Positions 1 through 64,000 of a stretch of DNA of 64,000 nucleotides are shown one piece after another. The notes beneath the pieces were generated by a model. It searched no databases, was not told the DNA's origin, and saw only the letters and a program-made list of their open reading frames with translations. The position numbers and the translations under genes are program-made. The stretch is from positions 387,842 to 451,841 of the forward strand of contig JAFEDK010000019.1 of assembly GCA_018241665.1 (NCBI GenBank), in the 5' to 3' direction. The number at the start of each line of letters is the position of its first letter. Positions within the stretch are counted from its first letter, which is position 1. Source of the DNA: Pseudomonadota bacterium. Its GTDB lineage: Bacteria > Pseudomonadota > Gammaproteobacteria > Burkholderiales > Rhodocyclaceae.

Positions 1-1
1 G

Positions 2-1606
2 GCCGGCAACTGGCTGATGTACCGCGGCAACTACGAGGGCTGGGGCTATAGCCCGCTCAAGCAGATCACCAACCAGAACGTCGGCAAGCTGGTGCCGGCC
101 TGGTCCTACACCACCGGCATGACCGAGGGCCACCAGGCGCCGCCCATCGTCAATAACGGCTACATGTACGTGTCCACCCCCAACAACCAGGTGATCGCGC
201 TGGAAGCCGCCACCGGCAAGGAGCTGTGGCGCTACAAGAAAACCATCCCCGACGAGCTGATGCAGCTCCACCCCACCAACCGCGGCGTGGCGCTGTACGG
301 CGACAAGCTCTACCTGGCCACCACCGACGCCTTCCTGGTGGCCCTCGACGCGGCCACCGGCAAGGAGCTGTGGAAGGTGCCCGTGGCCGACTGGAAAAAG
401 GGCTATTACATGACCCTCGCCCCGCTGGCCGCCAAGGGCAAGATCATGGTCGGCTCGTCCGGCGGCGAGCTGGGCATCCGCGGCTTCGTCGCCGCCTTCG
501 ACGCGGAAAGCGGCAAGGAAGCCTGGCGCACCTACACCATCGCCGGCCCCGGCGAAGCGGGCAGCGAAACCTGGCCCGGCGAGACCTACAAGACCGGCGG
601 CGGCTCGGTGTGGATCACCGGCACCTACGATTCCCAGACCAACATCGCCTACTGGGGCGTCGGCAACGCCGGCCCGTGGATGCCCGACACCCGCCCCGGC
701 GACAACCTCTACGCCAACTCCACCATCGCCCTCGACGTGGACACCGGCAAGATCAAGGGCCACCACCAGTACCACTGGAACGATGCCTGGGACTGGGACG
801 AAGTCTCCGCACCGCTGCTGATCGACCTGGAGCACAAGGGCAAGAAGTTCAAGTCCCTGGTGCACGCCGGCCGCAACGGCTACCTGTGGCTGCTGGAGCG
901 CACCCAGGACAAGGTCAATTACGTGGATGCCTGGCCCTACGTGACGCAGAACGTGTTCACCAGCCTCGACCCCAAGACCGGCCGGCCGACCTACGACCCG
1001 AAGCGCATTCCGGGCACCGGCAAGAAGACCGACTTCTGTCCGTCCCTGTGGGGCGGCAAGGACTGGCCGCCGGAGGCCTACAACCCGCAGACCGGCCTGC
1101 TCTACATCCCGGCCAACAACAACCTGTGCTCCGAGCTGACCGGCGAACCAGTCAAGTACAAGGCCGGCAGCCTGTACATCGGCGTGTCCCTCGACAACAT
1201 CCTGACCAACGTGCGGATGACCGAGAAATCCCGCCAGCACATCGGTGAAGTGCAGGCCTGGGACCTGAAGACCGGCAAGAAGGTGTGGACCCACACCTAC
1301 CCCGAGATGAACTGGGGCCCGCTGATGACCACCGCCGGCAACCTGGTGTTCGGCGGCGGCACCAACGACCGCATGTTCCGCGCCCTCGACGCCAGGAGCG
1401 GCAAGGTGCTGTGGGAGACCCCGACCCCGTCCGGCGTCACCGGCGTGCCCTCGTCCTTCGAGGTGAATGGCGAGCAGTACGTGGCCGTGCAGTCCGGCTG
1501 GGGCGTCGATGCCCAGCGCATGCAGGGCGCCTTCGACGCGGTGCTCGACCACAAGACCGTCGTGCCCCAGGGCGGCACGATCCTGGTCTACAAGCTGCAG
1601 AAGTAA
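2..1606 (+). CDS. PQQ-dependent alcohol dehydrogenase, 5' end missing
   Basis: Periplasmic quinoprotein of the methanol/ethanol dehydrogenase family, oxidising alcohols and passing electrons to a cytochrome c. The reading frame is open from base 2 and the first in-window residues (GNWLMYRGNYEGWGYSPL) are the conserved start of the mature propeller, so signal peptide and start codon lie upstream. Repeated AxTGKELW blades and the RPGDNLYANST motif are family hallmarks. The active-site motif is AWDWDE, with Asp codons at 791-793 and 797-799. A second Asp two residues after the catalytic one is the mark of lanthanide-using (XoxF/ExaF-type) enzymes. The vicinal Cys-Cys usually found before the NRG motif is absent (LHPTNRG instead). 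The C-terminus GGTILVYKLQK is normal and no heme domain is fused. Genes downstream for an outer-membrane protein and an aldehyde dehydrogenase suggest an alcohol-to-acid pathway; the substrate is unknown. Confidence 0.93.
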   Translation, partial: AGNWLMYRGNYEGWGYSPLKQITNQNVGKLVPAWSYTTGMTEGHQAPPIVNNGYMYVSTPNNQVIALEAATGKELWRYKKTIPDELMQLHPTNRGVALYGDKLYLATTDAFLVALDAATGKELWKVPVADWKKGYYMTLAPLAAKGKIMVGSSGGELGIRGFVAAFDAESGKEAWRTYTIAGPGEAGSETWPGETYKTGGGSVWITGTYDSQTNIAYWGVGNAGPWMPDTRPGDNLYANSTIALDVDTGKIKGHHQYHWNDAWDWDEVSAPLLIDLEHKGKKFKSLVHAGRNGYLWLLERTQDKVNYVDAWPYVTQNVFTSLDPKTGRPTYDPKRIPGTGKKTDFCPSLWGGKDWPPEAYNPQTGLLYIPANNNLCSELTGEPVKYKAGSLYIGVSLDNILTNVRMTEKSRQHIGEVQAWDLKTGKKVWTHTYPEMNWGPLMTTAGNLVFGGGTNDRMFRALDARSGKVLWETPTPSGVTGVPSSFEVNGEQYVAVQSGWGVDAQRMQGAFDAVLDHKTVVPQGGTILVYKLQK

Positions 1607-1727
1607 GCCCGCCCCCCCAATCCCCCCCACTCCACCCCGGTTCAGCCCACCCGCGCGATCCGCCCCGCGCCGCCCTCCGGCGGCGCGGCGGGAGGACTCA
1701 CGCCCAAAAACGACAAAGGAGACATTC

Positions 1728-2594
1728 ATGCAGACCCTTCACACCCCGTTCCGCCGCCTGCTGGCCGCCAGCGCACTGGCCGGCCTCGGCGCCGCCTGCG
1801 CCCCCGCCGCCTTCGCCCAGACCACCTTCGACGTCATCGGCCCCCACGAATACGAGTTGCCGGTGGACTTCAAGCCCTTCAACGTCTTCGTGCAGTACGG
1901 CTACGTGCAGAACAACAAGGACACCTTCAACGCCAACGGCGACAAGGTGAAGGGCGACGGCAGCCAGACCATCGTCGGCATGTCCAAGTACGTGCGCTTC
2001 TGGACCCCGGAAGGCAACCCGAAGATCGGCCTCGCCTACGAGGTCATCGTGCCGGAGATCGGCGTACGCAACCAGCACGCCGCCAATGCCGCCGACCGCC
2101 ACCTCAGCGGCATCGGCGACCCGCTCACCGGCTTCGCGGTGTGGATGAAGCCGAGCCCCACCTCCACCTTCGGCTTCCAGTCCTTCCTGCAGGTTCCGGT
2201 CGGCGACGACCGGGTCAGCGACACCAACTGGAAGAACCTGTCGAGCTTCCTGTGGGACGTGCGCCTCACCGACAAGCTGGGGTGGACCGCCGACGCCGGC
2301 ATGGTCTTCCAGAGCGAGAAGAAGGACGGCAGCCGCCCCGGCAACACCTTCCACACCAACCACCGCCTCGGCTACCGCGTCACCGGCCTGCTCGAGCCCT
2401 TCATCGCCCTCGACTACGAGAGCACCAGCAGCCGCAACAACCAGCCCAGCGCCCGCGTGCTGGACGGCGGCGTCGGGGTGATGTTCCACACCTTCGACAA
2501 CCAGTCCATCAGCCTGCGCTACTCGACCAGCATCGACGGCAAGAACCACGCCGCCAACAACAGCATGAACATCAAGTACGCCTACGTGTGGTGA
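1728..2594 (+). CDS. Outer-membrane protein, MetA-pathway (phenol degradation) family
   Basis: Predicted 288-residue exported beta-barrel-type protein. It starts with a clear signal peptide (RRLLAASALAGLGAACAP..AFAQ, about residues 9-31) followed by alternating aromatic/polar stretches (FNVFVQYGYVQNN, FQSFLQVPVG, ISLRYSTS) typical of the family annotated as 'MetA-pathway of phenol degradation' or 'transporter'. Such proteins are thought to help hydrophobic substrates cross the outer membrane. The ATG at 1728 is preceded by AAAGGAG at 1715-1721; longer in-frame starts would destroy the signal peptide. It sits between the alcohol dehydrogenase and a small membrane protein on the same strand, so a role in uptake of the alcohol substrate is a reasonable inference. 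The function of the family is not firmly established. Confidence 0.75.
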   Translation: MQTLHTPFRRLLAASALAGLGAACAPAAFAQTTFDVIGPHEYELPVDFKPFNVFVQYGYVQNNKDTFNANGDKVKGDGSQTIVGMSKYVRFWTPEGNPKIGLAYEVIVPEIGVRNQHAANAADRHLSGIGDPLTGFAVWMKPSPTSTFGFQSFLQVPVGDDRVSDTNWKNLSSFLWDVRLTDKLGWTADAGMVFQSEKKDGSRPGNTFHTNHRLGYRVTGLLEPFIALDYESTSSRNNQPSARVLDGGVGVMFHTFDNQSISLRYSTSIDGKNHAANNSMNIKYAYVW

Positions 2595-2625
2595 TTCCCC
2601 CGAACTCGCGCCAAGGAGTGTTTCC

Positions 2626-3096
2626 ATGAAGATCCTGCATGCCCTCGCCTTCAGCATCGCCCTGCTCGTCGCCGCCTGGGTCTATCTCAGCGTCGGCAAC
2701 CCGGACCTCGGCTTCAACCCGTGGATCGGCTTCGTTGCCTGGGCCGCCTTCTTCGCCGCCGGTGGCGGCAGCGGCGGACTGAGCAAGGCCCTCGGCGCCG
2801 GCCTGGCCGGCATCCTGCTCACCGCCGTGACCCTCGCCGGGGTGCAAGCGCTGGGCGGCGGCCTCGGCCCCCTGATCGGGCTGGTCGCCGTGCTGGCCTT
2901 CGTGCTGGTGGCGATGGCCGACATCGGCGCCCTGTCCTACACGCCGGCGGCCTTCCTCGGCGCGGCGTCCTTCTTCGGCTCCGGCGGAAAGATCGACCTC
3001 AGCATCGCCCTCGTCGCCCTGACCTGGATTGCCGGCCTCGCCTTCGGCTACGTGTCGGAGAGCGTCGGCAAGAAGCTCGCCCGCCCCGCCGCCTGA
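2626..3096 (+). CDS. DUF1097-family inner-membrane protein
   Basis: A 156-residue, very hydrophobic protein with about five predicted transmembrane segments (residues near 5-22, 33-48, 58-78, 83-104 and 122-145) and glycine-rich turns. The pattern resembles the DUF1097 family (E. coli YcdZ type), whose function is unknown. The ATG is preceded by CAAGGAG eight bases upstream. It lies 31 bp after the outer-membrane protein gene and 50 bp before the aldehyde dehydrogenase, so all four genes are probably co-transcribed. A transport role in the alcohol pathway is a guess from context only. Confidence 0.65.
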   Translation: MKILHALAFSIALLVAAWVYLSVGNPDLGFNPWIGFVAWAAFFAAGGGSGGLSKALGAGLAGILLTAVTLAGVQALGGGLGPLIGLVAVLAFVLVAMADIGALSYTPAAFLGAASFFGSGGKIDLSIALVALTWIAGLAFGYVSESVGKKLARPAA

Positions 3097-3146
3097 ACCT
3101 CCCCCCCACAACACCCCAACCCCGACACACCTCAAGGAGACCTACC

Positions 3147-4583
3147 GTGACGACCCTCTACGAGAACTACATCGACGGCCGCTTCGTGCCCGCCGACGCC
3201 ACCACCGCCATCGACGTGCATAACCCGGCCACCCACACCCTGCTGGCGCGCATCCCCACTGCCAGCAGCGACGAAGTGAATGCCGCGGTGGACGCCGCCC
3301 GCCGCGCCCAGCCGGGCTGGGAACGCCTGCCGGCGATCCAGCGCGCCGCCCACCTGAAGGCCATCGCCGCCAAGGTGCGGCAGAACAAGGAACGCCTCGC
3401 CGAGATCATCACCCGCGAGCAGGGCAAGGTCCTCGGCCTGGCCCGCGTCGAGGTGGATTTCACCGCCGACTACATGGACTACATGGCCGAGTGGGCACGC
3501 CGCATCGAGGGCGAGATCCTGCAGAGCGACCGCCCGGGCGAGACGATCTTCGTGCATCGCAAGCCGATCGGCGTGACCGTCGGCATCCTGCCGTGGAACT
3601 TCCCGTTCTTCCTGATCGCCCGCAAGATGGCGCCGGCGCTGGTCACCGGCAACACCATCGTCGTCAAGCCAAGCGAGGAGACGCCGATCAACGCCTTCGA
3701 GTTCGCCCGCCTGGTGGCCGAGGCCGGCCTGCCGGCGGGGGTCTTCAACCTGGTCGGCGGGCGCGGCGCCGACGTGGGCGCCAGCCTGTGCACCCACCCG
3801 GACGTGGGCCTGATCAGCTTCACCGGCAGCGTCGCCACCGGCTCGACGATCATGCAGGCCGCCGGCCGCAACCTGACCCGCGTGAACCTGGAACTGGGCG
3901 GCAAGGCGCCGGCCATCGTGCTGGCCAGCGCCGACCTGGACCTGGCCGCCAAGGCGGTGGTGGATTCCCGCGTGATCAACACCGGGCAGGTGTGCAACTG
4001 CGCCGAACGGGTCTACGTGGAAAAGTCGGTAGCCGATGCATTCACCGCCAAGGTGCGCACGCTGATGGCCGCCACCCGCTACGGCGATCCGCTGGCCGAG
4101 CCGGATGTGCATATGGGCCCGCTGGTGAACCGGATCGGCCTCGACAAGGTGGCGGCGATGGTGAACCGCGCCCGCGAGCAGGGCGCCGAGGTGATCCTCG
4201 GCGGCCGCGTGGCGGACCGCCCGACAGGCTTCCACTACGAGCCGACGGTAGTCACCGGTTGCAGCGCCGACATGGAGATCATGCGCAAGGAGATCTTCGG
4301 GCCGGTGCTGCCGATCCAGGCGGTGGACAGCCTCGACGAGGCCATCGCGCTGGCCAACGATTCGGAGTACGGCCTCACCTCGTCGATCTTCACCAAGGAT
4401 CTCAACGCGGCGATGCAGGCCTGCCGCGAGCTGCGCTTCGGCGAGACCTATGTGAACCGGGAGCACTTCGAAGCCATGCAGGGCTTCCACGCCGGCCGCC
4501 GCAAGTCCGGCATCGGCGGTGCCGACGGCAAGCACGGCCTCTACGAGTACACCGAGACCCACGTGGTGTACATGCAGAACTGA
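3147..4583 (+). CDS. aldA: Aldehyde dehydrogenase, AldA-like (lactaldehyde/glycolaldehyde type)
   Basis: NAD(P)-dependent aldehyde dehydrogenase of 478 residues, essentially the length of E. coli AldA. Visible family motifs are the LPWNFPFF segment, FTGS in the nucleotide-binding region, LELGGKAP with the general-base Glu (about residue 251), and GQVCNCAERVYV, in which the second Cys (residue 285) aligns with the catalytic Cys of AldA. The end GETYVNREHFEAMQGFHAG is also AldA-like. The start is GTG at 3147 with AAGGAGA at 3134-3140; the long open frame upstream overlaps the DUF1097 gene and is a shadow. In this operon it would oxidise the aldehyde made by the PQQ alcohol dehydrogenase, although aldehyde formed in the periplasm must first enter the cytoplasm. 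Substrate range is inferred from family similarity. Confidence 0.88.
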   Translation: MTTLYENYIDGRFVPADATTAIDVHNPATHTLLARIPTASSDEVNAAVDAARRAQPGWERLPAIQRAAHLKAIAAKVRQNKERLAEIITREQGKVLGLARVEVDFTADYMDYMAEWARRIEGEILQSDRPGETIFVHRKPIGVTVGILPWNFPFFLIARKMAPALVTGNTIVVKPSEETPINAFEFARLVAEAGLPAGVFNLVGGRGADVGASLCTHPDVGLISFTGSVATGSTIMQAAGRNLTRVNLELGGKAPAIVLASADLDLAAKAVVDSRVINTGQVCNCAERVYVEKSVADAFTAKVRTLMAATRYGDPLAEPDVHMGPLVNRIGLDKVAAMVNRAREQGAEVILGGRVADRPTGFHYEPTVVTGCSADMEIMRKEIFGPVLPIQAVDSLDEAIALANDSEYGLTSSIFTKDLNAAMQACRELRFGETYVNREHFEAMQGFHAGRRKSGIGGADGKHGLYEYTETHVVYMQN

Positions 4584-4603
4584 CCCCGGCACTCCCCCCT
4601 TCG

Positions 4604-4633
4604 GCGGCGCGGGCCTTCGCCGGTCCGCGCCGC
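4604..4633 (+). terminator. Possible terminator hairpin after aldA
   Basis: Perfect 9-bp inverted repeat GCGGCGCGG / CCGCGCCGC with a 12-nt loop, 20 bp after the aldA stop codon and between convergent transcription units. There is no clean T-run after it (only a TTTT about 19 bases downstream), so intrinsic termination is uncertain. The rest of 4584-4763 holds nothing else recognisable. Confidence 0.35.
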
Positions 4634-4763
4634 TGATCGAAAGTTTTCTCCTCGTTGTTCTCCGCGTTGTTGTTACGGCGGCCGCCGACCTCCCGGCCGT
4701 GCCGCCGGGACGGCGGGCGAATCCTCCCTCTCGCCCGTCGTCCCTCCTTTTTTTGCCCCTGCC

Positions 4764-5021
4764 TCAGCCGCCGCTGAGGGCCTGCACGATGACCAGCTCC
4801 TGCACACCGTCGAGCCGCCGGGCCAGGTCGAAGACCTGCTCTCCATCGATGAAGAAGCGGATGTGCGGGCGGATGCGGTTCTGCTCGTCGATCATGCGGA
4901 AGCGGATACCCGGGTAGCAACGATCCAGCTCGGCCAGCACCGCCGCCAGCGTATCCCCGCCCGCCTCGGCGTAAGCCTGCTCGGTGTAGGAGCGCAGCGC
5001 GCTGGGGATCAGCACCTTCAC
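4764..5021 (-). CDS. ThiS/MoaD-family ubiquitin-like protein
   Basis: An 85-residue beta-grasp protein starting VKVLIPSALRSYT and ending in the Gly-Gly tail (VQALSGG) that ThiS, MoaD and related sulphur carriers use for C-terminal thiocarboxylation or conjugation. The GTG start at 5021 overlaps the TGA of the upstream BNR-repeat gene by four bases (GTGA), so the two are translationally coupled. Longer in-frame versions run through the upstream coding sequence and are not credible. It is not beside moaE, thiG or other cofactor genes, so it is probably not the housekeeping MoaD or ThiS. What it carries or modifies cannot be told from the sequence; pairing with a BNR/sialidase-like protein has, as I recall, been annotated in other genomes. 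Confidence 0.75.
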   Translation of the reverse strand: MKVLIPSALRSYTEQAYAEAGGDTLAAVLAELDRCYPGIRFRMIDEQNRIRPHIRFFIDGEQVFDLARRLDGVQELVIVQALSGG

Positions 5022-6196
5022 GACGCGCCCTCCACCCCCATGGCCACCTCCACCGCGTAGATCTCCGGCAGGTGCGCAGCGATGCGCGTCCATTGGCGGC
5101 CCTCGTCGCCGCTCATCCACAGCTCGCCGCTGGTGGTGCCGAAATACAGGCCGACCGGGTCGGCGCTGTCCGCCGTCATGGCCTGGCGCTTGACGGTCCA
5201 CCACGCCTGCTCGGCCGGCAGGCCGGCGTCGAGGCGCTGCCAGCTTTCGCCGCCGTCGCGGGTGCCATACACGGCCGGCTTGCCGCCGGGGCTGGTGCGC
5301 GGCCACACGCTGGTGCCGTCCATCGGAAAGACCCACACCGCATTCGCGTCGCGGGGATGGACGACCATCGGGAAGCCGATGTCGCCCACCTCCGCCGGCA
5401 TCGCGCGGCCGATCCGCCGCCAGGTGTCGGACGGGCGGTCCAGGCGGTAGATGCCGCAGTGGTTCTGCTGGTACAGCCGGTCCGGATTGGTCGGGCACAG
5501 GCGCACGCAGTGGGGATCGTGGAAGGTCGGGTCGCTGCCGTCGAAGCCTTCGACGACCTCGATGCCGCTGAGCAGCGGCGCGAAGCTGCGGCCGCCGTCT
5601 CCCGATTCATGCACGCCGCCGCCGGACATCGCGAAGTACAGGTGCTCGGCGTCGCGCGGGTCGACGATGATGGAGTGCAGCTTGGGGCCGTCCGGCGTGC
5701 CGTCCTGCACGGTGCCCATCCACTTGCGGTACTGCGGGTCGTCGTTGATCGGCGAGAACGGCGCCCAGCTGACGCCGCCATCCTCCGAACGGAACAGGCC
5801 CTGCGGCGAGGTGCCGGCGTACCACACGCCGGGCTGGTCGGCGTGGCCGGGGGTTAGCCAGAAGGTGTGGTCCACCGAACGCCCGCCCTGGCCTTCGGGG
5901 GCCGGCGCGAAGGCCGGCGGCCGGGCGGCTTCCTGCCAGCTGCGCCCCAGGTCGGTGGAACGGAACACCGTCGGCCCGAGGTGGCCGGTCTTGGCGGCCG
6001 CCAGCAGGGTGCGCCCGTCGCGCGGGTCGAGCACCAGGTGGTTGATGATGTGGCCCAGGAAGTGGGGGCCATCCACCCGCCAGTGCTGGCGGGTCGCGTC
6101 GCCGCGGTACAGCCAGGCGCCCTTGCGCGTGGCCACCAGCAGCAAAACGGTGCCAGGGCCGCGTTGCGCGGCCCCTGTGTCGATCTCGCTTGCCAT
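5018..6196 (-). CDS. BNR/sortilin-like beta-propeller protein
   Basis: A 392-residue protein built of Asp-box (BNR, S/T-x-D-x-G-x-x-W) repeats: STDLGRSW, SEDGGVSW, SGDGGRSF, TRDGGESW and SGDEGRQW are all visible, so it should fold as a six- or seven-bladed propeller like sialidases and sortilin. There is no signal peptide, which points to a cytoplasmic location. The ATG at 6196 is chosen because GGAGGA lies just upstream; a longer form starting at 6247 is possible but lacks that site. The last four bases overlap the ThiS/MoaD-like gene. Catalytic residues of sialidases are not recognisable, so an enzymatic function should not be assumed. Confidence 0.75.
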   Translation of the reverse strand: MASEIDTGAAQRGPGTVLLLVATRKGAWLYRGDATRQHWRVDGPHFLGHIINHLVLDPRDGRTLLAAAKTGHLGPTVFRSTDLGRSWQEAARPPAFAPAPEGQGGRSVDHTFWLTPGHADQPGVWYAGTSPQGLFRSEDGGVSWAPFSPINDDPQYRKWMGTVQDGTPDGPKLHSIIVDPRDAEHLYFAMSGGGVHESGDGGRSFAPLLSGIEVVEGFDGSDPTFHDPHCVRLCPTNPDRLYQQNHCGIYRLDRPSDTWRRIGRAMPAEVGDIGFPMVVHPRDANAVWVFPMDGTSVWPRTSPGGKPAVYGTRDGGESWQRLDAGLPAEQAWWTVKRQAMTADSADPVGLYFGTTSGELWMSGDEGRQWTRIAAHLPEIYAVEVAMGVEGAS

Positions 6197-6399
6197 CGCT
6201 CGCTCCTCCAAAAGACCGCCGGCGTGGCGGGAGAGCGGCTGCGGCACGCGTCCGCTGCGCGTGTCAGGGCCGCCAACGCACCCGTGGGTGACGGGAATGC
6301 CTGCTTTCGATCACACCCACGCCGCCGAGTTCGCGGGCCGGGTGCGAGCTGTAGCGGAAACTGGACCGTTGGGGGCGGGGCTGTGGGGTTTGGGCTTCG
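6197..6399. other. Intergenic DNA before the first dispersed repeat
   Basis: Upstream region of the BNR gene (which reads leftward) and downstream of the adenine deaminase gene. No open frame with plausible codon use or ribosome site is seen. The frames crossing it and the neighbouring repeats on either strand are artefacts of the repeat sequence. A promoter for the BNR/ThiS pair is expected here but I cannot pick one out. Confidence 0.5.
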
Positions 6400-6466
6400 G
6401 TGGGGGCGAATTCATTCGCCCTCGGTGGCCAGGTCAACGTCCGAGGGCGAATGAATTCGCCCCTAC
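6400..6466. repeat. Dispersed palindromic repeat, full copy 1
   Basis: A 67-bp unit: left arm GGGGCGAATTCATTCGCCC extended by TCGG, a 15-nt centre, and a perfect inverted right arm ending GCCCCTAC. The arms pair over 23 bp without mismatch. Each arm is also a palindrome by itself (GGGCGAAT, two bases, ATTCGCCC). It lies between the BNR gene and the adenine deaminase gene. Confidence 0.9.
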
Positions 6467-6546
6467 GGGATACGCCACACCATCGAGCCACCTGTCGGCC
6501 AGCCCTTTTGGAAGAACAAGCCGCCACGCTGTGGGGGCTGGGCTGC

Positions 6547-6574
6547 TGTGGGGGCGAATTCATTTGCCCCCACA
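6547..6574. repeat. Dispersed repeat, single-arm copy
   Basis: One arm only of the repeat family, in a variant (GAATTCATTTG core) that forms a perfect TGTGGGGGC / GCCCCCACA hairpin of its own. It ends 22 bp from the 3' end of the adenine deaminase gene, so it could act as a 3'-end structure of that transcript. Confidence 0.8.
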
Positions 6575-6596
6575 TGAAAGGAAGTCTCCTAAGCCT

Positions 6597-7619
6597 TCAG
6601 CGGGCGGCGGCGAAGTAGGTGTCGAGGCGGGCGATCCAGGTGGCTTTTTCGGCGTCGCTGGCGAAGCTTGCCTCGAAGCTGTTACGTGCCAGCCGATACC
6701 AGGTGTCGGCGTCGAAGTGGAAGGCTTCATGCACCGCGCGGATGTTGGCGTTGAGGTAGCCGCCGAAATAGGCCGGGTCGTCGCTGTTGAGCATGACCTT
6801 GGCGCCGGCGGCGAGCAGGCGCGGCAGGCTGTGCTCACGCATGTCCTGGAACACGCACAGGCGGGTGTTGGACAGCGGGCAGACGGTCAGCGGGATGCCT
6901 TCCTCGGCCAGGCGGGCCAGTACCGCGGGGTCGTCCACCGCCCGCACGCCGTGGTCGATGCGCCGGGCGCCGAGCAGGTCGAGGGCTTCGGTGATGTATT
7001 CCGGCGGGCCTTCCTCGCCGGCGTGGGCGACCACCGGCTTGCCGAGTTCGCGGCAGCGGGCGAACAGGCGCGCGAACTTGGACGGCGGGTGGCCGCGCTC
7101 GGACGAGTCCAGCCCGAAGCCGTGGATGCGCGCCAGATAGGGCTCGGCCTCGGCCAGCGTGGCCAGGCATTCGTCCTCGCTGAGGTGGCGCAGGAAGCAC
7201 AGGATCAGCCGCCCCGACACGCCCCAGCGCCGCGCCCCCTCGGCCAACCCGTCGTCGAGGCCGTCGAGCACGGTGGCAAAGGGAATGCCGCGGGCGGTGT
7301 GGGTCTGCGGGTCGAAGAAGATCTCGGCGTGGATCACGCCATCCGCCGCGGCGCGCTCCAGGTAGGCCAGCATCAGGTCGCGGAAATCCTCGCGGGTGCG
7401 CAGCACGTCGGCGCAGGCGTAGTACAGGTCGAGGAAGCTCTGCAGGCTGTCGAAGGCGTAGGCCGCCTTCAGCGCCGCCTCGTCGGCATAGGGCAGCGCA
7501 ACGCCGTTGCGGCGGGCCAGCGCGAAGGCCAGTTCGGGCTCGAGGGTGCCCTCGATATGGACGTGCAGTTCGGCCTTGGGCATGCCGAGGGCCAGGGAGA
7601 GGGCATCGCGCGCAGTCAT
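6597..7619 (-). CDS. Adenine deaminase (Add-like, adenine aminohydrolase)
   Basis: Zinc-dependent deaminase of 340 residues converting adenine to hypoxanthine. The metal ligands and catalytic residues of the adenosine/adenine deaminase superfamily are visible: HVH at residues 19-21, VAHAGEE with the catalytic His and Glu, IDHGVR, and the LNSDDP motif. The sequence resembles the bacterial adenine deaminases often misnamed adenosine deaminase (the Pseudomonas aeruginosa PA0148 type), sharing motifs such as FLDLYYACADVLRT, FFDPQTHTARGIPF, FLRHLSEDE and DSSERGHPPSKF. Adenine is therefore the likelier substrate, and surrounding genes handle free bases (xanthine dehydrogenase, guanine and 8-oxoguanine deaminases). 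The ATG at 7619 follows GGAGAACC. It reads away from the PEP-CTERM gene. Adenosine as substrate cannot be fully excluded. Confidence 0.88.
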   Translation of the reverse strand: MTARDALSLALGMPKAELHVHIEGTLEPELAFALARRNGVALPYADEAALKAAYAFDSLQSFLDLYYACADVLRTREDFRDLMLAYLERAAADGVIHAEIFFDPQTHTARGIPFATVLDGLDDGLAEGARRWGVSGRLILCFLRHLSEDECLATLAEAEPYLARIHGFGLDSSERGHPPSKFARLFARCRELGKPVVAHAGEEGPPEYITEALDLLGARRIDHGVRAVDDPAVLARLAEEGIPLTVCPLSNTRLCVFQDMREHSLPRLLAAGAKVMLNSDDPAYFGGYLNANIRAVHEAFHFDADTWYRLARNSFEASFASDAEKATWIARLDTYFAAAR

Positions 7620-7786
7620 TTTCGGTTCTCCACGTCAGGAACGCTTCGATTGTAGATCGGCAGGTGACCGGGACGGGTAATCGGAAGCGCCCTCAAAAAT
7701 TCACAAGGCATACACTCCGGAACCCCAAATGCATAGACGGTTCGTGCACACGGGGCTGCAATCACCTAATCAACCGGGGACTCACC

Positions 7787-8398
7787 ATGCATAAATTCAC
7801 GCTCAGCCGTGCCGTCGCAGGCCTTGGCCTGCTGGTTCTCGCCACCTTCAGCCATGCCGCCACCTACGAGTTTCACCAGGCAGGTTACACCGGCGGAGGC
7901 GCAGTGAGCGGCTACTTCAGCGGAACGGACCTGAACGGCGACGGCTACCTCGTCGGCACCCATGGGGAAATCGACGGCTTCCAGCTGTCCTTTGCCGGCA
8001 ATGCCGCAGTCGGCGCCTTCAGCATCGACTATGCGGATTTCCTGCAGACGGTGTCGATCGGCTGGGGGCTGATCTACCGGCTCGGCTCGACGACGCTCGG
8101 CACCGAGCTGAACGGCCTCTCCGACGGCATGCTGATGGTGTTCAACTTCGACGCTGACGGCAATCCGCTGGATTCGGTATCGGCCGTCCCCATCGCGAAC
8201 AACTTCGCCGCCGCGGCCGGTCCGGGCACCCTGGGCATCGCCTCAGTCAGCGCCTTCGGCACGGCCTCGGATGCAAACGGCAACGTCGACCTGGCGTTCA
8301 CGCCGATGAGCCTGTCGCTGCAGAGCGTGCCCGAACCCGGCAGCCTGGCCCTGGCGGCCCTGGCCGGCACCGGCCTGCTGGCGCGGCGGCGACGCTGA
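7787..8398 (+). CDS. PEP-CTERM sorting-domain exoprotein
   Basis: A 203-residue exported protein. The N-terminal signal peptide (TLSRAVAGLGLLVLATFSHA) is followed by a beta-rich, low-cysteine body and a C-terminal PEP-CTERM anchor: VPEPGSLALAALAG, a hydrophobic stretch and RRRR. This tail is recognised by exosortase EpsH/XrtA, and such proteins usually go to the cell surface or the exopolysaccharide matrix. The ATG at 7787 has GGGGA at 7776-7780; an upstream in-frame start would bury the signal peptide. No exosortase gene is in this window. The passenger domain matches nothing I can name. Confidence 0.85.
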   Translation: MHKFTLSRAVAGLGLLVLATFSHAATYEFHQAGYTGGGAVSGYFSGTDLNGDGYLVGTHGEIDGFQLSFAGNAAVGAFSIDYADFLQTVSIGWGLIYRLGSTTLGTELNGLSDGMLMVFNFDADGNPLDSVSAVPIANNFAAAAGPGTLGIASVSAFGTASDANGNVDLAFTPMSLSLQSVPEPGSLALAALAGTGLLARRRR

Positions 8399-8419
8399 CC
8401 GGCCGGGGCGGCGCCCCGC

Positions 8420-8456
8420 GCGGCAGGCCACGAGCCCCGGAGGCTCTGCCTGGCCG
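8420..8456. terminator. Stem-loop between convergent genes
   Basis: Nested inverted repeat (CAGGC..GAGCC with GGCTC..GCCTG, extended by GCGG/CCGC) in the short gap between the PEP-CTERM gene and the BMP-family gene, which converge. It lacks a T-run on either side, so it is a possible rather than a certain bidirectional terminator. Confidence 0.4.
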
Positions 8457-8477
8457 CCCGTGACAACGCCGGAGCGC

Positions 8478-9557
8478 TTACTTGGGAATCGAGCCTTCCA
8501 CGCCCTCCACGTAGAAGTTCATCTTGCGCAGGTCCGGGTCGCCCATGGTCTTGGCGGCGGCCAGCACTTCCTTGCCGTCCTGGCCCTTCAGCGGGCCGGT
8601 GAAGGGATGCAGCTTGCCGGCCTTGATCGCGTCGCGGCGCTCCTCGGCGAGCTTCTTGACGTCGGCGGGCACCGCCGGGCCGAAGGACTCGATGTTCACC
8701 GCGCCCTCCTTCACGCCCCACCAGATGTCGCCGGTCTTCCAGGTACCGTCGAGCACTTCGCCAACGGCCTTGGTGTAGATCACGTCCCAGTGCAGCACCG
8801 AGGCCGCCAGGTGGGCCTTGCCGCCGAACTTGGTCATGTCGGAATCCCAGCCGAAGGCCAGCACGCCCTTCTCCTGGGCGGCCTGCACGACGGCCGGCGA
8901 GTCGGTGTTCTGCATCAGCACGTCGGAGCCCTGGGCGATCAGGGTCAGCGCGGCCTCTCGTTCCTTGCCCGGGTCGAACCAGCTGTTCACCCAGATGGCG
9001 CGGGTGGTGGCCTTCGGATTGACGCTGCGGGCGCCGAGGGTGAAGGCGTTGATGTTGCGGATCACCTCGGGGATGGGAATCGACGCCACCACGCCGAGCT
9101 TGCCGCTCTTGCTCATCTTGCCGGCCACCACGCCGAGCATGTAGGCGCCCTCGTAGGTGCGCACGTCGTAGACGCCCAGGTTGGGGGCCGTCTTGTAGCC
9201 GGTGGCATGCATGAACTTGGTGTTCGGGAAAGCCTTGGCGACCTTCACCTCCTGGTTCATGTAGCCGAAGGAGGTGCCGAAGATGATCTTGTAGCCCTGC
9301 TGGGCCAGGTCGCGGAAAACCCGCTCGGCGTCGGCGGTTTCCGGCACGTTCTCGACGAAGGTGGTCTTTACCTTGTCGCCGAACTTGGCATCCACGGCCT
9401 TGCGGCCCTGGTCGTGGGAAAAGGTCCAGCCGTGGTCGCCGGTCGGACCGATGTACACGAAGCCGATCTTGGCGGGGTCGGCGGCGAAGGCCTGGCTGGC
9501 CAGCCCCAGTGTCACGAAGACACAGGTGGCGGCGGTCTTGAAGCGGGACAGGGACAT
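8478..9557 (-). CDS. BMP-family (PnrA/Med-like) purine or nucleoside ABC substrate-binding protein
   Basis: Periplasmic binding protein of 359 residues. It begins with a signal peptide (RFKTAATCVFVTLGLASQAFA) and continues with the BMP-family start DPAKIGFVYIGPTGDHGWTF, then the typical GYMNQE, GVVAGKMS and GWDSDM segments. BMP proteins feed ABC transporters of the YufO/P/Q (Nup) type for nucleosides or purine bases; just such an ATPase-permease-permease set lies at 20.5-24.2 kb without its own binding protein, so this gene is probably its partner. The ATG at 9557 follows GGAGAT at a good distance; the 22-residue longer form has no ribosome site. It is divergent from the small deaminase gene. 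Confidence 0.85.
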   Translation of the reverse strand: MSLSRFKTAATCVFVTLGLASQAFAADPAKIGFVYIGPTGDHGWTFSHDQGRKAVDAKFGDKVKTTFVENVPETADAERVFRDLAQQGYKIIFGTSFGYMNQEVKVAKAFPNTKFMHATGYKTAPNLGVYDVRTYEGAYMLGVVAGKMSKSGKLGVVASIPIPEVIRNINAFTLGARSVNPKATTRAIWVNSWFDPGKEREAALTLIAQGSDVLMQNTDSPAVVQAAQEKGVLAFGWDSDMTKFGGKAHLAASVLHWDVIYTKAVGEVLDGTWKTGDIWWGVKEGAVNIESFGPAVPADVKKLAEERRDAIKAGKLHPFTGPLKGQDGKEVLAAAKTMGDPDLRKMNFYVEGVEGSIPK

Positions 9558-9719
9558 GGGGGCAATCTCCGTGGGCAGGGTTGTGCGTCGTGGGAGCCAC
9601 TGTAACAACCGGACATCCTGCAACCCATCCCGGTTCCGTTATGACCGGTATATGGTTCGGCGCACAAAGCGGCTCGCGGCGGCGGCCATAATCCGCCCAC
9701 CTTCAAGCGGAGCACGAGC

Positions 9720-10208
9720 ATGTCCTTTCCCACGCCCCAGGACGAACATTTCCTGCGTTACGCCATCGAACTGTCCCGCCGGGTGCGCGACAGCGGCAAG
9801 CACCCCTTCGCCGCATTGGTCGTCGATGCCGCCGGGAATATCGTCGCCGAGGCCGGCAACGATTCCCTGCCCCCCGACGGCGATCCGACCCGCCACGCCG
9901 AGCTGGTCGCCGCGGCGCTGGCGGCGCGCCGCCTGACGCCGGACGAGCTGGCCAGGGCCACGCTGTATTCCAGCGCCGAACCCTGCGCGATGTGCGCCGG
10001 GGCGATCTACTGGTGCGGCATCGGCCGCGTGGTCTATGCGCTGCCGGAGCACGCGCTGCTCGGCCTCACCGGCGACCACCCGGAGAACCCGACCTTCTCG
10101 CTGCCGTGCCGCGAGGTGTTCGCCCGCGGCCAGCGCCGCATCGAGGTGTACGGGCCGTGGCTGGAGACCGAAGCAGCCGCCCCCCACGCCGGCTTCTGGA
10201 AACGCTGA
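9720..10208 (+). CDS. Small zinc-dependent nucleoside/nucleobase deaminase (CDA fold)
   Basis: A 162-residue deaminase of the cytidine-deaminase-like superfamily. The zinc site is intact: HAE with the catalytic Glu (about residues 60-62) and PCAMC (about residues 92-96). Length and the C-terminal PWLETE region resemble bacterial guanine deaminases of the small (GuaD/YkbA) type and nucleoside deaminases rather than tRNA deaminase TadA. The ATG at 9720 shows only a weak purine-rich ribosome site. Its neighbours (BMP purine-binding protein, adenine deaminase) fit purine breakdown; a true guanine deaminase of the large amidohydrolase family is at 25.7 kb, so this enzyme may act on another base or nucleoside. 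The substrate is not assignable from sequence. Confidence 0.78.
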   Translation: MSFPTPQDEHFLRYAIELSRRVRDSGKHPFAALVVDAAGNIVAEAGNDSLPPDGDPTRHAELVAAALAARRLTPDELARATLYSSAEPCAMCAGAIYWCGIGRVVYALPEHALLGLTGDHPENPTFSLPCREVFARGQRRIEVYGPWLETEAAAPHAGFWKR

Positions 10209-10226
10209 AGCCGGCTGCGGGAGTCT

Positions 10227-11639
10227 TCAGGGAAGCCAGAACTTGGCCGGCTCGTCGATGCGCACGTCGGGCGCCGCACTGTCGGTAAGGACGAAGTGCA
10301 TCGGCTTCGAGCCATGCTGGTTCTCCACCGCGTCCGGCGCGACCCGCACGGTGACCGTTACCGCCGTGCTGGCGGCACCGGGCACCTTCACCTGCACCGG
10401 CGCCGCCAGGCGGATGCCGTCGATGCCGGCCACCCCGACGGTGTAGCTGCGCTCGGTCTCGCTGGTGCTGATCAGCTGCAGCTGGAAGACGTTCTCGATG
10501 CTGCCGTCGTCGGCCTCGCGGGCCATCACGCCACGGTCGCGCACCACGTCCACCTTCAGCGGCGGGCGGGTCAGCAGCGACCAGCCGGTGGCCACCGTGA
10601 GAATCAGGAACACCGCCGAGTAGATCAGCGTGCGCGGCCGGAAGGCGCGCCTCACGATGTCCTTGCGCACCAGGCCTTCCTTCAGCGCGTTCTCCGTCGA
10701 ATAGCGGATCAGCCCGCGCGGGTAGCTCATCTTGTCCATCACCTGGTCGCAGGCGTCGATGCACGCGGCGCAGCCGATGCATTCCACCTGCAGGCCGTTG
10801 CGAATGTCGATGCCGGTCGGGCAGACCTGCACGCAGATGCCGCAATCCACGCAGTCGCCGAGGCCCTGCTTGCGCGGATCGGCCTTCTTCGAGCGGCTGC
10901 CGCGGGGGTCGCCGCGCTGCTCGTCGTAGGTGATGATCAACGTGTCGGAGTCGAACATCACGAACTGGAAGCGGGCGTAAGGGCAGATGTACTTGCACAT
11001 CTGCTCGCGCAGGAAGCCGGCGTTGCCGTAGGTGGCGGCACCGTAGAACAGTATCCAGAAGATCTCCGCGCCGGTCATCGACACGGTGAGCGCCTCGTGG
11101 CCGAGATCCTGGATCGGCGTGAAATAGCCGACGAAGGTGAAACCGGTCCACAGGGACAGGATCAGCCAGATCGCGTGCTTGGCCGTCTTGCGGCCGAACT
11201 TGGCGGCGCTCATCGGCGCGGCGTCGAGCTTCATGCGTTGCTGGCGGTCACCTTCTATCTGCTTCTCGATCCACAGGAAGATCTCCGTATAGACCGTCTG
11301 CGGACAGGTGTAGCCGCACCACAATCGCCCGGCCACCGCGGTGAACAGGAACAGCGCCAGCGCCGACAGCACCAGCAGCAGCGCCAGGTAGATGGTGTCC
11401 TGCGGCCACAGCACCAGGTCGAACAGGTAGAAGCGGCGCGCCTCCAGGTCGAACAGCACGGCCTGCCGACCGTGCCAGGGCAACCAGCACAGGCCATAGA
11501 AGATCAGCTGGGTGAGGGCCACGAAACCCCAGCGCCAACGCTGGAAGAAACCCTGGATGGAACGGGGATAGACCTTCGGTTCCGCCTTGAACAGCGGCTG
11601 GATCGGGATGACGCGTTGGGGTTGGGGCTGATCGGACAT
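10227..11639 (-). CDS. ccoG: Cytochrome c oxidase accessory protein CcoG (FixG/RdxA)
   Basis: Membrane iron-sulphur protein of 470 residues needed for maturing the copper site of cbb3 oxidases. Transmembrane segments are near residues 36-54, 82-104, 156-175, 192-208 and 342-358. The WCGYTCPQTVYTE motif at 107-119 and two 4Fe-4S clusters (C263-x2-C266-x2-C269-x3-C273 and C287-x2-C290-x2-C293-x3-C297) are intact. The C-terminal third is the IgG-like FixG_C domain. The ccoNOQP genes are not in the window. It is divergent from an NsrR-type regulator, with an operator-like dyad in the promoter region, suggesting control by nitric oxide. Confidence 0.95.
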   Translation of the reverse strand: MSDQPQPQRVIPIQPLFKAEPKVYPRSIQGFFQRWRWGFVALTQLIFYGLCWLPWHGRQAVLFDLEARRFYLFDLVLWPQDTIYLALLLVLSALALFLFTAVAGRLWCGYTCPQTVYTEIFLWIEKQIEGDRQQRMKLDAAPMSAAKFGRKTAKHAIWLILSLWTGFTFVGYFTPIQDLGHEALTVSMTGAEIFWILFYGAATYGNAGFLREQMCKYICPYARFQFVMFDSDTLIITYDEQRGDPRGSRSKKADPRKQGLGDCVDCGICVQVCPTGIDIRNGLQVECIGCAACIDACDQVMDKMSYPRGLIRYSTENALKEGLVRKDIVRRAFRPRTLIYSAVFLILTVATGWSLLTRPPLKVDVVRDRGVMAREADDGSIENVFQLQLISTSETERSYTVGVAGIDGIRLAAPVQVKVPGAASTAVTVTVRVAPDAVENQHGSKPMHFVLTDSAAPDVRIDEPAKFWLP

Positions 11640-11660
11640 GAATATAACCGCTGCCTTATA

Positions 11661-11683
11661 AAGATGTATGCTCTGTACAGCTT
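11661..11683. promoter_or_regulatory. NsrR-type operator between ccoG and nsrR
   Basis: A 23-bp dyad AAGATGTA-N7-TACAGCTT whose half-sites match in seven of eight positions. Length, spacing and half-site sequence agree with the known NsrR operator (AAGATGYA half-sites, 23 bp overall), though the A/T-rich centre of the consensus is not conserved. A TATAAG box for ccoG lies directly beside it on the minus strand, so bound NsrR would block ccoG. A second half-site (TACATCTT, 11723-11730) is nearer to the nsrR start. Confidence 0.6.
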
Positions 11684-11755
11684 TATGCTAACAACCGCTT
11701 CGGCGATAATCAACATCCTGCGTACATCTTTTGAGCCACCCGACGGAAAGCGCCG

Positions 11756-12214
11756 ATGCGACTGAGCACCTTCACCGACTACTGCCTGCGTACGCTGATG
11801 TACGTGGGCGCGGAACGCGAGCGCCTGGTGACCATCGGGGAGATCGCCCAGGCCCACGGCATCTCGGAGAACCATCTGATGAAGGTCGCCCATCACCTGT
11901 CACGCAGCGGCTTCATCGACACCCAGCGCGGCAAGGGTGGCGGCATGCGGCTGGCCCGCGATCCGGGGCAGATCGTCCTCGGCGACGTGATCCGCCAGAC
12001 CGAGACCGACTTCGCGCTGGTCGAATGCATGGGCGACGCATCCACCTGCCGCCTCGGTGGTGACTGCGAGCTGGAAGGCATCCTGCAGGAGGCCCTGGCG
12101 GCGCTGCTCAAGGTGATGGACGGCTACACGCTGGCCGACCTCATCAAGCGCGGGCCGCGCGGCGGGTGGCAAACGATCCATCTGTTTCCGCCCGCCGCCG
12201 CCAGCGACGCCTGA
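11756..12214 (+). CDS. nsrR: Rrf2-family nitric-oxide-sensing repressor NsrR
   Basis: A 152-residue Rrf2 regulator. The N-terminal winged helix ([35 protein letters not shown]) and the [11 protein letters not shown] wing match NsrR closely. The three cluster-binding Cys are present in [20 protein letters not shown], spaced C-x6-C-x5-C, where E. coli NsrR has a slightly shorter first gap. These ligate a nitric-oxide-sensitive Fe-S cluster; loss of the cluster relieves repression. It is divergent from ccoG with an NsrR-like operator between them, so autoregulation plus control of ccoG is inferred. The ribosome site (GGAAAG at 11744-11749) is adequate. Confidence 0.85.
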
Positions 12215-12318
12215 GGCCCCGCGCGGCCCCGCAATCCCCACGCTGCCTTGACGCGGATCAAGGCCTGCGACGCAATACCCGATCAAATTACTCAACATTA
12301 CCCATCAGAAAGTACCCC

Positions 12319-13413
12319 ATGCTCGGCTCGAAAACCCGACGTGAACTGGCTAGCGCCCTCGCCGACAACGCAGCCCTCAAAGCCCACAACCAAGCCTTGC
12401 GCGACGAGCTGGCCGATTTGCAGCGGCGCCTGGGCGACGCCGAGGATGGCCGGCAGCAGCTCCAGGCCCGGCACAGCCTGCTCGACGGCGTGGCGGGCAA
12501 CATCCCGCGTTTCGGCGAATCCCTCGGCGGCATCCGCCAGTCCTTTGCCGGCCTGTCGGAACGGCTCGGCGAGGACAAGGCTTCGGCGTTGAGTGCCGCC
12601 AGCGAAGCCGAGACCAACCGGGCCGCCTTCGGGAAGATCGCCGATAACCTGCGCACGATGTTCGCGCGCATCCAGGCCGCCGGCCACAGCGTTGCCGGCC
12701 TGTCCCAGCGCGCCACGGAGATCGGCGGCATCGTCCAGCTGATCCGCGAGATCGCCGAGCAGACCAACCTGCTGGCGCTCAACGCGGCCATCGAAGCGGC
12801 CCGCGCTGGCGAAGCCGGGCGCGGCTTCGCGGTAGTGGCCGACGAAGTGCGCAAGCTCGCCGAACGCACCGCCAAGGCCACCACGGAGATCGGTGGCCTG
12901 GTCACCGGCATCCAGGCGGAAACCACTGAAGCCCGCAAGATCATGGAGATCGGTGCCGGCGATGCGGCCAGCCACGGCGCAGACAGCGAAACGGCGATGC
13001 ACAGCATGCAGCGCCTGTTCGAGCTGTCCCGCCACATGCAGGACAGCATCGCCGGGTCCTCGCAGCTGGCCAATGCCGAACTGGCCAACATCGAGGAGCT
13101 GACCCTCAAGCTGGAGGTGTACAAGGTGCTGCTGGGCCTCTCCGACCTGCAGCCGCGGGACTTGCCCGACGAGACCCAGTGCCGCCTCGGGCGCTGGTAC
13201 TACGAGGGCGAAGGGCGCACGGAATTCTCGCGCCTGCCCGGCTACCGGGACATGGAGGCCCCGCACAAGGCAGTGCATGATCTCGCCCGCCAGGCCGTCG
13301 AACGCTACCGCGGCGGCGACCTCAGCGGCGCCCTCGACGCCCTCGCCCGCATGGAGGAAGCCAACCTGACCGTGATGGCCGGCATGGAGCGCATCCTGCG
13401 CGGGCGCGGCTGA
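12319..13413 (+). CDS. Soluble chemoreceptor with C-terminal CZB-like domain
   Basis: Cytoplasmic methyl-accepting protein of 364 residues without transmembrane segments. The N-terminus (to about 60) is a coiled coil; the signalling hairpin tip is clear ([20 protein letters not shown], then [18 protein letters not shown]); the C-terminal about 110 residues form a CZB-type domain with [11 protein letters not shown] and [12 protein letters not shown] domains bind zinc through three His and one Cys. Here the position of the first His (usually in a DH motif before a Y/W helix) reads [14 protein letters not shown], so one ligand looks replaced. The ATG at 12319 is the start closest to the coiled coil. 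It is a single gene; its signal is unknown, possibly zinc or hypochlorite as for other CZB proteins. Confidence 0.85.
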
Positions 13414-13434
13414 GCACGCCCGCCAGGCGGTCGA

Positions 13435-14397
13435 TCAGATGTTTTCCTTCATCTTGCCGAGGAAGGCCTCGAGGGTCTGCTTGGTCGCCGCCGGAACGAC
13501 CGTCTGGTAGGCGTCCGCGTTCAGCGTGTAGTTCACCTCGCGGGTGACCTTGCCGAAGATGCTGGTGGACTCCTTGATCAGTTGCGCCTCGGTCGCGCCG
13601 CGGGTCATCACCGGCTCGGTCAGGTAGATCTTCGCCACGTCCCCGTCCTTGCCCACCGCCAGGCGCGTGAAGCGCTCGCCGAGCCGCACCGCCGCCATCG
13701 CCCCGGCGCTGAAATGGGTCCACCCGCCGCCCTTGGTCTGGCTCGACCACAGGTAGGCGATCGGCACGAAGACCCGCACATGCAGCGTGGACGCGCCGAG
13801 GGCCTTCTGCAGGTCCTTGTCGTGGTACTTCCAGTTGGTGGCGTACTGGGCGATGCGCCCGCTGAAGGTCAGGGTTTCATCCACGACGTAGCTGCTGAAG
13901 CCGCCGTAGCTCTTGCGCAGCTCCTCGTAGTCGTCCTTCAGGTTGATGACCAGGTCCTTCGGCGCATAGAACAGGCTCTTGTAGGCGCCGGTCTTCGAAC
14001 CCATCTTCCAGCCGTCCATCAGCAGTGGCGACGGCGAGGACATGCCCTGCATGGTCTTGTACTCCGGCGCCGCCACCACCGTGGCGTGGGGCACCAGCTC
14101 GAAGCCGGCGGCCTTCACGCTGGCCTGGAAGTCGCCATACATCTTCTCGGTAAGACGCTGCAGGTAGGCCGGATCGGCGGTCAGCGGCGGCTCGAAATCG
14201 ACGACCAGGTCCTCGGTCTGCTTGACGACGTACTGGACGACGAAGGACGCCACCGCCACCTTCCTGACGCCTTTCAGATCCCCCGCATTGGAAATGCCGA
14301 CGACCGCCGGCGAATAAGCCAGCCCTTCCGTACCGGGATCGGCAGCACAGGACAGTCCGGACACGAAACACAACGGCAGCAGCAGACGTTTCAGCAT
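13435..14397 (-). CDS. Exported protein of unknown function
   Basis: A 320-residue protein with a short signal peptide (MLKRLLLPLCFVSGLSCAA). The rest is soluble, alternating alpha/beta, with no motif I recognise. Features that may help a search are the early VVGISNAGDLKGVRKVAVAS segment, a Tyr-rich middle (YKSLFYAPKDL) and a C-terminal helix (TKQTLEAFLGKMKENI). The start VRKVAVASFVVQ followed by a long helix recalls the layout of CsgG/TolB-N-type periplasmic proteins, but this is a weak impression. It is convergent with the chemoreceptor gene, 21 bp apart, and has no obvious operon partner. Confidence 0.65.
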   Translation of the reverse strand: MLKRLLLPLCFVSGLSCAADPGTEGLAYSPAVVGISNAGDLKGVRKVAVASFVVQYVVKQTEDLVVDFEPPLTADPAYLQRLTEKMYGDFQASVKAAGFELVPHATVVAAPEYKTMQGMSSPSPLLMDGWKMGSKTGAYKSLFYAPKDLVINLKDDYEELRKSYGGFSSYVVDETLTFSGRIAQYATNWKYHDKDLQKALGASTLHVRVFVPIAYLWSSQTKGGGWTHFSAGAMAAVRLGERFTRLAVGKDGDVAKIYLTEPVMTRGATEAQLIKESTSIFGKVTREVNYTLNADAYQTVVPAATKQTLEAFLGKMKENI

Positions 14398-14507
14398 GAG
14401 AACCCGATCTCCAGAAGATGAAAAAACTGATCAATAGCGAATGTGCATGCGAATACTACGCACACGCCATGCTTTCCCATGAAGAAATAATTCCTTCCCC
14501 GCACCGA

Positions 14508-15326
14508 TCAGTGCTCGACGGTCACCACGTGCGCCTGGATCTTGCCTTCCAGCGGCCCGGCGCCGAACCTGGCCTGCAAGGCCTCGGCGCTGACCCGCAT
14601 GGCGGCCTCCAACTTGGCGGGATCGCGCGCCTCGATCTCGTTGCGTAGCGGCGTACCCTGGCAGAAGGCCAGCGCGAGCGCCTCCGCCGACTCGGCGCGG
14701 CCACGCTCGGCCCGGGTTTCGAAGTGGATCGGCGCCGTGAAGCCAGCTTGGCGAATATCGTCCTCGATGCGCTGGCGGTCGTGATAACCGTGGGGTGTCC
14801 GCGCCATGAAACGCGGCGGATCATCCGGAAACAGCGTGGCCAGCGCTTCCGTCACGCAAGCGGTGAATTCATTGTCGGCGAGCTGATCCCAGACACTGAA
14901 GATCAACACGCCGCCAGCCTTGAGTACCCGCCGGATCTCCCCCAGCGACTGCGCCTTGTCGGGAAAGAACATCACCCCGAACTGGCAGACGACGGCATCG
15001 AAGGCGCCATCGCCAAAGGGTAATTGGGCCACATCCGCCTGCTGCCAGGCCACCGGCCGCGACGTCCCGACTTTGCCCGCCTCGTCGAGCATGGCCTGGT
15101 TCAGGTCGGTGGCAACGATGGCAACCTCGGCCGGCAGGGTTGCAGCCAGCGCACGGGTCACCACCCCGGTCCCCGCCGCCACCTCCAGCACCCGCTCCAG
15201 CCTGCGTCCGCGCAGGCGGCCCGCCATGTCCACCGCGTAAGGGGCGAAGATAACCGGCACCAGATGCGTCTGGTACAGGTGCGGAATCGAACCGGCAAAC
15301 TGCTTGTCCAATGCAGGATTGAGCAT
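14508..15326 (-). CDS. Class I SAM-dependent methyltransferase
   Basis: A 272-residue methyltransferase (Methyltransf_11 type). Motif I is VLEVAAGTGVVTRALA (about residues 45-60), the acidic ribose-binding residue is in IVATDLNQAMLD, and the post-motif QADVAQLPFGDGAFDAVVCQ is textbook. The start at 15326 is chosen because GGAGGAT precedes that ATG; the 43-residue longer form runs through a non-coding-looking leader. It faces away from xdhA across a 178-bp gap. The substrate cannot be told; ubiquinone- or sterol-type methylases have the same fold, and no biosynthetic neighbour points to one. Confidence 0.8.
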   Translation of the reverse strand: MLNPALDKQFAGSIPHLYQTHLVPVIFAPYAVDMAGRLRGRRLERVLEVAAGTGVVTRALAATLPAEVAIVATDLNQAMLDEAGKVGTSRPVAWQQADVAQLPFGDGAFDAVVCQFGVMFFPDKAQSLGEIRRVLKAGGVLIFSVWDQLADNEFTACVTEALATLFPDDPPRFMARTPHGYHDRQRIEDDIRQAGFTAPIHFETRAERGRAESAEALALAFCQGTPLRNEIEARDPAKLEAAMRVSAEALQARFGAGPLEGKIQAHVVTVEH

Positions 15327-15504
15327 GATCCATCCTCCAGCCATACAACTGTTTTTGACTGGCCGGAGCATCGGGGGGTTCGGAGCACCTGCGCGCTCAT
15401 TCAGCTTTACCCATATTCCGTATACGCCGGCACCGGCAGCAGGGCGGCGCGCCATGTGTTAACTTGAAATCATCCCGGTACGCCGGCATGCACGAGTCAG
15501 CACC

Positions 15505-16977
15505 ATGAGCGAACGTCCCATCCATTTCTACTTCGGCGGCGAGGTCCGGCAGATCACCGATGTGCCGCCGACGCGCACGGTGCTGCAATTCCTGCGCGAG
15601 GACGCCCACGCGACCGGTACCAAGGAAGGCTGCGCGGAAGGCGACTGCGGCGCCTGTACGGTAGTGCTCGGCGAGAACGTCGGCGGCGAGCTGCAACTGC
15701 GCGCCGTCAATGCGTGCATCCAGTTCCTGCCGACCCTCGACGGCAAGGCCCTGTTCACCGTTGAAGACCTGGCTGGCATCAACGGCCTCGGCATCACCGG
15801 CCTGCTCCACCCGGTGCAGCAGGCGCTGGTGGATACCCACGCATCCCAGTGCGGCTTCTGCACGCCAGGCTTCGCGATGTCCCTGTTCGCCCTCTACGAG
15901 AACAACCCGGAATGCCCGGACAAGGCCGCCGTCTGCGACGCGCTGTCCGGCAACCTGTGCCGCTGCACCGGCTACCGGCCGATCGTCGACGCGGTGCCAG
16001 CCGCCTACGAGCAGGCCCGCGTCGGCCTCGACCGGCCGGCGATCCTCGCCGCGCTGGCGCCCCTGGCCGCGCTGCCGCCCCTCGACTACCGGGCCGGCGG
16101 GCAGCGCTTCCTGGCCCCACGCAGCCTGGCCGAACTGGCCGACGCGCGCCTCTCCGCCCCCGACGCCCGCCTGCTGGCCGGCGGCACCGACGTCGGCCTG
16201 TGGGTCACCAAGCAGCTGCGCGAGCTCGGCGACCTGATCTACGTGGGTACGGTGCCCGAGCTGAAGGCCATCCGCAGCGATACGGACGGCCTGTATATCG
16301 GCGCCGGCGCCAGCCTCACCGACGCTTTCGACGCCCTCGTCGCCTTTGAGCCGGCATGGACCGAGCTGGCCCGCCGCTTCGCCTCCACCCCGGTACGCAA
16401 CGCCGGCACCCTCGGCGGCAACGTGGCCAATGGCTCGCCAATCGGTGATTCGATGCCCGGCCTCATCGCGATGGGCGCGCAGATCGTGCTGCGCAAGGGC
16501 GAACGGCTGCGCCAGCTGCCCCTCGAGGCGTTCTACCTGGGCTACCAGAAGACCGCGCTGGAACCGGGCGAATTCGTGCAGGCGCTGCAGATTCCGCCGC
16601 AGCTGGTGGAACGCCACTTCCGCACCTGGAAGATCTCCAAGCGTATCGACCAGGACATCTCTGCGGTGTGCGGCGCCTTTGCGCTGAGCATCGTGGACGG
16701 CGTCGTCAGCGAGGCACGCATTGCCTTCGGCGGCATGGCGGCCACCCCGCTGCGGGCCCACGCCACCGAGAAGTTCCTGACCGGCAAGCTGTGGGGCCAG
16801 ACCACCGTGGCCGCCGCCGCCGACGTGCTCGCCCACGAATACACGCCCCTCGACGACATGCGCGCGTCGGCGGCCTATCGTCGCCAGACGGCGGCCGGCC
16901 TGCTGCAGCGCCTGTGGCTGGAGGATGGCGCCGGTGGCGCACCGACACGCCTTTCCGAGCTGGAGGTGCAGCCATGA
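15505..16977 (+). CDS. xdhA: Xanthine dehydrogenase small subunit (2Fe-2S and FAD domains)
   Basis: A 490-residue electron-transfer subunit of bacterial xanthine dehydrogenase, which oxidises hypoxanthine to xanthine and urate. The first 2Fe-2S cluster is held by CAEGDCGAC, the second by CGFCTPG and CRCTGYRP (both within residues 35-160). The FAD-binding domain starts near residue 190 (LLAGGTDVGL, FASTPVRNAGTLGGNVAN). The TGA overlaps the ATG of xdhB (ATGA), so the subunits are made in step. The 178-bp leader upstream shows no operator I can name. Confidence 0.95.
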   Translation: MSERPIHFYFGGEVRQITDVPPTRTVLQFLREDAHATGTKEGCAEGDCGACTVVLGENVGGELQLRAVNACIQFLPTLDGKALFTVEDLAGINGLGITGLLHPVQQALVDTHASQCGFCTPGFAMSLFALYENNPECPDKAAVCDALSGNLCRCTGYRPIVDAVPAAYEQARVGLDRPAILAALAPLAALPPLDYRAGGQRFLAPRSLAELADARLSAPDARLLAGGTDVGLWVTKQLRELGDLIYVGTVPELKAIRSDTDGLYIGAGASLTDAFDALVAFEPAWTELARRFASTPVRNAGTLGGNVANGSPIGDSMPGLIAMGAQIVLRKGERLRQLPLEAFYLGYQKTALEPGEFVQALQIPPQLVERHFRTWKISKRIDQDISAVCGAFALSIVDGVVSEARIAFGGMAATPLRAHATEKFLTGKLWGQTTVAAAADVLAHEYTPLDDMRASAAYRRQTAAGLLQRLWLEDGAGGAPTRLSELEVQP

Positions 16978-19301
16978 ACGCCCCCAGCCGCAACCCGCCC
17001 CCCGCCGTCGGTGCCGGCCTGCCCCATGAGAGCGCCCATCTGCACGTCAGCGGCCGCGCCACCTACGTGGACGACATCCCGGTGCCGGCCGGCACGCTGC
17101 ATGCCGCACTGGGCCTGTCCTCCATCGCCCACGGGCGCATCAAGGTCCTCGACCTGTCCGCCGTACGCGCCGCCCCCGGCGTGCGAGCGGTGATCACCGC
17201 CGACGACATCCCTGGCGAAAACGACTGCGGCCCGGTCAAGCACGACGATCCTATCCTGTGCGACGGCGAGATCCTGTTCCACGGCCAGCCGCTGTTCGCC
17301 GTCGCCGCCGACAGCCACGAGCTGGCCCGCAAGGCGGCCCGCCTGGCGCGCGTCGAGGTGACGCCGCTGCCGGCCCTGCTGAGCGCCGAAGCCGCCGCCG
17401 AGGCCGAATCGTGGGTGCTGCCGCCAGTCGAGGTGAGCCGTGGCGACGCCGTCGCCGCCCTCGAAGCCGCCCCCCATCGCCTGCGCGGCGAAGTCGAACT
17501 CGGCGGCCAGGAACACTTCTACCTGGAAGGCCAGATCGCCTGCGCGATTCCGCTGGAGGACGACACGATGCGCGTCCTCACCTCCACCCAGCACCCCACC
17601 GAGATGCAGCACATGGTCGCCCACGCCCTGGGCTGGCGGGTGCACCAGGTGACGGCCGAGTGCCGGCGCATGGGTGGCGGCTTCGGCGGCAAGGAAAGCC
17701 AGTCGGCCCAGATCGCCTGCATCGCCGCGGTGCTGGCCCGTGTCAGCGGCCGGCCGGTCAAGCTGCGCCTCGACCGGGACGACGACATGCGCATCACCGG
17801 CAAGCGCCACGACTTCCACATCGAGTACGACGTGGGCTTCGACGACGCCGGCCGCATCGCCGGGCTCAAGCTGCTGCTGGCCTCCCGCTGCGGCTTCTCG
17901 GCCGACCTGTCGGGCCCGGTGAACGACCGCGCGATCTTCCACGCCGACAACGCCTACTATCTGGACGCGGTATCCATCCTGAGCCTGCGCGGGCGCACCC
18001 ACACGGTGTCCAACACCGCCTTCCGCGGCTTCGGTGGGCCGCAGGGCATGTTCGCCATCGAATCGGTGATCGACGACATCGCCCGCCACCTGGGCCGCGA
18101 CCCACTCGCCGTGCGCCAGGCCAACTTCTATGGCGACAGCACCGGCAGCGAGCGCAACCTCACCCACTACGGCATGAAGGTGGAAGACAACATCCTCCAC
18201 CCGCTGGTCGCCCAGCTGGCCGCCGATGCCCGTTACACCGAGCGCCGCGCCGCCATCGACGCCTTCAACGCCAGCAGCCCGCTGCTCAAGAAAGGCCTGG
18301 CGCTGACGCCGGTGAAATTCGGCATCTCCTTCACCGCCACCTTCTACAACCAGGCCGGCGCGCTGGTGCATGTGTACAACGACGGCACCGTGTTGGTCAG
18401 CCACGGCGGCACCGAGATGGGCCAGGGCCTGTACACCAAGATCCGCCAGATCGTCGCCCAGGAATTCGGCCTGCCCATCGAAGATGTGCGCCTGTCGTCC
18501 ACCGACACCAGCCGCGTGCCCAACACCTCGGCCACCGCCGCCTCGTCCGGCACCGACCTCAACGGCAAGGCCGCCCAGGCCGCCTGCCAGGCGATCCGCC
18601 GGCGCATCGCCGGCTTCGTCGCCGAACGGCTGGGGGTCAGCGACGAGGCGGTGATCTTCGCCGCCGGCATGGTCAGCGCGCCCGGCTTCGACGCCACTTT
18701 CGCCGACGTCGTCGCCGATGCCTACCGGGCCCGCGTGCAGCTGTGGGACGCCGGCTTCTACAAGACGCCGAAGATCCACTACGACCCGGTCACCATGCAG
18801 GGCCGGCCGTTCTACTACTTCTCCTACGGCGCCGCACTGGCCGAAGTGGCCATCGACACCCTCACCGGCGAGAACCGCGTGCTGCGCGTGGACATCCTTC
18901 ATGACGTAGGACGCTCCATCAATCCGGCCATCGACATCGGCCAGATCGAGGGCGGCTTCATCCAGGGCATGGGCTGGCTGACCACCGAGGAGCTGGTCTA
19001 CCAACCCGACGGCCCTCAAGCCGGCCGCCTCGCCACCCACGCCCCCTCCACCTACAAGATCCCGGCGGTGTCCGACCTGCCGGCGATCTTCAACGTGCGC
19101 CTGTTCGACAACGCCAACGTGGAGGACAGCATCCACCGCTCCAAGGCGGTCGGCGAACCGCCGCTGATGCTGGCCTTCGCGGTGTTCTTCGCGCTGCGCG
19201 ACGCGGTGGCCACTGCCCTCGGCCCCGGCGCCCGCCCGCAACTGGATGCGCCGGCCACGCCGGAGGCGATTCTGCGCGCACTCCACGGAGGGCGCCTGTG
19301 A
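16974..19301 (+). CDS. xdhB: Xanthine dehydrogenase large (molybdopterin) subunit
   Basis: A 775-residue molybdenum subunit. Hallmarks are the GGGFGGKE loop, the RGFGGPQG loop around the cofactor, GTEMGQGLYTKI, and GEPPLMLA with the catalytic Glu near the C-terminus. Length is normal for XdhB. The ATG overlaps the xdhA stop codon. It is followed by a full dispersed repeat and then xdhC, so the repeat sits inside the xdh operon. A long open frame on the opposite strand (16875-19313) is a GC-rich shadow. Confidence 0.95.
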   Translation: MNAPSRNPPPAVGAGLPHESAHLHVSGRATYVDDIPVPAGTLHAALGLSSIAHGRIKVLDLSAVRAAPGVRAVITADDIPGENDCGPVKHDDPILCDGEILFHGQPLFAVAADSHELARKAARLARVEVTPLPALLSAEAAAEAESWVLPPVEVSRGDAVAALEAAPHRLRGEVELGGQEHFYLEGQIACAIPLEDDTMRVLTSTQHPTEMQHMVAHALGWRVHQVTAECRRMGGGFGGKESQSAQIACIAAVLARVSGRPVKLRLDRDDDMRITGKRHDFHIEYDVGFDDAGRIAGLKLLLASRCGFSADLSGPVNDRAIFHADNAYYLDAVSILSLRGRTHTVSNTAFRGFGGPQGMFAIESVIDDIARHLGRDPLAVRQANFYGDSTGSERNLTHYGMKVEDNILHPLVAQLAADARYTERRAAIDAFNASSPLLKKGLALTPVKFGISFTATFYNQAGALVHVYNDGTVLVSHGGTEMGQGLYTKIRQIVAQEFGLPIEDVRLSSTDTSRVPNTSATAASSGTDLNGKAAQAACQAIRRRIAGFVAERLGVSDEAVIFAAGMVSAPGFDATFADVVADAYRARVQLWDAGFYKTPKIHYDPVTMQGRPFYYFSYGAALAEVAIDTLTGENRVLRVDILHDVGRSINPAIDIGQIEGGFIQGMGWLTTEELVYQPDGPQAGRLATHAPSTYKIPAVSDLPAIFNVRLFDNANVEDSIHRSKAVGEPPLMLAFAVFFALRDAVATALGPGARPQLDAPATPEAILRALHGGRL

Positions 19302-19322
19302 TGGCCGGCCCACCGTCCCTCC

Positions 19323-19389
19323 GTGGGGGCGAATTCATTCGCCCGCAGTCCGTTGATCGAAGTCCGAGGGCGAATGAATTCGCCCCCAC
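19323..19389. repeat. Dispersed palindromic repeat, full copy 2 (xdhB-xdhC gap)
   Basis: A 67-bp unit with perfect terminal GTGGGGGCGAATTCATTCGC arms in inverted orientation and a centre containing TTGATCGAAG. It begins 21 bp after the xdhB stop codon, inside the operon. Confidence 0.9.
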
Positions 19390-19426
19390 GGGGATGGGAA
19401 GTCTTCCCCTTCAGACAAGGGCTTGT

Positions 19427-19440
19427 GAATTCGCCCCCAC
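19427..19440. repeat. Dispersed repeat, degenerate half arm
   Basis: GAATTCGCCCCCAC, the outer part of one arm, lying 37 bp after full copy 2 and 45 bp before the xdhC start. The preceding ACAAGGGCTTGT differs from the usual GGGCGAAT. Confidence 0.6.
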
Positions 19441-19485
19441 AGGTTCCGGAACTCCCCAAGCAGCCACCCGACCGGAGATGTCCCC

Positions 19486-20502
19486 ATGAACGACTGGCTC
19501 CCCACCCTTGCCGACTGGCTGGCGGCCGGCCAGCCGGCGGTCCTCGTCACCGTGGTGAGGGCCGACGGCTCGACGCCGCGGGAAGCCGGCGCCACCATGC
19601 TGGTCGGGCGCAATTCCACCGCCGACACCATCGGCGGCGGCCACCTGGAATGGCTGGCCACCGCCGCCGCCCGCGACCTGCTGGCCAAGGGCGGCCAGCC
19701 CCACGTGATGCGCTGCGCCCTTGGCGCGTCCCTCGGCCAGTGCTGCGGCGGCGTGGTGTGGCTGGCGCTGGAGCGCATCGAAGCCGGTGAAGCCGCCAGC
19801 TGGCTGAGCCGCGCTGAAGCCGTCACCGCCGGCCAGACCCTGCAGCGCCGCCTGCTTTCCGGCGACGAGGGCTCCCTGTGGTCCATGAGCACGGATGAAC
19901 ACGGCAAACGCGACCCGGCTCAGTTCTGGTCCGACGGCGGCCACTGGCAGTTCGAGCAGCAGATCCGCAAGACCCGGTTCCCGGTGGTGCTGTTCGGCGC
20001 CGGCCACGTCGGCGAAGCCATCGCCCGTGCGCTGGCACCGCTGGGTGCGCACATCAGCTGGGTGGACAATCGGGATTCCATCTTCCCCGCCGAACTGCCG
20101 GCCGGCACCGACACCATCAGCACCGACACGCCCACCGCCGAAGTGCGCGCCGCCCCGCCCGGCGCCTACTTCCTGGTGCTGACCCACGACCACGCCCTCG
20201 ACTTCGAGCTGTGCGAGGCGATCCTGGCCCGCCACGACTTCGCCTTCTTCGGCCTGATCGGTTCGGCCTCCAAGCGCGCCCGTTTCGAGCATCGCCTGAT
20301 CGCCCGCGGCATCGACCCGGCCCGCCTGCTCGACATGAGCTGCCCGATCGGCGTGCCCGGCATCCGCGGCAAGGAGCCCGCCGTCATCGCCGCCTCGGTG
20401 GCGGCCCAGCTGCTGCAGGTACGCGAAGCCCGCCAGGCCGTCGCCGAGGCATCCCGCCCGCTGCGCATCACGCCCTTCCTGCTGTCAGGAGTCCGCCCGT
20501 GA
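19486..20502 (+). CDS. xdhC: Xanthine dehydrogenase accessory protein XdhC
   Basis: A 338-residue XdhC/CoxI-family chaperone that binds molybdenum cofactor, helps sulphurate it and inserts it into XdhB. The N-terminal domain has the AVLVTVVRADGSTPREAGA start and a Cys pair in QCCGG that is conserved in the family; the C-terminal Rossmann domain has FGAGHVGEA (about residues 171-179). Its TGA overlaps the GTG of the ABC ATPase gene, linking xdh and the transporter into one transcript. Confidence 0.93.
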   Translation: MNDWLPTLADWLAAGQPAVLVTVVRADGSTPREAGATMLVGRNSTADTIGGGHLEWLATAAARDLLAKGGQPHVMRCALGASLGQCCGGVVWLALERIEAGEAASWLSRAEAVTAGQTLQRRLLSGDEGSLWSMSTDEHGKRDPAQFWSDGGHWQFEQQIRKTRFPVVLFGAGHVGEAIARALAPLGAHISWVDNRDSIFPAELPAGTDTISTDTPTAEVRAAPPGAYFLVLTHDHALDFELCEAILARHDFAFFGLIGSASKRARFEHRLIARGIDPARLLDMSCPIGVPGIRGKEPAVIAASVAAQLLQVREARQAVAEASRPLRITPFLLSGVRP

Positions 20503-22067
20503 GCATTCCCCCGCCCCCCTTCAGCGGCCCTCCGGCCGGCATCCCACGCCTGGAACTCTCGGGCATCACCAAGCGCTACCCGAGCGTGGTCGCCAACGAC
20601 GGCATCAAGCTCAAGGTCGGCCCCGGCGAGATCCACGCGGTGCTCGGCGAGAACGGCGCCGGCAAGAGCACGCTGATGAAGATCATCTACGGCGCGGTGC
20701 AGGCCGACGCCGGCCAGATCCAGTGGAACGGCCGCGAGGTGGTCGTCGCCAACCCCGCCGAGGCGCGCCGGCTCGGCATCGGCATGGTGTTCCAGCACTT
20801 CTCCCTGTTCGAGACGCTGAGCGTCGTCGAGAACATCGCACTGGCCCTCGACGAACCCTTCGACCTCAAGGCGCTGGCCATCCGCGTGAAGGAGGTTTCG
20901 ACCCGCTACGGCCTGCCGCTGGACCCGGACCGCCTGGTGCACAGCCTGTCGGTAGGCGAACGCCAGCGCGTCGAGATCGTGCGCTGCCTGCTGCAGGAAC
21001 CCCAGCTGCTGATCCTCGACGAGCCCACCTCGGTGCTCACTCCGCAGGCCGTGCAGAAGCTCTTCGAGACCCTGCGCCGGCTGGCCGCCGAGGGCGTCAG
21101 CATCCTCTACATCAGCCACAAGCTGCACGAGATCCAGAGCCTGTGCCACAGCGCCACGGTGATGCGCGGCGGCAAGGTCACCGGCACCGCCACCCCGTCG
21201 CGGGAAACCCCGGCCAGCCTGGCGCGCATGATGATCGGCCGCGAGCTGCCGGTGTGCGAGGTGCCCGCCTACACGGGCATCGCCACCCCGGCGCTGACGG
21301 TGAACAAGCTGTCCCTGGTGCCCGACGATCCCTTCGGCACCCGCCTGCAGGACATCGACCTGGAGGTGCACCGCGGCGAGATCCTCGGCATCGCCGGCAT
21401 TTCCGGCAACGGCCAGGCCGAGCTGCTGGCCGCCCTGTCCGGCGAAACCACCAGCACGCCGGACTCCGTCAAGCTGGTCGGCCTGCCGGTCGGCCACCTG
21501 GACGCCGGACGCCGCCGCAAGCACGGGCTGGCCTTCGTGCCGGAAGAACGCCTCGGCCGCGGCGCGGTGCCGTCCATGTCGCTGGCCGACAACGCGACCC
21601 TCACCGCCCAGCGCCAGGGCCTGGTCAAGAAGGGCTTCCTGCGCCCGAAGGCCGCCTGGGACTTCGCCAAGCGCTGCATCGAACGCTTCGATGTGCGCTG
21701 CGGCGGCCCCGGCGCGGCGGCGCGCAGCCTGTCCGGCGGCAACCTGCAGAAGTTCATCGTAGGCCGCGAGATCATGCAACAGCCCATCGCAATGGTCGTC
21801 GCCCAGCCCACCTGGGGCGTGGACGTCGGCGCCGCCGCCTTCCTGCGCCAGACCCTGATCGACCTGTCCCGCCAGGGCGTGGCGATCCTGGTGATCTCCG
21901 AAGAGCTGGAAGAGCTGTTCGAGATCTGCGACCGCATCGCCGTGCTGGCCGAGGGCCGCCTCGGCCCCGCCGTGCCGAAGGCCGAGACCAACGCCGAGAA
22001 GATCGGCATGCAGATGTCCGGCCTGTTCGCCCCCGCCGACAAGGAACCCGCCCATGCCACTGCTTGA
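20499..22067 (+). CDS. Nucleoside/purine ABC transporter, double ATPase subunit
   Basis: A 522-residue ATPase with two ABC domains, as in YufO/NupA and other BMP-type importers. The first half has a full Walker A (GENGAGKST), an LSVGERQRVEI signature and LLILDEPTS. The second half has the degenerate loop usual for this family (GISGNGQAE) and LSGGNLQK. The GTG start overlaps the xdhC stop by four bases; the next gene overlaps its end by 14 bases. The open frame upstream of 20499 belongs to another frame of xdhC. Substrate (purine bases or nucleosides) is inferred from family and position. Confidence 0.9.
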   Translation: MSIPPPPFSGPPAGIPRLELSGITKRYPSVVANDGIKLKVGPGEIHAVLGENGAGKSTLMKIIYGAVQADAGQIQWNGREVVVANPAEARRLGIGMVFQHFSLFETLSVVENIALALDEPFDLKALAIRVKEVSTRYGLPLDPDRLVHSLSVGERQRVEIVRCLLQEPQLLILDEPTSVLTPQAVQKLFETLRRLAAEGVSILYISHKLHEIQSLCHSATVMRGGKVTGTATPSRETPASLARMMIGRELPVCEVPAYTGIATPALTVNKLSLVPDDPFGTRLQDIDLEVHRGEILGIAGISGNGQAELLAALSGETTSTPDSVKLVGLPVGHLDAGRRRKHGLAFVPEERLGRGAVPSMSLADNATLTAQRQGLVKKGFLRPKAAWDFAKRCIERFDVRCGGPGAAARSLSGGNLQKFIVGREIMQQPIAMVVAQPTWGVDVGAAAFLRQTLIDLSRQGVAILVISEELEELFEICDRIAVLAEGRLGPAVPKAETNAEKIGMQMSGLFAPADKEPAHATA

Positions 22068-23124
22068 ACCCCGCCCCACGCCGTCGGCGCGGATGCGCCT
22101 GCTGTCGCCGCTGATCGCCATCGGCCTGACCCTGGCGGTCGGCTCCCTGCTGTTCCTGGCCCTCGGCAAGAATCCCGTCGAGGCCTTCACGGTGTTCTTC
22201 GTCCAGCCCCTGTCGTCGGGCAACGGCTGGAGCGAGCTGATGGTCAAGGCCGGCCCGCTGATCCTCATCGCCCAGGGCCTGGCAATCGGTTTCCGGGCGC
22301 GCATCTACAACATCGGCGCGGAAGGCCAGCTGATCGTCGGCGCGCTGGCCGGCGGCGGCGTGGCGATCGCCCTCGACGGCGTGGACGCCTGGTGGGTGCT
22401 GCCGCTGATGGTGGTGGCCGGCGCCATCGGCGGCGCGCTGTGGGGCGCCGTCCCGGCCCTGCTGAAGACCCGCTTCAACGCGGAGGAAACCCTCACCACA
22501 CTGATGCTCACCTACATCGCCAGCTTCACGCTGTCCTACATGGTGAATGGCCCCTGGCGCGACCCGGAAGGGATGAACTTCCCGCAGTCCATCATGTTCG
22601 GCGACCCGGCCCTGTTCAGCCCGTGGTTCGAGGGCATGCGCGTCAATGCATCGATCCTCATCGCCGCCGTCGCATCCATCGCCTTCTGGATCTTCACCTC
22701 GCGCAGCTTCCTGGCTTACCAGCTCACCGTCGGCGGCCTGGCCCCGGCGGCGGCGCGCTATGCCGGCTTCTCGGCCCAGCGCACGGTGTGGGTCAGCCTG
22801 GTGCTGTCCGGCCTCACCGCCGGTCTCGCCGGGGTCGGCGAAGTGGCCGGACCGGTCGGCCAGCTCAACCTCAACATCTCGCCGGGCTACGGCTTCGCCG
22901 CGATCATCGTGGCCTACCTGGGGCGCCTCAACGCGGTGGGCATCGTGCTGGCCGGGCTGCTGATGGCCCTGCTCTACCTCGGCGGCGAGGCGGCTCAGGT
23001 GGCGCTGCAGCTGCCGGCGGCGATCACCGGCCTGTTCCAGGGCATGTTGCTGTTCTTCCTGCTCGGCACCGACGTGTTCGTCGATTACCGCCTCAAGCCC
23101 CGGCCCAAGCCGGCCTACGCATGA
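22054..23124 (+). CDS. Nucleoside/purine ABC transporter permease (YufP-like)
   Basis: A 356-residue inner-membrane permease of the BPD_transp_2 family with about nine to ten transmembrane helices. Typical motifs include FRARIYNIGAEGQLIVGA and NLNISPGYGFAAIIVAYLGR. It starts inside the 3' end of the ATPase gene (14-base overlap), showing tight coupling. A full dispersed repeat separates it from the second permease. Confidence 0.9.
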   Translation: MPLLEPRPTPSARMRLLSPLIAIGLTLAVGSLLFLALGKNPVEAFTVFFVQPLSSGNGWSELMVKAGPLILIAQGLAIGFRARIYNIGAEGQLIVGALAGGGVAIALDGVDAWWVLPLMVVAGAIGGALWGAVPALLKTRFNAEETLTTLMLTYIASFTLSYMVNGPWRDPEGMNFPQSIMFGDPALFSPWFEGMRVNASILIAAVASIAFWIFTSRSFLAYQLTVGGLAPAAARYAGFSAQRTVWVSLVLSGLTAGLAGVGEVAGPVGQLNLNISPGYGFAAIIVAYLGRLNAVGIVLAGLLMALLYLGGEAAQVALQLPAAITGLFQGMLLFFLLGTDVFVDYRLKPRPKPAYA

Positions 23125-23145
23125 GGAGCCGGCGCGGTGAGCACC

Positions 23146-23211
23146 GTGGGGGCGAATTCATTCGCCCGCGGACTTCGATCACCGGCTGCGGGCGAATGAA
23201 TTCGCCCCTAC
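23146..23211. repeat. Dispersed palindromic repeat, full copy 3 (between permease genes)
   Basis: A 66-bp unit with the usual arms. Its centre (GGACTTCGATCACCGG) is the reverse complement of the centre in the copies at 19323 and 27121, so this copy is inserted in the opposite orientation. It lies inside the transporter operon, 21 bp after the first permease. Confidence 0.9.
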
Positions 23212-23260
23212 CGGATTCGTCCCCCTCCAAACCGAAAGCGCCCCGCAAGAGAGGTCACGC

Positions 23261-24181
23261 ATGCTTGAACACCTGATCCCCGTCCTCGCCGGCACCCTCG
23301 GCGCGGCCACGCCGCTGATCTTCGCCGGCCTCGGCGAGCTGGTGGCGGAGCGCACCGGCGTCATCAACCTGGGTGTCGAAGGCATGATGCTGATCGGCGC
23401 CATCGCCGGCTTCGCCGCCGCCGCGGATTCCGGCGGCGGCGCGCTGGCCGGGCTGCCCGCCGGGGCCGTCGCCGGCATGCTGGCGGCGCTGGTGTTCGCC
23501 GTGCTGTCCCTGTCGATGGCCGCCAACCAGGCCGCCTGCGGCCTCGCGCTGACCATCTTCGGCGTCGGCCTGTCGGCCTTCATCGGCCAGCACTACGTGA
23601 GCTTCAGCCTGCCCGGCCTGCAGCCGCTGGACATCCCCGGTCTGGTGGACATCCCGGTGCTCGGCCGCATCCTGTTCCACCAGGACCCGGTCACCTACCT
23701 GGGCCTCATCACCTTCGCCGTCGTCTGGTGGGTGCTCCGGAAGACCCGCCTCGGCCTGGTGCTGAAGGCCGTCGGCGAAGCCCCCGACGCCGCCCACGCG
23801 ATCGGCTACCCGGTCATCGCCATCCGCTACGGCGCCACGCTGTTCGGCGGCGCCATGGCCGGCATCGCCGGCGCCTATCTGTCTACGGTCTACACGCCGC
23901 TGTGGGTGCAGAACATGGTCGCCGGCCGCGGCTGGATCGCCATCGCGCTGGTGGTCTTCGCCACCTGGAACCCGACCCGCCTGCTCCTCGGCGCCTGGCT
24001 GTTCGGCGGCGTGACGATCCTCCAGTTCCACGCCCAGGGCCTCGGCATCGCGCTGCCGGTGCAGTTCCTGGCTGCGCTGCCCTACCTGGCGACGGTGGTG
24101 GTGCTGGTGCTGATCTCACGGGACAAGCGCTTGTTGCAGCTGAATTTGCCGGCTTCGCTAGGGAAGCCGTGGATGCCGTAA
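23261..24181 (+). CDS. Nucleoside/purine ABC transporter permease (YufQ-like)
   Basis: Second permease of 306 residues, with about eight to nine transmembrane segments. The opening PLIFAGLGELVAERTGVINL and the later VGEAPDAAHAIGYPVIAIRY are conserved in the YufQ/BMP-transporter family. The ATG has AAGAGAGG a few bases upstream. With the ATPase, the first permease and the BMP-family binding protein at 8.5 kb it makes a complete importer. Confidence 0.9.
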   Translation: MLEHLIPVLAGTLGAATPLIFAGLGELVAERTGVINLGVEGMMLIGAIAGFAAAADSGGGALAGLPAGAVAGMLAALVFAVLSLSMAANQAACGLALTIFGVGLSAFIGQHYVSFSLPGLQPLDIPGLVDIPVLGRILFHQDPVTYLGLITFAVVWWVLRKTRLGLVLKAVGEAPDAAHAIGYPVIAIRYGATLFGGAMAGIAGAYLSTVYTPLWVQNMVAGRGWIAIALVVFATWNPTRLLLGAWLFGGVTILQFHAQGLGIALPVQFLAALPYLATVVVLVLISRDKRLLQLNLPASLGKPWMP

Positions 24182-24202
24182 GGTCTGTGGCTGTTGGGGG
24201 CT

Positions 24203-24224
24203 GTGGGGGCGAATTCATTCGCCC
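24203..24224. repeat. Dispersed repeat, single left arm
   Basis: GTGGGGGCGAATTCATTCGC plus CC, one intact arm 22 bp after the second permease gene. The matching right arm is missing; a different, structured sequence follows. Confidence 0.8.
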
Positions 24225-24253
24225 TTCGCGGGTTGAGCTTTTGCCCTTTACCG

Positions 24254-24331
24254 AACGGCTTTCCGTTCTATTGGCTTGGATTGGCCGGGGCGAGTCCCGG
24301 CCAATGTGACGCAAAAAAATGGAAAGCCGTT
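24254..24331 (+). promoter_or_regulatory. Structured leader before the 8-oxoguanine deaminase gene (riboswitch candidate)
   Basis: Two nested perfect stems: AACGGCTTTCC (24254-24264) with GGAAAGCCGTT (24321-24331), and inside it ATTGGCCGGG (24280-24289) with CCCGGCCAAT (24296-24305). They are separated by a symmetrical internal loop of 15 nt on each side. The design, two helices flanking a large internal loop, and the position 43 nt before a purine-catabolism gene are what one expects of a purine-sensing element such as the xanthine-binding NMT1 RNA. I cannot confirm the conserved loop bases from memory. A small GCCC/GGGC hairpin follows at 24350-24362 near the start codon. Confidence 0.4.
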
Positions 24332-24373
24332 GATCAGCACCCCGGACAAGCCCCGACAGGGCAACACAAAACA

Positions 24374-25735
24374 ATGAGCAAAACCCTCCTCCTCCACCAC
24401 GCCGACACCCTCATCACGATGGACGCCACCCGCCGCGAGATCCCCGACGGCGCGGTGTTCATCCGCGACGGCGTCATCGAAGCCGTCGGCCCGAGCGCCG
24501 AACTGCCCGCCCATGCCGACGAAGTGCGTGACCTGTCCGGCCGTATCGTGCTGCCCGGCCTGGTGAATACCCACCACCACATGTACCAGAGCCTCACCCG
24601 CGCGGTACCCGGCGCGCAGGACGCGGAGCTGTTCGGCTGGCTGCAGACGCTCTACCCGATGTGGGCGGGGCTGACGCCGGAGATGATCCGGGTGTCAACG
24701 CTGACGGCGATGGCCGAGCTGATCCTGTCCGGCTGCACCACCTCGTCGGATCACCTCTACCTCTATCCCAACGGCAGCCGTCTCGACGACAGCATCGAGG
24801 CAGCGAGCCAGATCGGCATGCGCTTCCATGCCTGCCGCGGCAGCATGAGCGTCGGCCGTTCCAAGGGCGGGTTGCCGCCGGACGCGCTGGTGGAGGACGA
24901 GGCGGCAATCCTCGCCGACAGCCGCCGCCTCATCGAGACCTGGCACGACCCGGCCCGCCACGCGATGCTGCGGATCGCGGTGGCGCCGTGCTCGCCGTTC
25001 TCGGTGAGCACCGACCTGATGCGCGAATCCGCCGCACTGGCGCGCAGCTACGGGGTGTCGATGCACACCCACCTGGCCGAGAACGACAACGATGTGGCCT
25101 ACAGCCGCGAGCGCTTCGGCATGACACCGGCCGAGTACGCCGAGAGTCTGGGCTGGGTCGGCCACGACGTGTGGCATGCCCACTGCGTGAAGCTCGACGC
25201 GGCCGGCATCGCACTGTTCGCCCGCACTGGCACCGGCGTGGCCCACTGCCCATGCTCCAACATGCGCCTGGCCTCGGGCATCGCGCCGATCCCGGCCCTG
25301 CGCGCGGCCGGCGTAGCGGTGGGGCTGGGGGTGGACGGCTCGGCCTCCAACGACGGCGCCGACCTGCTCGGCGAGGCCCGCCAGGCCATGCTGCTGGCGC
25401 GGGTCGGCCACGGCCCGGCAGCCATGAACGCCCGCCAGGCGCTGGAGCTGGCCACCCTCGGCGGTGCGAAGGTGCTCGGCCGCGACGACATCGGCGCGCT
25501 GGCGCCCGGCATGAGCGCCGACCTGATCGCCTTCCGCAGCGACAGCCTTAACCTCGCCGGCGGCGCCGTGCACGACCCGGTGGCGGCGCTGGTGTTCTGC
25601 GCACCGGACGCGGTGGACCTGAGCCTCATCAACGGGAAATGGGTCGTCGAGGACGGCAAGCTGCAGACGGTAGACCTGTCCGGCATACTCGCTCACCATA
25701 ACCGCCTAGCCCGACAACTCGCGGAGGCCTCGTGA
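24374..25735 (+). CDS. 8-oxoguanine deaminase (AtzB/TrzN-like amidohydrolase)
   Basis: A 453-residue metal-dependent amidohydrolase. It has the first metal motif NTHHHMYQ (His 67-69), THLAEND, the HCVKL and GVDGSASND motifs, and the C-terminal ADLIAF dihydroorotase-like tail. Sequence features such as LILSGCTTSSDHLYLYP and ACRGSMSVGRSKGGLPPD match the group shown to deaminate 8-oxoguanine to urate (P. aeruginosa PA0142 type), often annotated hydroxydechloroatrazine ethylaminohydrolase. The ATG at 24374 has only a weak purine-rich ribosome site, as would suit control by the structured leader. The end overlaps guaD by four bases. Confidence 0.88.
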   Translation: MSKTLLLHHADTLITMDATRREIPDGAVFIRDGVIEAVGPSAELPAHADEVRDLSGRIVLPGLVNTHHHMYQSLTRAVPGAQDAELFGWLQTLYPMWAGLTPEMIRVSTLTAMAELILSGCTTSSDHLYLYPNGSRLDDSIEAASQIGMRFHACRGSMSVGRSKGGLPPDALVEDEAAILADSRRLIETWHDPARHAMLRIAVAPCSPFSVSTDLMRESAALARSYGVSMHTHLAENDNDVAYSRERFGMTPAEYAESLGWVGHDVWHAHCVKLDAAGIALFARTGTGVAHCPCSNMRLASGIAPIPALRAAGVAVGLGVDGSASNDGADLLGEARQAMLLARVGHGPAAMNARQALELATLGGAKVLGRDDIGALAPGMSADLIAFRSDSLNLAGGAVHDPVAALVFCAPDAVDLSLINGKWVVEDGKLQTVDLSGILAHHNRLARQLAEAS

Positions 25736-27075
25736 CGCAGCACCAGCCCACCCCCGCCCAGGCGCACGTGCTCGTGCGCGGCCAGATCCTGCACTACCTG
25801 GCCGACCCCGGCCCCGGCGACGACCCGAGCGCCTGGGAGTTCTTCGACGACGGCGCGTTGTGGATCGTGGATGGCCACATCCATGCCGCCGGGCCGTGGT
25901 CGGCGATCAACGCCAACATGCCGCCCGACGTGCGCCGCGCCGCGGTCTTCCACGACCACCGGGACCGCCTGGTGCTGCCGGGCCTGGTGGACACCCACAT
26001 CCACTACCCGCAGGCGGGGGTGATCGGCTCCTTCGGCCGCCAGCTGCTGGACTGGCTCAACGACTACACCTTCCCCGCCGAAGCCCGCTTCGCGACCTAC
26101 AGCGTGGCAGAACGCACCGCCGGCTTCGTCGTGGAGCGCCTGCTCGCCCACGGCACCACCACCGCGTCGGTGTTCGCCACCGTGCATGCCCATTCGGTGG
26201 ACGCCTTCTTCGAAGCCGCCGCAGCGCGCAAGCTGCGCATGCTGTGCGGCAAGGTGTTGATGGACCGCAACTGCCCGGACAACCTGCGCGACGACGCGGT
26301 CTCCGGCCGCGCCGACAGCCAAGCCCTGATCGAACGCTGGCATGGCCGCGAGCGCCTGCGCTATACCCTCACGCCGCGCTTCGCGCCGACCTCCACGCCT
26401 GCCCAGTTGCAGGCTGTCGGCGAACTCTTCGGCTCGCAACCGGACCTGCACCTGCAGACCCACCTGGCCGAGAACCCGGCCGAGATCGCCTGGGTACGCG
26501 AACTCTTCCCCGAGCGCAGCAGCTACCTGGACGTCTACGCCCATTACGGCCTGATCGGCCCGCGCAGCATCTACGGCCACTGCATCCACCTGTCGCCGGC
26601 CGAACGCCGCGAGATGGCCGCCGCTGGCGCCGCGGCGGCCTTCTGCCCGACCTCCAACTTCTTCCTCGGCAGCGGGGCCTTCGACTACGCCGCCAGCACC
26701 GCGGCGGGCCTGCGCGTCGGCCTTGCCACCGACGTGGGCGGCGGCACCGGCTTCAGCCTGATCCGCACGCTGGGCCAGGCTTACGAGGCCAGCCAGATCC
26801 ACGCCGCGCCGCTGTCCGGCATGCGCGGCTGGTACCTCGCCACCCTCGGCGGCGCCCGCGCCCTGTACCTGGACGAACACATCGGCAGCTTCCAGCCCGG
26901 CCGCGAGGCGGACTTCGTCGTCCTCGACTGGACCGCCACGCCCGAACTCGCCTGGCGCATGGACAACACCCGCACGCTGGCCGAGCGCCTGTTCGCGCTG
27001 ATGATCCTCGGCGACGAACGCTGCATACGGGCGACCCACGTGCTGGGCGAGAAGGTCGCCGGCACCTCCGCCTGA
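25732..27075 (+). CDS. guaD: Guanine deaminase
   Basis: A 447-residue zinc amidohydrolase converting guanine to xanthine. Diagnostic segments are LPGLVDTHIHYPQ, the long aromatic stretch QLLDWLNDYTFPAE, LTPRFAPTSTPAQL, THLAENPAEI, HCIHLSPAER, CPTSNFFLGSG and ATDVGGGTGFS, all typical of bacterial GuaD. The GTG start overlaps the stop of the 8-oxoguanine deaminase gene (GTGA). Together with adenine deaminase and XdhABC it feeds all purine bases towards urate. Confidence 0.95.
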   Translation: MTQHQPTPAQAHVLVRGQILHYLADPGPGDDPSAWEFFDDGALWIVDGHIHAAGPWSAINANMPPDVRRAAVFHDHRDRLVLPGLVDTHIHYPQAGVIGSFGRQLLDWLNDYTFPAEARFATYSVAERTAGFVVERLLAHGTTTASVFATVHAHSVDAFFEAAAARKLRMLCGKVLMDRNCPDNLRDDAVSGRADSQALIERWHGRERLRYTLTPRFAPTSTPAQLQAVGELFGSQPDLHLQTHLAENPAEIAWVRELFPERSSYLDVYAHYGLIGPRSIYGHCIHLSPAERREMAAAGAAAAFCPTSNFFLGSGAFDYAASTAAGLRVGLATDVGGGTGFSLIRTLGQAYEASQIHAAPLSGMRGWYLATLGGARALYLDEHIGSFQPGREADFVVLDWTATPELAWRMDNTRTLAERLFALMILGDERCIRATHVLGEKVAGTSA

Positions 27076-27120
27076 AGCCCCGGACAAGCCCATTCCGGAC
27101 GATTGCTGGGGCGTACTCCT

Positions 27121-27186
27121 GTGGGGGCGAATTCATTCGCCCAAAGTCGGTGATCGAAGGCCGCGGGCGAATGAATTCGCCCCCAC
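27121..27186. repeat. Dispersed palindromic repeat, full copy 4 (after guaD)
   Basis: A 66-bp unit with perfect outer arms and centre CGGTGATCGAAGGCCGCG, in the same orientation as copy 2. It lies 46 bp after the guaD stop codon. Confidence 0.9.
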
Positions 27187-27314
27187 GGCATAAGGCTCAC
27201 CTTGCAGAATAAGACCCCTGCCATAGAAACATGGGCGCCCCCCAGCCAGCCGCGACGACATTCCCCTGCAATTGCTGTAATTGCCGTCCATCCCCGACAG
27301 CGTTTCCGGTGTCC

Positions 27315-27337
27315 CCTTGATATTGTCCATATCGAGG
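27315..27337. promoter_or_regulatory. Dyad operator upstream of the cytochrome c' gene
   Basis: Inverted repeat CCTTGATAT-TGTCC-ATATCGAGG, 9-bp half-sites with one mismatch, centred about 63 bp before the GTG start. It is not the FNR/Anr consensus (the spacing is too long) and I do not recognise the regulator. The rest of 27187-27388 holds no gene. Confidence 0.45.
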
Positions 27338-27388
27338 ACATGGGTATTTCGCCCAATCCCGTCGACTTTTTCAAAGGGGATCGTTGTC

Positions 27389-27853
27389 GTGAAATTCCGC
27401 TCTCTCGTGTGCGCCTTCCTCGGTCTGGCGATGGCCGGCAGCGTGCTGGCCCAGGCCCAGACGCCGGAGGAACTCATCAAGCTCCGCCAGGGTTCCTTCC
27501 GGGTCATCGGCTGGCATTGCGCCAAGGTGAAGGCCAACCTGGATGGCCAGTACAACAAGGACGAGGTGCTGGCCGCCTCGACGGTGATCCAGTCGGTGGT
27601 CAACGCCGGCCTCAGCCCGCTGTTCGCGCCCGGCACCGACAAGGGCGTCGGCTTCCACGAGAGCAAGGCCAAAGCGGAAGCCGTGGACCCGACCCGCAAC
27701 GCCAGGCTGGGCGAGATCGCCAGCCAGTTCCGCAAGGACGCCAACGAGTTGGTGAAGGTCGCCTCCACCGGCAACAAGGACGCCATCCGCGCCCAGTTCG
27801 GCAATCTCACCAAGAACTGCAAGGCCTGCCACGACGAGTACCGCATCCAGTAA
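27389..27853 (+). CDS. Cytochrome c' (class II c-type cytochrome)
   Basis: Periplasmic four-helix-bundle heme protein of 154 residues. Signal peptide is residues 1-22 or so (VKFRSLVCAFLGLAMAGSVLAQA). The single heme-binding motif CKACH (C144, C147, H148) is only six residues from the C-terminus, as in all cytochromes c'; QTPEELIKLRQG is the expected first helix. Such proteins bind nitric oxide or carbon monoxide and are often NO-protective. GTG at 27389 is chosen for its ribosome site AAAGGGGAT; the ATG at 27281 would add 36 residues before the signal peptide. It may belong to the same NO response as nsrR. Confidence 0.88.
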   Translation: MKFRSLVCAFLGLAMAGSVLAQAQTPEELIKLRQGSFRVIGWHCAKVKANLDGQYNKDEVLAASTVIQSVVNAGLSPLFAPGTDKGVGFHESKAKAEAVDPTRNARLGEIASQFRKDANELVKVASTGNKDAIRAQFGNLTKNCKACHDEYRIQ

Positions 27854-27919
27854 GCCCCGGAGGATGGCGGACGCTAGAATGGAGGGCCCTCCGCGCTCCT
27901 GCCGCATGCCCGTCATCCC

Positions 27920-29131
27920 ATGCCCACCTTCCTCCGCGCCCTCGATTCCCGCAATTACCGCATCTACTTCGCCGGCCAACTGGTTTCCCTGGCCGGCACC
28001 TGGATGCAGCAGATCGCCATGGTGTGGCTGGCCTACCGCCTGTCCGGTTCGGCCCTCGTGCTCGGCACGGTGGGCTTCGCCAGCCAGATCCCGATCCTGA
28101 TCTTCGGCGCCATCGGCGGGGTCATCACCGATCGCTTCGACAAGCGCCGCCTGCTCATCACCACCCAGGCCCTGTCGATGGTGCAGGCGCTGCTGCTGGC
28201 GGCGCTGGCCTGGCGCGGCGAGGCAACCACCGGGCACCTGATCGCACTGGCCTTCGGCCTCGGCTGCATCAATGCGCTAGACGTGCCGACCCGCCAGGCC
28301 ATCGCGGTACATCTGGTGGACAGCAAGGACGATCTACCCAACGCGATCGCGCTGAACTCCTTCCTGATGAACGTGGCCCGTTTTGTCGGCCCGACGCTGG
28401 CCGGCTTCGTCGTCGCGCTGGTCGGCGAGGCGGTGTGCTTCCTGCTCAATGCCGCGTCCTATCTGGCGGTGCTGCTGGCCCTGCTGGCGATCCGCCTGCC
28501 CGCCGACGGCAAGCGGCGCCCCTCGGCACCGCCGCTGCAGGCCCTGCGCGAGGGCCTCAGCTACGCGGCCGGGCATCCCGGCATCCGCTCGTCCCTGCTG
28601 ATCGTCGCCACCACCAGCTTCCTGGCCGCACCCTATGTGGTGCTGATGCCGCTGTTCGCCAAGGAGATCTTCGGCGGCGACGCGCGCCTGTTCGGCCTGC
28701 TGGTCGGCTGCGCCGGCGGTGGCTCACTGCTCGGCAGCCTGTACCTGGCCGGCCGCCAGGGCACCGACGGGCTGGCCCGCCTGGTCGGCGTCGCGGCACC
28801 GGCGACCGGCGCTGCGGTGGCCCTGTTCGCGCTGTCCCCCGGCCTCTGGATGGCGATGCCGGTGCTGGTCGTCCTCGGCCTGGTGATCATCATCACCGTC
28901 GCCGGCAGCAACACCCTGATCCAGACCCAGGTGGATAACGACTTCCGCGGCCGCGTGATGGCCTTGTTCACGATGGCCTTCCTCGGCATCGCGCCGCTTG
29001 GCAGCTTCAGCGTCGGCAGCCTGGCCCACGCCTTCGGCGTACGTCCGACGCTGGTTGCCTGCGGCCTGCTGACGATTGCCGCCGGCCTCGTCTACCGACG
29101 CCGCAGCACCAGCCCCGGGGCGACGGACTGA
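27920..29131 (+). CDS. MFS transporter (MFS_3/EntS-like exporter)
   Basis: A 403-residue major facilitator with twelve predicted helices. The opening ALDSRNYRIYFAGQLVSLAG and the loop between helices 2 and 3 (GGVITDRFDKRRLLI) are characteristic of the MFS_3 group that contains EntS and macrolide-efflux-like proteins. It lies 66 bp after the cytochrome c' gene and 55 bp before the radical SAM gene, possibly one unit. The exported compound is unknown. Confidence 0.85.
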   Translation: MPTFLRALDSRNYRIYFAGQLVSLAGTWMQQIAMVWLAYRLSGSALVLGTVGFASQIPILIFGAIGGVITDRFDKRRLLITTQALSMVQALLLAALAWRGEATTGHLIALAFGLGCINALDVPTRQAIAVHLVDSKDDLPNAIALNSFLMNVARFVGPTLAGFVVALVGEAVCFLLNAASYLAVLLALLAIRLPADGKRRPSAPPLQALREGLSYAAGHPGIRSSLLIVATTSFLAAPYVVLMPLFAKEIFGGDARLFGLLVGCAGGGSLLGSLYLAGRQGTDGLARLVGVAAPATGAAVALFALSPGLWMAMPVLVVLGLVIIITVAGSNTLIQTQVDNDFRGRVMALFTMAFLGIAPLGSFSVGSLAHAFGVRPTLVACGLLTIAAGLVYRRRSTSPGATD

Positions 29132-29186
29132 TATCATTCCGGGCCTCGATCGCACCACCTTCCGGGCCCCCCGCCCGGCCGCCGCC

Positions 29187-31091
29187 ATGACTGCAAGCCC
29201 CGGCCTCCGCGTGCTGTCGCTCATCCCGCCGATGACGCAGCTCAACACGCCCTACCCGTCCACCGCCTACCTGACCGGCTTCCTGCGCAGCCGCGGCGTG
29301 GACGCGGTACAGGACGACCTGGCCCTCAAGCTGGTGCTGGAGCTGTTCTCCGCCGCCGGCCTCGACGCGCTGCGCGACAAGGTCCGCGCGCTGCCGGACA
29401 AGAAGCGCTCGGCGACGCTGCACACCTTCGACGGCGCCTTCGAACGCTACCGCGCCACCGTCGGCCCGGCGCTCGGCTTCCTGCAGGGCCGTGACCCGAC
29501 CCTCGCCCACCGCATCGCCAGCCGCGCCTTCCTGCCCGAAGGGCCGCGCTTCGCGTCCCTCGACGTGTATTACGACCCGGACGGCGGCGATCCGCTGGCC
29601 TGGGCCTTCGGCGCGCTGGGCGTACAGGACAAGGCCCGCCACCTGGCGACGCTGTACCTCAACGACCTGGCCGACGTGCTGCGCGAAGCCGGCGACCCGC
29701 GCTTCGAGTTCGTGCGCTATGCCGAATCCCTGGCCATGGCCCAGCCGAGCTTCGAACCGCTGGCCAAGGCCCTCGCCGCGCCGCCGACGCTGGTGGACGA
29801 GACCCTCAAGCAGCTCACGCTGGACACCGTGGCCCGCCACCAGCCGCGCGTCGTGCTGCTGTCGGTGCCCTTCCCCGGCTCGGTCTATGCGGCCTTCCGC
29901 ATCGCCCAGACCATCAAGGCCGCCCACCCGCAGATCGTCACCGTGCTCGGCGGCGGCTTCGTGAACACCGAACTGCGCGAGCTGACCGAGCCGCGCGTCT
30001 TCGACTATTTCGACTACCTCACGCTGGACGACGGCGAGCGCCCGCTGCTGGCCCTGCTCGAACTCCTGGACGGCAAGCGCGGTGCATCGCGCCTGGTGCG
30101 CACCTACCTGCGCGAGAACGGCCAAGTGCGCTACATCAACCTGGCCGAAGCGGACATCCCCTTCGCCGAAGTCGGCACGCCGACCTGGGACGGCCTGCCG
30201 CTGGACGGCTACCTGTCCATCCTCGACATGCTCAACCCGATGCACCGCCTGTGGTCGGACGGGCGCTGGAACAAGCTCACCGTGGCCCACGGCTGCTACT
30301 GGAAGAAGTGCAGCTTCTGCGACGTGAGCCTCGATTACATCGGACGCTACGACGCCGCCAGCGCCGAGATCCTGGTAGACCGCATCGAAGCGGTAGTCGC
30401 CGAGACCGGCCAGACCGGCTTCCACTTCGTGGACGAAGCCGCCCCGCCGAAGATGCTGAAGGCCCTCGCCGACGAGCTGGCGCGCCGCCAGCGCTCGATC
30501 TCCTGGTGGGGCAACATCCGCTTCGAGAAGTCCTTCACCCCCGAGCTGTGCCAGCAGCTCGCCGACAGCGGCTGCATCGCCATCTCCGGTGGCCTCGAAG
30601 TGGCTTCCGACCGCCTTCTCAAACTGATGAAGAAGGGCGTCTCGGTGGACCAGGTGGCCCGCGTCACCAAGGGCTTCTCCGACGCCGGCATCCTGGTGCA
30701 CGCCTACCTGATGTACGGCTTCCCGACGCAGACCGTGCAGGACACCGTGGATGCGCTGGAATACGTGCGCCAGCTGTTCGACGCCGGCTGCATCCAGTCC
30801 GGCTTCTTCCACCGCTTCGTGTGCACCGTACACTCGCCGGTGGGCCAGAACCCCGCCGAGTACGGCGTCAAGCTCAAGCCCCTGCCGCCGATCAGCTTCG
30901 CCAAGAACGACGTCGGCTTCATCGACCCAACCGGCGTGGACCACGACGCCCTCGGCGTCGCGCTGAACAAGGCCCTCTACAACTACATGCACGGCATCGG
31001 GCTGGACCAGGACGTACGCAGCTGGTTCGACAGCAAGGTACCCCGGCCGCGGGTGCCCAAGCACTTCATCGACCGGGCGCTGGGCTACTGA
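29187..31091 (+). CDS. B12-binding-domain radical SAM protein
   Basis: A 634-residue enzyme. The N-terminal half contains a cobalamin-binding-like Rossmann part (VVLLSVPFPGSVYAAFRIAQ, then VTVLGGGFVNTEL); the radical SAM core begins near residue 365 with the cluster motif in HGCYWKKCSFCDVS, a C-x4-C-x2-C arrangement rather than the usual C-x3-C-x2-C. GGLEVASDRLLKLMKKGVS and AYLMYGFPTQT are standard core strands. The first about 180 residues are a helical region not seen in shorter homologues. The ATG at 29187 is used because earlier frames overlap the MFS gene. Methylase- or anaerobic-type chemistry is possible; the reaction is unknown. Confidence 0.85.
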   Translation: MTASPGLRVLSLIPPMTQLNTPYPSTAYLTGFLRSRGVDAVQDDLALKLVLELFSAAGLDALRDKVRALPDKKRSATLHTFDGAFERYRATVGPALGFLQGRDPTLAHRIASRAFLPEGPRFASLDVYYDPDGGDPLAWAFGALGVQDKARHLATLYLNDLADVLREAGDPRFEFVRYAESLAMAQPSFEPLAKALAAPPTLVDETLKQLTLDTVARHQPRVVLLSVPFPGSVYAAFRIAQTIKAAHPQIVTVLGGGFVNTELRELTEPRVFDYFDYLTLDDGERPLLALLELLDGKRGASRLVRTYLRENGQVRYINLAEADIPFAEVGTPTWDGLPLDGYLSILDMLNPMHRLWSDGRWNKLTVAHGCYWKKCSFCDVSLDYIGRYDAASAEILVDRIEAVVAETGQTGFHFVDEAAPPKMLKALADELARRQRSISWWGNIRFEKSFTPELCQQLADSGCIAISGGLEVASDRLLKLMKKGVSVDQVARVTKGFSDAGILVHAYLMYGFPTQTVQDTVDALEYVRQLFDAGCIQSGFFHRFVCTVHSPVGQNPAEYGVKLKPLPPISFAKNDVGFIDPTGVDHDALGVALNKALYNYMHGIGLDQDVRSWFDSKVPRPRVPKHFIDRALGY

Positions 31092-31100
31092 GCAGCTGGA

Positions 31101-31760
31101 TTACTGAATGTCGCGACGGCCCCGGCGCCGCCGTGATGCCGCCCAGCCGGCACCGGCAACTGCGACGCACGCCAGCGTGCCGGGCTCGGGAACCGTGGCA
31201 ACTGGAGCCGCAAGCGTGGCGACGATCTGATACGTGAAGGAATCGAAGAAACCTTGCGGTGACACACCGCTCAAGAAGAAGGTGTGACCGTCAAAATCAC
31301 CGGCGTAGGTATTGTTGAACAATCCGCCCCCCACGCATCCGCCGAAACTGAAGAAGCACGGATCGTCACTGCCAGTGAAACTGGTGCCATTCACCAACCC
31401 TGCAAAGGACGGGAAGGAAAAGCCAAGGACGTCCGCACCACCAAGATCGACGGCGACCGAATCAAAGCTGATCCGGGTGAAATAGATGGAGGTGGTGGGA
31501 TCGTAGGGTGACGGCGTGGAGGCCACCTCGCGCACCACGTTGAAACTCCCCGACAGCGCAAAGGTCTGCGGAGCCGGCGGCAGCGAGCAGTTACCGGACG
31601 GATCGCAGATCGGTGGCTGGCTGGACGTGTAGGTCACCGAACTCTGACCGGCATCGATCTTGACTACTGCGGCCTGCGACGACGCACTCGCCGCGCCGAG
31701 CACGAAGGCCACGGCGGCAAGCCTGGCAGCGGAACGACGGCGCGGAGCCATTCTGGACAT
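31101..31760 (-). CDS. PEP-CTERM sorting-domain exoprotein
   Basis: A secreted protein of about 219 residues with signal peptide (AARLAAVAFVLGAASASSQA), a beta-rich passenger with four Cys and the C-terminal anchor VPEPGTLACVAVAGAGWAAS followed by RRRRGRR. The ATG at 31760 follows AAGGAAAAG; TTG at 31766 and ATG at 31751 are alternatives. It converges with the radical SAM gene with only 9 bp between them. The passenger domain is not recognised. Confidence 0.8.
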   Translation of the reverse strand: MSRMAPRRRSAARLAAVAFVLGAASASSQAAVVKIDAGQSSVTYTSSQPPICDPSGNCSLPPAPQTFALSGSFNVVREVASTPSPYDPTTSIYFTRISFDSVAVDLGGADVLGFSFPSFAGLVNGTSFTGSDDPCFFSFGGCVGGGLFNNTYAGDFDGHTFFLSGVSPQGFFDSFTYQIVATLAAPVATVPEPGTLACVAVAGAGWAASRRRRGRRDIQ

Positions 31761-31954
31761 GTTCAAGGGCTTTTCCTTTTCGAAGGGTTACGGGGAACAT
31801 CGGGCGACAACGGAGACAGCCCGGATTATTCCATTCGAGTTTCTCGGAAAAGGTGCGAAATAACCTGAATGACAAAGGAATCGTCCACTCGCCCGTCACC
31901 GGCGTCCCGCCCTGCCAACGGTCTACAATCACGACTTTTGCCGCCGTCCCGCCC

Positions 31955-32263
31955 ATGAAACTGTCCAATCTCCCGATCGGCGCCCGCTTCGAATTCGAAG
32001 GGAAGATCTACACCAAGACCGGCCCGATGACCGCCAGCGCCGAGAGCGGCGGCCAGCGCATGATCCCGCGCTACGCGGTGCTGAAGCCCGTGGATGGTGT
32101 TCCGCCCCCCACTGCGCCCGCCATCAGCCGCAGCGTGGACGCCGACACCGTGCGCAGCGCCTTCGACGCCTTCTATGGCACCTGCCTGCGCCTGACGGAC
32201 GACTTCGGCCGCGCCGAACTGGAAGCCGCGCGGCAACGCTTTCTGGAGAGCCTGGAAAAATAA
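31955..32263 (+). CDS. Small conserved hypothetical protein
   Basis: A 102-residue soluble protein starting MKLSNLPIGARFEFEGKIYT, a small beta domain that looks like a short SH3-like barrel (the GARFEFEGKIYTKTGP pattern), then a Pro-rich linker and a helical C-terminus (FDAFYGTCLRLTDDFG). Codon use agrees with neighbours and it stands alone between the PEP-CTERM gene and tRNA-Leu. The ribosome site is poor. Function unknown. Confidence 0.6.
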   Translation: MKLSNLPIGARFEFEGKIYTKTGPMTASAESGGQRMIPRYAVLKPVDGVPPPTAPAISRSVDADTVRSAFDAFYGTCLRLTDDFGRAELEAARQRFLESLEK

Positions 32264-32369
32264 TCGAAGAAGCGCGCCGGCCAGCCGGCGCGTGTGGACG
32301 CAAAAAAGGCCGGAACCCTTGATTTCTCTGGGCTTGCCGGCCTGATTCGGAATACTGCGGAACAGCTAT

Positions 32370-32454
32370 TGGTGCCTTGGGCGAGACTCGAACTCGCACG
32401 TCTTTCGACACTACCCCCTCAAGATAGCGTGTCTACCAATTTCACCACCAAGGC
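32370..32454 (-). tRNA. tRNA-Leu (anticodon GAG)
   Basis: An 85-nt tRNA with encoded CCA. Acceptor stem GCCTTGG/CCAAGGC, D-loop GTGAAATTGGTAGACAC, anticodon loop CTTGAGG, a long variable arm typical of tRNA-Leu, and T-loop GTTCGAGTC are all visible on the minus strand. Confidence 0.95.
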
Positions 32455-32514
32455 ATCCATGCATGACCCGGCTCCGTGGATTCAGCTTCGGAACGGGCGC
32501 GCAGAAGGAGGCGG

Positions 32515-32542
32515 ATTATAGCGGAGCCGGCGCGAAGGTCAA
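32515..32542 (-). promoter_or_regulatory. Sigma-70 promoter of tRNA-Leu
   Basis: TTGACC (-35) and a perfect TATAAT (-10) separated by 16 bp on the minus strand, about 60 bp before the tRNA 5' end. Confidence 0.75.
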
Positions 32543-32634
32543 CAGGAATCGGCAAGCCATTGGGGCGGGAGGGTATGAATTCTGCTTGAAAGCCGTGATC
32601 CCTCAAATACGAGTCGCGTTCACGACAATCCATC

Positions 32635-33189
32635 ATGAAAACCATCGGCATCTTTTTCGGCACCGAAACCGGCACCACCCGGCTCATCGCCAAGAAAATC
32701 CACAAAAAGCTCGGCGACGAGATCGCCAGCAAGCCCGTCAATGTGAACCGCATCGAGATGGCGGAAATGCTCCAGTACGACGCCCTGATCCTCGGTACGC
32801 CGAGCTATGGCGTCGGCGAGATTCCCGGCAAGAGCGCCGGCTGCCTGGAGCCAAACTGGGAAGAGTTCCTGGCCAAGAGCGGCACGCCGGACTTCAGCGG
32901 CAAGCGCATCGCCTTCTTCGGCCTGGGCGCCCAGGAACGCTATTCCGACCGCTTCGCTAGTTCGCTGCTGCGCCTTTACGAAGTCTTCAAGGGCTTCGGC
33001 GCGGAGATCATCGGCGACTGGAGCACCGAGGGCTACACCTTCGCGCATTCCGCGGCGGTGCAGGACGGGCGCTTCGTCGGCCTGGTCATCGACGAGCGCA
33101 CCCAGGGCATGTGTACCAACGAGCGCCTCGATAACTGGCTGGCCCAGGTCAAGCCACAGCTCCTGGAAAAACTCGCCACGCCGGCCTGA
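32635..33189 (+). CDS. Flavodoxin, long-chain
   Basis: A 184-residue FMN electron carrier. The phosphate-binding loop IFFGTETGTTRLIA is at residues 6-19; the flavin-stacking regions are TPSYGVGE and GLGAQERYSDRF; the long-chain insertion and the C-terminal GLVIDERTQ..TNERLDNWL are as in FldA/NifF. It could serve nitrogenase or radical SAM enzymes; no nif gene is in view. The ATG at 32635 is the first in a sensible frame, without a strong ribosome site. Confidence 0.93.
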   Translation: MKTIGIFFGTETGTTRLIAKKIHKKLGDEIASKPVNVNRIEMAEMLQYDALILGTPSYGVGEIPGKSAGCLEPNWEEFLAKSGTPDFSGKRIAFFGLGAQERYSDRFASSLLRLYEVFKGFGAEIIGDWSTEGYTFAHSAAVQDGRFVGLVIDERTQGMCTNERLDNWLAQVKPQLLEKLATPA

Positions 33190-33450
33190 ACATCCATCCT
33201 CATCACACCGTCAGCAAGCGCGTCACCGGGGACGCGCTTGCCGATGCATCAACTGATCCATCGATACCAATAATTTATTTATCGATTAGATCATTTGATC
33301 AAAATCCAAACCCCGGCCAGCCTGGCCCGCCTCCGCCCCCATTCCGCGCAGCCCGCGCCCTGCTTGGTCTGCACACGCTTGACCGGTATCGCCAACCTGT
33401 TCTGGCACCCTTCCTGCTCATAAAGCAGCGGATAGCGTGGAAGTGACCAG
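33190..33450. other. Intergenic DNA after flavodoxin
   Basis: No gene seen. A short hairpin AAGCGCGTCACC / GGGGACGCGCTT at about 33214-33240 just after the flavodoxin gene may end its transcript. An AT-rich patch (33267-33304, with GATCATTTGATC) interrupts the GC-rich background and could contain a promoter for the RNA element that follows. Confidence 0.4.
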
Positions 33451-33523
33451 ATGCTCAAACGTCGCCAGTACAAGCCCCTTGTGGGCGGGAAGTCCCGACT
33501 ACCCGCTGGCGGCGGGCGAGCAT
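33451..33523 (+). ncRNA. Candidate structured RNA (leader or small RNA)
   Basis: Nested pairing is visible: ATGCTC (33451-33456) with GAGCAT (33518-33523), and inside it CGTCGCCAG (33460-33468) with CTGGCGGCG (33506-33514), nine pairs including one G-T. The enclosed bases can form two further small hairpins (CAAG/CTTG and GCGGG/CCCGC), giving a branched fold. A strong terminator follows at 33636 and a chemoreceptor gene starts 30 bp beyond that. No credible protein is encoded here. It could be a riboswitch-type leader with a terminator or an independent small RNA. Confidence 0.35.
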
Positions 33524-33635
33524 CGTTGCCGCACGTTGCCTGATGTTTGCCTCTGTCCCCGGTTCAGCGACCTCTCCCTCCCGTTTCTGACATCCGCTTG
33601 CGCGTTGATCGTCCAGAAAAGCTGAATCGGGATTC

Positions 33636-33660
33636 GACCCGCGGAAGCGGGTCTTTTTTT
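33636..33660 (+). terminator. Rho-independent terminator upstream of a chemoreceptor gene
   Basis: GACCCGC-GGAA-GCGGGTC followed by seven T. It has the orientation of the downstream gene yet lies before it, so it ends something transcribed from the 33.2-33.6 kb gap or acts as an attenuator. Confidence 0.85.
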
Positions 33661-33689
33661 GCCCGGACACCAACGCCCCGCCCAACGAG

Positions 33690-34658
33690 ATGCACGCCAT
33701 GCCGAACACCCAGACCTTCGACAAGAACGCCCTCATCTGCCTGTCTGCCGCCTTCCTCGCTGGCACGGCGGCCGTGTTGCCGAACAGTCTTGCGCAGACC
33801 CTCTGCACCGCCACCGCCGCCTTGTGTGCGCTGGTAGCTGGCCTGGGCCACCGCTCCGAGCAACGGCACATCCACCGGCAACTGCTCCCGAGGCTGCACG
33901 ACGAGCTGGCAAGCATGCAAACGGCCAACCAGGCCTTGCGCGTCGACCTGGAGAACGCACGCCAGACCCTGGCAACTGAGGTTGCCGCGGTGGGAGACTA
34001 TCCCCACAGCACCGCCCTCGCTGCCTCCATCGCCGATGCCACAGGCCTGGCAGCCGAACTGGGCGCGTCGGTGGAACAGGCGCTGGCCGACATGGCCAAC
34101 GCCAACCGCCTCGCCGAAGCCAGCGGCGCCCGGGTGGCGGCCGGGCGGAATCACATGGGCAGCGCGAAAACGGAGATCGAGCGCGCCGGCGAATGCCTCA
34201 TCAAGGTCCAGGCCGACCTGGACAGCCTCGCCGTCCAGTCCGGCCAGATTCCGGCCATCGTCGCGCTGATCACCCAGATCTCGGACCAGACCAACCTGCT
34301 GGCCCTCAACGCCGCCATCGAGGCAGCACGGGCCGGCGATGCCGGCCGCGGCTTTGCCGTGGTGGCCGACGAAGTGCGCAAGCTGGCCGAACAGGCCAAG
34401 GCTGCCAGCGACCGCATCGGCGCCATCGCCACGGAATTGCAGCACACCTCGTCGCTGGCCTCGGCATCGGCGCTCAGCGCGAGCACAGCGGTCGGTGCCG
34501 GGCGCAGGGCCACCGCCGAAGCCGAAGCGGCGATGCGGGCGATCCAGGACAGTGCCCGCGAGCGCGTCGCGGTGGTCACCCAGATCACCGAGGAGATCCG
34601 CAACCACCGGGACATCGGCCAGTCGCTGATGGTGGCGCTCGCCCGGGCCGAGGCCTGA
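33690..34658 (+). CDS. Membrane-anchored short methyl-accepting chemotaxis protein
   Basis: A 322-residue chemoreceptor-like protein. Two hydrophobic segments near residues 15-30 and 37-53 form a hairpin anchor without a periplasmic sensor domain. The cytoplasmic part is a coiled coil with the hairpin tip [20 protein letters not shown] and [18 protein letters not shown]. It lacks HAMP, CZB and PAS domains and is shorter than usual receptors. The ATG at 33690 is used; 33699 is equally possible. The upstream terminator and structured RNA suggest control at the leader. Confidence 0.82.
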
Positions 34659-34670
34659 GCGGCGCCAGTG

Positions 34671-35438
34671 TCACGCCGCGCCGTTCGGGTTGCGGTGGGC
34701 CCAGCTGGTCATGCGCTTCTCGACGAAGGCGAACAGCTCGTACATCACGACACCCATCACGCCGATGACGATCAGCCCGGCAAACACCAGCGGCATGTTC
34801 ATCGACGAGCTGGCCGACATCATCAGGTAGCCGATGCCCAGGTTCGACGCCACCGTCTCGGCGATCACCGAGCCGACGAAGGCCAAGGTGATCGCCACCT
34901 TCAGGGACGCGAAGAAATACGGCATGGCCCGCGGCAGCCCGACCTTGGCGAGGATGTCGAGGCGCGAGGCGCCCAGCGAACGCAGCACATCTTCCAGCTC
35001 CGGCTCCAGCGTGGCGAGGCCGGTCGCCACGTTGACCACCACCGGGAAGAAGGAGATCAGGAAGGCAGTGAGGATGGCCGGCACCGTGCCGATGCCGAAC
35101 CACACCACCAGCACCGGCACGAAGGCCACCTTGGGGATCGAGTTGAAGCCGACCAGCAGCGGATACATGGCCCGGTAGAGCAGCGGCGACGAGCCCACCG
35201 CCATGCCGATCAGGAGGCCCACCAGCACCGCGATGGCGAAGCCGGCCAGCGTGGTGAGGAAGGTCTGGGTGGCGTGCATCATGATCGGCTCGAACTGCTC
35301 GACGCCCACATGCCACACCGCGCTGGGCGCCGGCAGCAGGAATTCGGGCACGTCGAAGCCGATGCAGATCAGCTCCCACAGCAGGAACATGCCGGCCACC
35401 ACCAGCCACGGGGCAGCCTTGACGAGATTGGGTTTCAT
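34671..35438 (-). CDS. ABC transporter permease, NitT/TauT family (NMT1-type importer)
   Basis: A 255-residue permease with about six transmembrane helices. The signature loop GASRLDILAKVGLPRAMPYF is the EAA motif that contacts the ATPase, and FNSIPKVAFVPVLVVWFG is typical of SsuC/TauC/ThiX relatives. The ATG at 35438 follows GAAAGG and starts 10 bp after the ATPase gene stop. It belongs to the three-gene importer reading leftward from 37.4 kb. Confidence 0.9.
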   Translation of the reverse strand: MKPNLVKAAPWLVVAGMFLLWELICIGFDVPEFLLPAPSAVWHVGVEQFEPIMMHATQTFLTTLAGFAIAVLVGLLIGMAVGSSPLLYRAMYPLLVGFNSIPKVAFVPVLVVWFGIGTVPAILTAFLISFFPVVVNVATGLATLEPELEDVLRSLGASRLDILAKVGLPRAMPYFFASLKVAITLAFVGSVIAETVASNLGIGYLMMSASSSMNMPLVFAGLIVIGVMGVVMYELFAFVEKRMTSWAHRNPNGAA

Positions 35439-35448
35439 GGCTGGCCTT

Positions 35449-36228
35449 TCAGGAAGCACGCACGCGGCCGATGTGCTCGCGCAGTTCGTGGACGTAGCCG
35501 GCGAAGGCATCGGTGTAGGTCACGTCCAGGTCGCGCGGACGCGGCAGGTCGATCTCCCGGCGCACCAGCACGCGGCCCGGCCGCTTGCTCATCACGTAAA
35601 CGGTGTCGGCGAGGAAGACCGCCTCGCGCAGGTCGTGGGTGACGAGGATTACCGTGAAGGGCTGCAGCTGCCACAGGTCGCGCAACATGCACCACAGCTC
35701 CTCGCGGGTGAAGGCATCCAGCGCGCCGAAGGGTTCGTCGAGCATCAGCAGGCGCGGCTGGTGGATCAGCGCGCGGCAGATCGACGCCCGCTGTTGCATG
35801 CCACCGGACAATTCCCACGGGAACTTGTCCTCGAAGCCCGCCAGGCCGACCCTGGCGAGCAGCTGGCGCGCCTCGGCCTCGTAGCGCGGACGCTCCTTCT
35901 TCAGCGTGGAGCGATAGGGCTCGACGATCTCCAACGGCAGCATCACGTTGTCGAGGGTCGTGCGCCAGGGCAGCAGGTTGGCGTTCTGGAAGGCCATGCC
36001 GACGATCTTCAGCGGCCCGCCGACCTGGCGACCGTCCACATAGACATAGCCACCAGACGGCATGCGCAGGCCGGAGATGAGCTTCATGAGGGTGGATTTG
36101 CCGCAGCCGGACGGGCCGACCACGGCGACGAACTCGCCCTCGCGGACGTCCAGGCTGACGTCCTCGATGGCCAGCGCACCACCCGGCGCGTAAGCGAGAT
36201 CGACGTTCTCGAATTTGACGAAGGACAT
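35449..36228 (-). CDS. ABC transporter ATPase, NitT/TauT family
   Basis: A 259-residue ATP-binding subunit. Walker A GPSGCGKST (about 39-47), Q-loop AFQNANLLPWRT, signature LSGGMQQRASI, Walker B LLMLDEPFGALD and the switch His in ILVTHDLREA are intact. It couples to the permease just downstream; a full dispersed repeat lies between it and the binding-protein gene upstream. Confidence 0.92.
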   Translation of the reverse strand: MSFVKFENVDLAYAPGGALAIEDVSLDVREGEFVAVVGPSGCGKSTLMKLISGLRMPSGGYVYVDGRQVGGPLKIVGMAFQNANLLPWRTTLDNVMLPLEIVEPYRSTLKKERPRYEAEARQLLARVGLAGFEDKFPWELSGGMQQRASICRALIHQPRLLMLDEPFGALDAFTREELWCMLRDLWQLQPFTVILVTHDLREAVFLADTVYVMSKRPGRVLVRREIDLPRPRDLDVTYTDAFAGYVHELREHIGRVRAS

Positions 36229-36249
36229 GGGTGTTTTCGGAGAGAAATT

Positions 36250-36316
36250 GTGGGGGCGAATTCATTCGCCCACAGTCTTTGAACGAGCAGCTGAGGGCGA
36301 ATGAATTCGCCCCCCA
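36250..36316. repeat. Dispersed palindromic repeat, full copy 5 (inside ABC operon)
   Basis: A 67-bp unit with perfect outer arms and the centre CAGTCTTTGAACGAGCAGCTG. It separates the binding-protein gene from the ATPase gene of the NMT1-type importer. Confidence 0.9.
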
Positions 36317-36341
36317 CTGAAGAAACCAGGAAGCAGCAGGC

Positions 36342-37382
36342 TTACAGGCTGCGCTCGGCCTTGGACGGCAGGAAGGTAGCGTTGAACAGCTCGGTGGCCG
36401 ACGGCACCTTGGGCAGCGCGTAGGCCTCGGCGGTCTCTGCCATCGAGCGCTTGAGGCGGTCCGGCGTCACCGCGCCGAGGCCGATCTGCTTCACTTCCGG
36501 CGTGACGATGCTCGACTCGATGGCCAGCTTCAGGCGGCGCGTTTCGAGGCCCGCGTCGATCAGCGGGTCGCGCTCCTTCACCGCCGGCACCGCCGCCTCC
36601 GGCTTTGCGATGGTCTCCTTCAGCGCCTTGTTGAAGGCGCGCAGGAAGCCCTCGATGGCCTTGGGTTTCTCGGCGATCAGCTTCGGGCTGGCGATGATCG
36701 CGTTGCCGTACAGCTCGACGCCGTGGTCCGGGTAGCGCAGCGCGACGATGTCGGCCGGCTTCACGCCGCGGGCTTCCAGGTTGAGCAGGCTGGTGAAGTA
36801 GAAGCCGGTGATGCCGTCCACGTCGCCGCGGGCCAGCAGCGTCTCGCGGATCGCCGGATCCACCGACTGCCACTTCACGGCGTCCACGCCCAGCTTGTTG
36901 GACTTGGCAAAGGCTGGCCAGGCCTTGCGGCCGGCGTCGAAGATCGGCGCGGCAAGGGTCTTGCCGGCCAGGTCTGCGGGCTTGGTAACCCCGCTCTTCT
37001 TCAAAGCGAATACCGCCGCCGGCGTGGCGTTGTACACCATGTACACCGCCTGGATCTTGGAGCCCGGCGTCTTCGCGTCGTATTCAACCAGCGCGTTGAA
37101 GTCGGCAAAACCCATCTCGTAGGCGCCGGTCGCTACGCGGGTCACCGCGCCGGCCGAGCCGTTGCCGGCGTCGATGGTCACGTCCAAGCCTTCGGCGGCA
37201 AAGTAACCCTTGCTCTTGGCGAGCAGGAAGGGCGCGGCCGGCCCTTCGAAGCGCCAGTCGAGGGTGAACTTGATCTTCACCGGCTCATCCGCAAGCGCGG
37301 ACGCGGGCAACAGGGGCACGGCAAGGGCGGCAAACCCGGCGGACAGAAGCAGGCGACGGGATGCGCTGAAAAGGTGCGGCAT
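36342..37382 (-). CDS. NMT1/Thi5-like ABC substrate-binding protein
   Basis: A 346-residue periplasmic binding protein with a signal peptide (SRRLLLSAGFAALAVPLLPA) and the NMT1/THI5-like fold: FTLDWRFEGPAAPFLLAKSK, GYFAAEGLDVTIDAGNG and ALRYPDHGVELYGNAIIAS. Homologues bind pyrimidine precursors of thiamine, other heterocycles or purines. The ATG at 37382 has CGGAG upstream; a longer form from 37466 would hide the signal peptide and run back through the promoter. A sigma-54 type promoter precedes it, suggesting nitrogen-controlled uptake of a nitrogen-rich ring compound; purines fit the surrounding genes. Confidence 0.85.
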   Translation of the reverse strand: MPHLFSASRRLLLSAGFAALAVPLLPASALADEPVKIKFTLDWRFEGPAAPFLLAKSKGYFAAEGLDVTIDAGNGSAGAVTRVATGAYEMGFADFNALVEYDAKTPGSKIQAVYMVYNATPAAVFALKKSGVTKPADLAGKTLAAPIFDAGRKAWPAFAKSNKLGVDAVKWQSVDPAIRETLLARGDVDGITGFYFTSLLNLEARGVKPADIVALRYPDHGVELYGNAIIASPKLIAEKPKAIEGFLRAFNKALKETIAKPEAAVPAVKERDPLIDAGLETRRLKLAIESSIVTPEVKQIGLGAVTPDRLKRSMAETAEAYALPKVPSATELFNATFLPSKAERSL

Positions 37383-37443
37383 GGGCAGAAACTCCGGGGA
37401 TGATTGGACGAGGACGTCGAATGGTGCGTCTCGGCCTGTTTCC

Positions 37444-37459
37444 GCAATCTCCATGCCAA
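37444..37459 (-). promoter_or_regulatory. Sigma-54 (-24/-12) promoter of the NMT1-type importer
   Basis: On the minus strand TTGGCATG-GAGA-TTGC, with GG and GC exactly ten bases apart, against the consensus YTGGCACG-N4-TTGC. Only one base of the -24 element deviates (T for C). The GC of -12 is about 61 bp before the ATG. Confidence 0.7.
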
Positions 37460-37551
37460 TTTTCAAGCCATTGATTTTATTATCTTTAAATCCTCACAAC
37501 GGAATACCCCCGGATTCAGGCCGGAATCTCGCCGGAAAAGCCGCCAGAATA

Positions 37552-37568
37552 CGCCCCCGCATGGTGCA
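37552..37568 (-). promoter_or_regulatory. Possible NtrC enhancer site
   Basis: On the minus strand TGCACC-ATGCG-GGGGCG, compared with the NtrC consensus TGCACC-N5-GGTGCA: one perfect and one degenerate half-site. It lies about 100 bp upstream of the -24/-12 element, a usual enhancer distance. Confidence 0.45.
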
Positions 37569-37643
37569 AAACGCCTGTTCGCGCACTCTCCGCGTGCATT
37601 CCAAAAACATATACATAACAACAAAGATTCTTTATTTTCAAAT

Positions 37644-37686
37644 GGATATACACCATCAACTATATCCTTTCGGTGATGATGGATAT
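37644..37686. promoter_or_regulatory. Three GGATAT half-sites before the Tsx-like gene
   Basis: GGATATA (37644-37650), its inverted copy TATATCC (37661-37667) and GGATAT again (37681-37686) alternate in an AT-rich stretch 107 bp and more before the porin start. The regular spacing (17 and 20 bp between starts) suggests an operator array for an unknown regulator. The whole gap 37383-37792 otherwise contains only the divergent sigma-54 promoter and no gene. Confidence 0.4.
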
Positions 37687-37792
37687 CGCCATGCCCATAG
37701 CGGGCTCCTGCTAGATTCGGCTCCAAGGCGTCACCGTGCCTAGCCACGCGGACCACCTGCAGATCCCCGAATCGACCCAATCAGGAGCCACC

Positions 37793-38656
37793 ATGAAGTT
37801 CTCCCAGAAGACGATCCTCGCCGCCTCCGTCCTTGCTGCCTGTGCTGGCACGGCCGGCGCCGCCGAGTGGAGCGACACCTCCATCGGCTATCGCTACGGC
37901 ACCAAGTTCGCCGAGCCGTTCGAAAGCAACAGCATCAACAAGAGCATCGTCAATCTGACCCACGCCAGTGGCTACAAGTACGGCACCAACTTCTTCAACG
38001 CCGACCTGCTGATGGCCGACAGCAAGGACCCGGCCGCGCCGGGCTCGAAGTCCGGCTCCCAGGAGATCTACATCGTCTACCGGCACACGCTCGATCTCGG
38101 CAAAATCACCGGTCAGAACTTCAAGTTCGGCCCGGTGCGCGGTCTCGGCCTGACTGGCGGCTTCGACGTGAACACCAAGAACGACGCCGGCTACAACTCC
38201 CGCAAGCGCATGGTTGTCGCCGGCCCGACGCTGATGATGGACGTCCCCGGTTTCCTCAACGTGAGCCTGCTCTACCTGTGGGAAAGCAACGCCCCCTACA
38301 GCAAGTTCTCCGGTACCCAGACCGAGCGCTACAGCTACGACGTCCACCCGATGCTGACCGCCGCCTGGGGCATCCCCTTCAATCTGGGCCCGGTCCCCTT
38401 GTCCTTCGAAGGCTTCGCCAACTTCATCGCCAGCAAGGGGCAGAACGAGTTCGGCGGCGGCACCAAGCCGGAAACCAACATCGACATGCAGGTGATGTAC
38501 GACGTCAGCCCGCACATCGGCGCCGCCAAGAACACCTTCAAGGCCGGCCTGGAATACCAGTACTGGCGCAACAAGTTCGGCAACGATCACACCAAGGCCG
38601 CCGGCGACGGCGCCTTCGCCAAGACCCCGATGGTGCGCGTCGAATACCACTTCTGA
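37793..38656 (+). CDS. Tsx-like nucleoside-specific outer-membrane channel
   Basis: A 287-residue outer-membrane protein with signal peptide (MKFSQKTILAASVLAACAGT to AGAA), beta-barrel strands and a C-terminal Phe (VRVEYHF) as BamA signal. The opening DTSIGYRYGTKFAEPF and later GLGLTGGFDVNTKNDAGYNS are typical of the Tsx/OmpK family, which passes nucleosides across the outer membrane. The ATG at 37793 has AGGAG at a good distance. Its divergence from a nitrogen-regulated importer and the purine genes nearby support nucleoside or base uptake. Confidence 0.8.
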   Translation: MKFSQKTILAASVLAACAGTAGAAEWSDTSIGYRYGTKFAEPFESNSINKSIVNLTHASGYKYGTNFFNADLLMADSKDPAAPGSKSGSQEIYIVYRHTLDLGKITGQNFKFGPVRGLGLTGGFDVNTKNDAGYNSRKRMVVAGPTLMMDVPGFLNVSLLYLWESNAPYSKFSGTQTERYSYDVHPMLTAAWGIPFNLGPVPLSFEGFANFIASKGQNEFGGGTKPETNIDMQVMYDVSPHIGAAKNTFKAGLEYQYWRNKFGNDHTKAAGDGAFAKTPMVRVEYHF

Positions 38657-38667
38657 GCACACACCAA

Positions 38668-38735
38668 GTGGGGGCGAATTCATTCGCCCGCGGACTGCAG
38701 ACAGGCAGCGGAAGGGCGAATGAATTCGCCCCCAC
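38668..38735. repeat. Dispersed palindromic repeat, full copy 6 (after the Tsx-like gene)
   Basis: A 68-bp unit with perfect outer arms and centre CGCGGACTGCAGACAGGCAG. It begins 11 bp after the porin stop codon and is followed by a true terminator. Confidence 0.9.
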
Positions 38736-38754
38736 GAGTCACCCCCACAGACGC

Positions 38755-38786
38755 AAAAAAGCCAACCCCGCGGGGTTGGCTTTTTT
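38755..38786. terminator. Bidirectional terminator between the Tsx-like gene and dctA
   Basis: A6-GCCAACCCC-GCGGGGTTGGC-T6: a perfect inverted repeat flanked by A6 and T6, serving both converging genes. Confidence 0.92.
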
Positions 38787-38804
38787 GCTGTGGAGAAAAC
38801 CGGA

Positions 38805-40106
38805 TCAGGCGGAAGCGGCAGCCAGCGGCTTGTCGCCGTTCGGTGCGTCGTCGAGCGCGCCGTTAAGGGCCTTGTCCATCCGCTCCATGTCCAGCTCGTT
38901 CTCGGAGCGGGACACCACCACGGTGGCGACGGCATTGCCGATGATGTTGGTCAGCGCACGGGCTTCGCTCATGAAGCGGTCGATGCCGAGGATCAGCGCC
39001 ATGCCGGCCACCGGGATGGTCGGGACCACGGCCAGCGTGGAGGCCAGGGTGATGAAGCCGGCACCGGTGATGCCGCTGGCGCCCTTGGAGGTCAGCATCG
39101 CCACCACCAGGATGGTCATTTCCTGGGCCAGAGTCAGCTCGGTGTTGGTGGCCTGAGCGATGAACAGGGCCGCCATCGTCATGTAGATGTTGGTGCCGTC
39201 CAGGTTGAAGGAGTAGCCGGTGGGCACCACCAGGCCAACCACGGAGCGGGCGCAGCCCATCTTCTCGAGCTTCTGCATCAACTTGGGCAGGGCGGACTCG
39301 GAGGACGAGGTGCCCAGCACGATCAGCAGCTCTTCACGGATGTAGCGGATGAACTTGAAGATGCTGAAGCCGGTGTAGCGGGCGATGGAGCCCAGCACGA
39401 TGACGATGAACAGGATGCAGGTGAGGTAGAAGGAACCCATCAGCTTGGCCATCGGGATCAGGGAGGCCACGCCGTACTTGCCGATCGTGAAGGCCATCGC
39501 GCCAAAGGCACCCAGCGGAGCGAGCTTCATCACGGTATTGACGATGCCGAACATCACGTGGGAGATCTGCTCGACGAAGTCGAAGACCGGCTTGCCCTTC
39601 TCACCCATCGCGGCCAGCGAGAAACCGAACAGGATGGCCAGCAGCAGCACCTGCAGGATGTCGCCCTTGGCGAAGGCATCGACGAAGGTGCTCGGGATAA
39701 TGTTGAGGATGAACTCCACCGTGCTCTGGGCGTGGGCCTTGGCCGTGAAATCGGCAATGGCCTTGGTGTCCAGGGTCTTAACGTCGGCGTTGAAGCCGGC
39801 GCCCGGCGTCGCCACGTTGGCCACCACCAGGCCGATCAGCAGCGCGAAGGTGGACACGATCTCGAAGTACAGCAGGGCCTTGCCGCCGACGCGACCAACC
39901 TTCTTCATGTCCTGCATGCCGGCGATGCCGTGCACAACGGTACAGAAGATCACCGGCGCGATGATCATCTTGACGAGCTTGATGAAGCCGTCGCCAAGGG
40001 GTTTCAGATCGACCCCCAGCTTGGGCTCGAAGTACCCCAGCAGCACGCCGCAGGCGATGGCGAACAGCACCTGCACGTACAGAACCTTGTAGAACGGCTT
40101 CTTCAT
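38805..40106 (-). CDS. dctA: C4-dicarboxylate:cation symporter DctA
   Basis: A 433-residue member of the DAACS family taking up succinate, fumarate and malate. Conserved motifs are [13 protein letters not shown] (re-entrant loop 1), [16 protein letters not shown], and [19 protein letters not shown] with [16 protein letters not shown]. Length and helices are normal. It starts with ATG at 40106, preceded by GGAG; a TATATA -10-like box is about 20 bp further upstream. Three phased ATTGTG repeats lie in the leader. Confidence 0.95.
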
Positions 40107-40173
40107 GACGGTTAATCTCCGGTGTTATATAGGACTATGAGACGAACAATAGATCCCTCACCGAAGCCCCGAA

Positions 40174-40209
40174 ATTGTGTCCTCCCCCATTGTGGACGGC
40201 CCTATTGTG
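40174..40209. promoter_or_regulatory. Three ATTGTG repeats at exact 15-bp spacing upstream of dctA
   Basis: ATTGTG occurs at 40174, 40189 and 40204; the last two extend to ATTGTGGA. On the dctA strand this reads as CACAAT direct repeats at a constant 15-bp step, about 70-105 bp before the dctA start. Such phased direct repeats suit a response-regulator array. Confidence 0.45.
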
Positions 40210-40244
40210 GATGTCCGTAATAGGCCAAGCCCCTCCGACGGGGG

Positions 40245-40952
40245 TCAGTCTGGCACAACGACCGCCAGTCGCCGCCCGAGGACAATGCCTTCCGGCGTAA
40301 CCTCGCCCCCCAGCGCGAACACCTCGACGCCCTGCGCCAGCGCCTCACGGAGTGCCCGCCCGTAGGCCGGATCGATGTGGTCCGCGGGTCGCACCTCGTC
40401 CACGTCACCGCGCTGCACGCAGAAGACCAGCGCCGCCCGGTGGCCGCCCGCCACCATCGCGCTCATCTCGCGCAGATGCTTGGTGCCGCGCGTCGTCACC
40501 GCATCCGGGAAGAAAGCCACGCGCCCATCCACCGCGGCGGTGACGTTCTTGACCTCCACGTAGCAGGCGGGCCGGCCGCTCTCCTGCAGCAAAAGATCGA
40601 TACGGCTGCCCTCGCCATACTTCACCTCCGGGCGGATCGTTCCATAGCCGGCCAGCTCCGGCAGCACGCCGGCCTCGATCGCCTCCCGCACCAGGCCGTT
40701 GCTGCGCCCGGTATGCACGCCGACCACGCAGCCCGGCGCCACCTCCACCAGTTCCCAGGTCCATTTGAGCTTGCGCGCCGGATTGTCCGCCGGCGACAGC
40801 CACACCCTGCTGCCCGGCGTCTTGCAGCCGAGCATCGAGCCGGTATTAGGGCAGTGGGCGGTCACCAGCCCGGCATCGGTTTCGACATCGGCCAGGAAAC
40901 GCTGATAACGCCGTACGAGACGGCCTTCGACAAGCGGATGAGGGAAGCGCAT
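40245..40952 (-). CDS. sfsA: DNA/RNA nuclease SfsA
   Basis: A 235-residue SfsA (sugar fermentation stimulation) protein. The N-terminal OB-like part contains [12 protein letters not shown], and the C-terminal nuclease-like part has GSRIDLLLQ and [10 protein letters not shown], matching the D..ExK restriction fold; [11 protein letters not shown] and [11 protein letters not shown] are also family-typical. The physiological role is unclear; the name reflects an E. coli phenotype. Confidence 0.93.
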
Positions 40953-41133
40953 GGTGAATAAATGGCCATAAAGGATGCGGTCATCAGCCTGTCCGCATGG
41001 AAAAAATCACATCGCAAGGGGCACGAATTCGTGCCGCCGCCGTATCATGCCCCTAGAAGGCAAGCGTGGTGCGGCTTTGCGCCGGATCACCCATTACAAC
41101 CCGCCGAACAACGACAGCCAACAACACCAAGCC

Positions 41134-41817
41134 ATGCGCGATCCTTCCCCAGCGGCGGCCAGCGAGCTGCCCGACTATCTCCGCGAAACCTATACCTGGG
41201 CCTATCTCGACCACCGCACCGTGCCCTGGCTGGACCGGCCGGTGGTGGTATCGGCGATCCTGTGGGGCAACGCCAGCCGCCTGATGGACAGCGCCGTGCG
41301 GGAATTCAGCCCCGGCCAGCGGGTGCTGCAGGCAGCGGCGGTGTATGGCGATTTTTCGCCGCGCCTGGCCCGCCAGCTCGGTGACGAAGGCCAGCTGACG
41401 GTGCTCGACGTGGCGCCGATCCAGATCGCCAACACCCGGCGCAAGCTCGCTCCCTGGCCCCACGCCCACGCCCAGGTCGCCGACCTCACCGAGCCGGTGG
41501 GCGCCACCTTCGACGCCGCCTGTTGCTTCTTCCTGCTCCACGAAGTCCCGCCCCACGCGCGCCGGCGCATCGTCGCCAACCTGCTGGCGGCGGTCGAACC
41601 GGGTGGCAAGATCGTCTTCGTGGACTACCACCAGCCGCGCTGGTGGCACCCGATGGGGCCGATCATGGCACTGGTGTTCCGCTACCTGGAACCCTTCGCC
41701 AACTCCCTGCTGGCCGACTCGATCGACAGCCTGGTGCCGGAATGCGCCGACTTCGAATGGCGCAAGGAAACCTGTTTCGGCGGGCTGTACCAGAAGGTGG
41801 TGGGCATCCGGCGCTGA
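41134..41817 (+). CDS. rquA: Rhodoquinone biosynthesis protein RquA
   Basis: A 227-residue methyltransferase-like enzyme that converts ubiquinone to rhodoquinone by introducing the amino group from SAM. RquA signatures are present throughout: YLRETYTWAYLDHRTV, ILWGN (42-46), the altered motif I with VYGDF (70-74) in place of GxGxG, LDVAPIQIANTRRK, CCFFLLHEVP, GGKIVFVDYH, VFRYLEPFA and FGGLYQKVVG. The ATG at 41134 is used; an open frame back to 40975 lacks homologous sequence. Rhodoquinone supports fumarate reduction in low oxygen. It stands alone, 181 bp from sfsA. Confidence 0.9.
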   Translation: MRDPSPAAASELPDYLRETYTWAYLDHRTVPWLDRPVVVSAILWGNASRLMDSAVREFSPGQRVLQAAAVYGDFSPRLARQLGDEGQLTVLDVAPIQIANTRRKLAPWPHAHAQVADLTEPVGATFDAACCFFLLHEVPPHARRRIVANLLAAVEPGGKIVFVDYHQPRWWHPMGPIMALVFRYLEPFANSLLADSIDSLVPECADFEWRKETCFGGLYQKVVGIRR

Positions 41818-41846
41818 GGCTCCTCCCGCCCTGACAGCGATGGGAT

Positions 41847-41868
41847 GGGCGAATGAATTCGCCCCTAC
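41847..41868. repeat. Dispersed repeat, single right arm
   Basis: One right arm (GGGCGAATGAATTCGCCCCT plus AC) 30 bp after rquA and 24 bp before a full copy. Confidence 0.8.
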
Positions 41869-41891
41869 GGGAGACCGGGGGGAGCGATTCC

Positions 41892-41975
41892 GTGGGGGCG
41901 AATTCATTCGCCCGCGGACTTCCTTCGAGCACGACACCTACCCCAGTGGAGTTGGGCGAATGAATTCGCCGCCAC
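41892..41975. repeat. Dispersed palindromic repeat, full copy 7 (longer centre)
   Basis: An 84-bp unit: usual left arm, a centre about 17 bp longer than in other copies (it starts CGCGGACTTCC and contains CTACCCCAGTGG), and a right arm with one substitution (GCCGCCAC). It lies between the convergent rquA and cobalamin genes. Confidence 0.85.
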
Positions 41976-41998
41976 AGGATGGCCCCTGTGGCAGGACA

Positions 41999-42805
41999 TC
42001 AGCCCTCTGCCAACTGATCCAGGCAGGCCGCGACCGCCGGCAGTCCTTCGCGGATTGCGGCCGGTCCCGGTGCCAGCAGGATCGCCGACTTGATCTCGAA
42101 GACTCGCCCGTCGCGCACCGCCGGGAGCGCGTCCCAGCCCGGTCGCGACGTGACGTGGCCCGGCTGGAAATGCTTGCCGCACCAGGAGCCGATGATCACC
42201 TCCGGCGCCCGTGGGATGACCAGCGCCGCATCGGCGAGGATCCGCTGCTTCGCATTGGGATGCACCGACAGCTCGCCGAAACAGTCTTCGCCGCCGGCGA
42301 TGCCGATCATCTCGGACACCCAGCGGATGCCGGTGATCAGCGGCTCGTTCCACTCCTCGAAATAAACCTTCGGCCTCCGCCCCAGACTCACCGCGCGAGC
42401 TTCACCACGGGCACGTACCTCTGAAATCGTCGCCTCCAGCTCGGCCACCAGTGCCAGCGCCTTCTGCTCGGCGCCGACCAACCGGCCGACGGTCTCCACC
42501 ATGGCGAGGATGCCATCCACGCTGCGGTGGTTGAAGACATGCACCGCCACCCCGGCCTTCACCAGATCCCGCGCGATATCGCCCTGCAGATCGGAGAAAG
42601 CCAGTACCAGGTCCGGCTCGACGGCCAGGATGCGCTCGATCTTGGCACTGCTGAAGCCACTGACCTTGGGCTTCTCCTTGCGCGCCCGCGGCGGATGGGT
42701 GGTGAAGCCGGAGATGCCGGCGATGCGCGCCTCCTCGCCGAGCAGGTAGAGCACCTCGACGGTTTCGGTAGACAGGCAGACGATGCGTTGGGGCAGACGG
42801 GACAT
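41999..42805 (-). CDS. BtuF-like cobalamin-binding protein without signal peptide
   Basis: A 268-residue protein of the periplasmic iron/cobalamin-binding fold (PRIVCLSTETVEVLYLLGEE, AGISGFTTHPP, LVLAFSDLQGDIAR, then VYFEEWNEPLITG and GSWCGKHFQPGHV). It begins directly with MSRLPQRIVCLS, so no export signal is seen, and no in-frame upstream extension would supply one. It is the last gene of the leftward cobalamin unit. It may be a cytoplasmic relative, as many genomes carry such 'cobalamin-binding proteins' near B12 genes, or the ligand may be something else. Confidence 0.75.
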   Translation of the reverse strand: MSRLPQRIVCLSTETVEVLYLLGEEARIAGISGFTTHPPRARKEKPKVSGFSSAKIERILAVEPDLVLAFSDLQGDIARDLVKAGVAVHVFNHRSVDGILAMVETVGRLVGAEQKALALVAELEATISEVRARGEARAVSLGRRPKVYFEEWNEPLITGIRWVSEMIGIAGGEDCFGELSVHPNAKQRILADAALVIPRAPEVIIGSWCGKHFQPGHVTSRPGWDALPAVRDGRVFEIKSAILLAPGPAAIREGLPAVAACLDQLAEG

Positions 42806-42814
42806 GGTTTCGCG

Positions 42815-43831
42815 TTATCGGGGATAAGGGGTCGGACAAGGCTGGCGGTCACCGGCCGGGTTGCATAGCCGGACCTGGGCCAGGAAGGCTTCCGCCGCCG
42901 CCCGCGGGGCCGCACTGTCGACCTTCAGCTGCTCGGTGTCGCCCGCTGGCAGGCGCCAGGCGCGCTGGACCACATACAGGTAGTCCGGCCCCTCGATGGC
43001 CTTCACGACCGCCATCTCGGCGTAGTTGGTGTCCGGCACCCGGGGGCAGACCAGGTAGGTCTGCGCGATCTCGCCGCTGGCCTCGTCGCCGGGCAGAGCC
43101 TCCACCGGACCAGCCGGCAAGCCGCAGCGGGACTCGCGTGCCCGTTGCATGCCTTCAAGCAGGGCCCGCGCCTGGCCCCGGCTGTTCACCCGCGGCAGGC
43201 CCTGCACGCCGATCAGCTGCGTCCATTCCCGCGGACTGTCGCCGAGGGGCACGAAATCCGCATTCCAGCCCCGTGCGCCGGCACTGTTGGCGGCCGGCAC
43301 ACTGTCCGGCGGCAACGGCAGGTTGAGCCAGCGCACCTGCCCGGCAGCCTCCTCGGTGCTACGGACCGCCGCCAGTTCCTGCAGGCGGCGCAGCGGGGGG
43401 TCGAGCTCGGCCTGGAAATCGGTGGCACTGCTCTCGCTGACCTTCAGCTGGGAACGGCTGGCCTCGAAGCTGTACCACACGTCGTAGTGGCGTACCACGC
43501 CGCAGGCCTGCACCGACCAGCGCTCGAGAGCGTGGTGCACGCGGTACGGGCGGGTCTCGATGAGGTCCGGCGCGGCCTGCACCGTATCGAAGACGATCAT
43601 GTCCCTGCAGGCCTTGCTGCGCCGGCCTTCCAGTTCCTCGATGCGTTCCACGACCTTGTCCTGGGCCGCCGCCTGGCGCCATGCGCCGGCATAGCCCGGC
43701 ACCTTGCGCTGATCGGCGGGAACGGCGGCCACCTGGCCGATGCGGGTGACGACCTCGCCGGGCAGCGGGCCGGCATCGGCCATCCGCAGCGCCGCCGCCA
43801 GCACCAGGCCCAGCAGGAAACGGCCTTTCAT
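42815..43831 (-). CDS. Exported protein of unknown function in the cobalamin cluster
   Basis: A 338-residue protein with a signal peptide (KGRFLLGLVLAAALRMADAG) and no domain I can name. Visible points are an early helical part (GEVVTRIGQVAAVPADQRK), a Trp/Tyr-containing middle and seven Cys after the signal peptide, several near the ends (SKACRD, QACGVVR, YLVCPRVP, VRLCNPAGDRQPCP). Its ATG overlaps the TGA of btuF (ATGA), so it is made with the B12-binding protein. A role in corrinoid handling is only inferred from position. Confidence 0.65.
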   Translation of the reverse strand: MKGRFLLGLVLAAALRMADAGPLPGEVVTRIGQVAAVPADQRKVPGYAGAWRQAAAQDKVVERIEELEGRRSKACRDMIVFDTVQAAPDLIETRPYRVHHALERWSVQACGVVRHYDVWYSFEASRSQLKVSESSATDFQAELDPPLRRLQELAAVRSTEEAAGQVRWLNLPLPPDSVPAANSAGARGWNADFVPLGDSPREWTQLIGVQGLPRVNSRGQARALLEGMQRARESRCGLPAGPVEALPGDEASGEIAQTYLVCPRVPDTNYAEMAVVKAIEGPDYLYVVQRAWRLPAGDTEQLKVDSAAPRAAAEAFLAQVRLCNPAGDRQPCPTPYPR

Positions 43832-44697
43832 CGCTTGGCGCGGGCTTCTTCGAGCTGGCCGCACAGGCGCTCGGCCCCGTCGAGGATGCGCGGCGTGTGA
43901 CGCTGGATCTGGTCCGGCGGAATGAAGAACAGATTGCCCCGGGCCACCGCCGGCAGCTTGGTCCATTTACGCCAGTCGTCCAGCCACTCCGGCCGGCTCT
44001 CGCCCATCCCGCTGGCAACGAGGACATCCGGCGCAGCCGCCAACACCGCCTCCACGTCGATGGTCGGCGCCAGCACCGGCAGCTTGGCGAATACATTGTC
44101 GCCGCCGCACAGGCGGATCACGTCGGAAATGAGGTGCTCGCCGTTAATGGTCATCAGCGGCCGGTTCCAGATCTCGTAGAAGACCCGCAGCTTCGGTCGC
44201 CCGGAGTACCTGGCCGCCAGCGCCGCATGGCGGTTGCGGAAGGCCTGTGCGGCAGCATCCGCCACGGCCTCGCTGCCAGCCAGGCGACCGAGCTGGGACA
44301 GGCTGCGGGCTACGTCCTCGATACGCCGCGGCTCGTTGATGAAGACCGGAACACCAAGGGCTTTCAGCTTGTCCAGATGGGCGTCCCGGTTGCCGCTCTT
44401 CCAGGCGACCACCAGGTCGGGCTTGAGGGCGGCGACCTTTTCCATGTCCGGCGCCGTATAGCTGCCAACCCGCGGGATCTTGCCCGCCGCCTGCGGGTAG
44501 TCGCTGTACTGCACCGCACCGACCACCCGGTCGCCGGCACCGGCGGCGAACAGCAGCTCGGTCACATGGGGTGCCAGGCTGACGATCCGCCGGGCCGGCT
44601 GGGCAAGACGGAGGGTCTGGCCCTGATCGTCGGTGACATCGATGGAAGCCCGGGCGAAACCGGAAACGAGCAACAAGCCGAGAAGAAGCCCACGCAT
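43828..44697 (-). CDS. btuF: Periplasmic cobalamin ABC binding protein BtuF
   Basis: A 289-residue binding protein with signal peptide (MRGLLLGLLLVSGFARA). Family motifs: ARRIVSLAPHVTELLFAAGA, GAVQYSDYPQAA, PDLVVAWKSGN, YEIWNRPLMTING and CGGDNVF. The cognate permease and ATPase (btuC, btuD) are not in the window. It lies 24 bp after cobD and overlaps the unknown exported-protein gene. Confidence 0.88.
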   Translation of the reverse strand: MRGLLLGLLLVSGFARASIDVTDDQGQTLRLAQPARRIVSLAPHVTELLFAAGAGDRVVGAVQYSDYPQAAGKIPRVGSYTAPDMEKVAALKPDLVVAWKSGNRDAHLDKLKALGVPVFINEPRRIEDVARSLSQLGRLAGSEAVADAAAQAFRNRHAALAARYSGRPKLRVFYEIWNRPLMTINGEHLISDVIRLCGGDNVFAKLPVLAPTIDVEAVLAAAPDVLVASGMGESRPEWLDDWRKWTKLPAVARGNLFFIPPDQIQRHTPRILDGAERLCGQLEEARAKR

Positions 44698-44721
44698 TCA
44701 GAAATCTTTCAGTAAAGGTCG

Positions 44722-45693
44722 TTACAGTCGGCCGAGCGCCGCCGCCAGGCGCGACCACTCGGTCTCGTCGCCTGGCAGGCCGAAGCGCAGACCGGACGGG
44801 GTTTCGAATAGACGGGTCAGGATGCCCTGCTCCGCAAGGCGGGCGTGAATGTCGGCCGCACGGGACGTCGGCCGCCATTGGAACAATGCCGTACCAGCAC
44901 CACCGGCAAGACCGTGGCGATCCAGCAAATCAGCGAGCCGGCGGCTGTCGGCCGTCAGGCTCTCCCGCGTCGCGTGCTGCCAGGCCCGGTCGGCCAGCGC
45001 CGCGGCAGTCACCGCCCGCGCCGGGCCGGATACCGCCCACGGCCCGAGCCGCTCGGCCAGTTGCACGCGCAGCGCCGCCTCGGCAAACACGAAACCGACC
45101 CGCGCCCCGGCCAGGCCGAAGAATTTGCCCACCGAGCGCAACACCACCAGGCCGGGACTCCCCACCAGCGGCACCAGGCTGTCGGCTGGATCGGCATCGA
45201 TGAAGGCCTCATCCACGATCAGGCGCCCGCCACGGCTCGCCAGGTCTTCCCGCCAGGCCAGCAGTTGCCGGCGCAAGAAACGCTGGCCGTCCGGATTGTT
45301 GGGCTGTACCAGCAGCAGCGTGTCGGCGTCGCGCACTGCGGCATCGATGCGCTCGGCCGGCAATGCCTGCAGCGCGTGGCCGCGCCACGCGTGGGGATGC
45401 TCCGCGTAAGTCGGCGCCAGCGTGACCACGCGGCCGGGCGGAAAGCACGCCGGCAGCACCTGGATCGCCGCCTGCGAGCCGGCCACCGGCAGCAGTTCCG
45501 GGCTGCCGTAATAGGCTGCGGCAGCGGCCTCCAGACCGTCGTCGTCCTCCGGCAGACGTTGCCAGACCTCTGGCGCCAGCGCCGGCACCGGATAGGCCCG
45601 GGGATTGATGCCGGTGGACAGATCGACCCATTCGCCCAGCGGAATGCCGTAGCGCTGCGCCGCGCTACGCAGGCGACCGCCGTGCTCAAGCAT
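44722..45693 (-). CDS. cobD: L-threonine-O-3-phosphate decarboxylase CobD
   Basis: A 323-residue PLP enzyme (aminotransferase class I fold) making (R)-1-amino-2-propanol phosphate for the cobalamin side chain. HGG near the start, [26 protein letters not shown], the VDEAFID strand and the PLP-lysine region [16 protein letters not shown] are diagnostic. In Pseudomonas nomenclature it is CobC. The start overlaps the 3' end of cbiB by eight bases. Confidence 0.93.
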
Positions 45694-46627
45694 GGATGCA
45701 CACGCTGACGATGGCGACGCCCAGCAACCACAGCCACACGCTGTTCTGCACCAGGGCCAGCGCCTTGTCGATGTCCGCCGCGGCCGCCGGACGACCGGCG
45801 CCCAGGGACGGACGGGTCTCCAGGTGGCCGTGGTAGATCGCCGGACCGCCGAGGGAGAGGTCCAGCGCGCCGGCGCCGGAAGCCATCACCGGGCCAGCAT
45901 TGGGGCTGTCCCAGGTCGGCGCCTGGGTGCGCCAGCAGCGCAGCGCGGTCGCCGTGTGGCCGAGCAGCGCGTAGCTCAGCGCGGTCAGCCGCGCCGGGAT
46001 GAAATTGAGCACGTCGTCGATGCGCGCCGCCGCCCAGCCGAAGCGCAGGTAACGCTCCGTGCGGTAGCCCCACATCGCGTCCAGCGTGTTGGCGAGGCGG
46101 AACATCAGCGCTCCCGGCCCACCCAGCAGCGCAAACCAGAACAGCGCGCCGAAGATCGCATCGTTGCCGTTCTCCAGCACCGATTCGACGGTGGCCTTGG
46201 CCACGCCGGACTCGTCCAGCTCGGCCGTGTCGCGGGACACGATCCACGACAGGCGGCCGCGCGCACCGGCCAGATCACCAGCCGCCAGAGGGGTGGCCAC
46301 AGCCCGCGCATGTTCGGCCAGGCTGCGGCCACCGATCGCCGCGTACAGCAGCACCACGTCGAGCAGCATGCCGAACCAGAAATGCCCCTCCCGCAGCGAG
46401 CCGGCCAGCGCAACCCACGGCAACACCGCCACGCTCCAGGCGAGCAGGCCGACGGCCCGGTTGATGACGCCGATGCGGCGGAACAGGCGCTCGACGGCCG
46501 CCGCGTAGCGGCCGAAGCCGACCAGCGGGTGGTAGCGGCGTGGCTCGCCGAGCAGGTGATCGAGCAGCAGACCGAGGGCCATCGGAACGGCGATCGGCAG
46601 CAGGGCGAGGAGGTATACAGCGGACAT
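45686..46627 (-). CDS. cbiB: Adenosylcobinamide-phosphate synthase CbiB
   Basis: A 313-residue membrane protein joining aminopropanol phosphate to adenosylcobyric acid. Family motifs: [70 protein letters not shown] and [12 protein letters not shown]. The ATG at 46627 is 39 bp from the divergent cobQ start. The same frame stays open far to the right (to 48097) only because of GC-rich antisense of cobQ. Confidence 0.93.
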
Positions 46628-46666
46628 GGGATAATCGAAGGCTTTCTGCACCCGAGATTGTAAGTC

Positions 46667-48178
46667 ATGCGCCACGCCAACACCCTGATGGTTCAGGGCA
46701 CCACGTCCGACGCGGGCAAAAGTACCCTGGTCGCCGGCCTCGCCCGCCTGCTGTGGCGGCGCGGCGTGCGGGTGGCGCCGTTCAAGCCGCAGAACATGGC
46801 CCTCAACTCGGCGGTGACGGTGGATGGCGGCGAAATCGGCCGTGCCCAGGCCCTGCAGGCAGTGGCCGCCGGCCTGGAACCCCACACCGACATGAACCCG
46901 GTGCTGCTCAAGCCCTCCACCGACATCGGCGCCCAGGTCATCATCCACGGCCGCGCAGTGGCCAACCTGTCGGCCCGCGACTACCACGAGTACAAGCCTC
47001 GGGCAATGGCCGCGGTGCTGGAAAGCTACGGCCGCCTGACGGACAAGTACGAGGCTGTGCTCGTCGAAGGCGCCGGCAGCCCGGCGGAAATCAACCTGCG
47101 CGACCGGGACATCGCCAACATGGGCTTCGCTGAAGAGGTGGACTGCCCGGTGATCCTCGTCGCCGACATCGACCGTGGCGGCGTCTTCGCCCACCTGGTC
47201 GGCACCCTCGACCTGCTGTCGCCCAGCGAGCAGGCCCGCGTGAAGGGCTTCGTGATCAACCGCTTCCGCGGGGACATCGGCCTGCTGCAGTCCGGCCTCG
47301 ACTGGCTGGAAGAACGCACCGGCCGGCCCGTGCTGGGCGTGCTGCCCTACCTGCACGGCCTCTTCCTCGACGCCGAGGATGCGCTGGCTGACGCCCGCGC
47401 CGAGAAGGGCGAAGCCCGCCTGCGCGTGGTCGCACCGGTCTATCCGCGCATCTCCAACCATACCGACCTGGACGCCTTGCGCCTGCACCCGCAGGTGGAT
47501 TTCAGCTGGGTCGGCCCCGGCCAGCCCATTCCGCCGGCCGACCTGATCGTGCTGCCCGGCTCCAAGTCCGTGCAGGCCGATCTGGCCTGGCTGCGCGCCC
47601 AGGGCTGGGAGGCGGCGCTCCGCCGCCACCTGCGCTACGGCGGCAAGCTGGTGGCGATCTGCGGCGGCTACCAGATGCTCGGCCGCCAGCTCCATGATCC
47701 GCAGGGCCTCGAAGGCGCTCCGGCCAGCCTGCCCGGCCTCGGCCTGCTCGACGTGGAAACCACGCTGGAGGCCGAAAAGCAGCTGATCAATGTCAGCGGC
47801 ACGCTGGCGCTGCCCGGCGCGCCGAAGGTCCAGGGCTACGAGATCCACATGGGCGTCACCCGCGGCGCGGCCCTTGAACGCCCCGCCGCCCATCTGGCCG
47901 ACGGCCGTCCCGACGGCGTGCAGTCGGACGACGGGCAGATCCTCGGCACCTATCTGCATGGCCTGTTCGACCACCCGGACGCCCTCGCCGCACTGCTGGC
48001 CTGGGCCGGCGTCAGCGACGCGGCGCGCGTCGACCTCGCGGCCCGCCGCCAAGCCGACCTCGACCGCCTCGCCGACAGCATGGAAAAACACCTCCATCTG
48101 GACCGCCTCGCCGCCTGCTTCGGCGATGGCGCCGCAGCCCGTGCCTTGCGTCCGTCATCGCCGGTGGCGCTTGCTTGA
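46667..48178 (+). CDS. cobQ: Cobyric acid synthase CobQ (CbiP)
   Basis: A 503-residue amidotransferase that amidates cobyrinic acid a,c-diamide at four positions using glutamine. The N-terminal P-loop-like domain has [33 protein letters not shown] and [13 protein letters not shown]; the C-terminal class I glutaminase-like domain contains the nucleophile Cys in [12 protein letters not shown] and the His in GTYLHGLFD. Length is normal. It is divergent from cbiB with a very short shared promoter gap that has no room for a cobalamin riboswitch. Confidence 0.95.
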
Positions 48179-48210
48179 CCCCATCCCCGCCCCTCTCTAA
48201 CATTCGCCGC

Positions 48211-48405
48211 ATGGACGCCGAACTCGCTTCTCTCGAACAGAAACTCGAACAACTGATCAGCCATTGCACGGCTGCTCGGACTGAAAACCAACGCCTGCGG
48301 GAACGGGTCGCCAGCCTCGAAAGTGCCAACCAGGAACTCAACGCCAAGCTGGGCCAGGTCGGTAGCCGTCTCGAGGATCTTCTCGCCCGCATCCCTGAGG
48401 CCTGA
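48211..48405 (+). CDS. ZapB-like small coiled-coil protein
   Basis: A 64-residue all-helical protein (ELASLEQKLEQLISHC, then RLRERVASLESANQELNAKL) resembling the short coiled-coil proteins that precede zapA in many beta- and gammaproteobacteria (TIGR02449/ZapB-like). It probably assists Z-ring assembly. It is one base short of overlapping the zapA start and is surely co-transcribed with it. Confidence 0.75.
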   Translation: MDAELASLEQKLEQLISHCTAARTENQRLRERVASLESANQELNAKLGQVGSRLEDLLARIPEA

Positions 48406-48406
48406 C

Positions 48407-48703
48407 ATGGAACAGCTGGACATCAAGCTGCTGGGACGCGAATACCGCGTAGCCTGCAAACCGGAAGAAAAGGAAGGCCTGCTGGCCGCCGTAGCCTATC
48501 TGGACGGCAAGATGCGGGACCTGGCCACCAAGACCAACTCATCCGGCGAACGCCTCGCCGTCATGACGGCCCTGAATATCAGCCACGAATTTCTGCAACA
48601 TCAACGCGCCGGCGGGTTTGACATCCCGACGCTCAAGCGTAGAATCGAGCACATAAACGGTCGCCTCGATACAGCCCTCGCCGAACAGGAAAACCTGTTC
48701 TGA
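48407..48703 (+). CDS. zapA: Cell division protein ZapA
   Basis: A 98-residue ZapA, which cross-links FtsZ filaments. The beginning LDIKLLGREYRVACKPEEKE and the helical GLLAAVAYLDGKMRDLA are typical, followed by the coiled-coil C-terminus. Its position ahead of the 6S RNA gene is a conserved proteobacterial arrangement. Confidence 0.93.
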   Translation: MEQLDIKLLGREYRVACKPEEKEGLLAAVAYLDGKMRDLATKTNSSGERLAVMTALNISHEFLQHQRAGGFDIPTLKRRIEHINGRLDTALAEQENLF

Positions 48704-48740
48704 GTACGGTAGATCCGGGCCACCTGAAAGAGTTTGATAA

Positions 48741-48921
48741 ATCCCCTGCGGTGTTGGTCAAGGCTTAAAACTCCTTGAACCAATGTCTTCGTGACATGGG
48801 TCGCTGCCCATAGAAACCGTTGGTGTGCGCGCTCCTCGTCGAACGTGCCTGATACGGAAGGAATGCGGCCCCCCTGAACTCCGGTTCAGGATGAAGGCCT
48901 GACGGCACGCGCGGGGGACCC
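48741..48921 (+). ncRNA. ssrS: 6S RNA
   Basis: About 180 nt directly after zapA, the usual ssrS place. The ends pair (CCCCTGCGGTG near 48744 with CACGCGCGGGGG near 48906-48917). Conserved pieces such as GCGGTGTTGGTCAAGG, CCTTGAACCAATGTC and the 3' GGCCTGACGGCACGCG are present. A GATAAA box just upstream (48735-48740) can serve as -10. 6S RNA mimics an open promoter and holds sigma-70 RNA polymerase in stationary phase. Exact ends are estimates. Confidence 0.8.
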
Positions 48922-48927
48922 ATAAAG

Positions 48928-48958
48928 AAAAGGCGCAGACCACCGGTCTGCGCCTTTT
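48928..48958. terminator. Bidirectional terminator between 6S RNA and the cytochrome c5 gene
   Basis: Perfect AAAAGGCGCAGACC / GGTCTGCGCCTTTT inverted repeat with a three-base loop; A and T runs on both sides allow termination in both directions. Confidence 0.92.
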
Positions 48959-49008
48959 CCATTTCTGCTCCGGCTTTTGCCCCGCAAGGCAAAAGCCGGC
49001 CAGCGAAT

Positions 49009-49464
49009 TTATTCCGGAGCCTTGAAGCTGGCACCCGCCTTGTTGGCCAGGAAGGCCACGGCGCGCTTCAGTTCGTCGTCGGTCAGATCGGCCGCGCCAC
49101 CACGCGGGGGCATGGCGTTCTTGCCGGCGGCGGCGGATTTCACCAGACCCTCGAAACCCTGGGCGATACGCGGGCCCCAGGCAGCCTTGTCGCCAGCCTT
49201 CGGCGCACCCGCTGCACCACTCTCGTGACACGCAGCGCAAACGGCCTTGAAGATGTCCTCACCCTTGCGGCTGCCCGGAGCTGCGGCCGGCGCGGCGGCC
49301 AGCTCGATCTTGGCGACCGGCTGAACCAGCTTGGCAGCCAGTTCTTCATCGACGGCAGCCTTCTTGCCACAGCCCACGAGCTGGGTAGCAAGCGCCGCAA
49401 CACCGATGGAAAGCGCAATCCGCGCATAGGAACGAACAGGGGCAGAACGACCAAGATCCGACAT
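49009..49464 (-). CDS. Lipoprotein cytochrome c5
   Basis: A 151-residue monoheme cytochrome. Lipobox LVGC (residues 29-32) marks it as a membrane-anchored lipoprotein; the Ala/Pro-rich linker is followed by the heme motif CAACH (C76, C79, H80) and the distal Met in NAMPPRGG, in the cytochrome c5 (CccA-like) family. The ATG at 49464 follows GAGGAAT; the longer form from 49524 would spoil the signal peptide. A sigma-70 promoter lies at 49505-49534. Confidence 0.9.
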   Translation of the reverse strand: MSDLGRSAPVRSYARIALSIGVAALATQLVGCGKKAAVDEELAAKLVQPVAKIELAAAPAAAPGSRKGEDIFKAVCAACHESGAAGAPKAGDKAAWGPRIAQGFEGLVKSAAAGKNAMPPRGGAADLTDDELKRAVAFLANKAGASFKAPE

Positions 49465-49504
49465 GCTGAATTCCTCGAGTACTGGCAAATTTAGTAAAGC
49501 ATTG

Positions 49505-49534
49505 ATTATAGCGGGGCCATTCACCTTCTGTCAG
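49505..49534 (-). promoter_or_regulatory. Sigma-70 promoter of the cytochrome c5 gene
   Basis: CTGACA (-35), 18-bp spacer and a perfect TATAAT (-10) on the minus strand, ending 41 bp before the ATG. Confidence 0.7.
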
Positions 49535-49611
49535 GCAAAGCATGGACTTTGCCGTCGTTTCACGCTATGCTGCGCGCCTCGCATGAGAATGCGCAGCATT
49601 GTTTCCGCAAG

Positions 49612-49688
49612 GCGCCCGTAGCTCAGCTGGATAGAGTACTGCCCTCCGAAGGCAGGGGTCGAACGTTCGAATCGTTTCGGGCGCGCCA
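49612..49688 (+). tRNA. tRNA-Arg (anticodon CCG)
   Basis: A 77-nt tRNA with encoded CCA: acceptor stem GCGCCCG/CGGGCGC, D-arm GCTCAGCTGGATAGAG, anticodon stem-loop CTGCC-CTCCGAA-GGCAG, T-loop GTTCGAATC. It is the likely integration site of the element to its right, whose integrase gene starts 0.8 kb downstream. Confidence 0.95.
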
Positions 49689-49696
49689 CAAATTCA

Positions 49697-49729
49697 ATGG
49701 GTTGGATCGAAAGATCCAGCCCATTTTTG
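49697..49729 (+). terminator. Terminator after tRNA-Arg
   Basis: ATGGGTTGGATC-GAAA-GATCCAGCCCAT with one G-T pair, followed by a T-run; GAAA tetraloop. It ends the tRNA transcript. Confidence 0.85.
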
Positions 49730-49865
49730 TTTTTGGCCCATTCTTGGCCCAAATTTAGCCCACCTCTGGCCCACGGTTTTTTCGTCCCGCTTAGCAAGGG
49801 GATGATTTGCCCCCTGCTCTCCTGGCCCAGGCTATAACAGGCTTCGGATACGCTCCTGCTCCGCA

Positions 49866-50117
49866 CTACTCTCCCCCATCACCCGTTGGCTTACCTTCAT
49901 TCGGAAGGTGTTCAGCGAGTTGCTCCAGTCGACACGCAAAGTAATCGCACAGACGGTCAAGGTTGTCCGTCACGGTGCTGTAGCCGGGGTGGTTAGCAAT
50001 CTTCGACAGGGTCATCCGATTGATCCCAGTCTGTGCGGCAACCTCCGTCATCGTGATCACGCGGCGCTCACGAAACTCCTTTTCTGCAATTAGCTCCTTG
50101 AGCCTAAACCTGATCAT
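49866..50117 (-). CDS. Small Cro/CI-type repressor (XRE family)
   Basis: An 83-residue helix-turn-helix protein: MIRFRLKELIAEKEFRERR, then MTEVAAQTGINRMTLSKIAN as the HTH and LDRLCDYFACRLEQLAEHLP. This is the short XRE type (HTH_26-like). The ATG at 50117 is preceded by CAGGTG; a GTG start at 50126 is possible. It is divergent from the excisionase-like and integrase genes, as expected for an element repressor. Confidence 0.8.
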   Translation of the reverse strand: MIRFRLKELIAEKEFRERRVITMTEVAAQTGINRMTLSKIANHPGYSTVTDNLDRLCDYFACRLEQLAEHLPNEGKPTGDGGE

Positions 50118-50172
50118 GACTAGCACCTGAGTGTGTTTTGTTGCGGATGATTAAAAATATTATCGTTCGTAG

Positions 50173-50201
50173 TTGACGTTACGCATAGATGTGATTAAAT
50201 T
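50173..50201 (+). promoter_or_regulatory. Putative promoter of the excisionase/integrase genes
   Basis: TTGACG (-35), 17-bp spacer and TAAATT (-10) in an AT-rich stretch between the divergent repressor and excisionase-like genes. Confidence 0.45.
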
Positions 50202-50251
50202 TGTTATCAGGTGATCGCAAAACGCAACCACCGATAACCAAGGAGAGCATC

Positions 50252-50488
50252 ATGGAACTGACCTACCTCACCACGGACGAGTTGTCGGAGCGCATCAAGT
50301 ACGACCCCCGGACAATTCGCGAACGTCTGAAGGACAGCGTATTGATTGAAGGAACCCACTACATCCGTCCATTCGGGGGACGCAAGATTCTGTACATCTG
50401 GGAACACATCAAGCGGGACATGGGCTTGAAGTCGGCGGCAACCCACTTCGCTATTCCGATGGCAAACGGAGGTGTGTGCCATGGGTAG
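50252..50488 (+). CDS. Excisionase-like DNA-binding protein
   Basis: A 78-residue protein starting MELTYLTTDELSERIKYDPR, with a winged-helix pattern (RTIRERLKDSVLIEGTHYIR, then GGRKILYIWEHIKRDM) as in phage excisionases of the AlpA/Xis class. A strong AAGGAGAG ribosome site precedes the ATG. Its 3' end overlaps the integrase start by eight bases. Confidence 0.75.
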   Translation: MELTYLTTDELSERIKYDPRTIRERLKDSVLIEGTHYIRPFGGRKILYIWEHIKRDMGLKSAATHFAIPMANGGVCHG

Positions 50489-51719
50489 CATTCGCACGCA
50501 CGGTCAGACAGGCGCGCTGTTCTTTGACTTCCGCGTCGAAGGTGCCCGCTGCCGTGAATACACAACACTTCCGGACACCGCTGCCAACAAGAAGAAGATG
50601 GAGAAGGTGATGAAGATGATCGAAGCCGACATCACCGCCGGCATCTTCGACTACAGGAAGTACTTCCCGGCCAGCAAGAACGCGGCCCGCTTCGATGCTG
50701 TTCCGGCGGTCAGCGTTGCGGTGCCCATCACCGCACCGGACACACCACCGGTAGCCCCGACGCCCCTCTTCAAGGACTTCGCTGAGACCTGGTACCTGGA
50801 GAAGGAAGTGGAGTGGCGCAAGTCCCATCGGATCACCATCCGCAGGGAACTCGACAGCCTGATTTCCCGCTTTGGGGAGATGGCGGTCGGCCAGATCACC
50901 AAGGCTGACGTACTTGCCTACCGCGCCGAACTCGGCAAAGTAACCGCGCGGGGCAAGGAAACCAAACTGTCTGCTGCACGGATCAACAAGATGCTGAACC
51001 CACTCAGGCAAATCCTCAACGAAGCGGCCGACCGCTTCAATTTTCCCACGCCTTACCAGAACATCAAACAGCTTCGCATCAAGCGGACCGATGTGGATCC
51101 CTTCTCCCTCGAAGAGGTGAAGTCCATCCTCTCCACCGTGCGCGAGGATTTCCGCGACTACTTCACCGTGCGCTTCTTCACCGGCATGCGCACCGGAGAG
51201 GTGGACGGCCTCAAGTGGAAGTACATCGATTTCGAGCGCCGACTGATTCTGGTCCGCGAGACGGTCGTCCTCGGTGACGAGGAGTACACCAAGACCGACG
51301 GCTCTCAGCGGGACATCCAGATGAGCCAGCTTGTGTTCGACGCCCTGAAGCGTCAGCACGCGGCGACGGGGAAGCACTCGGACTTTGTCTTCTGTAACCG
51401 CCTGCACAAGCCGCTGGATCACAAGAACGTGACCAACCGGGTCTGGTATCCGCTGCTACGTCATCTGGGCCTCAAGAAGCGACGCCCCTACCAGTGCCGG
51501 CACACGGCGGCCACCCTGTGGCTCGCCGCCGGCGAGGCGCCGGAGTGGATCGCGCGGCAGCTCGGCCACACGACGACCGAGATGCTGTTCCGGGTCTATT
51601 CCCGCTACGTCCCCAACCTGACTCGCCGGGATGGTTCGGCCTTCGAGCGCCTGATCACCCAGTCGATTGCCGACACCCCCTTGCCCGTGAATCCCGTCGA
51701 GGAGACCCGCCATGTCTGA
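50481..51719 (+). CDS. Tyrosine-type site-specific integrase
   Basis: A 412-residue recombinase. N-terminal arm-binding domain of the DUF3596 type (SIRTHGQTGALFFDFRVEG..DYRKYFP), a SAM-like core-binding domain (about 100-200) and the catalytic domain with R237 in TGMRTGEV, CRHTAATLW (Arg 340, His 341), LGHTTTEMLF and the nucleophile Tyr 373 in RVYSRY. All catalytic residues look intact; the first box II His is replaced by Tyr, common in this subfamily. The ATG at 50481 follows GGAGG. It overlaps both neighbours. Confidence 0.92.
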   Translation: MGSIRTHGQTGALFFDFRVEGARCREYTTLPDTAANKKKMEKVMKMIEADITAGIFDYRKYFPASKNAARFDAVPAVSVAVPITAPDTPPVAPTPLFKDFAETWYLEKEVEWRKSHRITIRRELDSLISRFGEMAVGQITKADVLAYRAELGKVTARGKETKLSAARINKMLNPLRQILNEAADRFNFPTPYQNIKQLRIKRTDVDPFSLEEVKSILSTVREDFRDYFTVRFFTGMRTGEVDGLKWKYIDFERRLILVRETVVLGDEEYTKTDGSQRDIQMSQLVFDALKRQHAATGKHSDFVFCNRLHKPLDHKNVTNRVWYPLLRHLGLKKRRPYQCRHTAATLWLAAGEAPEWIARQLGHTTTEMLFRVYSRYVPNLTRRDGSAFERLITQSIADTPLPVNPVEETRHV

Positions 51720-52686
51720 TGCCCGCAAAACTGTGTTTTCCCTGAACCAGCTGCCGCAGCCGGACCACGTCATCGATCGCCTGCCGCCGGTCTTCCGAAT
51801 CCAGTCGATCGAGCGCCTACCCTTCGACGCGCGCAACCTGCTCAACGTGGCGGTCGTCTTCCACGAGCGGGCGGTACTGCGGGTGGAATGGCTATGCCGG
51901 CATCCGGATAGCCGCCTGACGGTCGGCAGCCTCGTGTCGATCCGCTGGCTGGGTCGGCCGACCAGCACCCTGGGGGCGATCCGGATCGCTCGGCTGGTGA
52001 AGCTCGAACGGCCCGAGGCGAGCTTGAATCCCTTCGACACGGTGCCCCACGCCTGGGTCCGGGATCGGGAGCTCGTCGCGCGGGCAGCGCGCTTCTGGGA
52101 AAGCCTGAGCCGTCCGCTGCAGCACCTTTTCAACGCGGTGTTCTGGGAGCCGCGGCGCTTCCAGCGTTATCTCGAGGGGCCGAGTTCGCTCCAGGGGCAT
52201 CACAACGGCCGTAACGGCAACTTTCGCCATGCGCTGGAAGTTGCCGAGCGGGCCCGTACCCTCGGCAGCCATCACGCGGAGGTGCATCTGCCTGTGCTGA
52301 TCGCGGCGAGCCTGCTCCACGACGCGGGTAAGGCCGAGGAGTACAAGTTCAATCCGGTGCGGTGCCGCTACGAGATGACGGAGCGCGGGGCGCTGCTGGG
52401 CCACAAGCATACGATTCTCGAGTGGATCGCCGCAGCCCGGGCCCAGCACCGGGTGATCGTGCCCGAGGCCCATTACCTCGCACTTCTTCATGCCATCACC
52501 GCCGCCAAGGGGGCGCCCGACTGGCTGGGGCTGCGGGAGCCCCTGAGCCTGGACGCCCACATCCTGTCGACGGTGGACCGCCTCTCGGGCCAGGCCGATC
52601 TCGTCAGCCGCCACGCCGCGCGGGACGGGGGCTTCGGTGCCTATCACCGCCACCTGGGCGGACGGCCTTACGTCGTGCGGGAGTGA
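51712..52686 (+). CDS. HD-domain phosphohydrolase/nuclease-like protein (YhaM/TraI-like)
   Basis: A 324-residue protein. The N-terminal about 110 residues are beta-rich and may be an OB fold (LNVAVVFHERAVLRVEWLC, LTVGSLVSIRWLG). The C-terminal part is an HD domain with GNFRHALEVAE (His), LLHDAGKAEEY (the HD pair), LLGHKHTI and LALLHAITAAKG. The arrangement resembles the 3'-5' exonuclease YhaM. Its ATG overlaps the integrase stop by eight bases, so it moves with the element. Role in the element is unknown. Confidence 0.7.
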   Translation: MSDARKTVFSLNQLPQPDHVIDRLPPVFRIQSIERLPFDARNLLNVAVVFHERAVLRVEWLCRHPDSRLTVGSLVSIRWLGRPTSTLGAIRIARLVKLERPEASLNPFDTVPHAWVRDRELVARAARFWESLSRPLQHLFNAVFWEPRRFQRYLEGPSSLQGHHNGRNGNFRHALEVAERARTLGSHHAEVHLPVLIAASLLHDAGKAEEYKFNPVRCRYEMTERGALLGHKHTILEWIAAARAQHRVIVPEAHYLALLHAITAAKGAPDWLGLREPLSLDAHILSTVDRLSGQADLVSRHAARDGGFGAYHRHLGGRPYVVRE

Positions 52687-52818
52687 GGTTGGCTGCGCAG
52701 CCCCGACCCACCCGCGGCGGCGCCCGCAGCTCGCTTAGGAAATCGAGACGTTTCGCTATGCTGTTCCGGACAGCGGACGTCCCGTCATTCCACCCTTCGT
52801 AATTGCTTGGAGATTCTC

Positions 52819-53385
52819 ATGGATCAACATGATGACCGCGCTCGTCCTCAAACTCGGACCCTGCGTGGCACCTGCATCACCCGAACTGTCGACCTCGCCA
52901 ATCCGCGCCTGATCGGCGTCTGGAAATGGAACTTTGAAGAGGCCAGTCGCCGCCTGTACGCGGTGTGCGTCTATGCGCCCAACGTCCTGCGGGATGCCTA
53001 CCCCCTGGAGGAATTGGAACATCTGAAGGACTGCATCGCGCAGCAGGGCCACAAGGTCGAGAAGATGATCGACTGGACGCGGACCCAGCTCGACGCCGCC
53101 GGCCTGCAGGTGGGCGAATCTGGCCGGGTCGAGCTTTTGAGCGCCGATATCCGCACGCCCCTGGCGAGCGCTTACGCGGACCTCTTCCTCCGCGCCGATC
53201 TCGCCATCCAGCTGCTGGACGCCCTGTGGGTACAGGGGGCACTGACCGACGCGGGCCACGCGGAGCGGACCGGGGCGATGCGCCGCGCACCGCTCAGTGT
53301 CCTGGGTGCGATCCAGCGGATGCATGCGCGGTGCCGGGCGCACATCGAGGCGCTGTACCGACAACGGGAGTCGGGGCCGACATAG
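52819..53385 (+). CDS. Hypothetical protein of the integrative element
   Basis: A 188-residue mostly helical protein with a good ribosome site (TTGGAGAT). Visible points are the start LRGTCITRTVDLANPRLIGV, a likely coiled region KDCIAQQGHKVEKMIDWTRT and AYADLFLRADLAIQLLDALW. A resemblance to proteins carried by integrative conjugative elements (DUF1845-type) is possible but I cannot assert it. It stands alone, facing the XRE regulator gene. Confidence 0.6.
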   Translation: MDQHDDRARPQTRTLRGTCITRTVDLANPRLIGVWKWNFEEASRRLYAVCVYAPNVLRDAYPLEELEHLKDCIAQQGHKVEKMIDWTRTQLDAAGLQVGESGRVELLSADIRTPLASAYADLFLRADLAIQLLDALWVQGALTDAGHAERTGAMRRAPLSVLGAIQRMHARCRAHIEALYRQRESGPT

Positions 53386-53402
53386 ACGGCGTGTAGCCAG
53401 GC

Positions 53403-53717
53403 TCAGGCGCTTTGGAGGGTCTCGAGCTGGGTGATCAACTGGCGGAGCTGGTCCCGGGAGCACCCTCCCAAGAGCCGGATCAGTTCCGCCAGGTCGTCAT
53501 CCGGCTCGTACAAGCAGGAGACCGGAACACTCAGTTCTGCGGCCAGCCGCTGCGCCGTCTGCACGTCCGGCACATGCTTGCCCCGCTCGTACTGGTTAAT
53601 CCGCGCACTGGCAACGAACTGGTCAATCCCGGCCAGGATGCCGAGCTGCTTTTGCGATACGCCTCTCGCCTCCCGGGCTGCCCGTAGTCGCCTGGCAAAT
53701 ACTGACTTCTCTTCCAT
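53403..53717 (-). CDS. XRE-family transcriptional regulator
   Basis: A 104-residue helix-turn-helix protein: FARRLRAAREARGVSQKQLG, FVASARINQYERGKHVPD as recognition region, and a C-terminal helix (ELIRLLGGCSRDQLRQLITQ). Two near-identical CTAAG palindromes in its own promoter region are likely operators, so it probably represses itself and the lipoprotein gene to the right. Confidence 0.82.
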   Translation of the reverse strand: MEEKSVFARRLRAAREARGVSQKQLGILAGIDQFVASARINQYERGKHVPDVQTAQRLAAELSVPVSCLYEPDDDLAELIRLLGGCSRDQLRQLITQLETLQSA

Positions 53718-53739
53718 CCCCGTCCTCCGCGCGTGAGGA

Positions 53740-53788
53740 CTAAGAGATTCTTAGGAAGGACGCCTATGGCATACTAAGGAATCCTTAG
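53740..53788. promoter_or_regulatory. Paired palindromic operators between XRE regulator and lipoprotein genes
   Basis: CTAAGAGATTCTTAG (53740-53754) and CTAAGGAATCCTTAG (53774-53788), both perfect dyads about the centre, centres 34 bp apart (about three helical turns). They lie 22-71 bp from the start of the XRE gene and upstream of the lipoprotein gene. Confidence 0.7.
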
Positions 53789-53894
53789 CTCTGTGGTCAT
53801 AAGACCCACCCAACTCGGGCCGCCGTGGCTTTTGACTGCGACGAAGTTCGCTCACACGACGGCCCACACATTGAATATCAATAAGGATCAAACC

Positions 53895-54548
53895 ATGTAC
53901 AAGATGACTGCTGCACTGGCGCTCTGCCTTGCGCTGACCGGCTGTGCCTCGATGAAGCCCTCGGTTCACACCGAATCGACCTTCGTGATTTACGACGTCA
54001 AACCCGCCACGCTCGACCGGAATCTGTTTCTGAAGGCCGTGCTCGACGGCGTGCAGAAGAGTGCCAGCAAGCTGCGGGTGAATCGTGAGATTCCCCCCGC
54101 GGAGCTGCCGGCCACGCCGGGGCGCTTTGAACTCCAGGATCCGTTTGCGAATTCGAAGATGGGAGCGCTACTGGCGTCCCAGGCCCAGAACATCCGCGTC
54201 CCGGTGTGCAAGAACGCGCTGATGACGGTCTCCACCGAAAACACCAGCATGGCGCAGTACGGCGAGCAGACGACCTTCTTCCTGTGCGTCCTGCCCTACA
54301 AGGACGGCTACCACATCGACATTCACGCGACCTTCGTGCGGGCGAGCAGCGGCTTGACCCCGCAGGGGATCAGCGCTGCGGTCGGACGCTCGCTCATCGG
54401 CGACTCGAGCCAGTTCATTCCGCGGACGATGAATAACGTCCGCGTTGCGGCCGAGTCGGTTGGGGGGAGGGTGACGGTGGTCGACAGCTACATCCCGGAG
54501 GATTTCAAAGGGGTGTTTGTGAATCAGGCCGAGAGTGCCGGCAAGTAA
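53895..54548 (+). CDS. Lipoprotein of unknown function
   Basis: A 217-residue protein with a short signal peptide and lipobox LTGC (MYKMTAALALCLALTGCASM). The mature part is globular, with two Cys (VPVCKNAL, FFLCVLPY) and a repeated aromatic/beta pattern. No family recognised. The ATG at 53895 follows AAGGATC. It precedes a small membrane-protein gene by 22 bp and shares the operator region of the XRE regulator. Confidence 0.7.
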   Translation: MYKMTAALALCLALTGCASMKPSVHTESTFVIYDVKPATLDRNLFLKAVLDGVQKSASKLRVNREIPPAELPATPGRFELQDPFANSKMGALLASQAQNIRVPVCKNALMTVSTENTSMAQYGEQTTFFLCVLPYKDGYHIDIHATFVRASSGLTPQGISAAVGRSLIGDSSQFIPRTMNNVRVAAESVGGRVTVVDSYIPEDFKGVFVNQAESAGK

Positions 54549-54570
54549 GCCCAGGAAGGAGACACCTCAA

Positions 54571-54930
54571 ATGGACAAACGCGTCGTTGGAACACTCTTG
54601 GGTATCGCCGGCATGCTGTTGTGGTTCATGCCCTGGACGGAGTTCTCCATGGGAGACATGGACTTCTACCGGACCGGTAGTCACGTTGGCGGCATCGCTT
54701 ACATCCTGCTGATGAGCTCGCTGGCCTCTGCGGTGCTGTCCTGGGTGCCCCAGCCAGTGCCACGCATCATCGTGGCCGCGCTCTCGACGCTGCTCAGCGG
54801 GTACTTCTGGCTGAGTATGGGGGAGGTTGCTGCCTGGGGGCTGGTCGGGCTATGCATGGTCAGCGGCATCAGTCTGCTGGACGCAATTGAAGAGCACTTG
54901 GCCTTCAAGCGCAAAGAGAAGCTCAAATAA
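54571..54930 (+). CDS. Small membrane protein
   Basis: A 119-residue protein with about four transmembrane segments (near 5-20, 38-56, 62-80 and 84-100) and a basic C-terminus (FKRKEKLK). A strong ribosome site AGGAAGGAG precedes the ATG. It probably forms a two-gene unit with the lipoprotein. Function unknown. Confidence 0.7.
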   Translation: MDKRVVGTLLGIAGMLLWFMPWTEFSMGDMDFYRTGSHVGGIAYILLMSSLASAVLSWVPQPVPRIIVAALSTLLSGYFWLSMGEVAAWGLVGLCMVSGISLLDAIEEHLAFKRKEKLK

Positions 54931-55179
54931 ACCTTCAATGCCAGAATGAGGGGGCGCCGCAGTCACCTACAGATACCGATGGCTGTTTGCGAGAGCCATC
55001 ACCTGTTCAGGGGACTCGGTGCCCCCTGATGTTGAGAAGCACTGCTACTACTTCCTGCGAAAAATCCCTGCACATTCAACCAGAATGAGCAGTTCAGACG
55101 CGTTGATGGCGCCGCCATGATCGTGCGGGACATCGATGGCGATCCCCAAGTCGATCAGATCCCGCGGCCTCGATCAGGT
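54931..55179. other. Intergenic DNA without recognisable gene
   Basis: About 250 bp between the small membrane protein and the converging PEP-CTERM gene. No tRNA fragment, insertion-sequence end or convincing terminator is seen. I looked here for a right attachment site matching the tRNA-Arg 3' end and found none. Confidence 0.5.
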
Positions 55180-55914
55180 TCAAGGCCTGCGGCGGCGCAT
55201 GAAGCCCAGTCCCGCCAAACCAAGTCCAGTTAGCACCATGCTTGTCGGCTCCGGAACCGTCGTGCCCCCCGAAGGCGTGCTTCCGTCTAGGTTGAAGTGG
55301 AAAGACTGCCCCGAGACTTCACTGGCTACTGTCGCAGCGCCTCCCGAGAAAAGCGAAATTTCTCCCAGACTATTAACGGATGGCAGGCCGTCACGGATGC
55401 CCACGTAAACACTTTTGGTCGAGTTTCCCGCGGTAACGTCACCATAGTAAAAGCCCACATCCCCGTCCGCGGCAGCGCGCGCAGAGCTTGGGTTGTTGAG
55501 CACCAACTGAAACTGGGCACGCCCCGTGTAGTTGTTTAGGGAATAGCCGAGTCGATCCCAGGTCACGACAACTTGATCGGCATCCACTTGCCGAAAATAG
55601 ACCCCGGATCCTCCCGTGCTGGAGGCGATTGCACCCAGCGGATCGCCACGGCTATAGAGATCGCTCCAGTAGACGCCGATGCTCTTGGTGGATGCGACGC
55701 CGGGAAAGCTGACGAAGCCATCGTTGTACACGAGCATCGAATGAAAGGTCTCGCCAAACAAGTCGAGCCCAAAGGGCAAGGGTGCGGTGTAGTGCAGATC
55801 GTCGTTAGGCGTGTAGCCCGTTAGCAATTGCCCAAAATCGGATGTGTAGAGACTCGCCTGGGCGCTGACGGTGGATAGGGACAACGCAGCCAGAATCAAG
55901 ATCTTTCTCATCAT
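55180..55914 (-). CDS. PEP-CTERM exoprotein with nidogen-like domain
   Basis: A 244-residue exported protein. The signal peptide is MMRKILILAALSLSTVSAQA; the body (MLVYNDGFVSFPGVASTKSI, GVYWSDLYSRG, VVVTWDRLGYS, AQFQLVLNN, DVGFYYGDV) follows the NIDO pattern of extracellular adhesive proteins; the C-terminus VPEPTSMVLTGLGLAGLGFM plus RRRR is a PEP-CTERM anchor. ATG at 55914 or 55911, both near GGAAGG. It is surprising inside an integrative element and may be chromosomal DNA between two elements. Confidence 0.78.
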   Translation of the reverse strand: MMRKILILAALSLSTVSAQASLYTSDFGQLLTGYTPNDDLHYTAPLPFGLDLFGETFHSMLVYNDGFVSFPGVASTKSIGVYWSDLYSRGDPLGAIASSTGGSGVYFRQVDADQVVVTWDRLGYSLNNYTGRAQFQLVLNNPSSARAAADGDVGFYYGDVTAGNSTKSVYVGIRDGLPSVNSLGEISLFSGGAATVASEVSGQSFHFNLDGSTPSGGTTVPEPTSMVLTGLGLAGLGFMRRRRP

Positions 55915-55953
55915 CAACACCTTCCACGCCATGCATAATGACTATTATATTCC

Positions 55954-56232
55954 GTGGATTGGCTGTCCCAGTCAACGCATGCTTCATCCGTGGATGAAAC
56001 TGCGTTCAAAATCCTTCAGCGAGACTTGGGAAATGGCATCCGAGTGGCCCGCAAGGTAGTCGGCTTGTCGCAGGAGGCGCTCGCCCTTGCTGCAGACGTT
56101 GATCGCAGTTACGTCTCCCAGCTCGAGCGCGGGGTGGCGAACCCATCTCTCGGAGTTCTTCTGAGAGTGGCAGAAATTCTGGAATGCCAGCTCAAGGTGA
56201 CATTGGAGCACGGCAAGCCAAGCATGGTTTGA
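55954..56232 (+). CDS. XRE-family regulator upstream of the defence operon
   Basis: A small helix-turn-helix protein of up to 92 residues: GIRVARKVVGLSQEALALAA, then DVDRSYVSQLERGVANPSLG as recognition helix and LLRVAEILECQLKVTLEH. The ATG at 55954 gives the longest form; a GTG at 55990 would give an 80-residue protein of more usual length. It reads toward the defence genes 142 bp away and may control them. Confidence 0.75.
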   Translation: MDWLSQSTHASSVDETAFKILQRDLGNGIRVARKVVGLSQEALALAADVDRSYVSQLERGVANPSLGVLLRVAEILECQLKVTLEHGKPSMV

Positions 56233-56259
56233 GCGTGCTTGATCCCAGCTCAAATGAGC
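56228..56259. promoter_or_regulatory. Possible operator between XRE gene and defence operon
   Basis: TTTGAGC (56228-56234) and its inverse GCTCAAA (56248-56254), the latter overlapping a second small dyad GCTCA-AA-TGAGC (56248-56259). The remaining sequence to 56374 must hold the mad1 promoter but I see no clear -35/-10 pair. Confidence 0.3.
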
Positions 56260-56374
56260 CTGACAAGGATGAACCCAGCTAAAGCCGGTTAAACCCTAAT
56301 GGACTGACTGAAGGTGGCGTAAACTGTGTTCAATTGCCGCCATTCCGGCGGCGCATTTCTGTTTGGGTGCAGAC

Positions 56375-56590
56375 ATGGACGACCGCTGGCTCTCTGTCGA
56401 TGAAATCGCCGATTACCTTGGTGTGGCCAAAGACACCATCTACACCTGGGTGACCTCGAAGGGCATGCCGGGGCACAAGGTCGGACGCTTCTGGAAGTTC
56501 AAGAAGGAAGACGTGGACGCCTGGGTGCGAGAGGGCGGTGCCGCTGCCAGCAGTGATGACTTTGATGACAAGGAGCCGCGCAATGCCTAA
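56375..56590 (+). CDS. mad1: MAD1: small helix-turn-helix (excisionase-type) protein of MADS
   Basis: A 71-residue protein of the helix-turn-helix 17/MerR-excisionase fold: WLSVDEIADYLGVAKDTIYT, then GHKVGRFWKFKKEDVDAWVR. In the methylation-associated defence system (MADS) the first gene encodes just such a small HTH protein. Its 3' end overlaps the methyltransferase gene by eight bases. A regulatory role for the operon is likely but not shown by sequence. Confidence 0.78.
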   Translation: MDDRWLSVDEIADYLGVAKDTIYTWVTSKGMPGHKVGRFWKFKKEDVDAWVREGGAAASSDDFDDKEPRNA

Positions 56591-58625
56591 GCAGCGCTCC
56601 GCACAGGACAACAATGATATGAGTGACCTTGATCAAGCAGCCCAAGCGCCTGAGTGCGCACTCGAAGAGGGCAAGGTCTTTGACTACATCACCGGCAAAC
56701 CGGTGAAGGACAGCGACAAGGAACAAGTCCGCCAGCGCATCGCCCGCGCCATCATCCATGAGTACGGCATTGCTGCCGAAGACATGGAGCCTGACTTCAA
56801 GCTCAAGGTACTGGGCAAGAACCGCAAGCTCGACATCGCCATCTTCAAGCCCGGCCAAGCGCACACGATAGACAACCTCTACCGTGCCGTGGCGGTCGAA
56901 AAAGAACCCAAGCTCGGCACCAAGGGCGCCTATCGCATGCGCGACCCGGAAGAGGCGCGCAAAGAGTTTGAGCTGCTGGAAACCGTGATGGCAGAAGTCG
57001 ACTGCTGCGACTACGGCCTGTGGACCAACGGCCTGGAGTTCTTCTTCTTCAAGAAGGAAGTCACCCGTTTCGACACCAAGTTCAAGCCCATAGGCGATTG
57101 GCCCTTGGGTGACGATACCTTCAGCGTCGAAGGCCGCTCCATGGGGCGCTTGCGCCGCGCCGATCCGGTCATGCTGCGCACAGCCTTCCGTCGCTGCCAC
57201 AACTACATCCACGGCAACGAAGGCATGCCCAAGGACGCTGCCTTCTGGCAGTTCCTGTACCTCATCTTCTGCAAAATGTATGACGAACAGCAGCCCAACG
57301 ATGCACGTCGCTTTTGGGTGGGGCCGTTTGAGCCGTTTGAGCCAACTGGGCGCGAGCAAATCCGCCTGCGCATCAAGCCGCTTTTTGAGGCGGTAAAGAA
57401 GAAGTACAGCAGTCTTTTCAAGGGCAACGAAGAGATCACCTTGTCCGACCGGGCCTTGGCTTTTATCGTTTCCGAGCTGGCTCGTTACGACTTTGGTCGC
57501 ACCGATGTGGATGCCAAGGGTACGGCCTACCAAGAGATCGTCGGCACCAATTTGCGCGGAGATCGGGGCCAATACTTCACGCCGCGTGGCGCCATCAGCC
57601 TGGTGGTCAAGATGCTGGCCCCCAAAGAGAGCGAGCGTGTCCTGGACTCGTCCTGCGGCACGGGCGGCTTCTTGGTCGAGACCTTGAACTACCTGAACAA
57701 AGCCTTCCACGAAGAAAAGCGCATCAAGGCAGGTGACGAGAACACCGAAGAGTTCATCTCCATCCGTGACCGGCTCGCCAACTTTGCAGCCAAGAACTTG
57801 TTCGGCGCCGACTTCGACCCCTTCCTGGTTCGTGCCGCTCAGATGAACGTGATGATGGCGGGCAATTCACTGGGTAGCCTGTACCACATGAACTCGCTGG
57901 AATTTCCAGCGGGGCACCTGCCCGGCGTTCAAGCTGCCAAAGAGGCCATCCCGCTCGGCACCATCGATGTCTTGATGACCAACCCGCCGTTTGGTTCAGA
58001 CATCCCTGTCACTGAGAAGACCATCCTGGAGCAGTACGAGCTGGCCCGCCGCTGGGAGCGCCGAGGTGACGGTTTCGTGATGACCAACGCCATCAAGCCT
58101 GCCGTGTCGCCCGAGGTGCTGTTCATCGAGCGCTGCGTCAAGTGGCTCAAGCCCGGTGGCCGAGCCGGCATCGTCCTGCCAGACGGCATCCTGGGCAACC
58201 CTGGCGATGAGTACATCCGTTACTGGATTCTTCGCCACTGCTGGGTCCTGGCCAGCATCGACCTGCCGGTGGAGTCCTTCATCGTCGAGGCCAACGTCAA
58301 CATCTTGACCAGCTTGCTCTTCCTGAAGCGCAAGCCTGAAGAGGTGATCAAGGCAGAAGACCTGGGCCAGAAGAAGGACTACCCCGTCTTCATGGCAGTC
58401 GCAGAGAAGGTGGGCTTCGACCGCCGTGGCAACACCCTCTACAAGCGACACCCTGACGGCGAAGAAATCCTGGTGGATGTCAGTCACGAGGAGAAGGTCC
58501 GCATCGGCGGTGGCCTGCAAGTGCGCACGCTGCATCGCAAAGAACGCATCCTCGACGACGACTTGCCCGAAATCGCCAAGGCGTATGCCGAGTTCCGCGC
58601 CCAACATCCGGAGCCCAGCAAATGA
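56583..58625 (+). CDS. mad2: MAD2: N6-adenine DNA methyltransferase with HsdR-N-like front domain
   Basis: A 680-residue protein. Residues about 35-150 look like the N-terminal nuclease-type domain of type I restriction enzymes (Asp 84 in RKLDIAIFK and E106-K-E-P-K110 in VAVEKEPK). A helical HsdM-N region follows, and the methyltransferase core has motif I in LDSSCGTGGF (from about 354) and motif IV NPPF at 467-470, the type for adenine N6 methylation. GDRGQYFTPRGAI is typical of HsdM. The ATG at 56583 overlaps mad1. With the HsdS-like MAD5 it should mark host DNA; no HsdR-type translocase is visible. Confidence 0.88.
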   Translation: MPKQRSAQDNNDMSDLDQAAQAPECALEEGKVFDYITGKPVKDSDKEQVRQRIARAIIHEYGIAAEDMEPDFKLKVLGKNRKLDIAIFKPGQAHTIDNLYRAVAVEKEPKLGTKGAYRMRDPEEARKEFELLETVMAEVDCCDYGLWTNGLEFFFFKKEVTRFDTKFKPIGDWPLGDDTFSVEGRSMGRLRRADPVMLRTAFRRCHNYIHGNEGMPKDAAFWQFLYLIFCKMYDEQQPNDARRFWVGPFEPFEPTGREQIRLRIKPLFEAVKKKYSSLFKGNEEITLSDRALAFIVSELARYDFGRTDVDAKGTAYQEIVGTNLRGDRGQYFTPRGAISLVVKMLAPKESERVLDSSCGTGGFLVETLNYLNKAFHEEKRIKAGDENTEEFISIRDRLANFAAKNLFGADFDPFLVRAAQMNVMMAGNSLGSLYHMNSLEFPAGHLPGVQAAKEAIPLGTIDVLMTNPPFGSDIPVTEKTILEQYELARRWERRGDGFVMTNAIKPAVSPEVLFIERCVKWLKPGGRAGIVLPDGILGNPGDEYIRYWILRHCWVLASIDLPVESFIVEANVNILTSLLFLKRKPEEVIKAEDLGQKKDYPVFMAVAEKVGFDRRGNTLYKRHPDGEEILVDVSHEEKVRIGGGLQVRTLHRKERILDDDLPEIAKAYAEFRAQHPEPSK

Positions 58626-59959
58626 TCACGCGACTGGAAGCCGCACGCTATCGCTGCTTCGAACGCCTTGGCGTTGATGTCGGCGACTTTCGCGTTCTCG
58701 TCGGGGCCAATGGCTCTGGCAAAACCACGCTGCTTGATCTGCCCGTGCTCTTGGGTGACCTGCTGCGCGCCAACAATGTCTCCGCGCCATTCATGGAGCG
58801 GCGGCCCGAATCGCCGCCGCGTGCTGGCAGTTTGAACGAGTTGGTGTTCGCCGGGCGCGGAAGCGACTTCTCGCTGGCAGTCGAAGCACGCCTGCCGGAT
58901 GCCGTGCAGTCCAACGTGCTCAAAGGCATGTTCGCCAGGAAGCGCACCGAACGCTCGCGCCAGGCCCTGCAAGAAGACCGCCGCCAGTGGCCCACCCACA
59001 TACGCTATGAAATTGGCCTGCGGATCGGTACGGACCAAGCGCTGCAGGTGGCCTACGAATACCTGTTCATGTTCCCAGAATCGGACGGTCCTGACCGCCG
59101 CCAAGCGGGCTTTCACGGCGTCGCTGCAGCCAACAAGAAGCACTGGCACCTCACCCTGAAGCGTGAGATCGGCTATGAATCAGAGTTCTCCCCCGAAACG
59201 CCGCAAGCAAATGCAGCCAAGGTCGGCCTGCCCGAGACCTTGCTCGCCATGCCGCGCGTGCTGTTCGAGTCGGAGGCGGGCTACCCCGCTGCGCGGTGGC
59301 TGCACGGCTTGTTGACCACTGACGCGGTGTTCTTGGAACCCAACTGGTCGGCCATGCGGCAAGCCAGCCCACCGGGGCAGCCCAAGGTCATCACCGCCAA
59401 CGGCCGCAACATCCCGTGGTTGGCCCTGGAGTTGAAGCGCGAGGGCGTGCCGGAAGGCGCGGGCGCAAACTACCGGAGCGAGCGCTATGCCGATTGGATT
59501 GCTCACGTGCAAACCGCACTACCGCAGGTGGTGGACGTGGAGGTACGCGAGCGTGAGGACGACCATCACGCCTACTTCGTGGTCAGCTACAAGGGCGACT
59601 TCAAAGTGCCGTCACCCGGCTTGTCGGACGGCACCCTGCGCATCCTCACGCTGACGCTGCTGCCTTACCTCAGCAAGCAGCCCGCTATCTTGGTGACTGA
59701 GGAGCCGGAGAACGGCATCCATCCGCGCGCTATCGAGGCCGTCTTGCAGTCGCTCTCGTCTATGTACGACAGCCAGGTCTGGGTGTCATCGCACTCACCG
59801 GTGGTCTTGGCGCGTGCCAAGCTGGACCAGTTGCTGTGCGCACGGCTGGCCAGCGAAGGTGGCGTGGAGATGGTCGCCGGAACGGACCATCCTCGCCTGC
59901 AAGAGTGGCGCGGTGGCATCGATCTTGGCAGCCTGTTCGCAGCGGGGGTGCTGGGATGA
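58622..59959 (+). CDS. mad3: MAD3: AAA-family ATPase
   Basis: A 445-residue ABC/SMC-like ATPase of the OLD/RloC type. Walker A is GANGSGKT at residues 28-35; the C-terminal half has LSDGTLRILTLTLL (signature-like), the Walker B region VTEEPENGIHP (Glu 360, 361, 363) and the switch SSHSPVVL. The middle (about 60-250) is the family-specific insert. The ATG overlaps the mad2 stop (ATGA). In MADS this is the ATPase MAD3; it probably senses infection or powers an effector together with MAD4. Confidence 0.85.
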   Translation: MITRLEAARYRCFERLGVDVGDFRVLVGANGSGKTTLLDLPVLLGDLLRANNVSAPFMERRPESPPRAGSLNELVFAGRGSDFSLAVEARLPDAVQSNVLKGMFARKRTERSRQALQEDRRQWPTHIRYEIGLRIGTDQALQVAYEYLFMFPESDGPDRRQAGFHGVAAANKKHWHLTLKREIGYESEFSPETPQANAAKVGLPETLLAMPRVLFESEAGYPAARWLHGLLTTDAVFLEPNWSAMRQASPPGQPKVITANGRNIPWLALELKREGVPEGAGANYRSERYADWIAHVQTALPQVVDVEVREREDDHHAYFVVSYKGDFKVPSPGLSDGTLRILTLTLLPYLSKQPAILVTEEPENGIHPRAIEAVLQSLSSMYDSQVWVSSHSPVVLARAKLDQLLCARLASEGGVEMVAGTDHPRLQEWRGGIDLGSLFAAGVLG

Positions 59960-60612
59960 TGAACAAGCGACCCTGCGTCATCTTGGTGGCCGACAGCAAT
60001 ATGGCTGCCACCTTCCGTGGGTACTTCAAGCGCGAAGCATGGCACCTGAGCCTCGGTTGCGCGCCCTTCGAGATCAACACTGATGTCGGTGCCGACCTGC
60101 TGGTGGACGAAGGCGGCAACGACCCCGGCGTCTACACCAAGGGCCACGAGTTGTTGCGTCCCTACCAGAGTAGCCACCAGCGCGCCCTCGTGGTGCTGGA
60201 CTGCGAATGGGATGGTTCTCCAGGCAAAGACGCGATCGTCGCCCACATCACGGCCAATCTGGTTGCCAGTGGTTGGGCCGAGGATGCGGTCAAGGTGATC
60301 GCCATCGAGCCCGAGTTGGAAAACTGGCTGTGGCAGGACAAGCCGCAGGTGGCAGATGTGCTTCGCTATAAGGGTGATAAGTCGCTGCGTCAGCATCTGG
60401 CTGAGAGCGGATGGTGGCCTGCTGACGCCGCCAAACCACCGCGACCGAAGGAAGCTGCCGAATGGGTGCTTAAGCAGACGAGGCAACCGCGTTCCTCTGC
60501 GATCTACCAGAAGCTGGCTGAGCACATCTCGATCAAGGGTTGCACAGATGCGGCTTTCGCCCAGATGCACGCAGCGTTTTGTACTTGGTTTCCTGTAGAG
60601 GTCGCAGCATGA
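59956..60612 (+). CDS. mad4: MAD4: TOPRIM-like (DUF4276-type) small protein
   Basis: A 218-residue protein starting NKRPCVILVADSNMAATFRG. The stretch ALVVLDCEWDGSPGKDAIVA followed by VIAIEPELENWLW resembles DUF4276, a minimal TOPRIM-type domain with conserved Glu and Asp residues. Such proteins are often encoded next to an OLD-like ATPase and may act with it as a split nuclease, by analogy. The ATG overlaps the mad3 stop and the end overlaps mad5. The catalytic assignment is inferred. Confidence 0.72.
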   Translation: MMNKRPCVILVADSNMAATFRGYFKREAWHLSLGCAPFEINTDVGADLLVDEGGNDPGVYTKGHELLRPYQSSHQRALVVLDCEWDGSPGKDAIVAHITANLVASGWAEDAVKVIAIEPELENWLWQDKPQVADVLRYKGDKSLRQHLAESGWWPADAAKPPRPKEAAEWVLKQTRQPRSSAIYQKLAEHISIKGCTDAAFAQMHAAFCTWFPVEVAA

Positions 60613-62021
60613 CCTTCGCAAATTTCAAGAATGCAAAAATTGTCCGCTCCAATTGGCTCGAAAGCGGCGGCAGGCGGCTTGACTGCAATCCGTATATGTC
60701 CGGAGCGCTAGAGGCAATTGACACTCTCAACGCACTAAACGTGCGTAAAGATCGACTAGATGATGTCACAGACGATATTTTCGATTCCGGGAGAGAGAGT
60801 CGAAACTGGGTTGATGATCCTGCTTTCGGGGTTCCTTATATGGGGACATCGTCGATCCTTTATTCGGACCTGACAACGTTGCCCTTGATTTCCTCAAAGC
60901 AGGTGCAGAGAAATCATCGCTTGCCCATAAAAAAATCTTGGTCGTTGATTACCAGATCCGGCTCCATCGGGCGGATGGCGTATGTTCGCCCCGATATGGT
61001 TGGCATGACTTGCTCGGAAGATGTTCTGAGAGTCGTTGCAAACCAAAGCAAGATTGCCGCAGGCTACTTATATGCATTCTTGGCGTGCAAATACGGCGTC
61101 CCCCTGGTTGTATCTGGAACCTATGGTGCGATTATTCAGCACATAGAGCCAGTTCATGTAAAGGGAATTGAAGTGCCGAGGTTTGGAGATGAAGTCGAGT
61201 CACGAGTCCATCAGCTAGTGGAAAAGGCAGCATTGCTTCGCTCTCAGTATCAGGCAAAGCTAAATCAGGCGACGTGTCGCCTACTCTCGGCTGCGGGCAT
61301 TGAGGACTGTCCTGCTCACGTTTGGAACAAGATGGGCCCGGAGTCAGGCTTTTCTGCGTCAATATCCATTTCACGCAGCATGCGAGCGGCAAATTACTCG
61401 ACACGAGTCCAGCAGTTGTTGGGCATGATCGAGAATAGTGGTTCAACAACGCTCGGCGAAATATGTGATGGGGGTCAGTTAGGAACTGGTACTCGATTCA
61501 AGAGAATTGACTGTGATCCCGAGGAAGGGATCCGGCTTGTCGGACAAAAGCAGGGGTTTTGGATGCGGCCAGAAGGACGTTGGATTGCGCCGCGCTATAC
61601 GCCAGAAGGTGTTTTTGCCACCAATGAGTCGGTTCTTATTGCATCAAGTGGCACATTGGGTGAAAGCGAAGTCTATTGCAGGCCAATTCTGGTTACAGGG
61701 AAATGGCTTGATTTCGCCTATACCCAACATTTCTTGAGAGTGGTGTCTGGGAATTCAGATTTTCCTGGTGCATATCTGTTCGCGTTCCTCAGAAGTGAAG
61801 TGGCCTTTCGGATTTTGCGATCAATGAGCACCGGGAGCAAGCAGCAAGAAATTCACCTTGGCTTCGTCTCCCGGCTTCCCGTCCCAACACTTACCTCTGA
61901 TCTGCGTATCGAAATTGCCGAAACAGTTAGAAGTGCATTTGTAGATAGAGATCAAGCAGACTCATTAGAGGACAAAGCGCTTCTTATTGTGGAGGAAGCA
62001 ATTAAAGGAGGGGCTGCTTAA
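60609..62021 (+). CDS. mad5: MAD5: HsdS-like specificity subunit
   Basis: A 470-residue protein with two target-recognition repeats, each ending in a helical conserved region (VHQLVEKAALLRSQYQAKLN at about 216-235, and the C-terminal IAETVRSAFVDRDQADS). SLITRSGSIGRMAYVRP and VLIASSGTLGESEVYC are the corresponding strands of the two halves. It directs MAD2 methylation to a split recognition sequence. Its base composition is clearly more AT-rich and its codon use looser than in mad2-mad4 and mad6, as expected for a specificity gene exchanged between strains. The ATG overlaps the mad4 stop; the stop overlaps the mad6 start (TAATG). Confidence 0.85.
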   Translation: MTFANFKNAKIVRSNWLESGGRRLDCNPYMSGALEAIDTLNALNVRKDRLDDVTDDIFDSGRESRNWVDDPAFGVPYMGTSSILYSDLTTLPLISSKQVQRNHRLPIKKSWSLITRSGSIGRMAYVRPDMVGMTCSEDVLRVVANQSKIAAGYLYAFLACKYGVPLVVSGTYGAIIQHIEPVHVKGIEVPRFGDEVESRVHQLVEKAALLRSQYQAKLNQATCRLLSAAGIEDCPAHVWNKMGPESGFSASISISRSMRAANYSTRVQQLLGMIENSGSTTLGEICDGGQLGTGTRFKRIDCDPEEGIRLVGQKQGFWMRPEGRWIAPRYTPEGVFATNESVLIASSGTLGESEVYCRPILVTGKWLDFAYTQHFLRVVSGNSDFPGAYLFAFLRSEVAFRILRSMSTGSKQQEIHLGFVSRLPVPTLTSDLRIEIAETVRSAFVDRDQADSLEDKALLIVEEAIKGGAA

Positions 62022-64000
62022 TGGCCAAAGTGATCCCAGTAGGTCAGCCGGTCAACGATGCAGAGCGCAGCGCCATCGCTTACCTGCGGGATCGCTTGCC
62101 AGACAGTTTCGTTCTGCTTCACAACTTCGAGATCGAGCGGCAGGGCGAGCGCTTTGAGATCGACATCGCGTTGCTGACGCCGCACGCCCTGTATCTGATC
62201 GACGTGAAGGGCACGCGCGGCACCATCGATGTGTACGGCAACAAGTGGTACCCCGAGGGGCGCGCGCCGTATCCGTCGCCGCTGGGCAAGCTGCGCGGTC
62301 ATGCGCGCACGGTGAAGGGCTTGGTGACTCAGGCCAATCCCGGTCGGAATGAACTGGACGGTATCTATGTGGATGCCGCCATCCTGCTCACCGCGCCCGA
62401 TGCTCACTTGAATGACCGCGAGCAGCTGGATGCAGACCGGGTAGTGAAGCTGAAGGACGCAGAGCGCTACTTCAAGGATGCCACGCGCATTCCGACGCGC
62501 TTCTCCAAGAACATCCTGCAGCAGCAGGGATTGATCCTGCATGCCTTGAAGGTGGTGAAGCCAGCTTCCGCCGTGCAGCGCTTTGGGCACTGGCAGGTGA
62601 AAGAGAAGCTCGGGGCAGCAGAGGCCTACACCGAGTTCCGCGCCGAGAACGCTTTCGCAGGTGGCACGGCCCGCCTGCGGGTATACCAGGCAGACCCCTA
62701 TCAGCCGGAAGACGTGCGCAAGGCGCAGGTCAACCGCATTGCCAATGCCTACAGGGCGCTGTCCAAGCTGCCGCTGCATCCCAACATCGTGGCGGCGCGG
62801 GATTTCTTCCCGGCCGATGACGACAAGTCGTTCATCCTGATCCTGGACGATGCACCGGGCCAGGCGTTGACGGTGCACATGGCTCGGCCCCAGTTGGCGC
62901 TGACGCTGGACCAGAAGTGGCGCGTGGCCAAAGACCTGTTGGCGGCATTGGCCCACGCCCACCACCACGGAGTGGTGCATCGCAACCTGACACCGGGTGC
63001 GATCTTGATCGGCCAGGATGGCACGACACGCATCACCGATTTCGATTTCGCCAAGCCCGGCATGGACCGCAGTTTGACGATTGCGACGGACATTGTTGAC
63101 TTGGTGGAGAAGGCCTACGTGGCGCCGGAGGCCTTCCGGGAGCCAGGCGCTGCGTCTGCGGCATCAGACATTTTTTCAGCTGGCGTCATTCTCTACGAGC
63201 TGTTCACTGGGGAGCGTCCATTCGCAGGCGAGCCAACCACGGTTTGGGATCGGGCGGGCGAGTTTCTGAACAAGCCCTCCGCGCTGCGGCCAGAGCTGAA
63301 CGAGGCCTTTGACGCATGGCTTCAAAGTCTGTGTGCATTCGATGAACTCCAGCGGCTGACTGCATCGGCCGCGTTGGCGGCATTGAATGCCTTGTTGCAA
63401 CCCGTGGCTCAATCGGGAGTTGGGCCAATGGACGCGCCGAAGCCCGAGCCGCTTGAAGCGGCAGAAGAGACCCAAGCCGATTACTTGAACCTCGTGGCGG
63501 GCTACCGGCTGACCCACAAGTTCATCGTTGAGAAGAAGTTGGGGCGTGGCAGTTTTGGCGTGGTCTACAAGGTGATCGATACCTTGGGGGATGTGGCGCG
63601 CACGGTGAAGCTCATCGTCAGCGACCGGCACTCGACCCTGGAGCGCTTGAAGAAGGAATACCGCCATCTGGTGCACATCCCTGAGCACCCACACGTGGTG
63701 CGTGTGCTGGATGCGGATGTGATCCCTGGGCGTGACATCCCCTTTCTTGTGTTTGAGTACGTGGAAGGTTCCGACGTTGGCGACATGATCCAAGATCGCT
63801 TGCTGTCGCCGGAGGATGCGCTGGAGCTGGGCAAGCAGGTGATGGAAGGCCTGGTACACCTGCATGCGCAGGGCTTCCACCACTGCGACATCAAGCCGCG
63901 CAACCTGCTGTGGACTCAGAAGGGCGCCAAGATCATCGACTTCAATGTGTCGGTGCGAGCCGATGACAAGGAGTCGCGCGGCGGTGGTTCTCGGCGCTAT
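62021..64000 (+). CDS. mad6: MAD6: NERD domain plus tandem protein-kinase domains (PglW-like), 3' end missing
   Basis: The reading frame is open from ATG 62021 to the window end, 660 codons without stop. A NERD nuclease-like domain (about 10-130) has RFEIDIALLTPHALYLIDVK with the D..D-x-K pattern. The first kinase-like domain (about 200-445) has HRNLTP at 320-325 in place of HRDLKP and DFD at 340-342 for DFG, so it looks catalytically dead. The second (from about 500) has the glycine loop GRGSFG (508-513), HCDIKPRN (621-628) with catalytic Asp 623, and DFN at 640-642, so it may be active. This matches MAD6 and also resembles BREX PglW. mad7 and mad8 should follow beyond the window. Confidence 0.85.
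   Translation, partial: MAKVIPVGQPVNDAERSAIAYLRDRLPDSFVLLHNFEIERQGERFEIDIALLTPHALYLIDVKGTRGTIDVYGNKWYPEGRAPYPSPLGKLRGHARTVKGLVTQANPGRNELDGIYVDAAILLTAPDAHLNDREQLDADRVVKLKDAERYFKDATRIPTRFSKNILQQQGLILHALKVVKPASAVQRFGHWQVKEKLGAAEAYTEFRAENAFAGGTARLRVYQADPYQPEDVRKAQVNRIANAYRALSKLPLHPNIVAARDFFPADDDKSFILILDDAPGQALTVHMARPQLALTLDQKWRVAKDLLAALAHAHHHGVVHRNLTPGAILIGQDGTTRITDFDFAKPGMDRSLTIATDIVDLVEKAYVAPEAFREPGAASAASDIFSAGVILYELFTGERPFAGEPTTVWDRAGEFLNKPSALRPELNEAFDAWLQSLCAFDELQRLTASAALAALNALLQPVAQSGVGPMDAPKPEPLEAAEETQADYLNLVAGYRLTHKFIVEKKLGRGSFGVVYKVIDTLGDVARTVKLIVSDRHSTLERLKKEYRHLVHIPEHPHVVRVLDADVIPGRDIPFLVFEYVEGSDVGDMIQDRLLSPEDALELGKQVMEGLVHLHAQGFHHCDIKPRNLLWTQKGAKIIDFNVSVRADDKESRGGGSRRY

Follow-up and report, generated by a model that had tools for sequence, protein, structure and literature searches.

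In this work, we describe an operon of eight genes, mad1 to mad8, that begins near the end of the window (the whole stretch of DNA analysed, 64,000 nucleotides) and that, judged by the family matches of its proteins, is a complete copy of an already-known system, the methylation-associated defence system (MADS). We consider it likely, from the comparison of sequences, that this intact-looking operon works through marking by Mad2 and Mad5 and attack by an SspFGH/DndFGH-type machine made of Mad6, Mad7 and Mad8, with Mad3 and Mad4 placed in an exchangeable slot. If this is true, an SspFGH-type engine runs on methylation as well as on phosphorothioate marks, and a defence operon can offer a slot into which accessory modules are plugged.

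The operon and its identity as MADS

The window is one piece of a contig of 491,260 bases and ends inside the operon, whose eight genes lie on that same contig over 17.05 kb in total. Positions beyond the window are given on L003, which is contig 443842-463841 and whose bases 1-8000 are identical to window 56001-64000.

mad1, 56375-56590, + strand: HTH_17/excisionase-type small DNA-binding protein (NF047737 95.5 bits, cut-off 80; PADLOC mad1 5e-17; HTH_17 4e-17)
mad2, 56583-58625, + strand: N6-adenine DNA methylase whose N-terminal domain is HSDR_N-like (NF047738 1009.6 bits, cut-off 720; N6_Mtase 5e-30; HSDR_N_2 4e-9; motif NPPF)
mad3, 58622-59959, + strand: OLD-type ABC ATPase, accessory slot (NF047739 559.8 bits, cut-off 420; AAA_21 6e-23; hhalign 99.1% against OLD proteins)
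mad4, 59956-60612, + strand: partner of mad3, possibly TOPRIM-like, accessory slot (NF047734 270.1 bits, cut-off 160; weak likeness to DUF4276)
mad5, 60609-62021, + strand: HsdS-like target-recognition subunit (NF047740 568.7 bits, cut-off 400; PADLOC mad5 2e-59, and specificity-subunit models)
mad6, 62021-64000 (first 660 codons), ending at L003:10187, + strand, 1388 aa: NERD nuclease domain, pseudokinase and start of a Ser/Thr kinase in the window, SspF-like C-terminus beyond it (NF047741 760 bits, cut-off 460; NERD and Pkinase matches)
mad7, L003:10187-11860, outside the window, 557 aa (NF047733 651.4 bits, cut-off 410)
mad8, L003:11857-17427, outside the window, 1856 aa (NF047742 232.3 bits, cut-off 175)

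An earlier note on this DNA had placed six genes in this order with every junction overlapping, and both points were confirmed. The genes mad1 to mad6 are all on the + strand, with frames open throughout window 56375-64000, and their junctions are ATGCCTAA (an 8-base overlap), ATGA, ATGA, ATGA and TAATG, as it had described them. Past 64 kb, where mad7 and mad8 were to be sought, both follow directly after mad6 across the junctions TGATG and ATGA, and all seven junctions of the operon overlap. An operon truncated by the window edge was rejected, as it is complete on the contig.

Profile searches bore out the identification as MADS, with family matches well above what chance would give. All eight proteins exceed the NCBIfam equivalog cut-offs for MAD1-MAD8 (the MAD6 and MAD8 models spanning residues 1-618 and 35-242 only), and each has a PADLOC mad match (for Mad2 the generic PADLOC MTase_II model outscores the mad model, 873 against 426 bits). 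The MADS reading is taken as right because all eight pass these models; the genes after mad6 are mad7 and mad8 rather than genes of pglX, pglZ or brx type. Among the labels that had been given to the first six genes, HTH protein, N6-adenine methylase, ATPase, HsdS-like subunit and NERD-kinase protein stand by family matches. The label TOPRIM-like for the fourth gene does not, as this protein lacks a Pfam match above cut-off and has only weak profile and fold comparisons.

BREX was rejected, as PglZ and BrxC/PglY are absent among the eight proteins, and neither PglZ nor BrxC is among their best family matches, which agrees with the earlier view that this is not complete BREX. An Ssp/Dnd system was also rejected, since PADLOC and NCBIfam matched no protein of the operon to SspBCD or DndCDE; the operon is not filed as Ssp or Dnd because the genes for phosphorothioate modification are absent from it.

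MADS was reportedly described by Maestri et al. in 2024 in Cell Host Microbe, and its original operon is said to come from Pseudomonas. PMC12904381, PMC11980395 and PMC11842806 cite Maestri et al. 2024 for MADS, and the first of these, a review from 2026, names the way in which MADS restricts as one of the mechanisms not yet known.

Mad6, Mad7 and Mad8 compared with SspFGH/DndFGH

The Mad6 C-terminus, Mad7 and Mad8 pair one-to-one, and in order, with SspF, SspG and SspH. In profile-profile comparisons with hhalign (69 Mad6 C-termini, 83 Mad7 and 68 Mad8 against 6 SspF, 7 SspG and 7 SspH), the three pairs reached 99.1%, 97.6% and 96.9%, respectively, and the six mismatched MADS-Ssp pairs at most 1.6% each. 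One locus, L030, carries SspF (3e-205), SspG (7e-192) and SspH (0), the last of which is also recognised by the mad8 model (1.4e-20). When MADS and Ssp proteins are aligned, the P-loop GNAGDGKT falls on GTAGDGKS, the Walker-B-like INEG falls on ANDG and the cysteine clusters before a conserved HN coincide; between Mad8 and SspH, the nuclease EVK falls on EAK. The region aligned in this last pair is the middle of the proteins, and homology is demonstrated for the middle alone because their HerA parts gave no alignment above 0.4%. Residues 1679-1824 of Mad8 match HerA-type solved structures (best TdpA, 1.7e-4); a search of solved structures with the Mad7 sequence gave no match.

The residues expected at the active sites are highly conserved. 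For the Mad8 nuclease, D1162 and E1176 were found in 68/68 sequences and K1178 in 67/68; the HerA Walker A is present in 68/68, and the Walker B in 67/68 with one gap. All 69 Mad6 sequences retain the NERD residues D48, D61 and K63, the second-kinase residues K530, E546, D623 and D640, and K849 and T850 of the P-loop, whose domain has Asn replacing the Walker B Asp, while the first kinase reads HRN instead of HRD in 65 of them. An AlphaFold model of Mad8 955-1345 was of middling quality (pLDDT 72), and Foldseek found nothing significant with it (best E 0.17). Fourteen of its first 21 rows, none of them significant, were HamA of Hachiman, Cap4 or FokI, which we take to be PD-(D/E)xK nucleases, and the other seven were unrelated.

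The pairing with Ssp proteins, together with the conserved PD-(D/E)xK motif and HerA motor of Mad8, makes Mad6-Mad7-Mad8 probably the restriction engine of the system, as predicted from sequence. This suggests that the DNA-attacking part of MADS would be a restriction machine of Ssp/Dnd type that works with DNA methylation here, and if so the mechanism is directly testable through E1176/K1178 and the HerA Walker A of Mad8. According to PMC8092258, defence by SspFGH needs each of sspF, sspG and sspH. A dissection of DndFGH (PMC10853773) describes the same P-loop domain, in which Walker B has Asn and a Zn insert may occur; it also reports that the HerA/FtsK motors were acquired from various sources and that some DndF proteins carry NERD, an inactive kinase and an active kinase in front. 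The word MADS is absent from the available text of that paper, and MADS is likewise absent from that of a 2026 BREX paper by two of its authors (PMC12839542). Our literature search, made partly on partial texts, returned no paper linking MADS with SspFGH/DndFGH or describing the slot discussed below, a statement that holds for that search, and the primary MADS paper may state such links.

In the mechanism that we favour, Mad2 and Mad5 would methylate adenines at a motif read by Mad5 and so mark the chromosome as self, and unmarked DNA would be attacked by the Mad6-Mad7-Mad8 machine, recognised through its homology to SspFGH/DndFGH. Mad7 would bind DNA, Mad8 would translocate by its HerA motor and cut or nick through its PD-(D/E)xK domain, and the role of the SspF-like end of Mad6 would be to sense a nucleotide or the invader. 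The NERD nuclease and active kinase of Mad6 may be an added control or a second effector, the OLD-ATPase pair Mad3-Mad4 would most likely be a PARIS-like guard or a back-up effector, and Mad1 is probably a transcriptional regulator.

The locus L024 has an SspF-like gene lacking the NERD-kinase part, followed by mad7, mad2, mad5 and mad8, and by this gene content it is a link between MADS and SspF-type systems. Matches to Mad7 were rare: eight of 398 genomes drawn from the phylum had one (four above the cut-off), as did eight of 60 relatives (three above it), the window's own genome being counted each time. Seven of the nine weaker Mad7 matches come from loci with proteins that match SspG and SspH of L030; the other two are G409 and L026 (G157:C181, 7277 bases), where a divergent 1313-aa kinase and SspF-like protein stands beside a Mad7-like protein of 608 aa. 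The L026 pair is possibly another kinase-bearing FGH system.

The interval between mad2 and mad5

We mapped 87 loci (the window's, 80 others and 6 more). The genes mad2, mad5, mad6, mad7 and mad8 recur wherever the contig suffices, in loci of many phyla, and the interval between mad2 and mad5 varies. Slot contents were assigned by hand, and 70 of the 83 rows of the Mad7 tree could be classified (13 were unclassifiable): 29 hold mad3-mad4, 25 a second methylase, 11 are empty and five fall under other, so that mad3-mad4 is missing from the slot in 41/70. These counts are not an unbiased census, since two Mad7 peptide patterns yielded 99 confirmed loci, of which the 80 best were used. Two loci with small gaps and no clear gene (L081 and L105) were scored as other, and L068, which has mad3-mad4 after mad8 on the opposite strand, was scored as empty. 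As L020 and L107 share a contig, and so do L028 and L039, L020 and L028 were excluded from alignments and tree. On a quick Mad7 tree with several long rows, the slot states need 15 changes, against a mean of 33.2 after shuffling and a value as low in 0/200 shuffles; the states are thus clustered on the tree yet have switched repeatedly.

The second methylase has NPWF at motif IV and a GRYPTP stretch in 22/22 copies, and the first methylases beside it have NPPF and GQYFTP in 22/22. Single-copy methylases (47, L020 included) have NPPF in 44 cases, NPWF in two and a gap in one. By these motifs, the second methylase is a distinct protein. Both architectures occur in the window's genus, with mad3-mad4 in the window and in G406 and the second methylase in G400 (L027), where a GajA-like (Gabija) gene adjoins the MADS operon (L027:1233-3089, - strand, E 6e-235). 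At L111:2456-4477 the second methylase lies in three assembly pieces, the first and last of which match full-length second methylases of relatives.

Other loci show how the slot may change. In Aeromonas popoffii (L043) it holds an ORF of 58 codons that joins the first five residues of Mad3 to about the last 50 of Mad4, which indicates that deletion can produce an empty slot. The slot of Desulforhopalus (L079) contains a SoFic gene, next to a remnant of the second-methylase N-terminus. The slots of two cyanobacteria (L073 and L110), two of the five classed as other, carry a different ATPase pair, made up of a HEC-01A/AriA-like ATPase and a protein of 239-240 residues that did not align with Mad4 (2.9%) or DUF4276 (10.3%).

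A similar pattern of exchange was found among near relatives. In the four nearest operons (L037, L038, L039 and L061), Mad1, Mad2, Mad6, Mad7 and Mad8 are 89-99% identical to those of the window (for Mad8 of L038, over the first 1055 residues), whereas Mad3 is 56-94%, Mad4 40-94% and Mad5 38-46% identical. Mad5 is the most variable gene among them, with 30-72% identity in its first five bins of 40 residues and 12-32% in the last seven, and GC falls to 0.497 inside mad5 (L003:5001-6000). Such divergence in otherwise near-identical operons indicates exchange of the specificity and slot genes around a stable core. The hosts (Pelomonas, Aquitalea, Zoogloea and Pseudoduganella) belong to four families, which favours recent transfer.

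Mad3 is clearly an OLD-type protein (99.1% with OLD proteins by hhalign, 0.2% with SspF and 0.9% with the Mad6 C-terminus). Its partner is more difficult to place. Mad4 has no Pfam match above cut-off and no family besides MADS in profile searches, and Foldseek with a confident model (pLDDT 91.7) gave no match at E <=0.001 (best E 0.018); the first 27 matches, all weak, included four retron Eco2 chains. Comparison with DUF4276 gave 74.7% in a rough set that contained one mis-extended and one probably wrong-frame protein, and 47.8% once this set was cleaned; by subgroup it gave 65.8% with one and 0.2% with the other, and in the rough-set comparison Ala11 of Mad4 stands where the DUF4276 motif has its Glu. 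Nine other comparisons of Mad4 stayed at or below 2.0%, including those with TOPRIM-carrying OLD proteins (0.1-0.2%). As the DUF4276 likeness is weak and an OLD-type TOPRIM alignment is absent, a TOPRIM-like Mad4 is plausible and no more. Pairs of an OLD ATPase and a TOPRIM protein are described in the BREX paper (PMC12839542) as back-up effectors recruited into BREX loci, and by analogy we propose that Mad3-Mad4 may have such a role. A bolder suggestion, which we regard as doubtful, is that MADS might be a modular chassis with an SspFGH-type engine, a methyl-marking pair and one slot for exchangeable guards, where the NPWF methylase would no longer mark DNA and would instead read methylation and license the engine, in place of Mad3-Mad4.

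The executioner could also be another part of MADS, with Mad3-Mad4 or the Mad6 NERD nuclease as the main DNA cutter and Mad8 just a translocase or sensor. Mad3 is of the OLD type, a class whose PARIS and Gabija models are nuclease-linked, and the NERD residues are invariant in Mad6. We nevertheless find this quite unlikely, as the 41 slots without mad3-mad4 (one empty slot having the pair elsewhere and two holding another ATPase pair), the missing NERD-kinase part of L024 and the nuclease residues retained in 67-68 of 68 Mad8 proteins all argue against it. That the copy is decayed or silent, without activity, is very improbable: genes are split in some relatives' assemblies (mad8 in L038 and L109, mad6 in L116), but here each of the eight frames is uninterrupted and of full length, the junctions overlap and the catalytic motifs are in place. 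Ordinary type I restriction-modification by mad2 and mad5 beside unrelated neighbours, to which the N6_Mtase and specificity-subunit matches and the HSDR_N-like start of Mad2 could point, is hardly credible and was rejected, as the eight genes include no HsdR (nor is it among their best family matches, in line with the earlier note), five of them recur jointly across many phyla and every junction overlaps.

Genomic setting and comparison with known systems

DNA homology to congeners ends at the identical base, window 54890, in five genomes; for three of these the comparison extended over longer stretches. Because homology stops there in all five, we take this base as the left edge of a variable region holding the operon, as expected for a shared insertion hotspot. 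The right edge was not found, the downstream flank giving one 41-base match in 1/22 other congener genomes. Between the left edge and mad1, window 55180-55932 (- strand) encodes a protein whose end, judged by eye from the translation, is PEP-CTERM-like and thus of sorting type. The distance from mad1 to an XRE-type HTH gene upstream of it (window 55954-56232, + strand) is about 140 bases; as a conserved part of MADS this gene was rejected, since among the loci compared it was matched, outside its own genome, only in L029, where the match lies about 7 kb away from mad1, and in L060, where it lies past mad8 at 20089. After mad8 come an ORF of 127 codons without a PADLOC match, a protein that matches Nal1_C and a pair of giant ORFs, 3513 and 2674 codons long, with a four-base overlap (L004:302-10843 and L004:10840-18864, contig 464143-482705).

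Like MADS as known, the operon has all eight genes in their numbered order and above the NCBIfam cut-offs, but its Mad5, predicted to recognise the target, differs even from that of near relatives. PglW of type-2 BREX shares the layout of NERD, pseudokinase and kinase with Mad6; however, the match is limited to residues 14-784, the last 600 residues being SspF-like instead and without a PglW match, and the operon lacks PglZ and BrxC. Mad3 resembles the ATPase of PARIS (AriA-AriB) and other pairs of OLD ATPase and nuclease in being of the OLD type and next to a small partner gene, whereas Mad4 lacks a Pfam match, is weakly like DUF4276 and shows no OLD-type TOPRIM likeness. Counterparts of F, G and H of SspFGH/DndFGH are present here in the same order, but marking is by SspBCD/DndCDE there and by a methylase with a specificity subunit in MADS, the HerA part of Mad8 differs from that of SspH, and Mad6 carries an extra NERD and two kinase domains in front, a domain layout that is also that of the NERD-kinase-bearing subset of DndF.
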